Of a stretch of DNA of 64,000 nt, positions 1 through 64,000 are shown piece after piece. The stretch spans positions 62,001 through 126,000 of the forward strand of contig JAFCMP010000024.1 in assembly GCA_017506865.1 (NCBI GenBank), in the 5' to 3' direction. How positions within the stretch are numbered: position 1 is the stretch's first letter; each line of letters opens with the position of its first letter. Made by a program: the position numbers and the translations under genes. A model generated the notes under the pieces. That model was not told the DNA's origin and made no database searches. It saw only the letters and a program-made list of their open reading frames with translations. Source of the stretch: Tribonema minus. Taxonomy: Eukaryota > Sar > Xanthophyceae > Tribonematales > Tribonemataceae.

Positions 1-149
1 CGTGTGCTCATTTCAGCCGTGCCCGACCCTGAACTACCTCTAATGTCTACCATGCCACTGGCCGCCATGCAGTGTGCTCATCATCATTGCTCAGCCATCC
101 CAACCTCACTTCGATAGCTCTGACCCCCAGCCCTACCGCTCCGCTGCGC

Positions 150-239
150 AGTGTGCAAGGCTAGCTACGGCCGCGCCGGCAGCAGCAGCTGCACCGCGTG
201 CGTCGCCTGTAATGGCTACCTCGACGTACATACTGTAGG
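150..239 (+). pseudogene. Truncated upstream copy of a cysteine-rich exon
   Basis: This stretch repeats the start of the functional exon at 389, including its 3' splice site and some 80-140 bases of upstream intron. The shared part runs through the CKAxYGRA and SSSCTAC residues, then diverges and meets a TAG at 237-239. It reads as a partial tandem duplication of an acceptor and exon start, not a usable exon. It is the first example in this window of the exon-edge copies described under findings. Confidence 0.6.
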
Positions 240-388
240 CTCATCAGTGACACAGTTCAGCCGTGCCCAACCCTGACTGCGTTCAACATGCCCCCGCTCC
301 ACTGCGCAGTGCGCTCGTCATCATTGCTCAGCCACCATAACTTCAGTTGTACAACTCTAACCTTCACCCGTACTGCTCCGCTGCGCAG

Positions 389-2857
389 TGTGCAAGGCCG
401 GCTACGGCCGTGCACCTGGCAGCAGCAGCTGCACCGCGTGCCCGGCCGGCACGTACTCCGACGCCACCATGATCACGTGCAAGCAGTGCCAGACTGACCG
501 CATCTCTGCCGCCAAGGCGAGCGTCTGCGTCGCGTGCACCGGCGGCAAGGTCGCCAACGTGGGCCAGACGAAGTGCGGTGAGTGATGGAATGGCGTACTT
601 CAGAGTTGAGGTTGACGCGCCTGCGTCGCCCTCACGCGAGGGTGTACTGGGAGTTGAGGTTAATGGTGAAGGTGCACTTCAGAATTGATATCAAAGTCTC
701 CAATGCGGGGCCAAGTAAATTGCGGTGAGTCACACGAGGGTGCGCCACCACACGTTGAGGGTGTACTTTAAGCGGAGGTAAGAGGTGAGGCATTTTCTAC
801 AAATGAGGCTGATGGGCACATGCCCGGCCTGGGACCGGCTACATAGATGCTCAACGCATTAAGGGAACAAGTGCATCTGATGCATGAGATCTGCTCGATC
901 ACGGTTGCCCTGTGACCCCCCCCCCCCCCCCCCCCCTCCCCCCCTCTCCCCACACGCGCGCGCTCTCAGTCTGCAAGGACGGCCAGGGCGGCGCAACTTG
1001 CAAGAAGTGCAACGTCGGCAACTACTCCAATGCGAGCACCAACTACCTCTGCGTCCCGTGCGCGACCGGCATCACGCCCGCCTCGGGGGCGGCCAAGTGC
1101 ACGGAGTGCGCCGCAAACAAGATCGCCGACGCCACGCGCACCGCATGCGGTGAGCTTAATCCTAACCCTAACTCTAACCCTAAATTTAGCCCTCCTTAAT
1201 TTGTCGACGCGTCATGAGTGCCTTAGGGGTAGGCTAACCCTGATCCAAACCCCAACCCTTGGATACATACAAATCCCAATCTTTGGATACATACATGCCC
1301 CTGCAGAGTGAATGAGGGGAGTGTGAGAGCTTCAAGTAGGCTGCTCGCTGTCTTCGTGAGTCGTGGTCAAATTGCGCATCACCCCACCTTGCGGCTGACA
1401 TTCCAATCTTTGTGGACACTTCACGCAGCACATTTTCAGTGTTTTAGAGTTGCGACGTGGCAGCCTACTGTTTGAGTCAGTCGCACTGCTCAGCACAATG
1501 TGGTACAGGTGCCCTTTGTGTGTGCATATGTGTGTGTGCGCGGTTCCTGAGCCCCCCTCGCCTCCCCCCCCGCATTCTAACCTCATCTCCCCCCCTCCCC
1601 CCCCCCCCCCCCCCTGCTTGCCTCTCCAGTCTGCCTGGACGGCTACGGCAGCGACGCCAGCGGCGACTGCGCGCAGTGCAAGGCCGGCCAGTACTCGAGC
1701 GCCGACACGAATCCGCCGCACACATGCCAGAACTGCGACCTCGAGTCCATCGCCAGCGCGGCCGGCTCGGCCACGTGCGCGACGTGTGAGACGAGCAAGA
1801 TCCCCAACGCCCTGCACACCGTCTGCGGTGAGTGCGCCTCTCTCAGCGCCTCAGCACTGTGCAAGCCCTCTGTGAACTTTGATGTTGAACTTTAATGTTG
1901 AGGTATTAACGTGACGAGCAAGATCCCCAACGCTCTGCACACCGTCTGCGGTAAGTGCCTCTCAGCGCCTCGGCATCGTTCAATGAACTTCAATGTTGAA
2001 GAGTTGATGCAGACGCGCGCGTGACGCCAGCGCGGTCGGCACTGTGCGGCGCACCGTCTGCAGTGATTGTGTCCCGAGTCGCGTTAACGCCTGGTTGTCT
2101 AGCACACTTGTAGCTTCTAGATTGTTGAGGTTGGGCCTCTCTCCGAGACACGACAGAGCACGAGCACGCATATGTGCATTGCGATCGTGACTTCTGCCGT
2201 GGCAGGAAAGCATTGCGCACAATTACTGCCAGTCACTCAGAGTGCATGTGGCTGCAGGCGCAAATGTGCCACATCGCAAAACAAATGTATGTGACAACCG
2301 CGACCGCACAGCCAAGACCCCATTTCACCCCCCTCAACGCGCTGCCCTTCCCCCCCCCCCCCCCCTCAAATACAGTGCCCCCCGGCTCGGAGGACGGCGC
2401 GGCGTACAAGCTGCAGACAGTGATCACGGGCGACGCGTCGTGCATGAGCTACGACGCGGCGGGCGCGCTGACGATGCAGCCGTGCAGCGCCGACGCGGCG
2501 TCGCAGAAGTTTGTGTGGACGTGGACGATCCCCGAGGCGAACCCCGCCAACGCGTACGGCCTCCTCAAGTCCGGCGCGCTGTGCGCGGACTTCACGGGCG
2601 GCACTACGCTGAGCGCTGTCAAGATGAAGGCGTGCAAGACGGCGGCGAACCAGAGCCAGCGCTGGACGAACGCGCGCGTCCTGTGCGCGGACGGCGAGTG
2701 CACGTGGCAGTTCGGCAACCGCGCCGCGCCGACCGCCGCCGACGCCGCCGTGCGCCTCCTGGTCAAGACGCCCAGCCTCAGCGGCAGCGCCAAGGTCGTC
2801 ATGGGCGCGCCCACGATGCCCGGCACGAACGCCGAGTGGTTCTTCCGCAAGTGGTAG
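389..2857 (+). CDS. Cysteine-rich module protein with ricin-B-like C-terminus (5' end outside window)
   Basis: Exons are read at 389-577, 970-1149, 1630-1827 and 2376-2857 (TAG stop). Each of the first three encodes one module of about 60-66 residues with regularly spaced cysteines (patterns such as CKAGxYS, CxxCETSKI, ending TVCG), resembling the GCC2/GCC3 or ephrin-receptor-like repeats of extracellular proteins. All introns are phase 1 (TGC G|gt ... ag|TC TGC), so modules are symmetric, as expected for exon duplication. The last exon has about 160 residues with QxW-type signatures (SQKFVWT, SQRWT) and paired cysteines, resembling a ricin-B beta-trefoil carbohydrate-binding domain. No start codon or signal peptide is seen; the gene should begin to the left of position 1. 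Role inferred: secreted or cell-surface glycan-binding protein. Exon borders are well supported by phase; domain names are by motif only. Confidence 0.72.
706..728 (+). repeat. Downstream echo of the exon 389-577 donor edge
   Basis: The last bases of the exon ending at 577, with its GTGAGT donor, recur here as a degenerate copy (GGCCAAGTAAATTGCGGTG...). The spacer between them also carries similar cycles of GTTGAGGTT-like sequence. The copy lies downstream of the true donor. Confidence 0.5.
916..944 (+). repeat. Homopolymer C polypyrimidine tract
   Basis: 21 consecutive C, then T and 7 more C, lie 26 bases upstream of the acceptor at 969. This replaces the usual mixed T/C tract of the 3' splice site. 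Confidence 0.85.
1151..1193 (+). repeat. Interstitial telomere-like repeats
   Basis: Several CCCTAA-type units (CCTAACCCTAACTCTAACCC and neighbours) follow directly after the donor at 1150, inside an intron of the cysteine-rich gene. Confidence 0.7.
1588..1614 (+). repeat. Homopolymer C polypyrimidine tract
   Basis: A C8-T-C18 run lies about 15 bases upstream of the acceptor at 1629. Confidence 0.85.
1913..2060 (+). repeat. Two downstream echoes of the exon 1630-1827 donor edge
   Basis: Positions 1913-1955 repeat the last ~37 bases of the exon plus its donor with one or two differences (CTGCACACCGTCTGCGGTAAG against ...GGTGAG), 122 bases downstream of the original. A third, more decayed version with GCACCGTCTGCAGTG lies at about 2031-2060. 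Both are inside the following intron. Confidence 0.8.
2350..2365 (+). repeat. Homopolymer C polypyrimidine tract
   Basis: 16 consecutive C end 10 bases before the acceptor at 2375 of the terminal exon. Confidence 0.85.
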
Positions 2858-2941
2858 AGAAGGCCGCTAGGGAGGAGCGTGTCCGCACCCCTTAACCTCA
2901 ACTTGAAGAAGCATCTCCGATCCCTCCCCTTCCGCCAGGCG

Positions 2942-2981
2942 GCACCACCGCCGACTGGCTGTCCTCTTCCTCAAGTGGTAG
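2942..2981 (+). repeat. Degenerate copy of the CDS end, stop codon included
   Basis: The last ~35 bases of the reading frame, ending in CAAGTGGTAG, recur 124 bases downstream with several changes and are again followed by CAACTTGAAGT-type sequence. A tandem duplication spanning the stop codon is the simplest reading. Confidence 0.65.
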
Positions 2982-5690
2982 ATTTGGGGGGCGCTCCGTC
3001 CTCAAAGTTCAACTTGAAGTACTACCGTTCCCCGCCGTCCCCGCAGCCCCGCTCTGCGTCATAGCATTGGGGGGTGGTCTGGGCACGTGCCGCGCGCCGT
3101 GCGCAGGCGCACAGCTCACAGCGCTTGCCGTTGTGCCACTCGTGTGCGCACTCAGCGCAGGCCCGTGGCTCAGGCGACGCTAGTAGCAGCCGTAGCCTCG
3201 TTGATTTTCATTGCATGTCTGTCGGTGCGCGCTCGTCGTTTCCATTCCGGCCAGTGCTTGGTAGGAGTATCTGCAACCCTGGCTTCTGTCGCGGCGGCAG
3301 TGCATTCTTTATTGCGTTTCAGTCCGGGTGTGCGCAGACCAACAGATTAGAGGGTTCAAAGATGCGGAATGCAGGATGACGAGGTGTTGACCGTAAAATA
3401 GTACGTTGCCACTGTCGGTATACATGTCACTGCTTGAATACAGCATGTGTTTCACCTACACCTTAGAGCCCCCCCGTTTTTTCTGCCTCCCTTGCTGCTG
3501 CATCTGCTGCGAGTGCCAACTCACGTTGTCGTCAGCAAGGCTTTTGAGCACAGCACTGTGTTCCGCATCTGACAGGGGTAATTGTGCACACATGTGCATG
3601 TAGTCACACGCGTGCCACATCATGCTGCGTGTCAAGAGCCATGATGTTCCGATATCATCATTTTACCAGAATCATCGCGTGTCTTCAAGCCACGCCAGCA
3701 ACTATTTCCATTCCACACTGGAGGCTCACCAGTTCGCTGCACAGCCACCATGACATCATTCCTTGCAGACATGATTGCAAACCGTCTGTGGCATTCGAGA
3801 TCGTCACACAAGTCCAATTGAAAGCAGCACCGTCCACACTTTGTACAAAAGCAAAACCCCGCCAGCTGCCGCAGCGCATTTCTTTTACCCGCAGCGCGAA
3901 CTGCATGTAGTCCCATCCCGTCCATCAGCGCTCTGATGTCAACTTGAAGCTTCAAGAATTGGCATACTAGCACGTTGCACCATAGCATCGCATTCGCCCA
4001 TCAAGAACGCCACGCGGCTGTGCAAACATTCAGCGCAGCGCAGCAGCCCCACGGGACCGTCCTTCTGCTAGCTCCTGCATCGGCACCATATGGTGAGCGC
4101 TGCTGCTGCTGCTGCTGCAGCTGCAGCTGCTGAGCGTTGACAACAGCGTTGCTGAAGGCTGCATTTGTCAGCCGCTGCGGGGCGAGACAACCTGCGGCCA
4201 CTGCAGCACACACTCAGTCACACTGCTGGCGCTGCAACAACGCAAGCACAGTCATCCATTTTGCGATCTGTACACCGTATGACCGACTTGAACAGTAAAA
4301 CGACACAGCACATGGAAATTAACGACAGGTGTTGCCATCCCTTCTAGTGTTGAAAAGCCATTTGGGCTCAATGCTGCACACCAGGTTTGAGCACCAGGAG
4401 TTGACAAATAAAATCAAACTTTACTCTTAACCTTCATGCGTGGTGCGCAACACAAACTTTTACAGAGACAAAACATTCAAATGTGCACAGCAGTAGCAGA
4501 GGTGCAGCAGTCGCATCTGTACCTTCGAGTTGAGCCAGAAAGCTGATGAGAAGCTTCTCAGGCCACGCCATCAAACATCAAAAACCGCATGCAACTGCAA
4601 AGGTGACCTCACGGCACAGAAATGCCCAGAAAATTCTAGCTCTGGGCTTCAAGAGGTACTTTATGATTATTTTGAACTGCAACATGGCAGTCACAGAGCA
4701 CTGTCTGTCACCAACCTGTCAGACCTTTGAGATGCGTTTGTATGCAACGTGGCGCCAGCTTTACAGATGGTACCAGTCCAATTGTGGTACGGCAATGAGT
4801 CAAACGCAGCACATGTCTCACAGCACACAGCAATACTGGATCCTTGTCAATGGTGCGCTCAAATGTTGTGTACAGGTACCGAGATGTGTTGTATCAACAA
4901 CACCTGGGCGCGCACAACCACTACCCTGTATGTGCAGTTCACAGCTGCTAGTGCTTGCAGTCAGTCTGCCCACAATGATAAGCTAGCCTGAGCAAATGAG
5001 TTCAACATGTGCTGGCGCTGCAATGTCGCCAGCAGTGTAAAGGGGAGGCCCGGCATATGTATTACAAGCACATCAAGCTCGTGTACTCACCTGCCAGAAG
5101 ATAATTTTGATTTTAAACTTGCATTCGTAAATGCTCAGGGTTTTGCTCTGAGGCGGGATTGGTGGTCATGTGTCACTTATGCAGGCACCATGCAAAGCTC
5201 AATCGCTAACTTTTTGAACCAAGCATTGTTGTATGCCCTATGCGACACATCCTACTGCAAAAGATGCTGGTCTGCTACCATCACCGGATTTTTGCAGTGA
5301 GAGAGCGTACATCACATGCGCGCAATTGTGAGCTGTGCTAGCTGTATGTGCATGCAGAAATCCCGTACTGATCATGCCCTAGCAAGCAACGTGACGACAT
5401 GAGACGATGAACTTCACACACGTACAAATGCATCCCAGCACATGCTGGCAGTATGTGGAGCAGCCGTCCGACTTGAGGTCTCAGAGTGGCAGAGACGCAG
5501 AGACACGAAAGAGGCGATCTTTCTCCTATAGGCAACTGGCTATATTTGCGTGCAAGCAGTGCAATAGTACGACGGCTGCTTGTGGATCCCTTGCTGCTGT
5601 GCTGCCATTGCTGGACATCCTAGCCACTCGCCGAATGCAGCACATTCACCAAAGTTTACGGTCTGGAACGATTGTGTTGTGACCCAATCA
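2982..5690. other. No recognisable gene
   Basis: Only short, cysteine-rich or low-information reading frames occur here and none resembles a known protein. A (CTG)n run lies at about 4097-4120. The sequence may contain the 3' UTR of the cysteine-rich gene near 2860-3100. Confidence 0.4.
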
Positions 5691-5699
5691 GCCACGTAA

Positions 5700-6560
5700 T
5701 TGATTCAAAGGTCAATTCAAATTGAACCGTCCAATTCGTCACCAAGTCAGTTTTATTTCTCCGCGAAGCGTTTTATTGCAATTGCAGCGACAGTCGGAGA
5801 CGGGTCAATTGCCAATTGGACAGGATCGATTGGCAGCACCAGCCTCTAGGGAGGCGCCTGGCGCTAGCGCGAGGTTTCAGGGGGTGAGTTTCTGTCCTGG
5901 ACGAGTGCGCATACCAACTGACTTGGCCAATTCGCTTAGGGAGGGCAGGAAAATGGTCCAATTGGTGGCCAATAAGTTTGGCGCCTCAAATCGGTCAAGC
6001 CAATTCAGCTAATTGGACTGCAGGAGGCGAGTGATGCCCTGGCGCCTGTTGTACAATAAGCTAGCAGGAAGCCACATGATGCAGCTCTGATGCACACGCC
6101 GATTGGACTTGCCAGTTGGCTTATCGAGGCCAACTCATCCGTTTGGAAATCTGCCGTGACTGCTGCACGGGAGACGGTTCAATTGCCAATTTTAAATTGA
6201 AGGCAGAGGTACAGCGCTAGCGGCGGCGTGCACGACGGGAGACCTTGTGTAGGTGAGTGGCGCATCCGAATTGGTATCACCGATACAATCATCGAGGCGA
6301 GACAATTGACAAATCGGCAGCAAGTCGGCCTGTTGCTGAAAACAGATTGACCAATTGAGCCGTGCGAGGCGAGCGCTGGACAGCGGTGCTCCTACCTGGC
6401 ACACGATGATTGAGAGCTGCTACTTTGAGCGGCGCTGGGCAGCAGCGCAAGCCAATTGGCTTGACGAGGCTCGTATCGGCAAGAGTACAAAACGGTTGAG
6501 GTGGCGCGTCACTGACAGATCATCAATCACATGCTCGCAGGCGCGTTCATGCTTGTAGGC
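5700..6560. repeat. Cluster of CAATTG / CCAATTGG palindromes
   Basis: At least eight CAATTG hexamers, several as GCCAATTGG, plus many one-base variants lie in about 860 bases, often next to GAGGCG or CGAGGC. They occur in loosely repeated blocks of about 100-250 bases. No coding frame is supported. Confidence 0.55.
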
Positions 6561-7159
6561 AGTGCACCACTGGCGTCTGCAGACCAGCTCGGCTGTAGCA
6601 GCATCAGCGATCAGGGCGTCATACCGAAGTTGTGCTGCACGGACACGATGCAGTCCACTTGCTGCAGATCCGTCTTAGTAGTACATCACAGCAAGTGATG
6701 CCCTGTCCGCGCAATTAGCCGTCAACTTTTTTGCATGTAATGGCGGTGTCCTACTCATTTTATGGTCGCAATCATTCTGTCCACGCGCTGCAGATCGTGT
6801 CTGAAACACCATGGGGTGCCTGGCAGCCAGTATCGGAAGCAGTGCGGTCGTCTGCGCATCCGTTGGTCACCAGGTCAGCAGGTGCATTAGCGGTGGCGGC
6901 ATCGGGAGCAGCAGCGATGGCTACAGTGCAGCAATAAGTTCGACCGAGCTCCAAAACCGCAAACCACAGCGACTTTGTAACACTTGATGCTAGCGGACAC
7001 ACAGAAACAAATGGTTCTCAGCGCAAGCATTAGGCCTTGTTTCAAGTGCTTCATTGTGCCAAGCACACGATTGATACAATACAATGAATTGAAGCAATTG
7101 CATCCAGTACGTGCTTTGTGTGCAGCGTCATGTGCATGTGCCAGGTTTGCAAGTTGTGC

Positions 7160-7238
7160 GGCCTTCGGCCATGTCGCGGTGGCCTTCGGCCATGTCGCGG
7201 GGCCTTCGGCCATGTCGCGGGGCCTTCGGCCATGTCGC
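7160..7238. repeat. Four tandem 20-bp units
   Basis: Units of GGCCTTCGGCCATGTCGCGG are repeated head to tail four times without spacers. A related single copy with the same right flank lies near 27752-27812, so the array belongs to a larger dispersed repeat. Confidence 0.9.
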
Positions 7239-7383
7239 TCCGCGACACTCTGCGATTCATAGGACCGAAGGTCCTGGATCTGCGCACTCAAGTGTATGCA
7301 GACACACAATCGATGCCATGGCTTCTAGGTGTCTGAGCGCAAGTGAACGCTACAACTGGTTGATTCTGTACGCACAATAAGGA

Positions 7384-7679
7384 GTTGGAAATCTGGCTAT
7401 GCAGGCAGGCAACTCGTTGCCAGCGCACAGCAGCAGAGGAAAGTGGAAGAGCTGGAGTCTGTAAAGAGAGAAGTGATCATTACATCTGACCTCGCAAACA
7501 CAGTTGCTTCCGTCGCGTGGGGGTCATAAACCTTCCCCAGAACTTGACAGAACCTGCCAGAACTTGCAAAGAAGCTTCCAAGAGCAACTTGGTTTGAACC
7601 AGTGCTTCCAAGAGCAACCTGCGAAAGATCCTGAGCCCTGAGCTCTTCCTGAACTACCAGTAATACCCCATATTCCAAC
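7384..7679 (-). repeat. LTR (3' LTR in element orientation)
   Basis: 296 bases, nearly identical to 9306-9640 but lacking a 39-bp internal duplication present there. Confidence 0.93.
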
Positions 7680-7692
7680 ACTCTCCCCCATT
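7680..7692 (-). other. Polypurine tract of the LTR element
   Basis: Read on the minus strand this is AATGGGGGAGAGT, directly upstream of the 3' LTR, the expected place and composition for the plus-strand primer of an LTR retrotransposon. Confidence 0.75.
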
Positions 7693-8302
7693 GCGACCGT
7701 GTGTGCAGGGAGCAATGCTTCAGACAATACTTCGACTCAACAGAGCCTGGCGCGTTATCCTCTGCGCACATCTGTACTACAGTTACTGTATACTGCTCTC
7801 CCCGGCTCAAAGCGCCTAATCAAGTGCACTGCCAAACTGGCTTCAAACTGCACATACTGCAATCAAACTTACTTAGTGCACTGCTGGAACCCCTTCTGTG
7901 CAAAAGCATACACACAAAAGCTGTACTGCTGAGCACCCGCTCTTCTGTACTACACAATCATGCACATATTCCGAGCGCCCGCTCTTCTGCGACTGTTACA
8001 CTGCTGAGGACCCAAACCCTCTTCTGTGCAAATCGTGGCGTGTGCTGCCATCAATGTACTAGGCATACTGCTGCCATCGTTGTACTACCAACTGCCGCTG
8101 CCCGCAGCTTCTGGGGATGCTCCTCCCCGTTTAGTGCTCCAACTACCATATGCTGCAGCACTCTTCCCCGTGTATGCCTTAAACCTAGGGGTGGCCGTAC
8201 ACTTGAGGGCAAATGCTGAACAATTTCGTGGCACTAAGTAAGATCACAAGAGCAGCTAATCAACACATCCTATGTGCGCCGCTCCATCCGTGGCATGCTG
8301 GT

Positions 8303-9211
8303 TTAGCATTTATACACTGGTTCGTCGTCGTTGCGGCCGCCTCCTCCCGGTGCTCCGTTGCTCCGCTGCTGCTGCTTCTGCGCCTCCCGCTTCGCCGCAA
8401 ATGAGCCCTCCGCGAATGGGTGTCCGGCCTCCTTCTGCTTGCAGTCCCGCTCCTTGTGCCCCAGCTTCGAGCACCAGCCGCACTTGCCTCCAAATTTGTG
8501 TGTGTCGTACGCTCTTGCGGTGTAGCTGGAAGGCGTGTCGTTGATGTAGCCGATGCCGTTCAAGTGCTGATAGTGCTTGTTGTAGTTGAAGTCGTAGTGG
8601 GCGCGCAGCATGCGTTTAATCTCTTTGTTGTTCAGGCTCTCCTGTACCTGAATGATCGACCTGACCGCGTCGAACTCCGACGGCAGGCTGTTGATGACGA
8701 ATCCGCGCAGCATGAGGTCTCCTACGGGCTCTCCGAGAAGTTTGAGCTGCCGCTGGAGGTACTCCGCTCTCAGAATGAACAGATCAAAGTCCATCTCGGA
8801 GTTGTACCTCATGTTCATCAGCTCCAGCACGAGCTCAAGCGCCCGAGCTTGCGTGCGAGCTGCGAACTTCTCCTTGAGCTCCATCCAGGCCTGCCTCCCT
8901 TCCCCTTCCTCCACGCTCGCCACGATAGCATTGGCGAGTCCTTTCGTGGAGAGAAGCAGTTGCCTGTATAACTTGGCATTCTCTGATCCAAGCTTGCCCA
9001 GCTCGGTGGCAGTGATGTGCTCTGGGTCGATGAGGGCTGTCTTGATTGAAGCTGGCAGCAGTGCCAGAAATTTCCCACTCCACTCGTGGTATTCATCTGC
9101 ACGCTTGCCCGAAAATGTTACTGTCTTGAACGACACGAGTCGTAGCTGCTCGCTGTCGCTATCGGTCCCCTCTTCCTCTGCAATACGCTGCTGCTGTGCC
9201 GCCCTCGGCAT
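8303..9211 (-). CDS. gag: Copia-type Gag polyprotein
   Basis: A 302-residue frame beginning MPRAAQQQR. Residues about 35-200 have the pattern of the copia Gag/UBN2 family (WSGKFLALLP; LMNMRY; FILRAEYLQRQL; INSLPSEFDAV). Near residue 245 a CCHC zinc knuckle, CGWCSKLGHKERDC, would bind RNA. The tail is Gln/Gly-rich. Gag packages the element's RNA into virus-like particles. The frame ends about 620 bases before the 3' LTR and no pol frame follows. The frame is intact with no stop or shift, which suggests selection or recent insertion. Confidence 0.92.
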   Translation of the reverse strand: MPRAAQQQRIAEEEGTDSDSEQLRLVSFKTVTFSGKRADEYHEWSGKFLALLPASIKTALIDPEHITATELGKLGSENAKLYRQLLLSTKGLANAIVASVEEGEGRQAWMELKEKFAARTQARALELVLELMNMRYNSEMDFDLFILRAEYLQRQLKLLGEPVGDLMLRGFVINSLPSEFDAVRSIIQVQESLNNKEIKRMLRAHYDFNYNKHYQHLNGIGYINDTPSSYTARAYDTHKFGGKCGWCSKLGHKERDCKQKEAGHPFAEGSFAAKREAQKQQQRSNGAPGGGGRNDDEPVYKC

Positions 9212-9276
9212 CTTCTACAGTCGTACAATTCAACCGCGCTAAAACAAACCTTGATTAGTCGCGGGACCTCTGACTC

Positions 9277-9305
9277 TCCAGCCCTTGCGCTACAGGCTCA
9301 TAACC
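9277..9305 (-). other. Primer-binding site complementary to a tRNA-Met anticodon arm
   Basis: Immediately inside the 5' LTR the minus strand reads GGTTATGAGCCTGTAGCGC. Its complement contains GGCTCATAACC, which matches the anticodon arm of a Met (CAT) tRNA with part of the D stem upstream. Drosophila copia primes from an internal fragment of initiator tRNA-Met in the same way. Match by eye; the actual primer tRNA is not in this window. Confidence 0.65.
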
Positions 9306-9640
9306 GTTGGAAATCTGGCTATGCAGGCAGGCAACTCGTTGCCAGCGCACAGCAGCAGCGGAAAGTGGAAGAGCTGGAGTCTGTAAAGAGAGAAGTGATC
9401 ATTACATCTGACCTCGCAAACACAGTTGCTTCCGTCGCGTGGGGGTCATAAGGTTCAAACCAAGTTGCTTCCGTCGCGTGGGGGTCATAAACCTTCCCCA
9501 GAACTTGACAGAACCTGCCAGAACTTGCAAAGAAGCTTCCAAGAGCAACTTGGTTTGAACCAGTGCTTCCAAGAGCAACCTGCGAAAGATCCTGAGCCCT
9601 GAGCTCTTCCTGAACTACCAGTAATACCCCATATTCCAAC
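9306..9640 (-). repeat. LTR (5' LTR in element orientation)
   Basis: 335 bases. Contains an extra 39-bp tandem duplication around 9443-9490 compared with the other LTR. Confidence 0.93.
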
Positions 9641-9645
9641 AAGGA

Positions 9646-10510
9646 TGAAATCACTGTCATTGTTATGTTACATTCACGGCAATGGAGCACGCCGCTCAGA
9701 CCTGCGACACGACAGGCATCGAGAGTATGCGTGCCGCAGTGGGTGGCCGTCTCAGCTGTCGCGAGGCTTTCGGCTCTTCTTGCTGCATGCAGATGCAAGC
9801 GCTGTGTGATGGCAACTTCGAAAATGTGGCAGCGCTGTGCGCCGCGCTCGCCAGAGATGAGGGGGATGGAGTGATGCATCTCTTCAGCTGTACAGGTGAC
9901 ATGCAGTTGCCGGCTACCTCCGGAAGTACATGAACATGCGCGACACAGACCTCATCTACGTCTTTCGCGCCTTCAAGGCAGTCGGCAGCGGGTGCCGGCA
10001 CCCACTGCACAGATGGATCATGGACAGCTCAAGAGGTTCCAAAGTTAATGCGCACTCGAGAACGTCGCCATGGCAATCGACGACTTCCGCGTGGCTTCCG
10101 TTGGGATTTGGTATGGTGTTATTGGCGCAGTAGACAACCTGGTGAATGCTGCGGTAGCAGAGCTCGTCAAGTACTGCGATGTGGTCTGAGACGATTGCGA
10201 TAGTGTTTACAGTAACGAGACGGTGCTGAAGCGCAATGCCTCCAATGGCATCCACGTGCTCCAGCCTGCTCTTTCGCTACACGTCTTGGCACCAGCTTAT
10301 CTTCAACCCCCTGCAGAATTTGAATGCATCATGAAGACGGTCAAGACGCTCATGCCACCAGAGTATCTGGATAAGAACGCAACGGGGAAAGTCCACTGCC
10401 GCCCCAATGGTGATTTTGCACGCATCCAGCAAGACACCAGCAGCCGCTTAATCCCAAATGCGTGCATCTGCTATCAGAGAACAAATGTAGAATGCCAGCA
10501 GTGAGCATGA
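9646..10510. other. No confirmed gene
   Basis: Short open stretches occur on the plus strand, for example around 9682-9933 and 10223-10504. The latter reads LQPALSLHVLAPAYLQP, faintly like part of a hAT transposase core, but neither can be joined into a credible protein. Confidence 0.3.
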
Positions 10511-10566
10511 CAGATGCGGGTTGCAAACAGCAAGGCTCGGAAGTAGGCATCACACACCCAGGTCAC

Positions 10567-11016
10567 TGACAGGTAGCACGGGACCCGCTCCGCTCATTCG
10601 CGACCCTGAAACCCAAAAAGCAACCGAGCACTTATGCTATAGTGAAGTCAGTCAAGACACTCAAACTGTTGAAGTTTGACAATGGTAGATTCTTGGCCTC
10701 ACTTAGACGCACCAGAAGAGCTGTTGGTAGTTGAAGTTTAGACGGGTGGAGCCGTGCTATTGCACGCTGAGCAGTGTTATGACAGTTGAAGTTGGCATGA
10801 AGTTGAAGTATGAATATCACCGTTGAAGTACAATATCACATCAGGAACAACATCAACTTCAACAAGTGAGTAGTCAGCAGATGCCCCTGACATAGGGCTA
10901 CAGCATGCCATTACCCAACTTCAACACCTGTTCTGCCCTGGAGACTTTACTATAGCATAAGTGCTCGGTTGCTTTTTGAGTTTCAGGGTCGCGGATGAGC
11001 GGAGCGGATCCTGTCA
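10567..11016. mobile_element. Foldback / MITE-like element
   Basis: Inverted arms of about 65-70 bases (roughly 10567-10648 and 10942-11016) share CGACCCTGAAAC, CAAAAAGCAACCGAGCACTT and ATGCTATAGT with few differences. Both outer ends read TGACAGG. The core of about 290 bases has no open frame and is rich in GTTGAAGTT-type motifs. No clear target-site duplication is seen. Long-TIR miniature DNA transposon is the best guess. Confidence 0.75.
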
Positions 11017-11040
11017 CGCAGAGGCTGCTGCACCCGGTCG

Positions 11041-11077
11041 CGCAGAGGCTGCTGCACCCGGTGCAGCAGCCTCTGCG
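11041..11077. repeat. Perfect 17-bp hairpin
   Basis: Arms CGCAGAGGCTGCTGCAC (11041-11057) and its exact reverse complement (11061-11077) are separated by CCG. An extra direct copy of the left arm precedes it at 11017-11034. Confidence 0.9.
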
Positions 11078-11079
11078 TT

Positions 11080-12630
11080 TCACTTGGATCGTTGCATCCT
11101 CTGCAAGCAGTGCGAATAAGTATCGAACCTAATGAGTCCGGCGGGCTCAAAGCCACTAAACGCTGGCTGCCAGTGGGGAGATTGCAGGCGTACATACATG
11201 ACCAACCTTTAAGCGCATTGGAGTCTATAACACCCATCATCATGCGTCAGTGAAGTAACGGCGCTCTGAGTGCTAATACTGTAGTTGCACATCTTGCAGA
11301 CCAGAGAGGTGTGCATGTGTTTCCTGCGCAGCATTGACCCTAGGCTTGCGCCTTGTCATTTGCATCATACAGCAAACATTCTGGAAGATGTCAACGACCG
11401 CGCAATTTCGATCACATGCATCCGCCATCCAAAGCAATGAACGCAACCGTTTCAGCAGTGAGAATGAGAAATATGGGGTCACAAGAAGCAAGCGTCGCAA
11501 GTAGGCAACACACATGCGCGCGCACACGCGCATTAAACTCAACCCTCTCTCTTGCCAGTGTCCGCGTGGCCGCATTGAAAGTCACAACATGCTTTTGCAA
11601 AGTATGCGCACACAGCATAGGATGCACATGCAGTCTGCAACTGAGTTAAAATCCTTACAGGCCTTCCTGAGAAGATGTGAATATGCTGCAGGCCATGACC
11701 TTCGCTGCAGAGTACATGTTTGACGTAAGCGACTGCTATGTAGATGTGGTGACGTACTCGTCACATTGCAATTGACATCACGGTGCTAGTGGTCGTCATG
11801 AAGCAATGCATGTTTGCAATGAGCCGAGCCAGTGGCGCCAACAGACCTGCTTTGCCACTGTCACAGACCTGCAACTGCTGCTGCTGATGCCACGCGTACT
11901 GCCATTGCCGGCGCATCTGATGCCAACACTGCTGCCGCTCTACCTGTGCCTGCATTTTCACCCCTAATGCGCACGGCTATTGAAGCTAATGGGCATCTGC
12001 ATACAGAGCCCGTGTCTGCAGGCGTGTTACCGTTACATAGACAGACTGTGCCGTCCATCAGCCCTGCCGCTCCTCTGTGCCCTTGCATCTGCCGCGCTCC
12101 TAAACTGCAAGCTGTACACATCCAAGTTTGTCGCGTACGGGCTTGCCGCTACATATATGTTATTGAAACGTGGTAGCGGCTTTGCAATATGTATCTCACG
12201 TATATACACAGAAACGTTACCAGCAGTTTAAGTCGCGACAGTCTTGTCCACATCTATCATACACAGGATGAAGTCGCCAATGACAAACACATCGAGAACA
12301 AACAGTATATCTGTGCAGTTGGATAGACCATGCAGACTCAGCATACGCGCCGCACTCTTAAGGGTGTACTGTGCAATGAACGGCATTGGAGGCCTGTCAC
12401 CTCAGGGCGCGCTCTACCCTAATTGCAAACGAAGGCGTTTACGACTTAAAGCTTGGTCATGCTCAGTGTGTACTTCTTATTATTCATGCATAGGGGCGCA
12501 CAAATGCCCTTTTTGTAGAATATGAAACCTATTGCTAGAGAAAATGTCCACGACTGCTCACCACGCGTATGCGGCAATCAACATAGCATTCCCCCGTTAT
12601 ACCCCCCCAGCTACTGCTAAAAATATGTCC
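11080..12630. other. No recognisable gene
   Basis: Nothing in either strand can be tied to a protein or RNA family. Confidence 0.35.
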
Positions 12631-12635
12631 AGCCA

Positions 12636-12917
12636 TCACCCTGAGGCGCTCAGTGTGTACTCCGCCGTGTGAGTATGCTGCTGGACCTGCTGAGACCGCT
12701 CCGCCAGAATGCTCTCCAGCTGCAAGCACTCAACCTCCGGTGATCGGCGCTGTTCCAGACCCTCGTGGCGATTGCACTGCAGGTCGTTCATGTTGTCGCA
12801 GTAGATTCGAAGCTGCGAGACGAGCTCGCCTACGGATTTCAAGTTGCTCGCTTGGACGAGGTCGCTACGCGACTGTTGTGCCTCCGCCAAACCAGCGTTG
12901 CAATGCTGGTGTAACAT
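12636..12917 (-). CDS. Possible coiled-coil exon
   Basis: From the ATG at 12918-12916 a frame of about 93 residues has strong amphipathic helical character: SNLKSVGELVSQLRIYC, then VECLQLESILAERSQQVQQH. This looks more protein-like than the surrounding shadow frames, but no family is recognised and no flanking exons could be attached. It may be one exon of a larger minus-strand gene or a relic. Confidence 0.3.
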   Translation of the reverse strand: MLHQHCNAGLAEAQQSRSDLVQASNLKSVGELVSQLRIYCDNMNDLQCNRHEGLEQRRSPEVECLQLESILAERSQQVQQHTHTAEYTLSASG

Positions 12918-12959
12918 GGCGCCCGCATGTATCTCAACACTCCCTGCGTGCAAGAGCAG

Positions 12960-14830
12960 CCATGCCTGCTCCAGCCAGTGTCGCTTGCGTGCTGCTGCTG
13001 CCTAGAAGCTGCATCGCCGTCGATGCTGTCGCAGAAGCTGTTGGTCGTTCAGGTTTTTCCCCTTTTAACAATACACTACGCATGTAAAGCGCCTGTGCTG
13101 CTCATCTGCGCCTCTGGTCTCCGCACAACCTGTAGGTTTCGCGGACACAGCAGCCAAGGTGAAGCCACGTCGGGCTTCCTGTCCATTGGGTCTCCCTCGT
13201 CCAGGTGAGCGGTTATCTTCTGCATCGCAACAGAAGCATCGGTGCGAACCTAGCTCATCTGCGCCGCTTGACTAGGCACATTGTCGCCTACAGCAGCAGC
13301 GTTACCGGAAACAGCAGCAACACCAGCAGCGCTTACAACGGCACACAGGCACGTTCCACGTACGTTCGCCCAGAGTTCAAAGTTGAATTTCAGCCCCACA
13401 GCAGGCAACGCATAGCACAGCAAGTTGCCTCTTTCAGAGACAGCGCACAGCAGCACAGGTGTCGCAGCATCAAGAGCAGGGCTTGGACCAACGAACGAGC
13501 ACGTAATATTCGCATAGCTGATGCTACGCTCTTCACGGTCCAGCATCTAGGAAGCCGAAGTTCCGGAGCATTCGCTGGCAGGTGAGATCGATACAAAGTG
13601 GCTGCTCCCTTACTGTCGGAAGCCATGTGTTCCAGCGTCAGAATGCAGCCGCTGTTGCTGCTCAAAATCACAAAACGTTAGCGAAGCTCACCCACACCAC
13701 CGCCCGCAACCTCCTGCGCTTGCCAGGTTGGCGGCAGCAGCGCTCACGTCCCAGCGGCTTCAGGCCAGACCTGGTCGCAGCTGCTGAAAGCGCTGGCTGA
13801 CCTGGACGACGGCAGGTAAGGCGCTCTAGAACCACCAGAGCTGCGACAGGCACTTAAAATTTGTTCGCTTGCGTAGACCGAATGTAACGGCATGCATAGA
13901 GGGGGACCGAGGAGCATAGGTAGAGAGCAGCGAAGAAGTGACGAGTGATCGATTCGGATACAGGTCTTGGTGTCGTACACTCTGAGAGCGAAGTGGGAGT
14001 GCAGCTGTCAAATACCCACTGCTTCGCTGCAACGACGGTGTTATCGCAGCCCGCTCCAGGCATGCGATATCATCAGCCTATTACTATATTACTGAGGTGC
14101 GCAGCTTTGTGTGCGGCGTGCTGTGCTGAGGGAAGCTTGCAAATTCTCCAGAGTAGGAGTATCACTCGTGCACTACTGTACGAGGCAATGCCTGCAGGGC
14201 AATGCCTGCAGTGCTCGTAGAACCCGATAAGTATCTTGACTGATCGACCCTTCTGAGTTAGTGAGTGCAACGTTCCACGATGAAGCCGTGTCGCTGTGAC
14301 GATGAGGTGTCATTGCAGCAGCAGCGCCCGCGTCATTCACGCTCAACATTGGCTGTTGCTCTCGCTTCGGTGCAGTGCCAGAGGACGGCTGTGCCAGTGC
14401 GCGGCACATCGGGGCTCACGTATACGCTCCGTGCTGTTGTCCGACCACTTTTACACTGCCTGGCCATACTTGCTTCTGCCGTACATATCCTCTATCTGTG
14501 CTCCGTACCTCTAATGTCCTGTCGCTCCTGTCCGACAGATAAGGGTCGTACGGCGCAGTCGCATCCTGCATTCTAGTACTTTGTGGCAGCACTTTTCATG
14601 ACGCTGACCCATGAGCTCCTCCGACAACGTGCCCTGTCGCTGACTGCTTGTTGCTTGCAAGTTGATTCCTTAGGTTTTGGTACCGTAGGCATGAACTACT
14701 GTTGTATGCCGCAGCAGCGTCAATGCAACACGCTCTCGTAATCATCAGCAGGGCCCATGCTGCAGTCTTGAAAACGCTCATCTGTTTATGTTTTGACCTA
14801 CCTGCTGCTGCCACCGTGCGCGCTGTTGCC
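12960..14830. other. No recognisable gene
   Basis: Only short, unconvincing frames. CAG/CAA-rich stretches occur near 13290-13330. Confidence 0.35.
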
Positions 14831-14836
14831 ACAGTC

Positions 14837-15061
14837 ATGTCGGATGCTTCAGCAGAGGAGATTGCAGAGCTTGAACAGCTCTTAGCCACAAAGCTGACAG
14901 CGGAAGACATCAAGTTGCTGTTCACGGACACGGTGAAGGGTCAGATGGTGGAGCATGGCCTGGTGACTGCTGCAGCCATTGAGGCAACCGAATTCGACGA
15001 GCTGAGGGGGCTAGGCTTCAAGTTTGGTGCGGCAAAAGTACTTTGGAAGGCTTTCCAAGGG
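14837..15061 (+). CDS. SAM-like domain exon (start of a larger gene)
   Basis: 75 codons starting ATG TCG and ending in phase 0 at a GTGCGT donor. The peptide (MSDASAEEIAELEQLL ... LRGLGFKFGAAKVLWKAFQG) ends with a helix-turn-helix layout typical of sterile alpha motif domains, where L-x-x-LG is followed by a G and a lysine-rich helix. SAM domains mediate oligomerisation or partner binding. The phase-0 donor matches the phase-0 57-nt exon at 18723 and the phase-0 acceptor of the HNH exon at 19567, so this may be the first exon of the HNH gene, with a transposon in the intervening intron. That join is inference. Confidence 0.45.
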
Positions 15062-15639
15062 GTGCGTGACCATGGAATCTGTGATGGAGTTACTTGAGCG
15101 ACTGAAGCGTTTTCTTGGGCGCCATGCTTGCTGCTGCTGGATAAAATGCCGGACTCCTTGAAGAATGCCCTAGCCGAAGCAGACACGAATGATCCGGAGA
15201 ATTATGATGCATATACTGCCAAGGAGTTGGTGGGGCCTTTCGAATTGCTGGCATGACTGCTGGCCTTGCAGCAAAACTGAAAAAAAGCACTTGCAGGTGC
15301 GCTTCTGTCCACAAATGGCCCAAAGTAGTTGTGACAGGATATGATACACCAAGATTGCAAGTGGTGCTCAAAGCGTGTCTGCTGTTGAAAACGTGCTGTT
15401 ACTGTAACAATATTGCAATCGATGCAGACATGACATGATGTCACCACAGGCATCAGCATTCATGTGTACACAATAGCGCGTGTACCAAAGCTGCTTATGC
15501 TGTTCACGACGTACCCACATGCTTGACAGGCGCACACCTTGATGCTATGACAATGGCTCACTTTTTATGATGCGCTGCCTGCTCATTTGGCTTATACACC
15601 ACATATGATCACGCTCTCAGGGCCTTTGCAGAATACGTG

Positions 15640-15884
15640 TACGTCGTTGACTCAGTGCTGTGCCGTCGGCTGACGATTATTACCTTAAGAAAAACTGCAT
15701 ATTTTGGGCTGCCCATCCCAACCATCGTATTTTGGGCTGACGCCAAAAGGGCGCTATGTGTGACTCATGCATGTCAGCTTGACTCGCATGTTGAGGCAAA
15801 GGCACTACAGCCCTGCTCACATTAACTTTGTTCACATTGAATTCCGAATAATATAATGCTTACAGGAGATGACTGGGTTGGGTG
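15640..15884. repeat. Dispersed repeat, copy A
   Basis: About 245 bases starting at GTACGTCGTTGACTCAGTGC, with TGCATATTTTGGRCTGCC and CACATYAACTTTGTTCACAT blocks, recur at 21194-21460. This copy is interrupted by the LTR-type element that follows. Confidence 0.8.
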
Positions 15885-16067
15885 TGACCCAAGCACACGT
15901 GAAGAGAGAACACGTCCCAGTCGCAGGGCGATGCAAGAGTGATATTGATGTCAAGAACACACACGAGCAGGTGAAACTGCGAACGTGTAACTGCCAAGTC
16001 ACACTGCAATGAGATCATGCAAGTGCAGTTGAATTAAACACTAAGCTGAGCAGCTTATATTCCGTCA
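15885..16067 (-). repeat. Left terminal repeat of LTR-type element
   Basis: 183 bases, TG...CA ends, paired with 17602-17783. Confidence 0.88.
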
Positions 16068-17601
16068 CCCTCCCTCAGTACGAAGCCCGGTGCCAGCCTG
16101 AGTGGCTGTAGTACTGGAGTGTACTGTAACTTCTACTAGGAAGGTATGAGCCAGGTGTGTTCTTATGCGAAGAAACGGTGTGTGTCTGGTAGAGCTGGTA
16201 TGGGCCCAGCGTGAACCGTACATGGCTAGCTGTGGAAGCCCAGCATGAACATCAAAGGTGAGCTACAGCGTGAAAGCTGTGTGGAGCTCAAACTTCAGCG
16301 TGAACTGCTGCCGAACTGCAATGTGAACTGCAAGTTGACACAGTATGAAAAGCTGAAAGCAAGTTGAACAACTCACTACTCGGAGTAGGCGCAGAAAATA
16401 GGAAAACTGCCGCCAAGAGATATTACACCCGCTATGCTAGGGTGTGTGTGTCGGGAGGGGGGTTGTCGCATGTGCTATGCGCAATGCCTCACGGCACCGG
16501 CCAGTGTTGGCGATGACAGGCGTGAAGCTGTCCCAGAGGTGAGCCACTCGGCACGCGCAGGTACATGGCTGTGGTTGTGGCGGATGTCGACGTTGATGCC
16601 ACGGTGAAGCAACGCCACATGAGTACACACACCGCCTGCGCGCGCTCGTTGCGCCGCGTCGAAAGCGATCGACGTGATGATGTTGTCGCTGCTGAAGAGT
16701 GCCGGCGTTGGACAGCTGGTGGTCAAGCCGCACTCGATGATGTGTTGAACTAGCCTCTGAGGCATTCACCTGTGTAGGCAGAGCACCTGTGTGGAGCCAC
16801 TCTGGACTCGCTAGGCCGCTCTCCTGTATAGGTCGAACACTGTGTGAGCTTGCGTTCCGTCCTGTGTAGGCACTCCTGTAGCTAGGAGTCCTGTAGGACC
16901 TGATGCTGGTGCCGTGTTGAGACGCTTGCAGGTCAGGATCGACCCTGCAGCTCCCGTATACGCGCTCCAACACCCCTGCGCCTGGCGCACGCCACCACGC
17001 TTGTGTCGCGGATTTGTTGTCGCACTGATGCTGTGCGGTGGCTCACCCTCCCTGGCTCCTGGCTCTGGCTGCACATGAGCATGTGAACCAGCAACCACCT
17101 GCCAGAACAGTAGGTTTGCCCTGCACGCCAGCGCAGGCGTGCTATCGCCAAGAGCAGGACTGCTGCCTCTTGACGCCTAGGAAGCAAGTGAGCACCTGCT
17201 TTCCTATCTCTAGCTGATGAGGAGCAGCTGTAATACCAGCAGTGAGCACTGCTGATGCACACGCGCGGAGCGTGCAATCGCCAAGAGCAGGGCTGCTGCT
17301 GCTGTTTGACGCCCTCTTGAAGCAACAGCCGAACAGCGGTGAGCACCGCTGCTGCTGCTGCTGTTGAGCCAGTTGCCGTATACCAGCAGTGAGCACTGCT
17401 GCTGTATTGGCCGCTGCCACCAGCGCCCGTGCGTCCCTCCTGGCTGAAGGGTCGACTGCTGCCGTTGCACGAGGTGTCTGACCTTTGCTGCCTCAACACA
17501 TCTCAGGACTCATAACCTGACGGAGTTTAAGCAGTATTGCTATCAAACCTGACAGAACATAGCTGTAGGAAGCGACATGCAGAGGCGGGCAGCCAAGGTG
17601 C

Positions 17602-17783
17602 TGACCCAAGCACACGTGAAGAGAGAACACGTCCCAGTCGCAGGGTGATGCAAGAGTGATATTGATGTCAAGAACACACACGAGCAGGTGAAATTGCGAA
17701 CGCGTAACTGCCAACTCACACTGCAATGAGATCATGCAAGTGCAGTTGAAGTACACACTAAGCCGAGCAGCTTAATTCCGTCA
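17602..17783 (-). repeat. Right terminal repeat of LTR-type element
   Basis: 182 bases, TG...CA ends, paired with 15885-16067. Confidence 0.88.
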
Positions 17784-18722
17784 GCTTACATGAGATGACT
17801 GGGTTGGGTGTGATTTTCCTTAGATGCAAATATGTGAGGAGCGTCATGGTAGCATAAAGTGCAAGCGTTGCGGAACAGGCAACAACACATAAAACCGAAT
17901 TGAAACAATAGCGCTGTTGTAGTTGCAGATGGAGGCCTGCCACATGGCAGCTGCTCAGCAGTAGCAACAGCGGCTACATGTATGTGTCAGTCACTATCAC
18001 CGTCAGCTGGTCTGCCGATATCCTTGGCGAAAGAGAACCTGAATCTAATGGCCAACATACTGGGTAGTATACGCGCTACATTATGAGGTGGAGAACACGT
18101 CAAATCCTGAGTGCAGCATGGATTAAAATATATATAGTTCATAAGCTTTGTACCTATGAGATTAATTATAATGTACTTCGTATGACGTAGCAAAACGCAT
18201 ATATACCTTATACCCCTAGCTGTAAGTGACACAATTGCTAACATGATGTCATAACTCTTTGGATGGCTCATGCGATTTGATTTGGTCACTGCTGTGCACT
18301 CGATCTTGGCGTGCATAAGCTTGCGCTGGTCACTGGCTTGATCTGCTGCTGCATGCTGCCAAGTTGTCGTCAACTGTCGAGGTCCCTACCTCATGTGCAC
18401 CTGGTCACCACAATGTTGCATCATTTTGCTGCTGTCGTGTGAGCGCGCCTGAACCTTGTTTCTGAGCTTGTGTGTTGCGTAGCATCATGTGGCTACTGGC
18501 GCATTGGGGCCCGCTTTCCCACCTGCTGCTGGCTTGCCCCTCATATTGCAGCTCTCTTCTGCAAATGCTGGTGTATGTGTTGCTGTTTTACGCAGAGTCC
18601 TCAAGGTTTGTTGTGCTGTTGCTTGCAAGCTCTTGTTGCACATACACACCATGCGCATAAATGGCTTATCCCATTCCCTGCCTGCTCATTCTGCCTCTTG
18701 CCTTGTCTATCTTCACCCTCAG

Positions 18723-18779
18723 GTGCTGCGCACGCCGAAGCTGGCGCTGGTAGTGGCGCTGGCGGTGCCGCAGCTGCAG
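18723..18779 (+). CDS. 57-nt phase-0 exon, copy 1
   Basis: Bounded by CAG| and |GTGAGA, it encodes VLRTPKLALVVALAVPQLQ. A near-identical exon with the same splice sites and the same following intron lies at 22483-22539. Conservation of frame and splice sites in both copies suggests a real small exon, probably belonging to the HNH gene downstream. No function is assigned. Confidence 0.45.
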
Positions 18780-18989
18780 GTGAGATGGTTGTTGTATGCG
18801 TAGCAGATGTTCTTGTGTTACCGTGCAGAGGTTGCAGGTGGTGCAGTGACCGTCACTTGTGCCCTAGAAGTCTTGTTCTATGGGCAGCGTAATTTTATAG
18901 GCGCGCAGCATACGCACGTTCACAAATATGTATTCCATGCACTCTCGCCATTGCTGTGTCCTGGGTGCATGCTTGCAGTGCATATCTGC

Positions 18990-19360
18990 TGAGGGCGTGG
19001 CAGGTCCAGTAACTTCCTCAGGTGGGGATATCTGACGAGCAACATCCCTCGCCCAAATTGCTTCTACCGTTGTAGTGATTGCATCTGTCGAATGTTCGTA
19101 AACGCATCGCAGCTTGTGGCATCTTAATGGTTGGTCACACATTTGTTGTCAGCTGTTCTCTTCTCGGTAACCTCTTCAGGTGAAATCATCTGACGAGCAT
19201 CATCCCTTGCCCAATTCGCTTCTACCGTTGTAGTGGTTGAACTTGTCAAATGTTTCGTGGGCGTATTTAATGGCAATTTGAGGTTGGTCAGACATGTGTG
19301 GTCAGATGTTCTGTTTTCAAGGGGGATGGAGGCCACAACATCCACACTAGGGATGACGCT
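18990..19360. repeat. Two diverged tandem units of about 170 bp
   Basis: Each unit carries CTCAGGTG, ATCTGACGAGCA, CTTCTACCGTTGTAGTG and a GGTTGGTCA block. Related units recur at 21440-22990. Confidence 0.7.
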
Positions 19361-19566
19361 GGCCTGAATCATGCCAGGCAGCAGAACTTGTGTTTCCTGT
19401 ACCTCCAGGACAAATCAGGTGACACCTAGTAGGTTCTTGAAGGCACCTGTGCAAAAGTGCTTGTCTCATGGGTACTGAGGCTGTTTGTCTTAGTTTTTCA
19501 CAAACATCTCTTGTGTGTTTCTGCTGCGTTGCTATGCACTGCTGTCAGCCGTGTATGTTGTACAGG

Positions 19567-20405
19567 CATGCATCGTGGGCTGCATTCACTTCAAAGGCAT
19601 ACGTGCTACAATCTACAAGGATGCGGAAGAGCACACTGCGTACTGCATTGGTGACTCCCACCAGGATTGCATCAAGTATACTGGCGATGACCTCATGCTC
19701 CACCTGGGGTTTGAATTCAAGCAGCAGGCCCTGGATTTCCAGACTCACCTGTGGAAGATGGGGCGAGGAGAGGTGGTGGCGTCCCTTATCGGCAGAGTGC
19801 GTGATGTTGTTGTGAGCAGTACCGTTGCAGCACAGTTGGGCGACCGTATCAGCGCTAGCCATTATGATGCAGGGCTCACAGAATCCCCGGCCGCAACGCT
19901 GGAAGATGCGGCAAGTGCGGCGGACTCACCTACCACCTCAAACCACAGCATTGCGCTAGAATCGCCCCTGGCTGTGTTTATGTCTATTGAGAAGCCTTCA
20001 GCGTTCTGTGGTGGGGTGGACAAGGCACACATATGGCCTAGGAAAAAGTGCACGGACGCTGAGGCGCAGGATCCTCACAACTTGCTGGCTCTCAGCAAAA
20101 CTCTGCACTCGTGCTTCAATGGGCCCCACCGCGGTATCCCCCAGATTGCAATTCGACCCCTTGACTCGCTAGCACCTGCTGCAGTGCCTGGCAGGCGGCA
20201 GAGGGTTATGGTAGCTGTAGAGTACCGTGAGGCGTCAAGCCTGGTTCAGTGGCTTGCCCTTGTACTGAAGGATGGAACACAGCGGGTGGAGACCTCCCCA
20301 GGCTGCTTTGAGTTTCACACATGGGTAGAGTCAGAAGACCCGACCAAATTTTGCCACTACCTGCAGCGATCTTATGATGCAATCAAGGAGATGTGGAACC
20401 CGTAG
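19567..20405 (+). CDS. HNH-nuclease-like protein, main exon
   Basis: Reads in phase 0 from an acceptor TGTTGTACAG| to a TAG at 20403-20405 (about 279 residues). Near the middle, AHIWPRKKC followed by DPHNLLALSKTLHSCFNG gives the His-Asn-His arrangement of the HNH_2 family, whose fold binds one metal ion and cuts DNA. The first ~60 residues (CIHFKGIRATIYKDAEEH...) form a separate small domain that I do not recognise. The C-terminal third (VEYREASSLVQWLALVLKDG) is also unassigned. Upstream exons are uncertain; the SAM-like exon at 14837 and the 57-nt exon at 18723 fit in phase. The frame is intact, so the gene is probably functional. Substrate unknown; HNH_2 domains occur in restriction-like, transposon-linked and effector-like proteins. 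Confidence 0.65.
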
Positions 20406-20834
20406 TATGATGGACGCCTAATAGTATCTATGAAGCAAATGTGGAATGGCGGTAGTACCATGCACGGCTCACGTTGCCGCATCCTTTGTATGCTACTTTT
20501 CATATGTGTCTGGCCGGCTGTGACGGTTGTAGTGGAGTGCTGTGATGACGCTATGCAGTGATGGTTGAGCAGTTGTTTGCAGCATAATAAGCCGCGCTGA
20601 TAACAGGCGGCGCTGTTGCAAGGCGACATGGTGTGGGGCACAGCCAACGCATACTTGCTTGGTCGCGCTGTTGCCTTTGTTGCGCCACTGCATATGTCTT
20701 GCACCCACTGGTGCGCCACCATCGCCGCCCATCACAACAGGGACGATGCATGTAATGTGTAACATGCTGCAACCCTAGAGCGGAACCGTCAAGGGCGGTA
20801 GGCGAGTCATCATAAGGGTACGCTAGCAGCAGGC

Positions 20835-21145
20835 AAGGGGAACCACCAGCAGCAGCAGCAGCTAGCGGTAGAGATACAGCAGTAGCAGCATCACGGCAGC
20901 AGCAGCAACAACCCAGCCGTGTAGCTGTGCAGCAGCAACGACAGCCGCAGCAGCTGCAGCAAGCGATGCAGCTGCAGTAGCAGAGGCAAGCCTGAAGCCT
21001 TGCTGTGCGGCCTTGCTGTGCAGTACAGCACCAGCGGCAGCAGCAGCCACTGCGGCAGCAGCAGCCACTGCGGCAGCAGCAGCAGACCCGGCAGCAATCC
21101 TGAAGCAGTGCTGGGCACTACAGCTGCAGTAGCAGCACCAGCAGC
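20835..21145. repeat. CAG-rich low-complexity tract
   Basis: Imperfect (CAG)n, with an 18-bp unit GGCAGCAGCAGCCACTGC repeated at about 21035-21078. Confidence 0.85.
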
Positions 21146-21149
21146 AGGT

Positions 21150-21235
21150 TGACCGACCGTTATGTGTACGTCGTTGCCGTCGGCTGACCGACCGTTATGT
21201 GTACGTCGTTGACTCAGTGCTGTGCTGTCAGCTGA
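21150..21235. repeat. Short tandem duplication
   Basis: TGACCGACCGTTATGTGTAC followed by GTCGTTG is repeated twice, then a third partial copy begins the dispersed repeat. Confidence 0.7.
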
Positions 21236-21460
21236 CCGTTATATCATAAGAAAAGCTGCATATTTTGGACTGCCACTATGCCGACCATCGTGTTTTGGGC
21301 TGAAGGCAGAGGGTGCTTTGTGTAACTCATGCATGTCAGCTCGCCTCGCCCGTTAAGGCAATGGCACTACAGGCCTGCTCACATCAACTTTGTTCACATA
21401 AGCTGCCGAATAACATAATGCTCACATGAGATGAGTGGGTCAGGTGTGATTTTTTTTGGC
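21194..21460. repeat. Dispersed repeat, copy B (uninterrupted)
   Basis: Homologous to 15640-15884 and continuing through the sequence corresponding to 17784-17850, thus showing the site before the LTR-type element inserted. Confidence 0.8.
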
Positions 21461-21469
21461 TGCAAATCT

Positions 21470-22990
21470 GTGAGGGTTGTCATTCCTTGCCCAAAACACT
21501 TACTGTATGCCGCTGTAGAGGCGCAGCTTGGCGACAAGATGCGTGATTGCGTCGTAGCCATTCATGGACTCTTGATGATCTGGTTACATGTTGGTGGTCA
21601 GGTGTAATGTCCTTCAATTGCGAGTATCTGAGGACTGTTGTCTTTCGCCCTACTCTTTTGCCGCTGTAGAAACTACGTTTATGCAACGATACATGGGGTT
21701 TGTGAAAACCAGGAGCGAAAAAATTGACATCACGCCAGCAAAGGATGAGGTGTGTTCAAGCTTGGGTTGCGGCAGCAGTGGCACGCCAAACCCAATGCAA
21801 TCGACACTGGATAGCAGTCGGCGTCAGCCTAACTTCAACCTCGCACTCTTGCAAACCTGCACTGCGCTGGTTTGATGTGCCAACACACTTGATTGCTTGA
21901 TCATGTATCGTCCCTTTCCGCAACAGACGGCCGTTCATACTTGGACGATAATTGTCGGTCGCATGTCACTGCAACTGCAACTATCTGAGCAGTGTTGCCG
22001 CTGGCTAAATGGTTTGCTGCTGTAGAAACAGATGCACCAAAACAGTTGTGAACGAGTCCACTGTACTTTGCGGACTTTTCGATGCAAGCTCGAGGGTCAG
22101 TTGCAATACTGTTTTACTGGCAAATCACCTGCTGTTGTTGCCTGTCCAGAATGCTTACCGCCGTACACGGATGTTTGGTTGTAGGTTGAGGGCCGGATGT
22201 CGTATCGTTTACTTGTGAGTATCTGTAGTTTCTCGCACGAATCGCTTTGAGCTGCCGAAGAACCGGAGTGTTCCAAAAGAAAACATGGACTCGTTTATTC
22301 TGTCTGTTGACTTTTGGTGCATCGGTCAAGGTTGTGGGGCACGTGTAGCATCCTATTGAGCAATATATGAGCATATATGAGGAGTGTTGTCCCTCAAAAT
22401 GCTATCCGCAGCTGTTGCCAAGATATTTGTGATTGGTGATGTACTGCTCGTCGCCTGCTGCCTCGTCTGCCTTTCCTGTCAGGTGCTGCGCAAGGCGGAG
22501 CTGGCGCTGGTAGTGGCGCTGGTTTTGCCGCGGCTGCAGGTGAGATGGTTGTTGTATGCTTCACATGTATTCTTGTGTTTCCCTGCAGAGGTTGCACATG
22601 GCGCAGTGACCGTCACCTGTACCCTGGAGGTCTTGTTTTGTAGGCAGCGTAATGTCACAGGCGTGCAGCATCGTGCAAGTTCACAAGGTTGTATTCCATG
22701 CGCTCTCTCGCCATCACTGCGTCCTGGCTGAACGCTTGCAGTGCATATCTGCTGATTGTGTACGAGATCCAGTGGTTCCTTCAGTTGCGAGTATCTGAGG
22801 AGCTGTAAAATGCGGCTTCTGTTGTGTAGTTAAACTTGGCAAACATTCCATGGACGCATCCTAGCAGTTTGCAGACTTTTATTGGTTTGGGTACACGTCT
22901 GTGGTGAGCTGTTGTCTCGTTCAGTTGCGAGTATTTGAGGATTGTTGTCTTTCGCTCACAAAGATACTCTGCTGTTGAAACTGAAGTTGT
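21470..22990. repeat. Series of diverged units around TTGCGAGTATCTGAGGA
   Basis: At least five loose copies of a core like CTTCAGTTGCGAGTATCTG followed by TTGTTGTC occur at intervals of a few hundred bases (near 21610, 21985, 22210, 22780, 22925). No frame is supported apart from the 57-nt exon copy. Confidence 0.6.
22483..22539 (+). CDS. 57-nt phase-0 exon, copy 2
   Basis: Encodes VLRKAELALVVALVLPRLQ between CAG| and |GTGAGA. Paralogue of 18723-18779; about 230 bases of following sequence are also conserved. It probably belongs to the kinase gene downstream, although phases between here and 23775 could not be closed. Confidence 0.4.
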
Positions 22991-23774
22991 GCAACGATTC
23001 GTGAGTGCAGTAGTTCAGTTTGTGTACTGAAGAGCAGAATGTGGATTCATTGTTGGGTTTGTGGAACGAGAGCGGAAAAGCTGACAAATTGCCAGCAAAT
23101 GATAAGGTACACTGTAGGCGTATTGTAGGGGTGCCGCATCACTCCCATACCAAACCACAAGCAACCAACACCACATAGCAGTCAGCGTCAGCCTATGTCC
23201 AATTTATTTTTTATTTTTTGTTGACCTCAGCCTGGCAACCATGGTACTGAGGACTTCCAGGAAATCTGGGCGACGACATTCCTCAATAATTGACAATCAG
23301 ACACTTTGACACGGTAGAAGGCTTTTTTGTTTATTTGCCCACCCACTTCTACGTTATATGCCCAGCAAGCAACGGTGTTATGGTCGGACCATGATTGAAC
23401 GGGCCCTTTGGGATGTAGCTGGAGTGGCACACAACTTTGCACAATTTGGCGTACACTAGTGTCTCAGGCTCAAGAAACTGTGCCAGTGGACTATGTGCGC
23501 AGCTTTGACAGCACCAGGGCGCTGTCCGTCCCTGCTTGTTTGTCTTCATGTTCCGCTTTCTCTATGGTTTCCAAGACGCTGTACTTCATGGATAATGTTG
23601 TGACATTTCTGCGGATGACGGCTTTGAGCGATTTGTTCTATCAATTGGGTCAGATTTATCAAAAAACCTTTCTCGGTTGTGAATGTCAGTTCAACCCAAA
23701 GCGTTGGTGAAACCAAAAACTGGCATCTGCCCGACCAGTGTTCGTGCAATCCACTGCTGGTCATGCACGTCCAG

Positions 23775-26495
23775 GATATCTGACCAGAGAAGGTCTGCTT
23801 CAGCGGCTGCGCACCGCTGTTGAGGACTTTGGAGCAGCTTTTGATGATCGGGCCCTGGATGACATGGTGGAGTTCTATGCACCACAGCTGCTTGCAGTCA
23901 GCGACGAGCGATTGCTGGACCTCTACAACTCCACACGCAACTTGCCTCGCACTGAAACCAGGAAGGTCATCAGGTCCAAGTGCGGCATTGTGCTAAATGG
24001 CCCCTTTGCGTCTGGTGTGCCAGCCAGGTGTGTCATAAACTGTGCAGTCGGATGCTCCAGCCTTATGTCGGGATGTAAGCTAAGGGGAGGGCTTAGCTGT
24101 ACCATTCTGGGGGGAAGTGATGCAATGACGTGACCATGACTGCATTTTGTCTTGTAGGTAATGATGTATCAAGCTGGACTGCATACTATATGGTGCATTA
24201 GTCCACAGGGTACTGCCCAAATCGACGCATGTCAGTAGTTAGTAGGTCTTGCTATGTTGTCGTGTCAGCAAGCAGCTGTGAGCACGCTGTCAAAGCCTGC
24301 ACCGCCGAGCTGATGGTTGCGTTCAAGGAACATTACAGCCTATCGGCATAGTCAATCTCAAGTCTGCCGCACACATGTCATTTGTCAGCAAGCAGCTGCA
24401 AACACTGTCTCGTTGGTGCTGTTGGAGCCTTCACTGCCGTGCTGATTAAGTTTGAGGATTATCACCTTAGCATATCGTGGCACATGCAAGTGAAGTCGTG
24501 TGGCGCACTTTGACATACATGACTTGCAGGAACATGTCTTGCAGTGAACTTGTGTGCTCACTGCAGGTGTATGCAGTTGGAGCAGCTTTCACTTCGCAAA
24601 GTGTGTACTGTTTCATTGAATGCGCCGTGACTTGCTTCGTTGCTGGTAGCTATTGTTAGATCACCCAACAATTTGGTGATCCACTTCAGTGAATGGATCG
24701 CTTTGCGCTCTTTGACAGGGCTTGCGCCAGGATAGTGTGGCATGTATGCAGGTTGAGCAGCAACATGTTGCGTCGCAATGGGCGGCAAAGCGGCACCAGC
24801 GCTGGTGGAGACAGCTAGCAGGCAGCAACCGCTATGATACCACTTGCAGTGTTATAGACAAGCAACTTGGAGATACGAAGCTCTTTTATTGGGCTAATAC
24901 ATCTCTTAGTATTCACAACTGTGCCCGTTACCAGCTATGTGACAGTCTCACACCGGGTCATGCAGGCCCCACCAGCAGTAGCGTCATCTGCATTCCAGGC
25001 ATTCATCATTTCGATGCTTTGTGCTCGCTCTGCTATGTCCGCTGGCAAATTAGGTCTGCGATGCTGATTGGCATACGGATGCCTGCTGGCAAGGTGGTAC
25101 TCGTGAAGATACCACGCTCGCGGAAGGATGCTGAGCAAGAGTATTCCGTTTACGAGACCCTTTGGGAAGGTTGCACAGACACAGCAACGCCACCACACAT
25201 AGCTGGGACGGCTGAGTTTTTGGACACCGCGTTTTCCTCTCCCGGTGGCACAGTGCAGCACAGCGTGATCATACGTGGTAAGTGACATGATGTCTGCTGC
25301 GATTGGCGACGCATCTCCTTGCCGCATGGCTTGATTTAAACGCAAGATTGAACTGGTCACCTCCCACATCACTGTATGCCCGCATGAATGCGTTGCGGAC
25401 AATGTTGACCTGTGCGTGCACCTAACCATGTGCGCCTCTTGCTTTTCATGCCTGTGTTGCAGAGGACCCAAACACACTCAAATATGCCCTGGTGCTCCCC
25501 AAATACGAGATTTCACTGCATCAAGTGCCACGGCCACATGACCCTGAGTTTGCGCTGGAGACCGGGCATCAGATGAAGCAAGCGTTGGACTTCATGCACA
25601 GCAAGAACCTTGCCCATTGCGATGTGAAGGCAACCAACATTTTTTGGACTCGTCAGGTATGATGCTGCTCTGCGATGCATTGCTCCTACCTTCGTGTGCC
25701 TGACACTATATCATGCGAGATGTTGACCACTTGCTGCATTGCAAAATGCTAGACACATGCTTGCTGACACATGAAGCGTGTGCCCTTCTGTTAGATAAAT
25801 ATCTGTTTGCATTTGCGCAGGCTATGCAGTGCTCAGCAATAATAGTCTATGGGCTCATTTACCATGGCTGTTTGCTCTCAGTCGGATCTAAATCCACCCC
25901 AAAGTGCGTCCGAGGTGCATTTTTGCATGAACCTGTACAGCAACATTTGATGACGGTCAAACTTGGCTGGAATTTGCTGTCCGAATTTGGTCGGCGCAAT
26001 CACCCTACGCTGGCTTGCGTGCGTGCAGGTGCTCGCATCCTGGGCGACTTTGGGGCGACCGTGGCGTTACGAGCTGAGGTGGAAGAGTGCACAAAATCGC
26101 ACGTGCCCAGCCGCGGCATTAACTTCGCGTTTGCTTCTGAAGCATCGGACTTCTTTGCCCTGGCTGTCACACTGCTGCGCACTGTTCAGTGTTCGGCGAT
26201 GCCATCCAGCTCTCCTGCCCCTGAAGATATCATCAGCGAGATCCAGGTCCTGCCGAACGGTTCGCATCTTAAATTCAAAACATTTGTGCTGGGTTTGCTG
26301 GAGCCTTTCATGCCTGCGTTGCGACAGCTACGGCCAGTGCTGGCACGTGCCACCTCTTTCCCAGTGCGCAAGAGGAGGGGGGGGGGTGAACCTGGAAGAC
26401 GTGAATATATGAATATCACACTGCAGAGTATGTCATATGCTATTGCTGCCACTCTCTTGCTGTATCGTTTTTTTTGCAAGTCAGGCGCACGCTGA
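23775..26495 (+). CDS. Atypical protein kinase gene, multi-exon
   Basis: Supported pieces: 23775-24027 (GYLTREGLLQRLR ... NLPRTETRKVIRSKC, unassigned domain); about 24752-25277, N-lobe with the VLVKIP lysine and a helix-C-like EQEYSVYETL; 25463-25656, hinge and catalytic loop HCDVKATNIF; about 26028-26495, DFG motif in ILGDFGATV and C-lobe ASDFFALAVTLL. Order and spacing match a protein kinase C-lobe. The HRD arginine is replaced by cysteine, and no clear glycine-rich loop was found, so activity may be altered. The 25277/25463 junction is clean (phase 1). The 25656/26029 junction is off by one base for the DFG frame, and the 24027-24752 segment lacks one or more exons. Substrate unknown. Confidence 0.6.
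24260..24475. repeat. Two diverged ~113-bp tandem units
   Basis: GTCAGCAAGCAGCTG, then CTGATGGTTGCGTTCAAGGA in one unit and CTGATTAAGTTTGAGGATTA in the other. They lie between kinase exons. Confidence 0.5.
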
Positions 26496-26499
26496 GTAA

Positions 26500-28740
26500 T
26501 AGCTGTACTACAGTGGATGCAGTGAAGTGAGCACATGTAGAAGAGTTTCTCATCTAGCCCTCAACTGGTCAATCATCGCTCAGCACCGCATGTGAACCGC
26601 TTGTGAACTCTATTGGTTGTGCATGTCCTTACCACCTCATACGTTGTTGTGACTGAACCAGCACCAAGCAACCTCTCCCACACAGGGACATGACGAAACA
26701 CTGACAACTTCATATCAGTAGCGGTTAGGTGACATCATGCTTTAGCATATACATGCACATGTATGCGCCAGCACGCCTTGTGAGGTAGTGAGGTAAGATG
26801 AAGCGGCAGCAAGCCTTTTTTCGTCAGGATCATCGCTGCATGGCACGTGAAGTGGACAGCATGCTTGACGAATCCAGCAGGCTTGAAGCCGCCAAGTGCC
26901 ACCTGGGGCAGATTGCATGCACAAAGCAGTGAACACCTCGGGCAAGCAGAGAGTCTTAAGTACTCATTAGATATTTCACTGCAGTAAGCGCGATTCAAGC
27001 GCTTGTACTCTTGTCACATATCTCGCAGGCCAGAGCTACACGCTATTGTGCCCTAGCTGTCGGCATCCAAGCCTTGAATTCCTGATCAGTTTCAGCCAGG
27101 CCCCGCGCGGAAAAGTTTACAACTGCAACAGCATCCAGGAATAATAATAAGTCCTGTATACTAATATTGTCCCAAGCCACTCAAGCGTATACATTGCTGC
27201 AATAACTCCTCAGCACCTGAGCACAGTCAACATTGCTTCATTGCTTCATATACACAAGTGACGCAAGTTGCCACAATTGAAGCCATCTCATCTATGTGTC
27301 ATTGTGAGCAGCGCAGTATGCGCGTGGTAAGTCTGCAACACGTGTACAAATCAAGTCGTTTTAAGGGCCCGACGGAGGCCGTCGATCATGTGTGCGAGCG
27401 GTCTAAGTGTGGGCTATGCTCTTAGAGCATGCCAGTCCTTAAGAGTGTTGACACGGGGCGCGCTGCACTACCCAGCATCCCTGCCCCCCTGAAGTATGCA
27501 TGCACACTCTCGGCCAACTCGTGCGCCAGCGACCTGCTGAGTGCGGCGATTATCTGCTTTTTCGCAAAGGCAAATCTACTCTGTACTGGTTCACTCAAGT
27601 GTATACAGGCACACAATGATGCGATGGCTTCTCAGTTCCTGGGTGCAAGCGTACAGTTTACACAAATGCCACAAGTTGCCGCAAGTGCATCAAGTATGCC
27701 ATTGTGTACGGCATGGCCTGCACGTGCCACATTTGCAAATTGGGTGGCCTTCGGCCACGTCGCTTCGCGACACTCTGCAATTTATAGGAACGAAGGTCCT
27801 GCATCAGTTCAGGTGTACACTACGGGCGCCTGGGAGCCAAGACGGAGCAGTTCATTAAGGAGTTGTCGAAGTACTCGGCTCTGTGCTCAGGAGGCAGTGA
27901 GGCGCAGATCAAGGTAGATTTGCCTTTGCCAAGAAGCGGATAGCTGCCACTCTAAGCAGGTCGCTTGCGCAGCAGCTGGCGGAGCGCATTCAAGCTTATG
28001 TGAGGGGGGCTGCGTTGCTGGGCAGCGTAGCCCGCCCAGTGTCAGCACTGTTAGGAAAGGGCCTGCTATGAGGAGCATGGCCGGCAGACATATCAAGCGT
28101 ACATTGACACCTGGCCTCCGTCGAGGCTTTGATACGACTGTACAAGTACACAGGCGCACAGTTGATGCCATTGCTTTCAGTGCCAAAGCGCAGTAAAAAA
28201 CGCTTCATTGCAACCAGCACGCAATTGGCGCAGGTGTCACAAATTGAAGCCATCTCATCTATTGTGGCATTGTGCGCTGCGCCCGTGTGAATGTGCCAAG
28301 TCTGTACCAAGTGTACACTATCCATGCACTTGATGCAATGGCTCGTGCACAAGGCCTTCCACGTATCGCTGCATGGCTTCAGTGCGTCGAGGACACACTG
28401 ACACCATTGCTGCGGCTGAAGCAATTGCATCAATTGCGACCACTGTGTACACGTGCCACACTTCAAAGCATTGACACAAGCAGACGCAGTAGAGACAGAT
28501 GATGCCTTTGCTTCTCAGCGCAAGCCCACAACGCCTTCATTAGATTTCCTGTATTGTGTAAAGGACACAGTTGACACTGCAAGTCAAAGCCAAGCCATTG
28601 CATGCATGGTTTCAGTGACGCCGCCGTGTACATTGGCCAACAATCTTGTTTCAGTAGAGAGACCTGTTCGAATGCTGGCAATCGCTGACTGCTCAGCGTT
28701 CGACTCTGGGCGTGACAAGGGGCCTGTGTCACGCTCGCAG
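26500..28740. other. Dispersed-repeat region without a gene
   Basis: Several direct repeats occur: AAGCCATCTCATCTAT near 27280 and 28245; GGCCTTCGGCCACGTCGCTT at 27751 related to the array at 7160; and TTCACTCAAGTGTAT near 27590 related to 7285. Some carry leucine/alanine-poor open stretches but no domain. Probably degraded transposon copies. Confidence 0.5.
27370..27384. repeat. Short hairpin CGACGG-AGG-CCGTCG
   Basis: 6-bp perfect arms. The exact reverse complement occurs at 33419-33433. Confidence 0.6.
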
Positions 28741-28741
28741 A

Positions 28742-28902
28742 AGCCCTGGCACTAGCAGCAGCAGCACTGGCAGGCCGGTTGCACACAGCCCCCAAGGCAC
28801 TGCAGCAGCAGCAATCAGCAGTGACTGAGTGTCAACAGCAGTCAACAGCAGCAGCAGCAGTCAACAGCAGCAGCAGCAGCAGTCAACAGCAGCAGTAGCA
28901 AT
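28742..28902. repeat. CAG/CAA low-complexity tract
   Basis: Imperfect (CAG)n with GTCAACAGCAG units, directly left of the hAT element. Confidence 0.85.
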
Positions 28903-28911
28903 CAGTGTGAC

Positions 28912-28932
28912 CAGACATTGTCGAATACCCGA
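28912..28932 (+). repeat. hAT left terminal inverted repeat
   Basis: Pairs with 33072-33092 with one mismatch. Confidence 0.8.
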
Positions 28933-29368
28933 TTTTCGGGTCCACAAGTAAGTATCGGCCCAGAAATCAGCACCGAATAAAAATAAGAATAAATATTCTG
29001 TTTTTGGAGAAGCGATCGTACGAATACAATATGACTGCATCGGCGGGCGAATAGAATACGAATAACTTTCGAATAAGACGGCAGCACAAAAAACGAATAA
29101 ATAATAAGAATAACGAATAAGTATTCGAGTAAGAATACGAATAAGCATACAAACGTCGAATTCATCATTGACTCATGCATATATGCAAAGCAATTACACA
29201 CAGCCATGAAAACGTATGCGTGTCCCAGCATGCGGAGGCAACAATGAGGAGATTTTGCTGACCATTGTCAAAACGAATTGCTCATTATGGCACGATGCTC
29301 AAAGCCTTCTCGAATCAAAGAGACGCATAGTGAGCTACAGCTACACGTCAATGCTTGCTCAAGCATGA

Positions 29369-32300
29369 TCAGCTGTCCTCCTCTCCCTCGAGCTCTTCCT
29401 CGACATCTGACCCAGAGGCATCAGTACTGAAGAGAACTGGAAAGCTGGACATGGCAGCCTTCTGGCTGAGCTTTGGCACTGCATCGGCATCAGTGATCAA
29501 GTCGGCGTTGCTCTTAATCATAAGCACAGCCTCTGCCTTGGCGGGCCCCATTCGACTGCGCTTAGGCTGGATGAGGTTGCCAGCCTCAGAAAAGTTGCGC
29601 TCGGGGTCTACAGACGTTGGGCGTGCACCGAGGAACAGCCTAGCTAGAGGGCCAAGTACTGCAAATTTACTCTCCCCCATCCTAGCCTTCCACCAATTCA
29701 GCAGCTTAAATTGCTCTGGCGGGTTACTGCGCACAATGTCTGCCTCTGAGATGTAAAGCTCCAGTTCCACCAGCGGGTTAGGTCCAGCACTGGCCGTGGA
29801 CAGAGGAACACTGGCAGAGGCAGGTCCAATGCTACTGGCTGCCGCGCTTGGGTCCTGGAAAATGGCAGGCAACTTAAGCGTACCAAAGCCATAGCAACCA
29901 CCAACCCTTTCTACCCGCTGCTTCTTGGCCGCTTGGCCAGCGCTAGTTGCTCTGGAGGGGTCGCTGCTCGCCACAAAGCGCAACAGGGTCTCTGGCACCC
30001 CCCTAGTGAAGGCACACAATGTCCACTGGCGGTGACATCGCCGCAGTCGCACCGCGCCGCACGTCCGCCTCCCATCGCTGTTGCTGCAGGGCCTGCGCAG
30101 ACATCACCAGCATACATGCAAGGCATTCTTTGAGCGTTGGTCATGTACATTAAGCATTGCGCCATATACAAGAACAGCGCGTACATACCAAGCGTGCAGG
30201 GAAGTACATTGCGGCCGCACTGCTTCAAGGTATGACAGCCACAATCACATGTGTCATGAGAATATGCCCGCACCGAACATAAGAGTATATTGCTGATTTT
30301 GAGACCTCATTCGATAATGTGATGCAATACCGCTCATTGGCCTTTGCACTGTGGTTTGCGATGCCAGCCTGACTGAGTTGACTGAAAGAGGCTGCCGATG
30401 TAACGAGCTGTATTGATTGTGATCAAAGCATGCTATTTCAAGGCCAAAAACCATCCATGCACGCACCTTTCTGATGGAGGATAGCTGTGTGAGCACCGTG
30501 TGCCCAGCAACAGGGTCGAAGAAGATGGCCGACAGCACGGTTTTGGGCATCTCCATCAGGATGAAGCGTGTCTCAATCTCCTCCTTCAGGCGCAGGTACA
30601 CGGCATGCGCCACTTTGCACAGCCCATCCGCCCCGATAGAGATGAAGCTCCGCTCCTCGCCGGCAGCTTCAGCCGTAACGTCCTCCACAGCGAAAGGATT
30701 GAACAGCGATTTGTACGCTTGTAATACGCCCATCCACGCCTCCCTCATGCAAAGATCCTTACGCTGGAGCTGCGTCTGCAGCACGCTGAAGGGCAGCAGC
30801 ACCGCCACCACCTGCGCCAGCTCCTCCCAGTCATCGAACTGCTTCTCAAACATGGCCTTCTCCGAGTGCGGTAGGGTCCTGTAGAAGCTGGCGAGCGCCG
30901 GCCGCAGACGAAGTAGGCGCTCGAACATATCGAAAACGCTCCCCCAACGCGTGACCACGCAAGGGACCACGCCGACCTCGCGTCCTTTCTGCTGTAGCAC
31001 AAACAGCTTCTCCATCTGCAACGAGAACGTTCAAATGGCACTAAAAGCATGCCATTTTGTGATGTGCAGCTTGCTGTTGAAAGGGGCCCACTTCTGAAAG
31101 CATGTTTGTATGATCACACTTCTACCAATTGCAGCACACATGTTTGAAAGGCCGGTGTTGGCCTGCGCCCGCACACCTCACCTGCTTCGAAGAATGGGTA
31201 AAGACGGAGTTCTGAGCCTGCGCTTGCGACTTCAGCTCACGCCCCAATATGTTGGTGCGCGCGTTCATCCTGCAGTACGGCGAGGGGTGCATCACAGCGC
31301 AGCAGCACATACGTCGTCAGCCATCGCAAACACAAGCTGCATCAACGCCAAACGCGGTTGCTCTATTTTTTATGCACCGCTGTAACAGTCAGTGCTCTCT
31401 TGTGCAATCATAATGGTAAGAAGTGCCGTGTGGTGGGAGAAACAGCTACAACTATGATCTAATCAGCTGCAGCACGCTGGGTCTTACTTGTCATCCAAGC
31501 CGAGTGCCGCTTTCACTGCCAAGTGTAGCTTATGCGCCATGCAGTGCACCCAGTCCATGTCAGGGGCTGTGTTTGATCCCCTGCCCATCAGCGTTGTGAA
31601 GGTGCACCTGTGCAGATTGCAGCAGAAGGACAAAGAACAATGTCAGCTGGCAAACTTATAACAATACCCTGCCAGGCTGCCAATCGTGGACGCCACATGT
31701 AACCACAATGCACTATACCTCATGTCGCTTGCACCATCAGAGGTGCATGTCAGAAGGGCATCAAAACCTAGGCCGGTGGCTTTCTGCAGCAGAAAGCCCA
31801 CCCAGGCTTGGATGTTCACCGATGTCTTGGCGCCGGATATCGCAGCAGTGCCGAGTGTACGAATGTTGAGCTTCCAGTTGGCGTCGACGAAAGACACCAG
31901 TGCTGTACCGTATGCCTTCGACTGGTATTTGGCTGTCCAGATGTCGGTGGTGAGATGTATGAACGGCAGCTGCTGACCATGGACGTGCGATACTTCCTTC
32001 GTAGCGGCGACCAGGTCGCGTAGCAGGGTGCAGCAGTGCGTGTAGACCTCCATCAGCAGCGTGACAAACTCGTACCGCGTTGGCAGGGTGTAGTTGCAGC
32101 CGCCAAGCACTAGCAGCGCGGCGAGCTCAGGTGATGTGCAGAAGCTAAAGGAGAGGTTGAACTGAGCACGAAGGACGATGCCGTAGGCGAATGCGGCTCG
32201 CGACTTCGCCGCCTGCAGAGAACACATGCAAACGTACATCAGTCGTGGAGTGATGAAATGGCCAGGAACAAGCACAAGTATTACTGTAAGAGGGACTTAC

Positions 32301-32770
32301 CCCTAGAGACTGGGCAGACGTTAGCCACGAAGACATCGCCACAGCCGCGGGTTTGGGGGGGGGTGCTGGCTTTTTTGCGACAGTTTCTTGTCTTTCAGAC
32401 GCTGCGCGAATTTGGGGAAGCTGTCCTTCACCAGGGGCCACAGGTTGCTGTTGCTCTGTCTGGTGAATTTGCGGCCTCCTCTAAGCTTCAGTGGCATGAG
32501 GCGGCAGTGGCCAATGAGGCTGCCTTCTCGCTGAACTACGACAAAGTAGTCGTAAATACCACCTGTGAAGCTAGTGTCGATGGTGTACTTGGTCGCATCT
32601 ACGGCCGACACTCTATGCCACAGGAAGGGTGGATCGCCATCACCCTCTGAAGCTGCAGACGCTGCAGCAGCAGCAGACTCCGCAGCAGCAGCAGCGACAC
32701 TAGCCTCGATGGCGTCCAAAACCACCACGTCCCCGCTGCCATCCGCATCGCCCCCGCCATTGCTGGCCAT
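29369..32770 (-). CDS. hAT transposase, multi-exon, one probable frameshift
   Basis: Exons by splice signal and phase: 32770-32302, 32212-31719, 31607-31488, 31269-31182, 31015-30467, and a last exon of unresolved 5' border ending at 29369. Recognised blocks: TTDIWTAKYQSKAYG and FVDANWKL (catalytic core start), DWVHCMAHKLHLAVKAAL, VVTRWGSVFDMFERLLRLRPAL, and the C-terminal dimerisation block LLNWWKARMGESKF ... TSVDPERNFSEAGNLI. The transposase would cut and paste the element and supply its own binding and dimerisation domains. In exon 1 the frame from the ATG at 32770 and the frame that enters exon 2 differ by one base across a run of C (32344-32351 as G on plus). The remaining junctions keep phase, so the gene is nearly intact. 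Confidence 0.85.
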
Positions 32771-33071
32771 GGCAGGCTTTTGGCTTGTTGATTCGAAAAA
32801 GCGCGCGGCCCAACCCCATATATGTTCAATAAGTGACGTGCACTTGTGTGTGTGGGTGGCAGGGGTGCTGATGTTGTGTAGGTGTGACAAGGGCATGCCT
32901 GAGGCAAATGGCGCACTTTATTCCCAAAATCAAGTAAATAGCGCCTGGCAAACCGAATAAATAACATGGTCTAGGCACACAACGAATAAGAATAAAAAAT
33001 TTATTCGGTACCCCTGAAGCAGCACCGAATTGAATAATATTCGAATATATTTGGTGCCCACTAAATAAATT

Positions 33072-33092
33072 TCGGTTATTCGACAATGTCTG
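33072..33092 (-). repeat. hAT right terminal inverted repeat
   Basis: Pairs with 28912-28932. Confidence 0.8.
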
Positions 33093-33115
33093 AACACTGT
33101 GTCACACTGTGTGAC

Positions 33116-33700
33116 AACAGAGCAGCAGCAAGCAGCACAGTCACAAGAGCAGCAGCTACAGCAGATGCGGCAGCACAGCGCAGGGCAAACAGCAGCAAAG
33201 CAGCAACCATAGCAAAAGCAGCAGCAGCTTGCAACGCAGTGCCAACAGCAACAAGGCAGCAACCAACACAGAAAGCAACAGCAGCTTGCAGGGCGGCCTG
33301 GCACAGCAGCAGCAGCAGCAGCAGCACAGCAGCAGCAATCAGTATGACAACAGAGCAGCAGCGAGGAGAGCAGTACACAGCAGCATAGCCCACAGATAGA
33401 CCGCTTCACCCACATTTTCGACGGCCTCCGTCGGGGCAAGGGCTCTTAATACGACAATACTCGTACACAGCAGCAACCAACACAGCGAAAGCAAGCAGCT
33501 TGCAGTCAGCAGCAGCAGCAATCAGTGTGACAACAGAGCAGCAACAGAAAGCAGGCAGCAGAGCAGCAGCAGCAGCAGTGCCAACAGCAGCACAGCAGCA
33601 ACCAGCACAGCAAAGGCAATAGCAGCATTCAGGCAGCAGCAGCATAACGCAGCAGCAGCGGTGTGACGACAGAGCAGCAGCAAGACAACGCAATTGATTT
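33116..33700. repeat. CAG-rich minisatellite-like tract
   Basis: Imperfect CAG/CAA arrays with repeated AATCAGTGTGACAACAGAGC blocks at about 33340 and 33515; the same block is what the hAT element appears to have split. It produces long artificial poly-Cys/Leu or Gln/Ala frames. Confidence 0.85.
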
Positions 33701-33737
33701 AAATCAGGCGGCAGCATAAGCAAGGAGCATGTGGTAT

Positions 33738-35356
33738 TCATATCGTGTGCAAACTGTAGCAGCAGTGTGCAGGGATGAGCACGTGATTGCATGCCTTGCA
33801 CATCGAAAAGCCATTTAAAATTTTCGAGGAGATCCAGTCCAATGAGTTTGTGTGCTTCACGCGCCCGTGCACAGCTTCTTTCACCGCCACTGCCTGTGTC
33901 TTGTACCTCTTGCGCACCTTGTTTATAGCCCTACCGTACATTCTTACTGAGTCACTTGAATCAGCTTGATCACCTCGGCGCCCTGTTGTATCGTCAGCAA
34001 CTGTTGAAGTTCGTCCATGATGTCTGCACAGACGGAAGCAAACATGCAATGTCTCAACTCAGCCATCGTCCTTATATGACCGGCTCATATGATTAGGTGT
34101 ATGCAGGAGGTGGTGGGTGACCTACTCACCTCACGAACGAGCAGGTTCTCCAGGTACAGAAATGTCTGTCCGTTCGCCTGACACCTCACTGCAGGGCTCG
34201 GGCAGCTTCATCGTCATCGCTGTCACCTGCATCAGGGTCAGCAGACTGAGTGCTGACAACTTGTCCACCAGACCGCAGAGCTGAGACCTCCACTGCCCTC
34301 TGCTCTGCCGCAGCCAGCTTCTCCTCATGGTCTGGTACACCTAGCGACGTCTTTTGGTCCTTGCCAAGAATGTCAAATGCCTGCATGGGCACAGAACGAC
34401 CAATGCAAAGAGTCAGCATGATAGACAGCAATGTGAGTTGTGCCACCGACAAACCATAGATGTCATCGCGATAGCTCATGACATCTTAATTACAACTTAC
34501 CAGCCTGAGGGTCATGGTGCCTCGCTTCTTGTATGCACGTGCAGCCAGAGCGCTTGCTGCGGCTCCCATTGAGGCGCTGATGGCCTCTGCAGCTGCGGAA
34601 CCGCCGGCGGATTCGCCGGCATCCGTGCCAGCGGCTTCAGTGACGCAGATCGATGCGATGAGGAACAGCCAGATGACATTGTGCCGGCGCTGGCAGCCAG
34701 GCACGCTGTCGAAGACGCCAGTGTTGTAAGGGAGGCTGATGACGAAGGCAGACACGGCGGTCCGCAGATGCTCGACCACAGCGGTTGTGGCAACGTAGGC
34801 GCCCAGCGCCATGACGACAGTTGATGTCAGAGCACCAACGCACCCGTAGACACTCTTGAGCCGGTTGGAAAGAAGTGCCTGAGATGAGACGGCAACAATG
34901 CACCAGGTATCTTGTGTAAGTGCTCGAGAGGCATTTGTGCAACATCACATGACATGACTGTGCATAATGTACACATGTTTCACTGCGAACGCATTCCTTA
35001 CCTCACGTTTGGCCCTCTCGACCTTGAGCTGCGCAGCCAAGCGACGGCGCGCTGCTGCACGGCCCTTCTTTATGACATTGGGCTTGGTTTGCCTGGGGCG
35101 CTGTGAAAAGCAGCACCAGTGGTTACGATATGCGCATGTGAGATGGATGTGTGTCTTGAATGCAAGCATGACACAATAATGTCACATGTTCCCCATACAC
35201 AATTCCCACCTTGGCTCTGGCGCTTGCAGCGCTGTATTCCTTCTGTGCCGTGTGCTGTGCATATCTCTGGCGCTGACTGAAGCGCCTGGCTCTCTTGGCC
35301 TTGGGAGTGTCTGTCGAAGCCTGTGGCGAGCGCAGTAGTGCAGCGCCTGAGGTCAT
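33738..35356 (-). CDS. Five-exon membrane-protein model, function unknown
   Basis: Exons 35356-35210, 35100-35002, 34878-34501, 34380-34190 and 34023-33738 join in phase to 366 residues. The N-terminus is strongly basic (KAKRARRFSQRQRYAQ; KKGRAAARRRLAAQLK). Exon 3 has two hydrophobic segments (GALTSTVVMALGAYVATT and NVIWLFLIASICV) that look like membrane helices, then an Ala/Gly-rich stretch. Exon 4 is acidic and charged (AGDSDDDEAA). In the last exon a second frame also reads sensibly (IMDELQQLLTIQQGAEVIKL, ending at a TAA), so the C-terminus is uncertain. No family is recognised. Confidence 0.5.
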
Positions 35357-35364
35357 TCTTCAGA

Positions 35365-35625
35365 CTGTGCATACTGCCATGAGTGTAAGCAGCAGTTTGT
35401 GTTGTTGGCAGGGCTTGCATGTGTGTTGCAGTGGTGGCAACATTGGCAATCGTATCAAGTGCCATGAATGCAAGTATATGGCTGTATATTTGGCAACGTT
35501 AACAGATGTGCAAAGTGCCATGAGTGTGAGCAGCTGGTTGTATATCTGGTAGTGCTGCACAACTTTGCTGCAACTGTGGCAATGTATACAGATGTGCAAG
35601 AAGCCATGAACGTGGGCCGATGATC
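35365..35625. repeat. Diverged tandem units around GTGCCATGAGTGTRAGCAG
   Basis: Three to four loose units of about 70-90 bases with TGTATATYTGG and AGATGTGCAA blocks, just upstream of the membrane-protein start. Confidence 0.5.
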
Positions 35626-36840
35626 AATTGCCAGGGATATAGCGCAGTGACCAGCAACTTCGTCCCTGGCAACCCAGGAGCCCCATGCTTCAGCATGAGC
35701 AGCGCAGGCAATACAGGGGTCGACCTTGGCAGTTTCAATGTTCGACAGTTTCATAGGGGGTCCTCTCTCACCTCCACGATGGGTAATCGCACTGGCCTGC
35801 ACAGGTACCACGGGATCCCTGACGCGAACATAGGTAGAAGCAGAATGACGAATGGCACCGCCTGCAAGGCGCAAGCCATGACGGCAGACCACGGCATGGT
35901 GGCCAGCCGAAACAGGCTGTAAGCAGCAGCAACAGAAGCAGCATTAGCGCAGCACGAGGTGATGTGCCTTTGCTAACCAGGGTCAGCAAGGCCACCAAGG
36001 ATAGGGTGACTAGAAAACAAGCAACCAGAACTGCTGAGCGGCACTACTGCGTCCAGTATCCACAAAGGTGTATTTGCACTGCTGCTGCCTCAGAGTGGGC
36101 CATGCAGCATCAAGAAACAGAAACAGGAGTTGACGGTTGCAGCAACTGCAACACTTTCGCGGTGACGACCCATCTGTAACTGTCAGCACAGCAGCAGCAG
36201 CAGCAGCAGCAGCAGAGTCACCACAGAGGTCAACATTGCAGGCCAAGAGCGCTGCTAGAACGCAGCTAATTACAGCAGCGCTGCATGTGTACAGTTTGCT
36301 AGGCATGACGCCGTCGCTGCAGTGCCAGAGTAAACGAACCAGCACTCAGCGCTGAACATTTGCGATGGCCTGCACTGATGCTCTGCTGTCAACTAGTGAG
36401 CGTTGTGCCTCGGCGCTAGATAGCTGCTGGCTGCAGGAGGGCAAATGACGCGTGATAAGAGCAGCAGATGAGCGACCGAGGCTCGTTGTGCATCGCGGGC
36501 GATACAGCAGTGTGGCTATATTCATGGCAACACAACACGGACACTCACCTGTATTCCCCAGAGTTTGGAGCACCGCTGCCGCTGACCTCCCAGCAGTGTA
36601 CGAAGCAGCGCTGTGTTGTGAGGAGTACAGTGCATCACGTGTCAACTCTCAGGAATACACTGGCATCAACCGCTATATTTCGCGCAATGCAGCGCGTCGC
36701 AGCTGACTCGCCAAGAGTTGACACCTCAAATTCTTCTTGAAGTCCCTTGAGTACAAGAGGTTCCGTAAACTTCCCTGATCGCGGTGCAGAGCTAGCACGG
36801 CAATGCAGCGCCTCCCGATCCTCATAGAGGCAGACATACA
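35626..36840. other. No recognisable gene; (CAG)n at 36189-36215
   Basis: The only clear structure is the perfect CAG microsatellite of about nine units at 36189-36215. Confidence 0.45.
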
Positions 36841-36846
36841 CACACG

Positions 36847-37089
36847 CTACCGTATCCTGTCCCGCTGCTGAAGCGTTTGAGTATGTTCACTTCCTGCCGC
36901 CTTCGCCACCTGAGCGCCGCCGCTGCCACCGCCGCCCGTGCCACCGGCGGGTGCATTGTGGGCTGCAGCGGCTTGGGCCCTCGCAGCGAATCCGCCAGCC
37001 TGCACGCCACCGCCGCCCTGGCGAGCTTCGGCCGACTGGATGCGAGCAGCAGCGTCTGCGTCCATGGCCTTGCCCCCCTTGTCAGTCAT
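36847..37089 (-). CDS. Small SMP-domain (seed maturation protein-like) protein
   Basis: A single 80-residue frame from ATG at 37089 to TAG. It reads MTDKGGKAMDADAAARIQSA, then FAARAQAAAAHNAP and a glycine-rich tail. The pair AARIQSA...(G)xFAARAQxAA is the signature of the SMP domain, found in plant seed maturation (LEA-type) proteins and in many small fungal and protist proteins. Such proteins are hydrophilic and often linked to desiccation or stress; the exact role here is unknown. The composition is sharply different from the neighbouring non-coding DNA, and the frame is complete. Confidence 0.75.
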   Translation of the reverse strand: MTDKGGKAMDADAAARIQSAEARQGGGGVQAGGFAARAQAAAAHNAPAGGTGGGGSGGAQVAKAAGSEHTQTLQQRDRIR

Positions 37090-37099
37090 TGTGATGCTG

Positions 37100-38640
37100 T
37101 CGTTGGCGTGAGAGCAGAGTGAATGGGCGTGGTGGGCAGTCGACGAAGGTTGAGCGCTCCTATGAGCACGGGAGTGCAAGGTGAACAGATCCTGAATGAT
37201 TCCTTCAAGACGTTCATGAATTTGACCAGAATCAAACAGTGCGTGCACCCAAAGCAGGGCACAGAGGGGCGAGACCACCTGTTATTGCTGCACTTGTGGG
37301 TTTTCATGGGTCAGGGGGCCCCAAGACTCCATGAACTGCGGTCAGCTGTGGTCGCCCTGAATGGCTGGGGACTTGGCTGTGCAATTTGCACGCGCCCTGT
37401 CACCCGGGCCCCTCATGGTTCTTACCAAATAACGCAGTGAACACCTGGGGATTGACGCTAGCATAACATTGCAACACACGGTTTTAACACTGGCAATGGC
37501 TCGCGACTTTGGGTCATGTTTTCGCACCCCAAGCATATGCACCCCAAGCATATTGGCGAAACATGCAGAAAGACAGCAGTGGCTTCCATGCACGGCATGT
37601 GTTCCGGGTCGCCAACAAGTGTCATGCTTCATAACAAAGCATGAATGACACGCTGCTGATCAACAGCCACAGCGTTCTCATTTATGCCAAGATCAATGTA
37701 TGCAACTCATATCCTGCCAACACTGCAGCATTTGGTGCCGTTGCAAACCGCGTAATCACAACAGAATGCCGTCACATCAGTCATGACGCACATAGCACCA
37801 GAGAGAAGCATGACATTGACTCGCTCGGTATATCACACACGGCGCCATCCATTACAACGCAGTGCGGCACCGCAAAAACAGCAGCGCTCTACCCAGTGAG
37901 CATCATCAATCAGACAATTTACAGGAGCGCAACCTCGACAGCTGCCGCAACACTTGTGATTCAACGCAGCGCGTATGCAATCAACCCCCCCCCCCCCCCT
38001 CGGTCCACCATTGCACCAAGTCCGAGATAACAACGCAGCGCACTGGCATAATGCATTGTGCCATGTGTGCCAAATGAACAACCCAGCGCAGCGGGCGACT
38101 GCCGTGCTCTTGAACACGCTGTCCCAGCATGCAGTGAGCATTGCTGCTGATGCCGAGCGCTGATGGCAGTTGCCGCGGCACGCACGCATTGCGCACTGGC
38201 TGCTACGCACTGCAGCAGCGCGCGGCGGAACGAGACACAGCGCACATGCCGTAGGCACCGCAGGCACAGTCGACCATCAGGCATACGCGCGGCGTGACAA
38301 ACAGGTGTGCCCGGCCCATCGCAAAGCATCCGCGCCGCTGGCACGCATCTCAGTGGTCAGTTGCATCAGCAGCGCTCCACGATTGCCGCGTCGCAGAGCG
38401 CTCGCGCGCACGGCGACGGGCGTTCGGCAACGCGCCAAGTGGCGCGCAGCCACTGCGACAGGTGGCGACGCACAGGACGAATTCTTCTGCTGCCGAATGT
38501 TTCGTCGCTGTGATCGCAGCGTGTGGGGCTAGGCCCCATGCGGCAGAGGCGGCCGCTAGCAGCAGCTGACAGGTACATCGGCGCTGTGGCGTTAGCGAGG
38601 GGCTAGCGAGCGCACCGCGCGCGCGGCTAGCGGCGGCGGC
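37100..38640. other. No recognisable gene
   Basis: A 15-base C run lies at 37985-37999. The right half is very rich in CGCAGCGC and GCGCAC words. It lies just 3' of the co-chaperone stop codon, so 38.2-38.6 kb may hold its 3' UTR. Confidence 0.4.
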
Positions 38641-38648
38641 AGCGGTCG

Positions 38649-38732
38649 CTAGCAGAAGCGGCCCAGGCGCACGTCGCTGTCGTACTTGCGGCGCGCAGAC
38701 TCGTCGCCAATGATCTCGTATGCCTCCGTGAC
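38649..38732 (-). CDS. Co-chaperone exon 14: end of J domain and stop
   Basis: After a TTTGTCAG| acceptor it encodes [18 protein letters not shown], the helix III-IV end of the J domain, then nine residues and TAG. Phase 0 with exon 13. Confidence 0.88.
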   Translation of the reverse strand, partial: VTEAYEIIGDESARRKYDSDVRLGRFC

Positions 38733-41700
38733 CTGACAAAACGGGGTGCACAGCGTGGGCGGCACGGTTCAGTGTGTCGCTTGCTGCACAGCAAGTGCTG
38801 TCGAGAAGCGCTATCTGCATAGCAATTTATGATGTGAAACACCTAGCCGCATGGTGTGCAAGGTGCCGCATGCTTTGCTATTGCGAAGCATCATCGCACT
38901 AATCTACACTCATGAGTCATGAGTGCGACTGTCCTGCGAAACTACAAGAGTACTTGCATGACAGTGCCTATGTGCACTTCAATCTTCAAAGCTGCTCCGC
39001 AAGGTGCCGCCTCCATGTTCATGCGGATGGAGGATCTGGCACGACCATGCAATACATCAGCGCTCTGCACAGCAGACCCCAAAACAGGAGCAACCTCAAC
39101 TTCAAGTATCGCTTTGAACCTGACGTTTCTCCTGGCGATCGTGCTAGACGAGAGATCGGTCTCATTGCCACTGGCTCGCTTTACATATAGGTACTGCAGG
39201 AGCTGGGTCAACCAGTTCTCACCTCCTTGTCTAACCTGCCAATCACAGTTGGACGCCGCACTTCTGCAACTGCCATTAAGCGCTATTGACTTATCACTTC
39301 GCGCAATTGTACATCTTGGAACACTTCATGGTACTCCAACGATGACTCCAATCCACAATCATCGCCACGACATGCAGCATGAACGCCAAGGCAGTGCTCA
39401 CCTCCTTGAACTTGTCCGCGGCGCCCGCCTCGCTGTTCTTATCCGGGTGGAACTTCAACGCCAGCTTGCGGTACGCCTGCCGAATGTCCTTAGCCGTGGC
39501 CGACCTAGCCACCCCCAGCACCGTATAGTGGCATCCTTTCCCCTTGCCAAGCACTGACGCGCCCCCGCTGCCCCCCGTGCTGTGGCGCCGCCCCCCCGTT
39601 CCGTGACTGCCGCCGCCGCCGCCACCGCCACTGTTTCCGTTGAAGAAGCCGCTCCAGTAATTGGAGTTGGCGTCGCCCCAGTCGTCGTCTGGTTCGTCGT
39701 CGACGTCGTCTGCAGGCGAAATTTGCAGAGAAAGTCGTCAGCACGGCGTGTCTGCAATCGATATAGAAGTAGGTCATCAAAGGGAAAGTCATCAGCACGG
39801 CGTGTCTGCGATCGATGTACGGTTGCAGCCGTGAAGTGGATAGTTGACGTTGGCATTTCCCCATGCGTCATTCGCGTCGTCGTTACCATCTTCTGCGGGC
39901 AGGATTCACTGAGGAATTCTTAGCACAGCATGCGTTTGATCAAGGCTGCTGGCATGAGCAAAGATGAGCCCGAACGGTTTGCGCTCACGGTCCATGCAGT
40001 TATGGGTGCTACTTCCGAGGTTGATATTTCGAAGAAATGTCGTCCCAGATCATCCACCAGCATCTGTTTGATTTCAGTCATAATTCGCACACGTCCGCCT
40101 TCGCCGCTGTCAACTTGAACAGTCTCGCCCACGTAACCGTTGCAGAGGCCGTTGAAGTAGCCGTACGCATGGCTGCTGTGTCACAAAAGCAGCTCGTGTG
40201 CGGTGCTGCTGCGCTGCTGCTGCAGCCTCTGCGTATCCAGGCACCTCTCTCTGGAATGCATGCACCAAGCACAAGATGCACTTCATCTGTGCAAGCTTCC
40301 AAGCGGGCGACAAGCCAGTGTTGCGCCCATCACCGTTGCGACATGAACGGCGAGAGGTGCGAAGCGTCGCGGACTGCCGCAATAGCTGTCCAAAGCAGCC
40401 ACATCTTGAGAATGTACGCGGCTTCTCTTGTTCTCCTCAAGTTCAAGTGCGTCAGCGCCGCAAAGGCTGATGCGCGCTGCGACCAACACCGTGACAACGC
40501 CCAGAACGCGTACCGCGGCAACCCTAACCCTAATCCTCACCCTAACCCCAAGCCGTTAACGTAGCCACGGGCGCAAGCGCAAGTATCACCGAAGTTCAAC
40601 TCAGCACGGCACCACGGCAGGGCTGCGCACCGTCAAAGTAGCTGCCGTAGTAGCTGTACGCGCCGCCGTCGCAACCCTAACCCTAGCCCTCACCTTAAAC
40701 CCAACCCGTCAGCATTGGTGATAATTGCGCTTGCGCTCGTGACAATTATGACCGAAGTTCAACTCAGCACGGCACTAAGGGAGGGGTCGCGCACCGTCGA
40801 AGTAGCTGTCGTAGTAGCCGTACGCGCCGCCGGCGCTGCGCCGCGCGTTCGCAGTTATCACCGAAATTCAACCCAGCACGGCCCTACGAGAGGGTCGCGC
40901 ACCGCCACGCATTCGTAATCTTCACTGAAGTTCAACTGATCAGCACGGCACAGCAAGCAAATTTGCGCACCGTCGAAGTAGCTGTCGTAGTAGCCGTACG
41001 CGCCGCCGGCGCTGCGCCGCGCGTTCGTCATCACAGCCGTTGCCGCATGCGCCCGCATCACCGAACTTCAATTCACCACGGCGCACACAGCGATTTTGAC
41101 GCAGCAGCAGCAGCAGCAGCAGTACCGCACAAAAACACGCCGCGCACCGTCAAAGTAGCTGTCGTAGTAGCCGTACGCGCCGCCGGCGCTGCGCCGCGCG
41201 TTCGCCGCGCGCGCGCGCCGCTGCGCCGCCGCCGCCTCCTTGCGCGCCGATGCCTGCACGCCGTCCATCTCCGCCCTCACCGCGTCTGCGTCCGCGGCGC
41301 TGACGTAGTCGTAGACGTCGTTCTCCGCGAGGAACGTGGCAAAGTCCTGCTGCGCGGCGGGCCACTGCTTGCACGCGCGGTACGCGCGCGCGCGGCGCAG
41401 GCGCGCCTGCGGCGTTATGTGTTGCGGGGGGGGGGGGGGGTTATGGAGTTTATGCGTCAGATATGGGGCTTGGTGTAGACCGTTACGTTACGTACGTGTT
41501 GGAGGCGCTGCGGTAGGCGTACACAATGCTGTCCGTTGGCTGCACGTGCAGAAAGTATGCGTGGCGCAGGTGCGCCTGCAGGCAGGGTATGGTTATGTAT
41601 GTGTCATTCGTGCGTATGCATATCCATACATGCGCTCGTGGCGTCTTATGTAGTTGATTATACGTATGAAGGCAAGCTCTGCATTCACAGAAGCAGGGCG

Positions 41701-44700
41701 CCACTAAGACGCACCAGACTGCAAACATGCAACACACCTTGTAGTACGAGGGGTTGCGCTTGAGCGCCTTATAGGAAGATCATACTTCAAAGTCCACGGC
41801 AAAGAGCAGAGGAAGCGGTACAATGGAAGAGCACGCTATTGCAAACCACCACACCTTAGACGACATCATGTCGCGACATGGTCGTCCACACGACATGAAG
41901 TCTGAAAGGCATGTCACGACATGGTCGTCCACAACGACAGGGTTCTCAGATGAAGCAGTCGACATATGTTGCCTGAACGACATGAAGTATGGCAGGCATG
42001 TCACGACATAGTCGTCTAGACGACATGAATTCTATCAGCAGCAGTCGACGTTGTCGCGACCACAACGACATGCAACGACATAGTTGAAGCTAGGAAGTTG
42101 AAGTACGATAATGACCGTTATTGCAGCTTCATATTGCGCCTGCCACGACGGCTGCAAAAGCGGTGTTATGCTATGCAGCCTCGAACCATCCCCTCTGTGA
42201 AACCGTCACGTTCAACTAGTTCTAACGAAGTTCTCACTGTGATGGCCGACAGCTGCTGAATTGGGTTTTGAATCGCTCTGCTGCAAGACGCTTTGGGTGT
42301 TGGGGCCCGCATTCACTGCAAGGCACATTCGGGGCGTATTGCTGCACCAGCACTACCAGCTCAGCGGCTCATTAGTAGCGTGGAGCTGTGACCCTTTCGG
42401 GTCATATAACCAACAAATACACCGAGGAGGAGCTTCTACGGCCTCGAGCCTTGATGCAGCTGTAAATAAGAGATCAGAGCCTACGCCAGTGTTGTCCGCC
42501 GCTTCAACGAGACTCTGACTGCGGCAGCGTCACCGCAGAATCGATCCTGTGTGCACTGCTGTGCACACACGACATGTTCACGACATATACGCGACATGAC
42601 ACAACATGAAGTGCAGCAACCTTGCGTCGACATGGTCGTGTAGGACGACATGAAGTAAGCGAGCCGTGTGCAACACCGTCGTCTGAGACGACATGAGCCT
42701 AGCAAACGGTACGCGACACCGTCGCGACATGATTTCTGGCTGCAGCGTCGCGACATGTCGTCGCGACTAGTTCGTGAAGGAATCATGTCGTCTAAGGTGT
42801 GCGAACCACCATGAGCACCTTTGCCGGGTTCCGCACTTGAGTGCAGAGAGCGCCGCACTTGACTGACGAACTTCAAGTACTTGAGCCCGTTAAAGAAATT
42901 CACCTTGTAGTACGCGGGGTTGCGCTTGAGCGCCTCCGAGCAGTCGATGACGGCGTCGCCGTTGCGGCACATGGCCATGCGCGCGGCGGCGCGATTGCAG
43001 AAGAGGCGCGCGTTGCCGAGATCGTCCATGGCGTCGCACTGCAGCGCCAGCGTGTAGCCCGCCGCCGCGCCTGCGTAGTCGCCCTGCAGATTTAGAGGTT
43101 GACGTTAGGGCTAGGGTTAGCGCTTGGGGTTTGGGGTACGGTAAGGGTTAGGTTTAGCGTTGAGCATCTTCATGTCAGCGTTAGGGGCACTGCAGTGCGA
43201 GCGTGTAGCCTGCCGCGGCGCGTGCGTAGTCGCCCTGCGCGGTTAGGGTTAGGGCTAAGGTTAGCGCTTGGGGTTAAGGTTAGCGGCCCGCCCTGACCCT
43301 TAGCTTTGGCGCTGACGTGAGGATTAACCCCAACCCCTCCACAGCGGCCGAGCATCTGCTGTACGCAATACATACTTTGCCCTGCCGTACACCAAATACG
43401 CACGTACCCTGCTGCAGGCAGCGTCGGCGGCGTCCCCGTGGCGCACGGGCTCCCTGTAGCGGCGCAGCAGGCCGCATCTACTGTGTTGTGCGCCAGTGCA
43501 TACTGGCCGTACTGTTGCAAAAGTACATTCAGGACGTACGCATTGCATACTGGCCCTGCTGTTGAATAATTACATTCAGTATGTACGCACCCTGCCGTAG
43601 GAAACTTCAAAGTGCATGCTATACAAGGTACATACATACCCTGCTGTAGGCGGCGTCGGCGGCGTCCTTGTGGCGCGCGGCCTCCTGTAACGGCGCAGCA
43701 CCTTGTGCATACCCTACTCTACGCGATACATACCTACGCTGCTGTACACCAAATACATACGTACCCTGCTGTAGGTGGCGTCGGCGGCGTCCTTGTGGCG
43801 CGCGGCCTCCCTGTAGCGGCGCAGCGTGCCGCTACTACCCTGCTGCAAGCAAATATGTCGAAGTGCATGCTTGCCCTAACATACAAGGATACATGCTTAC
43901 CCTGCTGTAGGCGGCGTCGGCAGCGTCCTTGTGACGCGCGGCCTCCCTGTAGCGGCGCAGAGGGTGGTCCGCCCAGCGCGCGCCCGCCTCCGAGAGCGCG
44001 TGCAGGCACTCATTTGCGCCGTCCACATCGCCTAAGTACCTGATACGCGTACAATACATACATACACATCGGCAATGTTATAAGTAGTTGAAGTTACACA
44101 CACAAGGCGCTAAAGTGACCATGTCAGAGTACCTGATACAAGAATAACGCATACATGCGGGCAATGGTGTACTGCAATTACTTGAAGTCTTCAATTACTT
44201 GAAGTCACACATTGAATGTTGCACACGTAACACGAGGCGAGAGGGAGACGAGCCGATGTCGCCCGAACACCTGATACGCGTACCGTACATACATATACGC
44301 ACAATGATACGGGCAATGATATAAGTACTGTGAATGAACACACGTGTCATGGGACGCATACAGTACATACATATACGGGCAATGAGTGAAAGCACACATG
44401 CGACATGAGGCGAGAAGGTGACAAGCCGATATCGCCCGAACACCTGATACATGTACAGTACATACATACGGGCAATGAAGTACTTCTTCAAGTGCTTGAA
44501 GTCACGCACGTGTCAAGGACCATCGGCATTGTCATGTCACCTTCGCGATTGCTGTTCTCCAAGCTAGGCATTGATGCCAGGCTCGGAATTTGACGACCAA
44601 TCATCACGACCGTAACGTCGCCTTTGATCCCAATGCCGCCTTCGCGACTGCTGTGCCCAAAGCTAGCTGTACATCATTGCCGAATTCAGAACCTGGCAAT

Positions 44701-47700
44701 CAATAATCATGATCATCAAGCTATTGACCTCAACGAGCTGCAGAGGCGGCGCGCCAGTACCAGTGTTTGCAGAGATATTGTTATGACAGAAGAGGCAGCA
44801 ACAGTAGTCTTGAAGCGACAACACCACTAATTGCGCATGCCTCAGCGAAGTGCAGAGGCAGTGCGCCAGCGCCACGTGGCCGCCCCTCTACAGCGCGGAC
44901 GCGGCATGCACAATTTGTGGTGCTGCTGCTTCTAGATCACGCCGGCGCGCCCAGACCTCCAAGGCGCTGTCAAGAGGCATCGCCTCTGAGTGCTGTGCTG
45001 ATACCTACGGTAGCAGTACTTCAGTGCCAATTTCAAAGTCTGGCAATCAATCATCATGATTTTTGATCATGACTATGAAGTCACTGACCTCAACGAACCG
45101 CAGAGGCAGCGCGCCAGTGCCACGTCGCAGCACTTCTGCAGCGCTTATAATTATGAATGGTGGTGTTTGTCGCTTCTAGAACAATTAGTGGCGTTGTCGC
45201 TTCTAGAGCAGACATCGGCGCTGCCACCTTCGCGACTGCGGTGCTCTAAGCTTGACGTTTCATGATGCCAACAAATAAAAAACTTTGAAGTAATAAATTA
45301 CATTCATGACTATGAAGTCACTGACCTCAGCAAGCTGCAGAGGCAGCGCGCCAGCGCTGCGTCGATGCCCCTCTGCAGCGCCGCCGCGGCGCACAATTAG
45401 CGGTGTTGTCACTTCTAGATCAGACGTGGGCTCTGGCGCCTTCGCGACTGCCGCGCTCAAACCTAGCTTCACATTAGTGGCAGACTTGACACTTGGCGAC
45501 CGATAATACTGATTATAGAGCCACTGACCTCAATGAGCTGCAGAGGCAGCGTGCCAGCGCCACGTCGCCGCCCCGCTGCAGCGCCGTCGCGCACAGCGCG
45601 TGCGGCGGCAGGCGCGACAGGCTGTAGCCCTTGTCGTGCATGACGCCGGGTCGGCCGTTGCGGCACAGGTCCGTGCGCACGGCGCAGGCAACGCACGCGT
45701 CCACCGCGTCCTGAAAGAGGTATACGCATGCATGCAAGTTGAACCTGTATGTTGAAAGCTGCTCGAGCCATATCTGTGTATGTGTGTACCCATATACCCC
45801 GAAGAACGCATGGCATGTATATGGGCAGTTGCGGCAGAGGTCCGTGCGCACGGCGCAGGCCACGCACGCGTCCACCGCGTCCTGAGGGGACAGGGGGTAA
45901 TGCGTGTACATGTAAGTTGAAAGCTGCTTGAGCCACTACTTGCGCACAGCATTGTAGCGTTTGGATAGGCCGTTGCTGCACTCGATGCACGCATCCACGG
46001 CGTCCTGACCGAGACAGAGGGGTACCGCGGGGTCGCACGCATGTCAGTCAAAAGCTACTCGAGCCGTAGCCACGAATGCCTTGTATTTTTCGTGTCTAGC
46101 GTTGTAGCGTTAGATAGGTGATTGCGACACAGGCCCGTGCGCACGGCGCAGGCCACGCATGCGTCCACCGTGTCCTGGGGGGATTGGGGTATGCGCGTAC
46201 AAGTAAGTTGCAGGCTGCTTGAGCCACTAGTTGTGCATAGCACTGTAGCGTGTAGGTAAGCCGTTGCGACAGAGGTCTGTGCGCACGGCGCCGGCCACGC
46301 ATGCGTCCGCGGCGGCCTGAGGGGACAGAGGGGTACCACGGGTTGCATGCATTCGAGGTGACAGCTACTTGAGCCGTACCCATGGACGCCTTACATGTAC
46401 ACATACTGATCGTGCGTACCCAGCATGTTAGCATGCATACAGGCCGTTGCTGTACAAGCTCATGTGCGCTGCGCAGGCGACACGCCGTCCTGCCGATGAG
46501 GGGGTACCGTAGGTAGGTAATGAGAGGGCACATACCCAAGTGCATGATGCTTGAGACATACCCATGGACGCATGTACGCAACCACGTGACAGTGCTCAAC
46601 GCGCTGCCGCGCCTTCATAACGCAGTCTGCGCCTGGCGTTCCTCCTGCTGCGTAAACTCTACAGGCAGCCCCGCCTACACGTGCACACATGGTGCTGTAT
46701 TACATGAGCGTCTGCAGGCAGATCACCCAACAACAGTTACACACCTTGTTCCGTTTCAGCTCGAGCAGGCGGAGGCCATACACATGCCTAGTGCCGTTGA
46801 GCTTGAGCAAATGGGCTACCTGTATGTATGTCTTACTTGAAGTATACTTCTATACATACCTGGTGCCGTTTGAGCTTCTGCAGGCAGAGGACCTTGATCA
46901 CGTGCGCCTTCATCAGGTTTGGCGACAGGTTCAGCGCCAGATCCGCTTGCTGTGCCGCAGTAGAGGTGAAGAATAAACAAGCACAATCAGTTGTGGGGCT
47001 GCAGTCATCGCCACACATGATCGTACTCCTTCTGTTTTTGTATGGACGGTACTGGACTTGAACCTCTGGTACATACTGTAACCGTTCCTCACACATGCAG
47101 TGAGGGGAAGCACCTATTGACAACCGTATTCCAACTTGAAGCTTGACCACTTCTCTGACTTCTCCTTTTAGCAAAATGGACATGTATGCATTCAGCTCAT
47201 GTATACTTTTTAGAGGAGTCGTGGGCCCACAGCACCGACACATAATCTGGGGCCTGCAGGCACAGCACTCTATGTACTTTGTGCCGAAAACGCGAGTGAA
47301 AAAAAGCAAACGCCCTACAGCCATCCATCGCGAGCCAGTGGCCATGAGCTTGCGCACTATATGATCAAGCACAGCGCACGCTCACACAAACCAAGATCTC
47401 CCGGTGGTGAACGCGCCTGCGCCGAACCTAACCCCACACCTTAGCCCTAGGAACTGCCAGCCCAGGAGAGCACGGCATGCCAAGTCCTTGAACAAAACAA
47501 AATCGAAATCCAGCCCAGGCCCAGCCCAGGCCTTGAGTGCTGGCCCAGCATCACGTCACCGGAACGTGGCCCGGGAAACTCAGCACGCACGCGTACTGTA
47601 CCAAGAGAACCATACATACATACATACCCTCACGGCGCCCGCGTAGTTGCCGCCGTGCTGCGACGTGGCCGCAAGGCCTGCGAAGCGCATCGCGTCAGCG

Positions 47701-50700
47701 GCGTTGCTGGCGCCCTGGCGGCACTCGTCCTGCTGCCGCGCGAGCGCCTCGAGGTCCGCCGCGCTGCACTTCAAGTTGAGGTTGCGGCGCTGCGCCGCCG
47801 CCTCCTGCGCGGCGCAGTCGAACGCGACGCGCGCGTTCTGGCGGCGACAGGCAGAAAGGCGCACAGCGGAAGAGTTTTCAGGGTGAAAATTCGGTCCGAT
47901 TTTGTTTAAAACTGTTCCTGGGTCACACATGTCATTTGCTTTCAATTTGTCATCAAAACAGATGATTTCAACTTCTTGATTCATTGGTTTTGAAACTTGA
48001 TCATTTTCATGCTTACTTGAATTAAGATGATTAAAAAATTGTACCATAAACAGTTTCTCTTTTGGATTCAAAGCAAAAGTGGGCTGAATGTAATACTTTG
48101 TACACAAAGAAAAAATTGCTTTGAGTATTGCATGTGTGCTGTGAGAAACGGGCGGCATGAAGCTACACACAGCATGGCCATCGCGTGCCGGACCAAGGCC
48201 TTGAGGTACCTGGCGTCGAAATCCCCGCTTGCAAGCTTAGGGTTAGGGTTAGGGTTATTACTACGGCAAAATCCTCACGTACATGAGTATCTATATATAG
48301 CCTCGCTCAGGGAACAAAAAAGCACCAGTGCACTTCTGGTATTAGAAATTGCACTTGAAGTGATGGATCACCTGCAGCTCCGGCCATCAACATGGCCCTC
48401 GCGCACCGTATCATGGCCATGAGGCACCTGGCGTTTGAGGTTCGCACTTGCAAACTTCAAGTGCGTCCACATGGGTCTTCCTTGCTTCTTGCTTAGAGCG
48501 CAAAAAAGCCGCCCTGTGAAATCTCATTGTGATGTGAAACTGCTTATACAATTTGTTTACAAACAAGCACATGTGATTATGAGGGTGCTTACCTGCAGCT
48601 CTCCGGCCATCAGCATGGCCCTCGCGCGGCGTATCGTGGCCTTGAGGCACGTGGCGTTGAGGTTCGCACTTGCAAACTTCAAGTGCTTCCTCAAATACAT
48701 GGGTCCTCGCTTAGGGCGCGAGAAAGGCCAGTACGCATACCGTTCATGTGGAAGTGAAAAGTGTTTGTTTACAAGCACATGTACTTTGAAGTAACTGATC
48801 ACCTGCAGCTCTCCGGCCATCAGCATGGCCCTCGCGCGGCGTATCATGGCCTTGAGGCAGCGGGCATCGAGGTTCATGGCCGTCTCGCAGTCGTTGGCGG
48901 CCTCCGTGTACAGCTCCAGCATCATCTGCGGCGCGCAGAGCAACGAGGCGCCGAATTGCCGACTGCTGTGTGTTTCAAAGGATTAGGATTAGGTTTAGGG
49001 TTGGGGTTAGCTCTGTAGAAAAATGCTGGGGCTCGAGTCGTGCGCATGCAATCATCCGTGCCGCTCTGCACAGGTTGCAGGCGTAACCGCACACTTCAGG
49101 AGCACTCTTTTCCCTGACATTTGCAAGACAGTAGGACAGATGCGGATGAGGCGCTCAATCAAGCTCTCACAAAAGAAGTTTGTGTGCTCCTCGTGTTCTT
49201 TCCTGGTCAGATCCGCTAGGAAAATGGGGCGCGCCGCCCACCGCATGCCTTCCTGAGAGAGGAGTCAATTCCAACTTCATTCAACTTCATTGCTGCTCAC
49301 CAGCGTGGCGGTTCTGTTGCTGAACGGCTGCACAAGCCGCTTCGCAATGCGACGCAATCGCAGTTGGGCAGAATCAGATAGGGTTGCGCGCAGTCGTACC
49401 TGCCGCGTGGGCTACATCGCTCAGCAGCTGCACGAGTCGTCGCAATCACACTTAAAACACGGCGAAACTTGGGCGCTCACCAGCGTGGCGGCCCTGTTGC
49501 AGAGCAGCAATGCGAGCCATCGCAACAGCGCCGGCCATTGCAATGGCCCTGTTGCAGAGCAGCAACGCGGGTCATCGCAGCAACGCAAGTCATCGCACTC
49601 ACACTAAAAGCCAGGGCTGACCTGCGCGCTCGCCAGCGCGGCGGCCCTGATGCAGAGCGGCAACGCGAGCCATCACAATAGCGCCGGCCATTGCAATGGC
49701 CCTGTTGCACAGCAGCTGCCCGAGTCATCACAACAACACGAGTCATCGCAATCGCACGAAAACCAGCGCTAAACTGGGCGCTCACCAGCGTGGCGGCCCT
49801 GTTGCAGAGCAGCTGCGCGAGTTGTTCCGCGGCGCGCACCTCGGACAGCGGAGCTTCCGGGGGTGACTCTCACGCAGAAGAAGTTTGTGCGCTCGTGTTC
49901 TTTCTGGTCAGATCTGCTAGGAAAACAGGGCGCGCCGCCCACTGCGTGCCTGCCCGAGACAGGAGTCAACTTCAACTTCATTACTGCCTGGCCCATGCTC
50001 ACCAGCGTGGCAGCCCTGTTGCAGAGCAGCTGCGCGAGCCGTTCCGCGGCGCGCTCCTCCGACAGCGGAGGTTCCGAAGGTGACTCTCCCGCGCGCGCGT
50101 CCGCGCGCGCCTGCGTCGCCGCCTTGAGCAGACTTTCCGCCGACCTGCCACGTGTTCGGAAGGGGCATGTATGTATGTGAATAGTTGAGTTTGGGAGGTT
50201 CTTGAGGTGACTCTCCCGCGCGCGCGTCGCGCGCGCCTGCGCCGCCGCGCTGCCACGTGTTAGAAAGGCATGCATGTATGTGGAAAGTTGAAGTTTAAAT
50301 GGTTCACGAGGCGACTCTCCCGCGCGTGCGTCCGCACGCGCCTGCGCCGCCGCCTTGAGCAGACTTTCCGCCGACCTGCGACGTGTTGGAACGGGCATGT
50401 ATGTATGCAGAGGAGTGAGGTTCAGCCCGGAAAGGCTGCGCTCGCGCGGGGCATTGCACACCATCTGACTGAGAGAACATACCATCTGAAGTTAAATATT
50501 TAAAATTTACTCGCCTCCTGCCATTGTGAACGAGCGCAACTTGTAGTGCAACTTGTACACTGCCTGGACAGAAGGCTCTCTCACGCACTTCACCACTTGG
50601 TGAGTGCATATACGCTTCTACGCTGACGTCAGTGGGCACCTCCGAGCCTGCTTGGCGCGCATACGCCTTGCGGAATCATGCGCACTTTTAATAGATGCGA

Positions 50701-53700
50701 CTTGAGGTGACGCTCCACGTTCAGCAGCGCTGCTCCGCACAACGCGCCGTGACCGTGACCGTGTGCGTGCTGTTGACCACGCGTTGATGATTTTACCGTA
50801 TGTCTGAGGATGAGGCCAGCTGTGGGATATGCCGCTGTGCTGCCACGATTGTACTGGCGCTAGCGTTCATGGCGCACTGTGCCGTTTGCTGGAGCTTGAC
50901 TGTAATGTTGAGTATTTACCCCCCACGGGCATCCTGGCTGACCCTGCCCCCCCCCCCCGCCCCCCCCCCCCCCCCCCCGAAAAGAAAAAGGGGCACGTGT
51001 GTGTTGTGCGGGCAAGTTTGCTGGCCTGGAAGTTAATGGCATTTCGCATCGGTGACCAGATTTGAGCAGAAAGTGATGACACGGCGACAGATAGGATGCT
51101 GCCAGTGCTAGCTACATGCGCGGCACCTCTCCGTGTCAACCACTCCCTGCTCAAATCTTGTCACCGAATGCGAAATGCCATCAACTTTCTTGCCAGCAAA
51201 CTTGCCAAATCAACACGTGCCCCTGCACTTTTCTTTAGCGCTGAGACCACATGTTGAAGTTATTACCTCAATGTATGTGACCAATGATGAGGTGATGAGG
51301 CCACTGGATGACATCGGGCAAGCGCTGCGGAGACATCTGCGTAGTAAAGTGTCAACTCTACTGGTCTAAATGTGTGTTAAGGTATTATGTTCGCTATGAT
51401 GATAAGTCCGCCGACAACGACGCGCAAACACCTCCAAGCGCGAAAGCGGGGGGCCCTACCTGATGGCCTGGCTGTACTCAATGACTGCGACGTTGTACTT
51501 GCCGCCCTTGTAGCTGACCGCGCCCTTCTCCGAGAACTCCTCAGCGAGTGCCTGCGCCGCAGCGGCAACAGCAGCAGGCATATGCGCATCGGAAGAGGAT
51601 GAAGCAGTGTGCGTGGCGAAAGCGACTTGGGGGACCGGGGGGGAGGGGGGCGCAGCGGCCAGGATCGTGTAACATCTCAGTGTCTCATAAGTGCTATGCG
51701 CGGCAATGGCATTGGTGACAAACGTGTGATATCCCAACAGTGCTTTGCGTAGCAGTGGCGTCGGAGACAACGAGCGTGGGGCGGCGCATGCGCAGCGCCT
51801 TTATGCTGCAGCGCCGTTCCGCTACACCTGCTACCGGCGATGGCAGCGTTCCTTGCCGGGAGCAAGGCGCTCTGTCAGCACCGTGCCTGCAACGCCCGCA
51901 CAGCCGGTCTGGAACCCGACAATGACGACGATACCAGAGGGACCGCAGCGCCGTTCCGCTCTGTCAGCAGCGCGCCTGCAACGCCCGTACAGCTGGGGTC
52001 GCAAACTCGATCAATTGTGAAGTTACCACCCCTGAAGGAACGCTCGAATGGCAGCGCCGCAGACTCGATCACGCAGACGGCGCCATCGCCAGACGCCGCG
52101 AGCCCCCATGGCGGCGCCGTGCACGGCCGCAACCTTGAGGTTAGGGTTAGTATCAAGTTGAAGTTAGCCGACCTACACTACGGTAGCACAAAGGGGGCTT
52201 AGCAGGGGCACCGTGATGGCGCCAGCCACCGTCGCCGCTTTTCGCAGTGTCCTGACCAGCATGGCGGGGAGGACTCAAAAGTGGCACGGCGTTGGACCAC
52301 CTCGCACGCAGCATGGCGCCAAGGGTGGAGGATGCATTGCGGTGGACATTGAGTGTGTCGGAGTTTTGTTGTTCATTGCTGAAACTTTGGATTTGTTGAA
52401 GTTGGGGAGGCAGCGCTCCGCACCCCAGCGCCTCACCCGCATGCGCTCCTGGTTCTCCCTCTCCAGTCGCTGCGCCTTGCACCGCAAAAGCTTCGAGGTA
52501 TACTTCAAGTATACGTATTGAGCGGTAGGGTTGGGCACTGCGCCGCCGGTGCTAGAGGCCAAGGGGTGTCGGATTTTACTGTTGTTTTTCTTTGCTTTCA
52601 TGTTGAGAACAGGGTACAGGGCAGCCTGAGCTGCAACGCTCACCCGCATGCGCTCCTGGTTTCATTTACTTGTGTGCATTTATTCTGATGTTCAGGTTGA
52701 GGTTAGGGCAGCCTGAACCGCAACGCTCACCCGCATGCGCTCCTGGTTCTCCCTCTCCAGCCGCTGCGCCTCGCGCCGCATCGCCTTCTCCTCCAGCTGC
52801 TGCTGGTGCGCCCGCCGCAGCGGCGCCGCAGGATCGTCGTCGGCGCCGTCGCTGCTGTTCAATGGCAGGGCGCAGCATGCCACACGATAGCAATTTGTTC
52901 AATGACAGGGCGCAGTGTGCCACATGCTAGAAATTCTCGTGACGATACGCGCACTGAGTGAACATGATGATTGACGTTCTTGCTGGCACTCCTTGCGCGG
53001 CGGCGGCGCCGTCGCTGCGGATTGACAGCGGCTCGCGGTGAGCGGGGCGTGTGACGATGCAACTCTATGCAGGCTGACATGACATGAATTTTGACGACCT
53101 TCCGTTGCTCGCTCGCTGGCCGGCGGCGGCGGCGCCGTCGCTGTAGTTCAATGGCAGGGTGCGGCGCGCCACATGAGAGCGAACTGCGTGGCGATACGCG
53201 CACAGGCATGTGTCACTGAGTGAACATGACACTTGACGTTCGTGCTGGCACGCGTTGCGCGGCAGCGATGCCGTCGCTGCAGTCTGACGGCGGCACATGG
53301 TGAGCGATGAAGCAACCGTAGGCATGTCACTGACGTGAAATGAGACTTGAGTTTTTGACGACACTCCGCCGCTCACTCTGCGCCGCTCGCTCTGCATGCC
53401 AGCAGCGCCGTCGTTGCGGGATACGCGGGGGGGCGGCATGCCACGCGATGGCAGACTGTATGATGTCCCACAATGCCTGAGCAAAGTCGCTGATGTGAAC
53501 ACTCAACTTAGAGTGTGAGCCGACTGCGCAGCAGCTGCCGCCGGCGTTGCTGCCGTGTCTGTGATGAGCAGCACCGCAGCCGCAGCAGTGCTTCACACCA
53601 ACGTAATGCTCACATTGTAGCAGCGCACGCCTGCATTTCTGGCCTATGGTCCACAGAGAGGGGCCCTTTGTCATCGCAGAAGACTTGATCATGTCTGGGG

Positions 53701-56700
53701 CTACACGTAAGCAAAAGGCCAGTAAAGCGACACGATACCAGTGCACGGGGGCGCAATCAGCGCTTCCCAAATGCGCCGCCTACAGGAATAGGCGGACCTG
53801 AAACTACACAAAAGGAGGAACGGCGCGTATCCACAAAATAAACACTTCTTGAAGTTGTGTCATTGCTGGGACACGCTGCTGCGCCTGAACCCTAGGCTTG
53901 CCCTTGTACCTGACTGCGACATCACCGCCGCCGCTGGCATCCATGTAGTCCGCAGCGCCGCCGCCGCCACCACCGCTGCCGCCGCCGTCTCCGCTGCCGC
54001 CGCCGCCGCCACCGCCTCCGCCACCACTGCTCCTGCTCTTCTTGTGGTTCAGCTCCGACCGCAGCGACGATGACGCGGCGCTAACGGGGGACACTGCGGA
54101 GCCCCCCCTGCCGCCCCCCCTGCCCGCCTCCCCCTTTGCCCCCCTACCGCGCCCCCCCCGCGCCCCCGCCGCCCCCTTCTCCGCCGGTGCCGCGCGCTTG
54201 TGCTCCTGCCCGAGCGCGAACGCGAAGCCCGCGAACAGCGAGTCGCTGCTGCCCGCCGACGACGACGGCGGCGCCACGGAGACGGGGCTGAACGGCGGCG
54301 AGGCGGTGGCAGTGCTCGGCGACAGGTGCGGCGAGCCCGCTGCCGCTGCCGCCGCCGCTGCTGCTGCCGGCGCGCCGAAGACGAACGCGGCGGGCGCGAA
54401 CGGCACGCCGCGCGGCACGCTCGCAGCCTCCGCCGCCGCCGCCGCCGCGCCGTTGAACACGAACGGGGAGGCCACGGCGCGCGGCGGAAAAGCCATGGGC
54501 GGTGGCGGCGCGGCGGCGGCAGCAGTCGAGCGCTGCTGCGTCTGCGCGCCGAAGACGAATGACGGGGTTGGAGGCGGCGCAGCCGCCTGCTGCTGCTGCT
54601 GCTGCCCGCCGGCGCTGAATACGAACGCCGGCGCTGCTGCAGCTGGCGGGCGCGGCGTCGGCTGCCCGAAGAGAGTGCGGGACATGGCTGGCTGCTGCTG
54701 CTGCTGCTGCGCGGCGCGCTGCTGCCCGCCGGTCCCCGCGCCGAACACAAACGCCGCCGGCGCTGGGGAGGGTGTGGTCGGTGCGCACCGCTGCTGCGGC
54801 GTGCGGTACTGCGCGTTGGAGCCCCCGCCGAACACAAACGCTGGCGGCGCCGGGGACGGCGTCGGCGGCGCGTGCTGCTGCTGCGGCTGCATCGTGCGGT
54901 ACTGCTGCTGCTGCGGCTGCTGCTGCAGCCGCCAGCCAGGCAGCAGCCCGGGTGCGGCTGTGGTCGCCGCCGTCCGCACCGCTGCTGCACCCTGAGCCGA
55001 CCGCTGCTGCTGCTGCTGCTGCTGTCGCTGCTGCGGCGGCGGCGGCGACACGCCGTGCGACGGCGCCCTGTGGCGCAGGCCGTCATCCTCGTCGTCGCAG
55101 CCGGCGCCGCCGCCGCCGCCGCGGTGCGCGCCCGCCGCCGCCTTGCGCTGCTGCTCGCGCCTGCGCGTCTGCGCGCGCGCAAAGTAGCTCGAGTCCTCGT
55201 CCTCATCGCTGAAGGCGCCGATCTGGCCGTCCGACAGGCGGTCGTCATCGCAGGACATGTAGTCCATTGGCGACGGCGCGTACTGCTGCGGAGCCGCCGC
55301 ATGAGATCGCTTCGCCGGGCTCCCTGTGTGACTGCCGTAACTGTTCTCACGGGAGCGCTGAGCGCTGCTGCCGAAAGGCCGCCGCCCGCGCCCCCGCCCC
55401 TTCTTCCCGCTGCTCCCCCCTGACCCCCTGCCCACGGTAAATGTGGCGGCAGCGAAGGGCGCCGCAGCAGGCGGCGCTGTCGCTGCTGGTGTGCGGGCGC
55501 GCTGCTGCCGCGGAGGCGTGCGCGGCGCCGCCGCCGCCGCCGCTGCTGCGGCCGCGCTGAACGAGAACGCCGGCGGCGGCGGCGGCGGCGGCGCTGCTGA
55601 GAAGAGCCCCCCCGCCGCGCCCCCCCTGTGTGCGTATGCGGACGGCGGAGTCTGCGGCGCCGCCGCTGCGGTCGCAGCCGCTGTCGCGCTGAACGAGAAG
55701 GGCGGCGGCGGCGGCTGCGCAGTGGCGGCAGGTGCTGCAGCGCCGCGGCCCTGCTGCTGAGCAGCTGACGCAGCGCTGCTGTCGCTGCCCGGACTGCCCT
55801 GCGCCGCGCCAATCCATGATGGCCTTTGCGAGTCCGCAAAGAGCCCAGCAGCAGCATCAATGGGCTTTGGCGCAGCGGCAGCAGCAGCAGCGCTGGCAGT
55901 ACTTTCTTCAGCGGCTGCTTGCTCTGCGTCCGCTGCTGCTGCTGCTGCAGCGGCGCGCGGCTGCTGCTGCTGCTGAGCGCTGCCCTCCTCGCTCTGCGGC
56001 TGTGTTTCGTCCGCCTCCGCGCCCTCCGGCTCGCATGACGACCACGCCGCATACCAGCCAACAAACTGGTCGCGCGTGACCGACGCTGAGCGCTGAGGGC
56101 CTTCGCCGAAGGCTGACGCGCAGGCGGCCGCGACTTTTGGCGCGGAATGGCCCATGGACCTCAGGAGAGCGGGAAACGCTGACGCGGGTATCGCATTTGT
56201 TCCGCACAAAGCCTGCTGAAACGCTCTGCCAGCCTGGCAGACGACGAGGGGCACATGAGTCAGCCGCATGTCTCGGGAATGCTTTGTGTGTGGCACTAAT
56301 CTGGGAGGTGGGTGCGTGGCGTGCGTCGTGGGAAGATCCGGTGGTGCGTGTGATGAGAGCAGCCTGTGGCACGCAGTCTGTACTCTGCTCTGTGATCTGC
56401 ACTCTGCAGGAAACACGTGGTGAAATCATGAGAAGCATGTGGGGTGACAGAAGGTAGGCGCTGCAACTGTGTCACAGCGCGTGCCTGCAGTTGAAAATCC
56501 AGGCAAAGACCAAATCACATCCTAAACTCCCCCCATACGCCACACGTGACACCACGGCACCAGCCGGGACTGACAATCTGCTGGGCGTGAGTGAGAAAAG
56601 GACACTGGCACACAGACGGCACATTTTCAGACAACGGCGTACCTTCGACTTGAGGGCGTCGGCGACCGGATCCTGCTGCACATCGTCCTGTCGCGGCGAT

Positions 56701-56981
56701 GCTGCGGAACTGTGAGCCGAATCGTCATCGGATGCGTCCGGCGCAGCAGTTGCGGCAGACCGCGTGCCTTTCAGGGCACCATCGAGGCATACGTCGCTCA
56801 TCCTTGCAGTGGCGCCGTGGATAGCGTTGACGAGATCCGGGTCTTCAAGGCCCAGCCGCTGAATCATCTCCAGCAGCGAGGCGCGAACCTTGCGGGACTC
56901 CTCATCATCGGTGCTGAGGTTCATGTCGGCTAGGCCCCTGATGAACTCCTGCATCTGCGGTTGACTTATAGGCGATCGCAT
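38649..56981 (-). CDS. DNAJC7: FG-repeat / TPR / J-domain co-chaperone (DNAJC7-like), 14 exons
   Basis: Exons 56981-56643, 56233-53910, 52854-52731, 51551-51460, 50144-50003, 48925-48803, 47837-47628, 46949-46860, 45710-45529, 44039-43901, 43083-42904, 41406-41148, 39709-39402 and 38732-38649 total 4596 nt (1531 residues) with every junction in phase. Exon 2 holds an EF-hand-like segment and an FxFG-rich region. TPR helices follow ([50 protein letters not shown]). The C-terminus is a J domain with HPD, which would stimulate Hsp70 ATPase, while the TPRs bind Hsp70/Hsp90 tails. TPR plus C-terminal J is the DNAJC7/TPR2 layout; the FG-type N-terminus recalls plant TPR-DnaJ proteins. The protein ends right after J helix IV. 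Possible fusion of exons 1-2 with a separate gene is not excluded. Confidence 0.88.
39402..39709 (-). CDS. Co-chaperone exon 13: linker and J domain
   Basis: An acidic linker ([13 protein letters not shown]) and a Gly-rich stretch lead into [20 protein letters not shown] and [11 protein letters not shown], with the essential HPD motif. Donor GTGAGC after FKE. A degenerate copy of the 5' edge lies just upstream at about 39845-39897. Confidence 0.92.
39726..39897 (-). repeat. Upstream echo of exon 13 acceptor edge plus a 57-bp duplication
   Basis: 39845-39897 resembles the first ~50 bases of exon 13 with its CTGCxG acceptor. Between them AGTCRTCAGCACGGCGTGTC is repeated twice about 57 bases apart. 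Confidence 0.55.
40519..40705. repeat. Interstitial telomere-like repeats
   Basis: Two clusters, AACCCTAACCCTAATCC at about 40519-40548 and AACCCTAACCCTAGCCC at about 40673-40700, in intron 12. Confidence 0.7.
40625..41033 (-). repeat. Three downstream echoes of exon 12 donor edge
   Basis: The last ~60 bases of exon 12 with donor recur, anchored on GCGCACCGTC at 40965, 40789 and 40625 (true copy 41142). Spacings are 177, 176 and 164 bases. Each carries AGTAGCTGTCGTAGTAGCCG or a close variant and is followed by CCGAAGTTCAACTCAGCACG-like spacer. Confidence 0.92.
41426..41440 (-). repeat. Homopolymer C tract before exon 12 acceptor
   Basis: 15 G on plus, so C on the sense strand, about 20 bases upstream of the acceptor of exon 12. 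Confidence 0.85.
41736..41771 (-). repeat. Downstream echo of exon 11 donor edge
   Basis: CACCTTGTAGTACG, then GGGTTGCGCTTGAGCGCCT, copies the 3' end and donor of exon 11 (42904 onward), about 1.17 kb into intron 11. Confidence 0.85.
41855..42790. repeat. CGACATG minisatellite cluster
   Basis: About 15 copies of CGACATG or CATGTCG, often as GTCGCGACATGGTCGTC or ACGACATGAAGT, in two blocks (41855-42085 and 42560-42790) of intron 11. Local palindromes such as GTCGTCTAGACGAC occur. A related block lies at 62222-62290. Confidence 0.8.
43100..43290 (-). repeat. Echo of exon 11 acceptor edge among telomere-like repeats
   Basis: 43190-43237 copies the first ~50 bases of exon 11 with its acceptor (CGTGCGTAGTCGCCCTGC). 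It is embedded in GGGTTAGGGTTAGGG-like sequence at 43105-43160 and 43238-43290. Confidence 0.8.
43402..43830 (-). repeat. Three downstream echoes of exon 10 donor edge
   Basis: Copies anchored on CCCTGCTG at 43768, 43639 and 43407 (true edge 43900) repeat about 55-60 bases of exon 10, reading [16 protein letters not shown] with changes, plus the donor. Intron spacers carry TACATACGTACC-type sequence. Confidence 0.93.
44128..44460 (-). repeat. Three upstream echoes of exon 10 acceptor edge
   Basis: CACCTGATAC / TACCTGATAC acceptor cores recur near 44136, 44268 and 44443, with following GATRTCGCCCGAA and ACATACATA spacers. The true acceptor is at 44040. Confidence 0.75.
44727..45397 (-). repeat. 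Four downstream echoes of exon 9 donor edge
   Basis: Starts near 45325, 45088, 44839 and 44727. Each has the TGACCTCA donor edge, then GCTGCAGAGGCAGCGCGCC-type exon sequence, up to about 70 bases, with shared spacer words TCATGACTATGAAGTCA and CTTCTAGA. Confidence 0.92.
45827..46496 (-). repeat. Five upstream echoes of exon 9 acceptor edge
   Basis: Copies at about 45827-45885, 45970-46008, 46120-46180, 46261-46325 and 46441-46496 repeat CCGTGCGCACGGCGCAGGCC, then CACGCRYGCGTCC and the CCTGA acceptor. Spacers share TTGAAAGCTGCTTGAGCC. Confidence 0.93.
46742..46812 (-). repeat. Two short downstream echoes of exon 8 donor edge
   Basis: CCTTGTTCCGTTTCAGCTCG and CCTAGTGCCGTTGAGCTTGA copy the end of exon 8 (CCTGGTGCCGTTTGAGCTTC). 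Confidence 0.7.
47872..48140 (-). other. AT-rich, coding-like island in intron 6
   Basis: 47941-48120 is only about 28% GC by my count, far below its surroundings. The minus strand is open across it for over 90 codons, in the same frame as exon 7, and reads like protein ([40 protein letters not shown]). The family is not recognised. It may be captured foreign or organellar DNA, a transposon remnant, or an alternative exon. Confidence 0.55.
48170..48668 (-). repeat. Three downstream echoes of exon 6 donor edge
   Basis: Copies start near 48594, 48369 and 48170, against the true edge 48803. Each repeats ACCTGCAGCTCTCCGGCCAT, then ATGGCCCTCGCGC and CCTTGAGGCA, followed by CTTGCAAACTTCAAGTGC. Confidence 0.93.
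48238..48257 (+). repeat. Interstitial telomere-like repeat
   Basis: TTAGGGTTAGGGTTAGGGTT, three perfect units, in intron 6. Confidence 0.9.
48980..49012 (+). repeat. Interstitial telomere-like repeat
   Basis: GGATTAGGATTAGGTTTAGG followed by GTTGGGGTTAG, degenerate, in intron 5. Confidence 0.65.
49298..49850 (-). repeat. Four downstream echoes of exon 5 donor edge
   Basis: CTCACCAGCGTGGCGGCCCT, then GTTGCAGAGCAGC, recurs near 49781, 49624, 49477 and 49298, against the true edge 50003. The nearest copy covers about 80 bases of exon. Spacers carry GTCATCGCAATCGCAC repeats. Confidence 0.93.
50202..50395 (-). repeat. Two upstream echoes of exon 5 acceptor edge
   Basis: GACTCTCCCGCGCGCGCGTC, then CGCGCGCCTGCG up to the CCTGCxACGTGTT acceptor, recurs at 50202-50265 and 50305-50395. 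GGGCATGTATGTATG intron sequence is copied as well. Confidence 0.92.
50947..50978. repeat. Homopolymer C tract (plus strand)
   Basis: C12-G-C19 on plus, inside intron 4. It is poly-G on the sense strand, so it is not a polypyrimidine tract for this gene. Confidence 0.85.
52429..52660 (-). repeat. Two downstream echoes of exon 3 donor edge
   Basis: CTCACCCGCATGCGCTCCTG, then GTTCTCCCTCTCCAG, recurs at 52429-52485 and, shorter, at 52634-52660. True edge 52731. Confidence 0.88.
52995..53420 (-). repeat. Four upstream echoes of exon 3 acceptor edge
   Basis: GCGCCGTCGCTG-type exon starts recur near 52999, 53130, 53266 and 53405. The second also keeps the TTCAATGGCAGGG intron end. True acceptor 52855. 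Confidence 0.75.
53910..56233 (-). CDS. Co-chaperone exon 2: EF-hand-like and FxFG-rich region
   Basis: 2324 nt, phase 0 to phase 2, 774 codons. The first ~60 residues ([20 protein letters not shown] ... [13 protein letters not shown]) resemble a degenerate EF-hand pair. The rest is low-complexity Ala/Gln/Pro/Gly with at least eight FxFG/FVFG-type motifs ([51 protein letters not shown]), like nucleoporin FG regions, plus RG-rich patches. It ends at CAG|GTACAA. Reverse-strand and other-frame readings of this GC-rich exon are artefacts of composition. Confidence 0.8.
56643..56981 (-). CDS. Co-chaperone exon 1
   Basis: 113 codons from ATG at 56981 to a GTACGC donor, phase 0. The sequence ([34 protein letters not shown]) is helical and acidic and carries no recognised domain. 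An earlier in-frame start is possible because the frame stays open upstream. Confidence 0.65.
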
Positions 56982-56999
56982 GCTTGCCGCCAGGAATAA

Positions 57000-58740
57000 C
57001 AGGTTTTCAAATTTTAGCTGCCATCCCCCACGGCACGTGCTGCCCGCGCTGTTGCTGCTCCGGGCCGCCTGCTGCCGCGCCCGCAGCTGATGTTGACAGT
57101 CAAGGCCTCCCACCCTGGTCAAGGCTTGTCTCGGGTCAAGGCCTGTCAAACTCTTTGACGTGCATTAATAGGCGTCATTGCGATTCTAGACTTTGCGCCT
57201 GCTTTGCGCAAAAGCGCCCTGGTGTGATGAGCCCCGCGAGAAGTAAGAATCTCAAAATTATATTGGTCTACGTATGCAGAGTGTGTTCAATCATCAATTG
57301 TGCACACGCCATGTGGTCATGCAGGTTGAGGTGCCCACAACTACACCATCCCATCTATGCAAAGCGCAACTGGGGCTTTCATGTTCATGTTTGAGCTATA
57401 GCTATGGTTGTCCCCGCACCCCTTAACACCCCCAGGAGGTATGTAGAGGGGGGTGCCAGGAACAGATCTGTGTGAGCGCTTCTTCAGGTTGCCAATGCGT
57501 GTGGAAGCGTTGCCAGGTTGTCCATTTGATGTGCAACACGCGCTGCTGCCCTAGCAGCTGCAACAAATCCACTCTTCAATGCGTGACAGTCAGTCAGCAC
57601 CTGACGACAGCTTCCTGAATTCACCGTCCTTTCGCATGTGCTCGGGTTGCCTTGAAGTATATTGTCTGCGCTTCTCAGTGCCACCTATGACCATGTAGTA
57701 TATGATCGCCTTGAAAACTACTCATACAATAACAACGTGTTGCCGTGTAACCCCACACACTAGTGCACGAGGGGGCCAGAGGCGGCCAAAAGCACAATGG
57801 CATGACAACCACAGCCTCAGGATGATGGTATGTATATTTGAATTTGATCACATGCCCACCGACTGGGCATTCCAGGCACGATCTTTTGCACACCAAGACT
57901 TTACAAGATACTTACAGACTATAACATACAGTGCCCATAACATACATTGCCGTTGATTTCGCATGGCGATGCCTGCGTGACGCGCCCACCAACCCCGTGT
58001 GGTCACAGCAGGTGCGGTTTGTTCTGCGCGGCAAGCGCCCACACCCGCTGCGCAGCGTCTCTCTGTGCCTTTCTCAAGCACCCGTTTCGCCATTGGCGCT
58101 CGACCGCACGCCGCGCCCGGCACCGGCAGCAAGTGGCGACCTGTTCCACGACTCGCCTTCACGACGACGTCCCGTCAATAGCATTGCGGGGTTGGCATCG
58201 CGGCGCACCGCTGTGATGTCAGTGCTCAAGACGCACGCTGCCCTCAACACACAGCGGCACCTCAACCCTCGCCTTCGCGATGGAACCGCGCGCCGACGAC
58301 GCCGCGGGGGGGGGGGGGGGGTGCCGCAGCTGCGACGACGCGCGGCCCCGATGTCGGCGCTGCGACGATGATCCGCCGCGCACGAGTTGCAGCGGCGCAG
58401 CGCTGCAGCGTCTGGCATGCCCGCGCGTTCCCGATGCCGCATCAATGCGTGCCTCGCTGCGCATCCCCCGTATGCATGCGCTGTCCGCCACCGCCGCCTC
58501 ACTGCCGGCTGCAGATGTGATCAATGCCGTGCATCTTTAACAGAATGCCCCTGTCGTACAGGCGCCGAGACACGCCGTATCGGGGCCGCAGCGTGCGCTG
58601 CGTCGGCGACGCCAGAGCGCACAAAGCGCATGGAAAACACTCAGGCGCGCACGGCGATTCCAGCGACGGCGCGCACTTGCGCACAGTCTCCACTCACACC
58701 GCGGCGCGCCGCAGTGCGCCGTGACAACAGCACGCCGCTG
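57000..58740. other. Intergenic region
   Basis: Nothing recognisable. A 16-base G run at 58306-58321 and CG-rich words dominate the right half, which probably contains the 3' UTR of the SARAF-like gene. The left part should hold the co-chaperone promoter; no TATA box is obvious. Confidence 0.4.
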
Positions 58741-61700
58741 CTATCTGAAGGCCGTGCGGCCGAAAGCGCGCATCGCGCGCCGCGCGCCGCCGCTGCCGCC
58801 GCCGCCCATCCCCCTCCGCGCGTGGTGACCCACCGCCGCAGCCGCGCCGCCCGCCGCGATGCCGCCGGCGATGCTGCCGACGAACAGGCCCTGCGCGGCG
58901 TCGCGTGGCAGGAACAGGTGGACGAACGGCAGCGCGGGGCGGAAGAAGAAGCCGACGAGCGCTGCCACGGCGAAGCGCAGCCCCCCGTCGTCCCCTTGCT
59001 CGTCCCCCTGTTGCTGCTGAGGTTGGGTTTCCGCTGCTGCTGCTGCCGCTGCTGCGCGCTGCTGCTGCGCCTGCGCCTGCGCCGCCGCGTGCTGCCGCTG
59101 AAACGCGGCGGCCCACTGCGCGCGGCGCTCCGCCTCCGCCGCGTCCCACGCGCGCCGCTGCGCGACGTAGCCTGCCCACATCTCGCGCATCTGTTGCTCA
59201 GCAGCAGCAGCAGCGGCAGCGGCGGCAGCAGCAGCAGCAGCAGTGCTCAGCGGTCGAGGTGTCACTAATGGCTCCAGGTGAGAGCGACAAGGGTTTCACT
59301 TGAATGTCCGAGCAGCAGAAAGTGGTGGCTCGACAAGGCATTGGTGGCGATAAATATGGCCAGCAGGTCATGCACAACATATCCACAGTTGCTCAGCGAA
59401 TCTGCACAGATCTTATTTACTGTGGGCTGTGCTGGGAGTCGCGCGTAGCGCATCCGCATCGCAGCGGCAGTGGGCCGCAGGCGGGCCGGTGAGGAAACGT
59501 CAGTGGCGACTGCCACTGCAGCGCAAATAGACAGCCCGCTGCATTGTCGAATTTCACAAGGACAGATGCTAGACATGCGCAACTCAGAGCGCTCAGAGCA
59601 CCCGCATTGCAGACCTTGCAGCCTACAATAGCGCGTCATGCGGTCAGCTTGTGGCCCACGAGTCAATATACATGTCCATACTGGCGGCAAGAGAGTCAAT
59701 ACATCAGAAACCATGAGCGCTGGCGGTGACGAAAGCTAATCAAACGGCTCACACAATTGCGGTTGAGCACTGTCACAGCGGCACCCACCTTCTCCAGCTG
59801 GCGCTCGCGTGGATCCGCCCATGTAGTCCTTTGCATGCTGCACGAGAGGAGAAAACAAGCGACCACAGCAGATGAAACAGCACGCAGCATCAGCCCAGCT
59901 CTGCCACTGGCACATCTGATGGCGATGACTGCGCATGTCTGGACAGTTATTGAATAAAGGCCGTGGCTGTTCTACGAGGGGAAATGGAACACGAGGCGCT
60001 GGCAATGATGCATGAAAATGGGGCCTGTGCACCAAAGCGCTCAAAGGCGCGCACATTCTGAAGCACAGCGTCAGTCACTGGCACCGTCAGCGCACGTCCC
60101 CACTCTCAGCGATAGCGCAACCGCAACGCTTGGCACACATGCACACGTCACATCCCCGTACCTTCCCTTCTTCTGCCACCGGTCAACTGCTGCACAACTT
60201 CTGTCGGCTATGAAAATATCATGCTGTTATGTCTGCGCATCCAAATCACCCTTCTTTCGCAACCTTGTTTTGCCAATGGCCAACTGCCGAATGATCGCCT
60301 GCCGGCTATTGAAACATCACATTCCACCATGCGTGCGCGCCCACCTGTGGTCTACAAAGAAGGCGCGCCCGCTGCTGTCCTGCTGCCGCTGCCACCCCGC
60401 GGGCAGCGGCAGCCCCTCGCAGCTCTCCGGGGGCTCCGCGCAGGGGGGAGAGGGGGGCGGGGGCCCCGGCGGGGCAGGCGGAACCGCGACCGCCTGCGCC
60501 AGGGGTATGCCAGACTCGACGCCATCTAGCGGCACCGCAAACGCTTCAGGCACCGGGTCGTGGTCGCCGTTTTGAGCACTGGCATAGCGAGGGGAGCCGA
60601 GCGCCGCCGGCGCCGCCGCCGCGGTGCGCCGCCGCCGCTGCCGCTTCTGCGCGGCGATGCGCAGCAGCAGCAGCAGCGCGCCGCCGCCCGCCAGCAGCGC
60701 GTTGCGGCTGAGCAGCGGCGGCGATGAGCGCTGGTGCTGCTGCTGCGCTGAGGCGTGCGCGCGCTGACGGCTGCGCGACGCCGCGGAGGTGAAGTCGAGC
60801 TGCGGCACGGCGGCGCCGTCCGTGGCGGCGGCGGCGGCAGGTGCGGCAGCAGTGCTCAGCAGCGCGTAGTGCAGCTGGCAGCTGCCGGCGAGGATGTCGT
60901 CGTCGCTCGAGCCCGTGAGGCCCTCGCAGTTGACGTTCACCTGGCAGCGGTTGTTGAGCATTGAACGTCAGCACAGGAGGGGGGGTGTCGCGTGTAGGGG
61001 ACACGGCAGATGAAACAGAATGAGTGCGCAGCGTGCAGGAAGCACGGGCACAAGGGCGGACACTGGAGAGCTCAACGGCTCTGCGGCAGCTGTTACATAT
61101 AGTAAGAAGCGTAGCCAGCAGCTGCTGACGGGTTTGCAGTTGCCTTCGTGACCGGCGAACCTGTTGCAGGTGATGATCGTGTCTCTTGGGGTATAATCCA
61201 CAGTGAAAGCTTGGCAGTGAGGAGCAAACTCAGCGATGATGATGTAGCATCGACCAGCATTCAGCAATGACAAGTAGCGGAACAGATGGTGAGCGGTGAA
61301 CAGGAGTATGCTTTGGAAGCGACCGGCTGATGTCATACACACGTCAAGTCCTGTCATGCAAAAAAACATGGCAACAATGTACAAGCAAACTTCCCTGCTT
61401 TTTGATTGGCCATTGGCAGATATTGATCCCGGGTGAAGCATCGCAGCTGCTCGATGGCCTTAAATGCAATAAATCATTGTCGTCCTCATGCTGTTCGCTA
61501 GTTGCATGATGCCGCACACGACTTTCCGTACGCTGTTCTCTCCTTGTGTTGCGCTACGGCCTGCCAAGCGCTCTATGCATCTTCACAGGCTGCATCAACG
61601 CAGCAAGGTCCAGTTTTGCATGCTTTGCCACGAGCGCTTGTCACCACTCGGGAATTCATTCTTTGATGAGCAGACTGAAACTGTTTCATCCGCTTCAGCG

Positions 61701-62135
61701 GCACTGAGGTGATGCCTTAGTGGTGAGTCGGAGAAAGTGTTGTACTCTACGAGAGCCGAAGCGCACAAGACCTCAATAACCGCGTTCCCTCATGCTCAAT
61801 GAAAAGCAATAAACCGGCGGAAAAGGTCCGACATACACAGTGTGAGCGCCAGAGTCGACACAAATCCCGAATTCGCACCAACTCATGATGTCACTCGAGA
61901 GTTTACCTGCGTCAGCTTGTAACCATCGGGCAGATCAGCTTTGCACTCCCACGCCGGGGTCCCATCCTCTGTAAGCCCCATGTTCGCGCACAGCACGCGC
62001 TCAAACGTGTCAGCCTCGCTCCCGCACAGGGTGCCATGACAGTCCAACTGCTGCACAGGCTCGCTCCTTCTTCCCGTCGTCAGCTCATCTCTTGTGAATA
62101 TCAAGCTCTGCACGTCTTGCAGCAGCATTGGTCGC
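58741..62135 (-). CDS. SARAF: SARAF (TMEM66) homologue with an internal WW domain
   Basis: Exons 62135-61907, 60940-60345, 59828-59789 and 59190-58741 join in phase. The luminal part matches SARAF: VQSLIFTRDELTTGRRSEPV, PAWECKADLPDGYKL, then VNVNCEGLTGSSDDDIL and AGSCQLHYAL. A single membrane helix (NALLAGGGALLLLLRIAAQ) is followed by basic residues. Then comes a WW domain split by an intron: LPAGWQRQQDSSGRAFFVDH / RTTWADPR. After it lie a coiled Ala/Gln region, a hydrophobic stretch and an Arg/Gly tail ending ARRAMRAFGRTAFR, like the SARAF C-terminus. In animals SARAF sits in the ER membrane and damps store-operated calcium entry. A first exon with signal peptide is expected upstream of 62135 but was not found. 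The last exon's start (59190) was chosen for phase. Confidence 0.82.
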
Positions 62136-62159
62136 CTGGACGCTGGTTGCGGCACTCAT

Positions 62160-63010
62160 GCGCGAGTTGAGGTTCAAATGCGAGTTGAAGTAAACAATGA
62201 AGTTGAAGTTTGAACAAAGCGTGACGACGCGTCTGAGTGCGCGACACCAATCGCGACATGATGTTTTCTGGCTGTCAAGTCACGATAGTCTGGCCGTCGC
62301 GTCCCTGTTTGAACACAACCTGTCAAAGTGGTTCTATACCCGTAGATCTTCACACACTTCAACTTCACCCAAGAGAGAGCCAGAGAGTGAACACCCTTGA
62401 ACAGGCTGCCGTCTGCACAATAACATACCACGCTGGTGCACCGTCGCCTCCATTGCACAGGAATCTCTTCGCTCACTTGTAAAGTCCAGCCAAGCACCTT
62501 ATTCAACATGCACACACCAGCCTCAGAAGAGGTATACATGTACCAGCTTGCATGAAACACATGCAAACAAGGCGCGCACTTGAGCTGGTCACATTTGGCT
62601 CCATGTGAAAACACCCGCCATGGACGTGCAGCGACACAATGGTTCACGAGTGTTCATGCCACGTGTATGCCATCACCCGGCAAATGACACAGAGGGTGAC
62701 GGCAAGCACATGCGCGTGCACGCCACAGTCACCTTGCACGCCATCAGAACATGCAAAGGTTCAAACAGACGCACTTGCAGCTTGTGCAGAAAGAGCAGCC
62801 ACCAGCGGAACCGGTGATGCAGCATGCAGGTTTCCATTTATTCCCATCGTGCGGGCATGTATTCACACGCGGGCTGCTGCTGCCAGCATACAACGTGTCA
62901 AAGCCAAAATGAGGCCTGTGTGTGTATCATGCTCTGTGTGTCGCACCGTTAAACTTGACAGGCTTGCGCATCTGTACAGTACTTGTACTTACATCTAGCT
63001 TCTTCAGCGA
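62160..63010. other. Intergenic, with CGACATG-type and GTTGAAGTT repeats
   Basis: 62160-62215 has several GAGTTGAAGT / GAAGTTGAAGTT motifs. 62222-62290 resembles the minisatellite at 42700-42760. The missing first SARAF exon may be here. Confidence 0.4.
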
Positions 63011-63015
63011 AACGA

Positions 63016-63999
63016 TTACAGCTCCTCGGCATCGTGATCGTCCTTTGCGACGCCGGGGCAGTGCTCATCCATGTCCCCCGCGCTGTCGTACCGTGTGCCG
63101 CAGTACAGGCAGTACAGGTGCGTGCTCCGTAGGTACTGCAGGCAGCACGCGAGCTGCTCTGCCATGCTGAGCGCTGCCCACTCAGCGCGCAGCTCCTCCG
63201 ACATCATGCCGCCATCAGCGTCATCGCCGCCGCCGCCGCCGCTCTCCTCCCCCGCTGCCGCCGCTGCCGCCGCTGCCGCTGTCGCCGCTGCCGCTGACGT
63301 AGCAGCACCACCGCGTGCCTGCGCCGCCGCGGCAAAGCTCAAGTCGTCCTGATCGGCGCCGTCGTCGTCAGCTTCAACTTCAACTTCAGGTTCCGGCGGC
63401 CACAGCGGCGTGCGGCCGCTGACGCCCGTCGCCACGTCCATCTGCTCCACCAGGCGCTGCGCCTGCGTGAGATCCGCCGCCAGCCGCCGCGCTGCGAACT
63501 GGCCGCTCATGGACGAGCGGAACTCCTTGCGCGCCGCCAGCTCCTGCGCGCGCGCCCGCTGCTCCCTCTCGGCAGCGGCGGCCTTCGCGGCGGCGCGCCT
63601 CGCCTCCGCCTTCGACTCGTGCCCCAGGCCGCTCCTGTTCTGCTTCACTGCCGCCGCTATCGGCGCGGTGATGCCGGCCCCTCTCTTGCCCAGACCCGCA
63701 TCCCGCTTCCAGCCGAGCTTCATCAGCAGCTTGAAGCCAGGGTTGGTTGCCTCTATAGGTGTGTCGAGGCCCTCGATTCGCCGATCTGTGGCTAGTGCAT
63801 CCACTTCCTTTCTGGACAGCGTCCGCTGTTGTTCCTGCGGATGGGGCTTGAGTGCACTCCGAGCTTTCAAGCTTGAAAGTGGCTGTGGTACAGTGAATGC
63901 TGCTGACATGTAGTCATCTGCATCGTGATGATGTTGCCGTCCTTGCTGTTGGGTCTCTGCGGCTGCTGCCAGGCGTGCCTTCTTGAACCGCTTTGCCAT
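63016..63999 (-). CDS. GPATCH11: G-patch domain-containing protein 11
   Basis: Intact single-exon frame of 327 residues, ATG at 63999 and TAA at 63016. The N-terminus has the DDYMSAAF motif of this family. A G-patch follows at about residues 82-130: NPGFKLLMKLGWKRDAGLGK, GAGITAPI and SGLGHE. A long charged helix (EARRAAAKAAAAEREQRARA) precedes an acidic, Ala/Gly-rich spacer. The C-terminal DUF4187 region, QLACCLQYLRSTHLYCLYCG ... CPGVAKDDHD, has its CxxC...C zinc-like pattern. G-patch proteins activate DEAH-box helicases in splicing or ribosome assembly; GPATCH11 has been placed in the spliceosome and at kinetochores. It is slightly longer than the human protein because of the Ala/Gly insert. 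Confidence 0.95.
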   Translation of the reverse strand: MAKRFKKARLAAAAETQQQGRQHHHDADDYMSAAFTVPQPLSSLKARSALKPHPQEQQRTLSRKEVDALATDRRIEGLDTPIEATNPGFKLLMKLGWKRDAGLGKRGAGITAPIAAAVKQNRSGLGHESKAEARRAAAKAAAAEREQRARAQELAARKEFRSSMSGQFAARRLAADLTQAQRLVEQMDVATGVSGRTPLWPPEPEVEVEADDDGADQDDLSFAAAAQARGGAATSAAAATAAAAAAAAAGEESGGGGGDDADGGMMSEELRAEWAALSMAEQLACCLQYLRSTHLYCLYCGTRYDSAGDMDEHCPGVAKDDHDAEEL

Positions 64000-64000
64000 G

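Follow-up and report, generated by a model that had tools for sequence, protein, structure and literature searches.

The window analysed here, a 64-kb stretch of Tribonema minus DNA, contains a gene for a TPR and J-domain co-chaperone and, at its start, a Cys-rich repeat gene (Table 1). Joined together, the exons of the co-chaperone gene can be read through for 1531 aa; the intron phases agree, and all 13 introns are GT-AG. The gene, its coordinates and its 13 introns are as an earlier note on this DNA had described them. The C-terminal 602 aa match the Pfam families DnaJ (9.1e-24) and TPR_2 (8.1e-08), and the closest protein relative (27% identity over 63%) carries DnaJ and TPR domains, so that the product can be called a DNAJC7-like co-chaperone.

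The rest of the window includes pieces of a hAT-type transposase on the minus strand (29369-32917, with a Dimer_Tnp_hAT match in 29369-30103), which are 68% identical over 77% to one JGI-source protein. Also on the minus strand are a copia-type gag (8303-9214, Retrotran_gag_2), a possible SARAF-like gene that falls below the Pfam cut-off (60359-60967), and a G-patch/DUF4187 gene (63019-63795). Several direct repeats of ~120-350 bp with 69-95% identity lie at 15634-23195 and are tied to no gene model here. No relatives were found among viral contigs, in a search that possibly left out records near the window.

For each of the 26 exon edges of the co-chaperone gene, the outermost 80 nt of exon were compared with the adjoining intron and scored as z relative to 200 dinucleotide shuffles. 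On these exon letters alone, z reaches 8-30 against the adjoining intron at 10 of the 26 edges (Table 1), and at all ten the edge's own intron ranks first against the other 12 introns of the gene. Introners, which would place similar sequences in many unrelated introns, are thus ruled out, since none of the ten strong edges matches any intron but its own; the window self-comparison at E 1e-3 contains no cross-intron blocks of this gene. On the reverse strand, the ten strong edges all score below the highest of the 200 shuffles (up to ~3 sd over the mean), and exon interiors compared with introns give z of at most 3.4 in nine comparisons. We also rule out exon duplication, or the exons of a repeat protein, because only edges are copied, the interiors are null in these nine comparisons, and the frame would be broken at 25 of 29 copy splice sites. 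This agrees with the view of the earlier note that one edge is copied at a time, unlike in exon duplication.

Copies were listed using the exon edge plus 25 nt of intron, with a 99% shuffle threshold for each edge, which over 26 edges leads to an expected ~0.3 false first matches. Above this threshold are 34 copies, at 16 of the 26 edges and in 10 of the 13 introns, and every one of the 34 alignments crosses the exon edge. The earlier note had arrived at the same ten introns and at "about 38" copies, a number close to ours before weak copies are set aside. For all later counts we kept 29 copies in 12 families (Table 1) and removed five by eye (53631-53496, 46814-46738, 41594-41475, 40233-40124 and 39916-39798) for low score or identity, the splice dinucleotide being absent in two of them and present in three. 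The exon 3 and exon 10 acceptor families, which were kept, score no better than these five; with an exon-only z of just 1.2 and 1.3, they rest on the edge-plus-intron match and the intron part. Exon-only scores are near the control range at the donor edges of exon 2 (4.5), exon 8 (3.7) and exon 13 (4.8) and at the exon 13 acceptor edge (3.5). Hence, among the nine exons for which copies had been claimed, seven (3, 5, 6, 9, 10, 11 and 12) are well supported, while exons 8 and 13 are weak (z 3.5-4.8).

Table 1. Genes with exon-edge copies in the window, and the copies assigned to each edge (z for the co-chaperone gene from exon letters only)
Feature	Position	Strand	z	Remarks
TPR + J-domain co-chaperone gene (DNAJC7-like)	56981-38649	minus		14 exons, 13 introns, complete
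Exon 3 acceptor-edge copy	53098..53165	minus	1.2	edge 53143, AG lost
Exon 3 donor-edge array, 2 copies	52409..52730	minus	16	edges 52643, 52436
Exon 5 acceptor-edge array, 2 copies	50145..50407	minus	25	edges 50249, 50375
Exon 5 donor-edge array, 4 copies	49164..50002	minus	24	edges 49785, 49633, 49480, 49300
Exon 6 donor-edge array, 3 copies	48135..48802	minus	30	edges 48592, 48371, 48156
Exon 9 acceptor-edge array, 3 copies	45711..46392	minus	17	edges 45881, 46174, 46316
Exon 9 donor-edge array, 4 copies	44634..45528	minus	16	edges 45325, 45088, 44840, 44728
Exon 10 acceptor-edge array, 2 copies	44040..44518	minus	1.3	edges 44270, 44443; mainly intron sequence
Exon 10 donor-edge array, 3 copies	43356..43900	minus	22	edges 43764, 43639, 43407
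Exon 11 acceptor-edge copy	43084..43286	minus	12	edge 43234
Exon 11 donor-edge copy	41727..41830	minus	8	1166 nt from source, past intron-only repeat 41867-42072
Exon 12 donor-edge array, 3 copies	40606..41147	minus	19	edges 40970, 40794, 40630
Cys-rich repeat gene (second gene)	1-2857	plus		ricin-B-type lectin match below Pfam cut-off, last exon
Cys-rich gene acceptor-edge copy	9..226	plus	13.8	exon part ~152-226; upstream of exon ~389-577
Cys-rich gene donor-edge copy	1911..1951	plus	10.4	exon ending 1827, 38/40 nt

Two further comparisons support the copies. In the window self-comparison the edge copies match nowhere else, save for one CAG-type match, and a codon model finds ~12 short coding-like stretches inside introns, on the gene strand and coincident with copies (this model was trained on exons of the same gene and is not fully independent). 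Self-alignment and shuffle controls, which are among the kinds of check proposed in the earlier note, thus show copies that are local to their own intron on this window, and the edge-copy pattern is confirmed as real.

Assemblies often go wrong at tandem arrays, and stacked haplotypes or misjoined repeats might have produced such a pattern. We give this almost no credence, given that identity to the source ranges from 0.71 to 0.95 among the 29 copies, that no uniform sequence is shared by the copies or by their intron halves, and that two genes, one on each strand, show the pattern.

All edge copies are inside introns of the gene model. The introns that bear them are 2, 3, 4, 5, 6, 8, 9, 10, 11 and 12; those without copies, introns 1, 7 and 13 (409, 678 and 669 nt), are the shortest in the gene. 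Measured from the true edge to the farthest copy, and with the exon 11 donor copy excluded, array spans take up 5133 of 13737 intron nt (37%); for introns 9 and 10 the share is 81% and 79%. The correlation between intron length and copy number is weak (rho 0.46, p 0.11).

Each copy lies in direct orientation in the intron that adjoins its source. Spacing within arrays is 87-293 nt (median 176 nt), with one exception at 1166 nt. The splice dinucleotide is retained in 25 of 29 copies (donor GT 17/20, acceptor AG 8/9), or in 28 of 34 when the five weak copies are included. Donor copies have a mean strength of 7.4 bits, compared with 8.9 for the true sites when self-scored and ~7.0 when each is left out in turn, a scoring that favours the copies because their source sits in the matrix; 16 of the 20 are stronger than 95% of 886 intronic GTs. 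Were a copy's splice site to be used, the result would be a frame shift or stop at 25 of the 29 sites and an in-frame, stop-free extension of the exon at four (both exon 5 acceptor copies, the first exon 6 donor copy and the first exon 9 acceptor copy). These four frame-keeping sites could be occasionally used.

Might the copies then be functional, as decoy or alternative splice sites, or as alternative exons, kept by selection? Their largely intact splice dinucleotides, a donor strength comparable to that of the true sites, and the four in-frame extensions are what such a role would lead one to expect. Against it, the mismatches between copy and exon are spread almost equally among the three codon positions (125/627, 122/630 and 153/635 for the first, second and third, in a tally that includes poorly aligned ends), so there is no clear codon-position bias. 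In addition, some copies contain frameshifting indels, the frame is broken at 25 of 29 sites, and each copy has a single edge (in a comparison that covered the edges). We therefore call the copies non-coding, on the basis of the codon positions, the indels and the broken frames, and consider a selected function very unlikely.

What exactly has been copied? When copies are chosen by their exon part, their similarity to the true edge drops sharply beyond donor +6 and before acceptor -4. Between copies, over 30 nt, the exon side is 0.84 similar and the intron side 0.62, with the exon side higher in 26 of 27 pairs. When decay is simulated as a rough yardstick, this asymmetry corresponds to ~2- to 4-fold more change on the intron side. 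At most 2-fold is expected if the copy is neutral and its source constrained, and the excess argued for conversion or constraint. In a reverse search we took as the query the 70 nt of intron beside each edge, with no exon letters. Of the 16 matches that this gave, 13 lie where exon-edge copies were already known. In these the intron and exon similarities are about equal (0.82 and 0.81, the exon value being the best of 25 placements with a chance level of 0.61), the exon part exceeding the 95% chance level in 8 of the 16. As the two halves are about equally alike in this search, we conclude that the copied unit is a single block spanning the junction; the asymmetry between exon and intron stems at least partly from how the copies are found. 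Each such block is direct, tandem and contiguous, and consists of exon edge, splice site and intron.

Selective constraint on the copies, at which the exon/intron difference had hinted, was rejected, being unsupported by the codon positions and absent in the reverse search. Within six arrays, exon and intron similarities are uncorrelated (mean rho -0.02). Discordance between the two was considered as proof of conversion and was dropped, since 0 of 108 triples of copies are significantly discordant and one is concordant. Given the best-of-25 placement in the reverse search, and the 8 of its 16 matches that exceed the chance level, gene conversion or constraint may still act on the copies.

The order of the copies does not suggest polar growth outward from the exon, which we rejected because nearest copies are not consistently the youngest: in five of nine arrays the nearest copy resembles the exon more closely, in three less closely, and one array is a tie (p 0.36). 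For the intron parts in intron 10, the closest pairs are copies 1 and 3 (0.75) and the true edge and copy 2 (0.67), as might be seen after a two-unit duplication; the margin is small.

In light of a block that crosses the junction, are the borders themselves special? Against the 12 edge families stand three intron-only direct repeats at offsets of 47-89 nt (41867-42072, 43497-43589 and 51868-51996), a count (2-3) that took in just this offset range and not the shorter TRF arrays at 43241-43285, 45167-45220 and 53367-53395 or a 40-bp repeat directly upstream of exon 3 (52856-52935). The first of the three, with a 43-bp unit in ~3.9 copies, is an intron-only tandem array that separates the exon 11 edge from its distant copy. 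We modelled the geometry by placing blocks of the observed spacing randomly and discarding any that included both edges. At least 12 edge families of 14-15 then arise with p 0.26-0.43 if ancestral introns measured 300 nt, 0.04-0.10 for 409 nt and 0.006-0.016 for 543 nt. Under this model, geometry can explain the edge excess if ancestral introns were at most ~300 nt long, and is an unlikely explanation above ~400-540 nt. If the old introns were of a length similar to the duplicated block (median spacing 176 nt), a tolerated duplication could hardly miss one edge, and the borders would not have to be targeted.

It has to be weighed whether borders nonetheless act as hot spots, be it for duplication or for unequal recombination, with the exon serving as a master copy that re-seeds or converts the copies. 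Such a process would account for the 12 edge families as opposed to 2-3 intron-only ones, for an excess that geometry is unlikely to yield from ancestral introns of at least 543 nt, for an exon side better preserved than the intron side between copies, and for exon and intron similarities that vary as if they had separate histories. However, geometry is enough up to an ancestral length of ~300 nt (p at least 0.26), and introns 9 and 10 have 285 and 173 nt outside their array spans. Moreover, the exon bias is missing from the reverse search and no triple is significantly discordant. We regard border hot spots as unlikely. Similarly doubtful is the broader proposal that the borders of this lineage are active duplication sites, where homology of a constrained edge restarts unequal exchange and introns come to "echo" their edges genome-wide. 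Repeated duplication "centred on" borders, as the earlier note put it, is therefore supported as duplication across them, but not as centring on them.

Our preferred reading is that tandem duplication of ~90-290 bp blocks across splice junctions lengthened most introns of the co-chaperone gene. We consider this likely, and the earlier suggestion that introns grow by tandem duplication across their borders with exons fits the data. In this mechanism, a tandem duplication of a ~90-290 bp block would happen to span a splice junction. At a donor edge, the exon tail, the GT and the intron head would then stand twice in succession, and the spliceosome would use the first donor, leaving the second hidden in the intron; at an acceptor edge, it would be the last AG that is used. 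Junction duplications would be tolerated because the outermost splice sites are used. A duplication that took in an entire exon, or an intron with both its edges, would mostly not be tolerated, so that survivors hold one edge. Unequal exchange or slippage between repeats may have brought some arrays to 3-4 copies, which would then decay as non-coding DNA. What we observe are the copies, which run on into intron sequence, point the same way as their source, lie next to it and show no clear codon constraint; outermost-site use, neutrality and unequal exchange as the amplifier are the steps that we infer.

Edge copies are also present at two of seven edges tested in the Cys-rich gene. Its acceptor copy is found in the window self-comparison (9-201 against 253-441, 77%), and its donor match stops at the final exon base. 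Six comparisons cover three further coding segments at 58-64 kb, for which the ends are not established as splice sites; z is 0.4-2.5 in five of them and 4.9 in one, with that match in a GCT-rich repeat. Within the 64-kb window, then, edge copies are neither confined to one gene nor found at every edge.

Two other sequence features were noted in the window. The 7-mers ACTTCAA and TTGAAGT occur 15 and 10 times in the co-chaperone introns where ~0.6 of each would be expected (26- and 16-fold), sometimes inside the palindrome-like AACTTCAAGTT, and 48 times across both strands of the window, including at 10669-10918 and 62185-62356. We know of no function for them; as a recombination motif they were rejected, since they occur in the rest of the window too (their link to junctions was judged by eye). 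Intron 4 contains a long imperfect palindrome (50981-51236, 75% over 274 columns), and a second one is at 10578-11014 (68%).

How do these arrays relate to published cases? In the human CBS variant c.844_845ins68, 68 bp comprising the intron 7/exon 8 junction are duplicated and the extra exon part is spliced away, the distal splice site being favoured so that normal mRNA results (PMC2630376). This case demonstrates that splicing can conceal a junction duplication. The intron 7 site is named a "donor" in that source and is taken here to be on the acceptor side by position. The blocks in the co-chaperone gene are direct tandem duplications of the same composition, and outermost-site use with unchanged mRNA would be predicted for them as well. 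There are differences, in that the CBS insertion is one copy at one edge and a polymorphism, whereas the co-chaperone gene has 12 families of up to 4 copies each in 10 of 13 introns. CBS also carries a 31-bp VNTR named c.1444_1467+7(16_21) (PMC2630376). By our own reading of the name, this is 24 nt of exon end plus 7 nt of intron repeated 16-21 times, and thus a donor-edge array; unlike the co-chaperone arrays, it is a short polymorphic unit at one border.

In the potato RdRp gene, a new intron is described as arising from a tandem duplication crossing an intron-exon boundary, and in fission yeast AGGT duplicates occur, with introns that extend over two or four duplicates in tandem (PMC4974935). 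The likeness to the co-chaperone gene lies in the junction-crossing duplication (potato) and in several tandem copies in one intron (fission yeast). As described there, the outcome is a new intron, whereas in the co-chaperone gene existing introns appear to have been lengthened. Donor duplication has been proposed as the origin of Lipomyces stwintrons (PMC7138796), which share with our case that donor elements are duplicated within an intron already present. They differ in involving 4-7 nt duplications and nested introns, removed in consecutive reactions, instead of ~90-290 nt blocks. A Raphidocelis paper, which deals with mitochondrial intron expansion, was set aside as not relevant. The earlier note knew of no named system of this kind. 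This stands insofar as we found no report in the open-access literature of whole-gene intron growth by edge duplication, and does not stand for single cases, which have been published (CBS ins68, the CBS VNTR and potato RdRp). Hence, the elementary step is already known (human CBS, potato RdRp) and the scale, at 37% of intron DNA, is unusual.

To our knowledge, the lengthening of introns without transposons is poorly documented. Here, the edge of the adjoining exon can be named as the source of a large share of the intron DNA of one gene. The interest of this finding hinges on how common edge arrays prove to be genome-wide. If they are common, they would offer a countable and datable route of intron growth, as well as a natural test of how the spliceosome chooses among several near-identical sites in series. 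They would also be a warning to gene predictors, which could call false exons in such introns, as the coding-like stretches flagged by the codon model suggest. Should duplication be driven by the borders themselves, the length of an intron would be a by-product of the constraint on the adjacent coding sequence.
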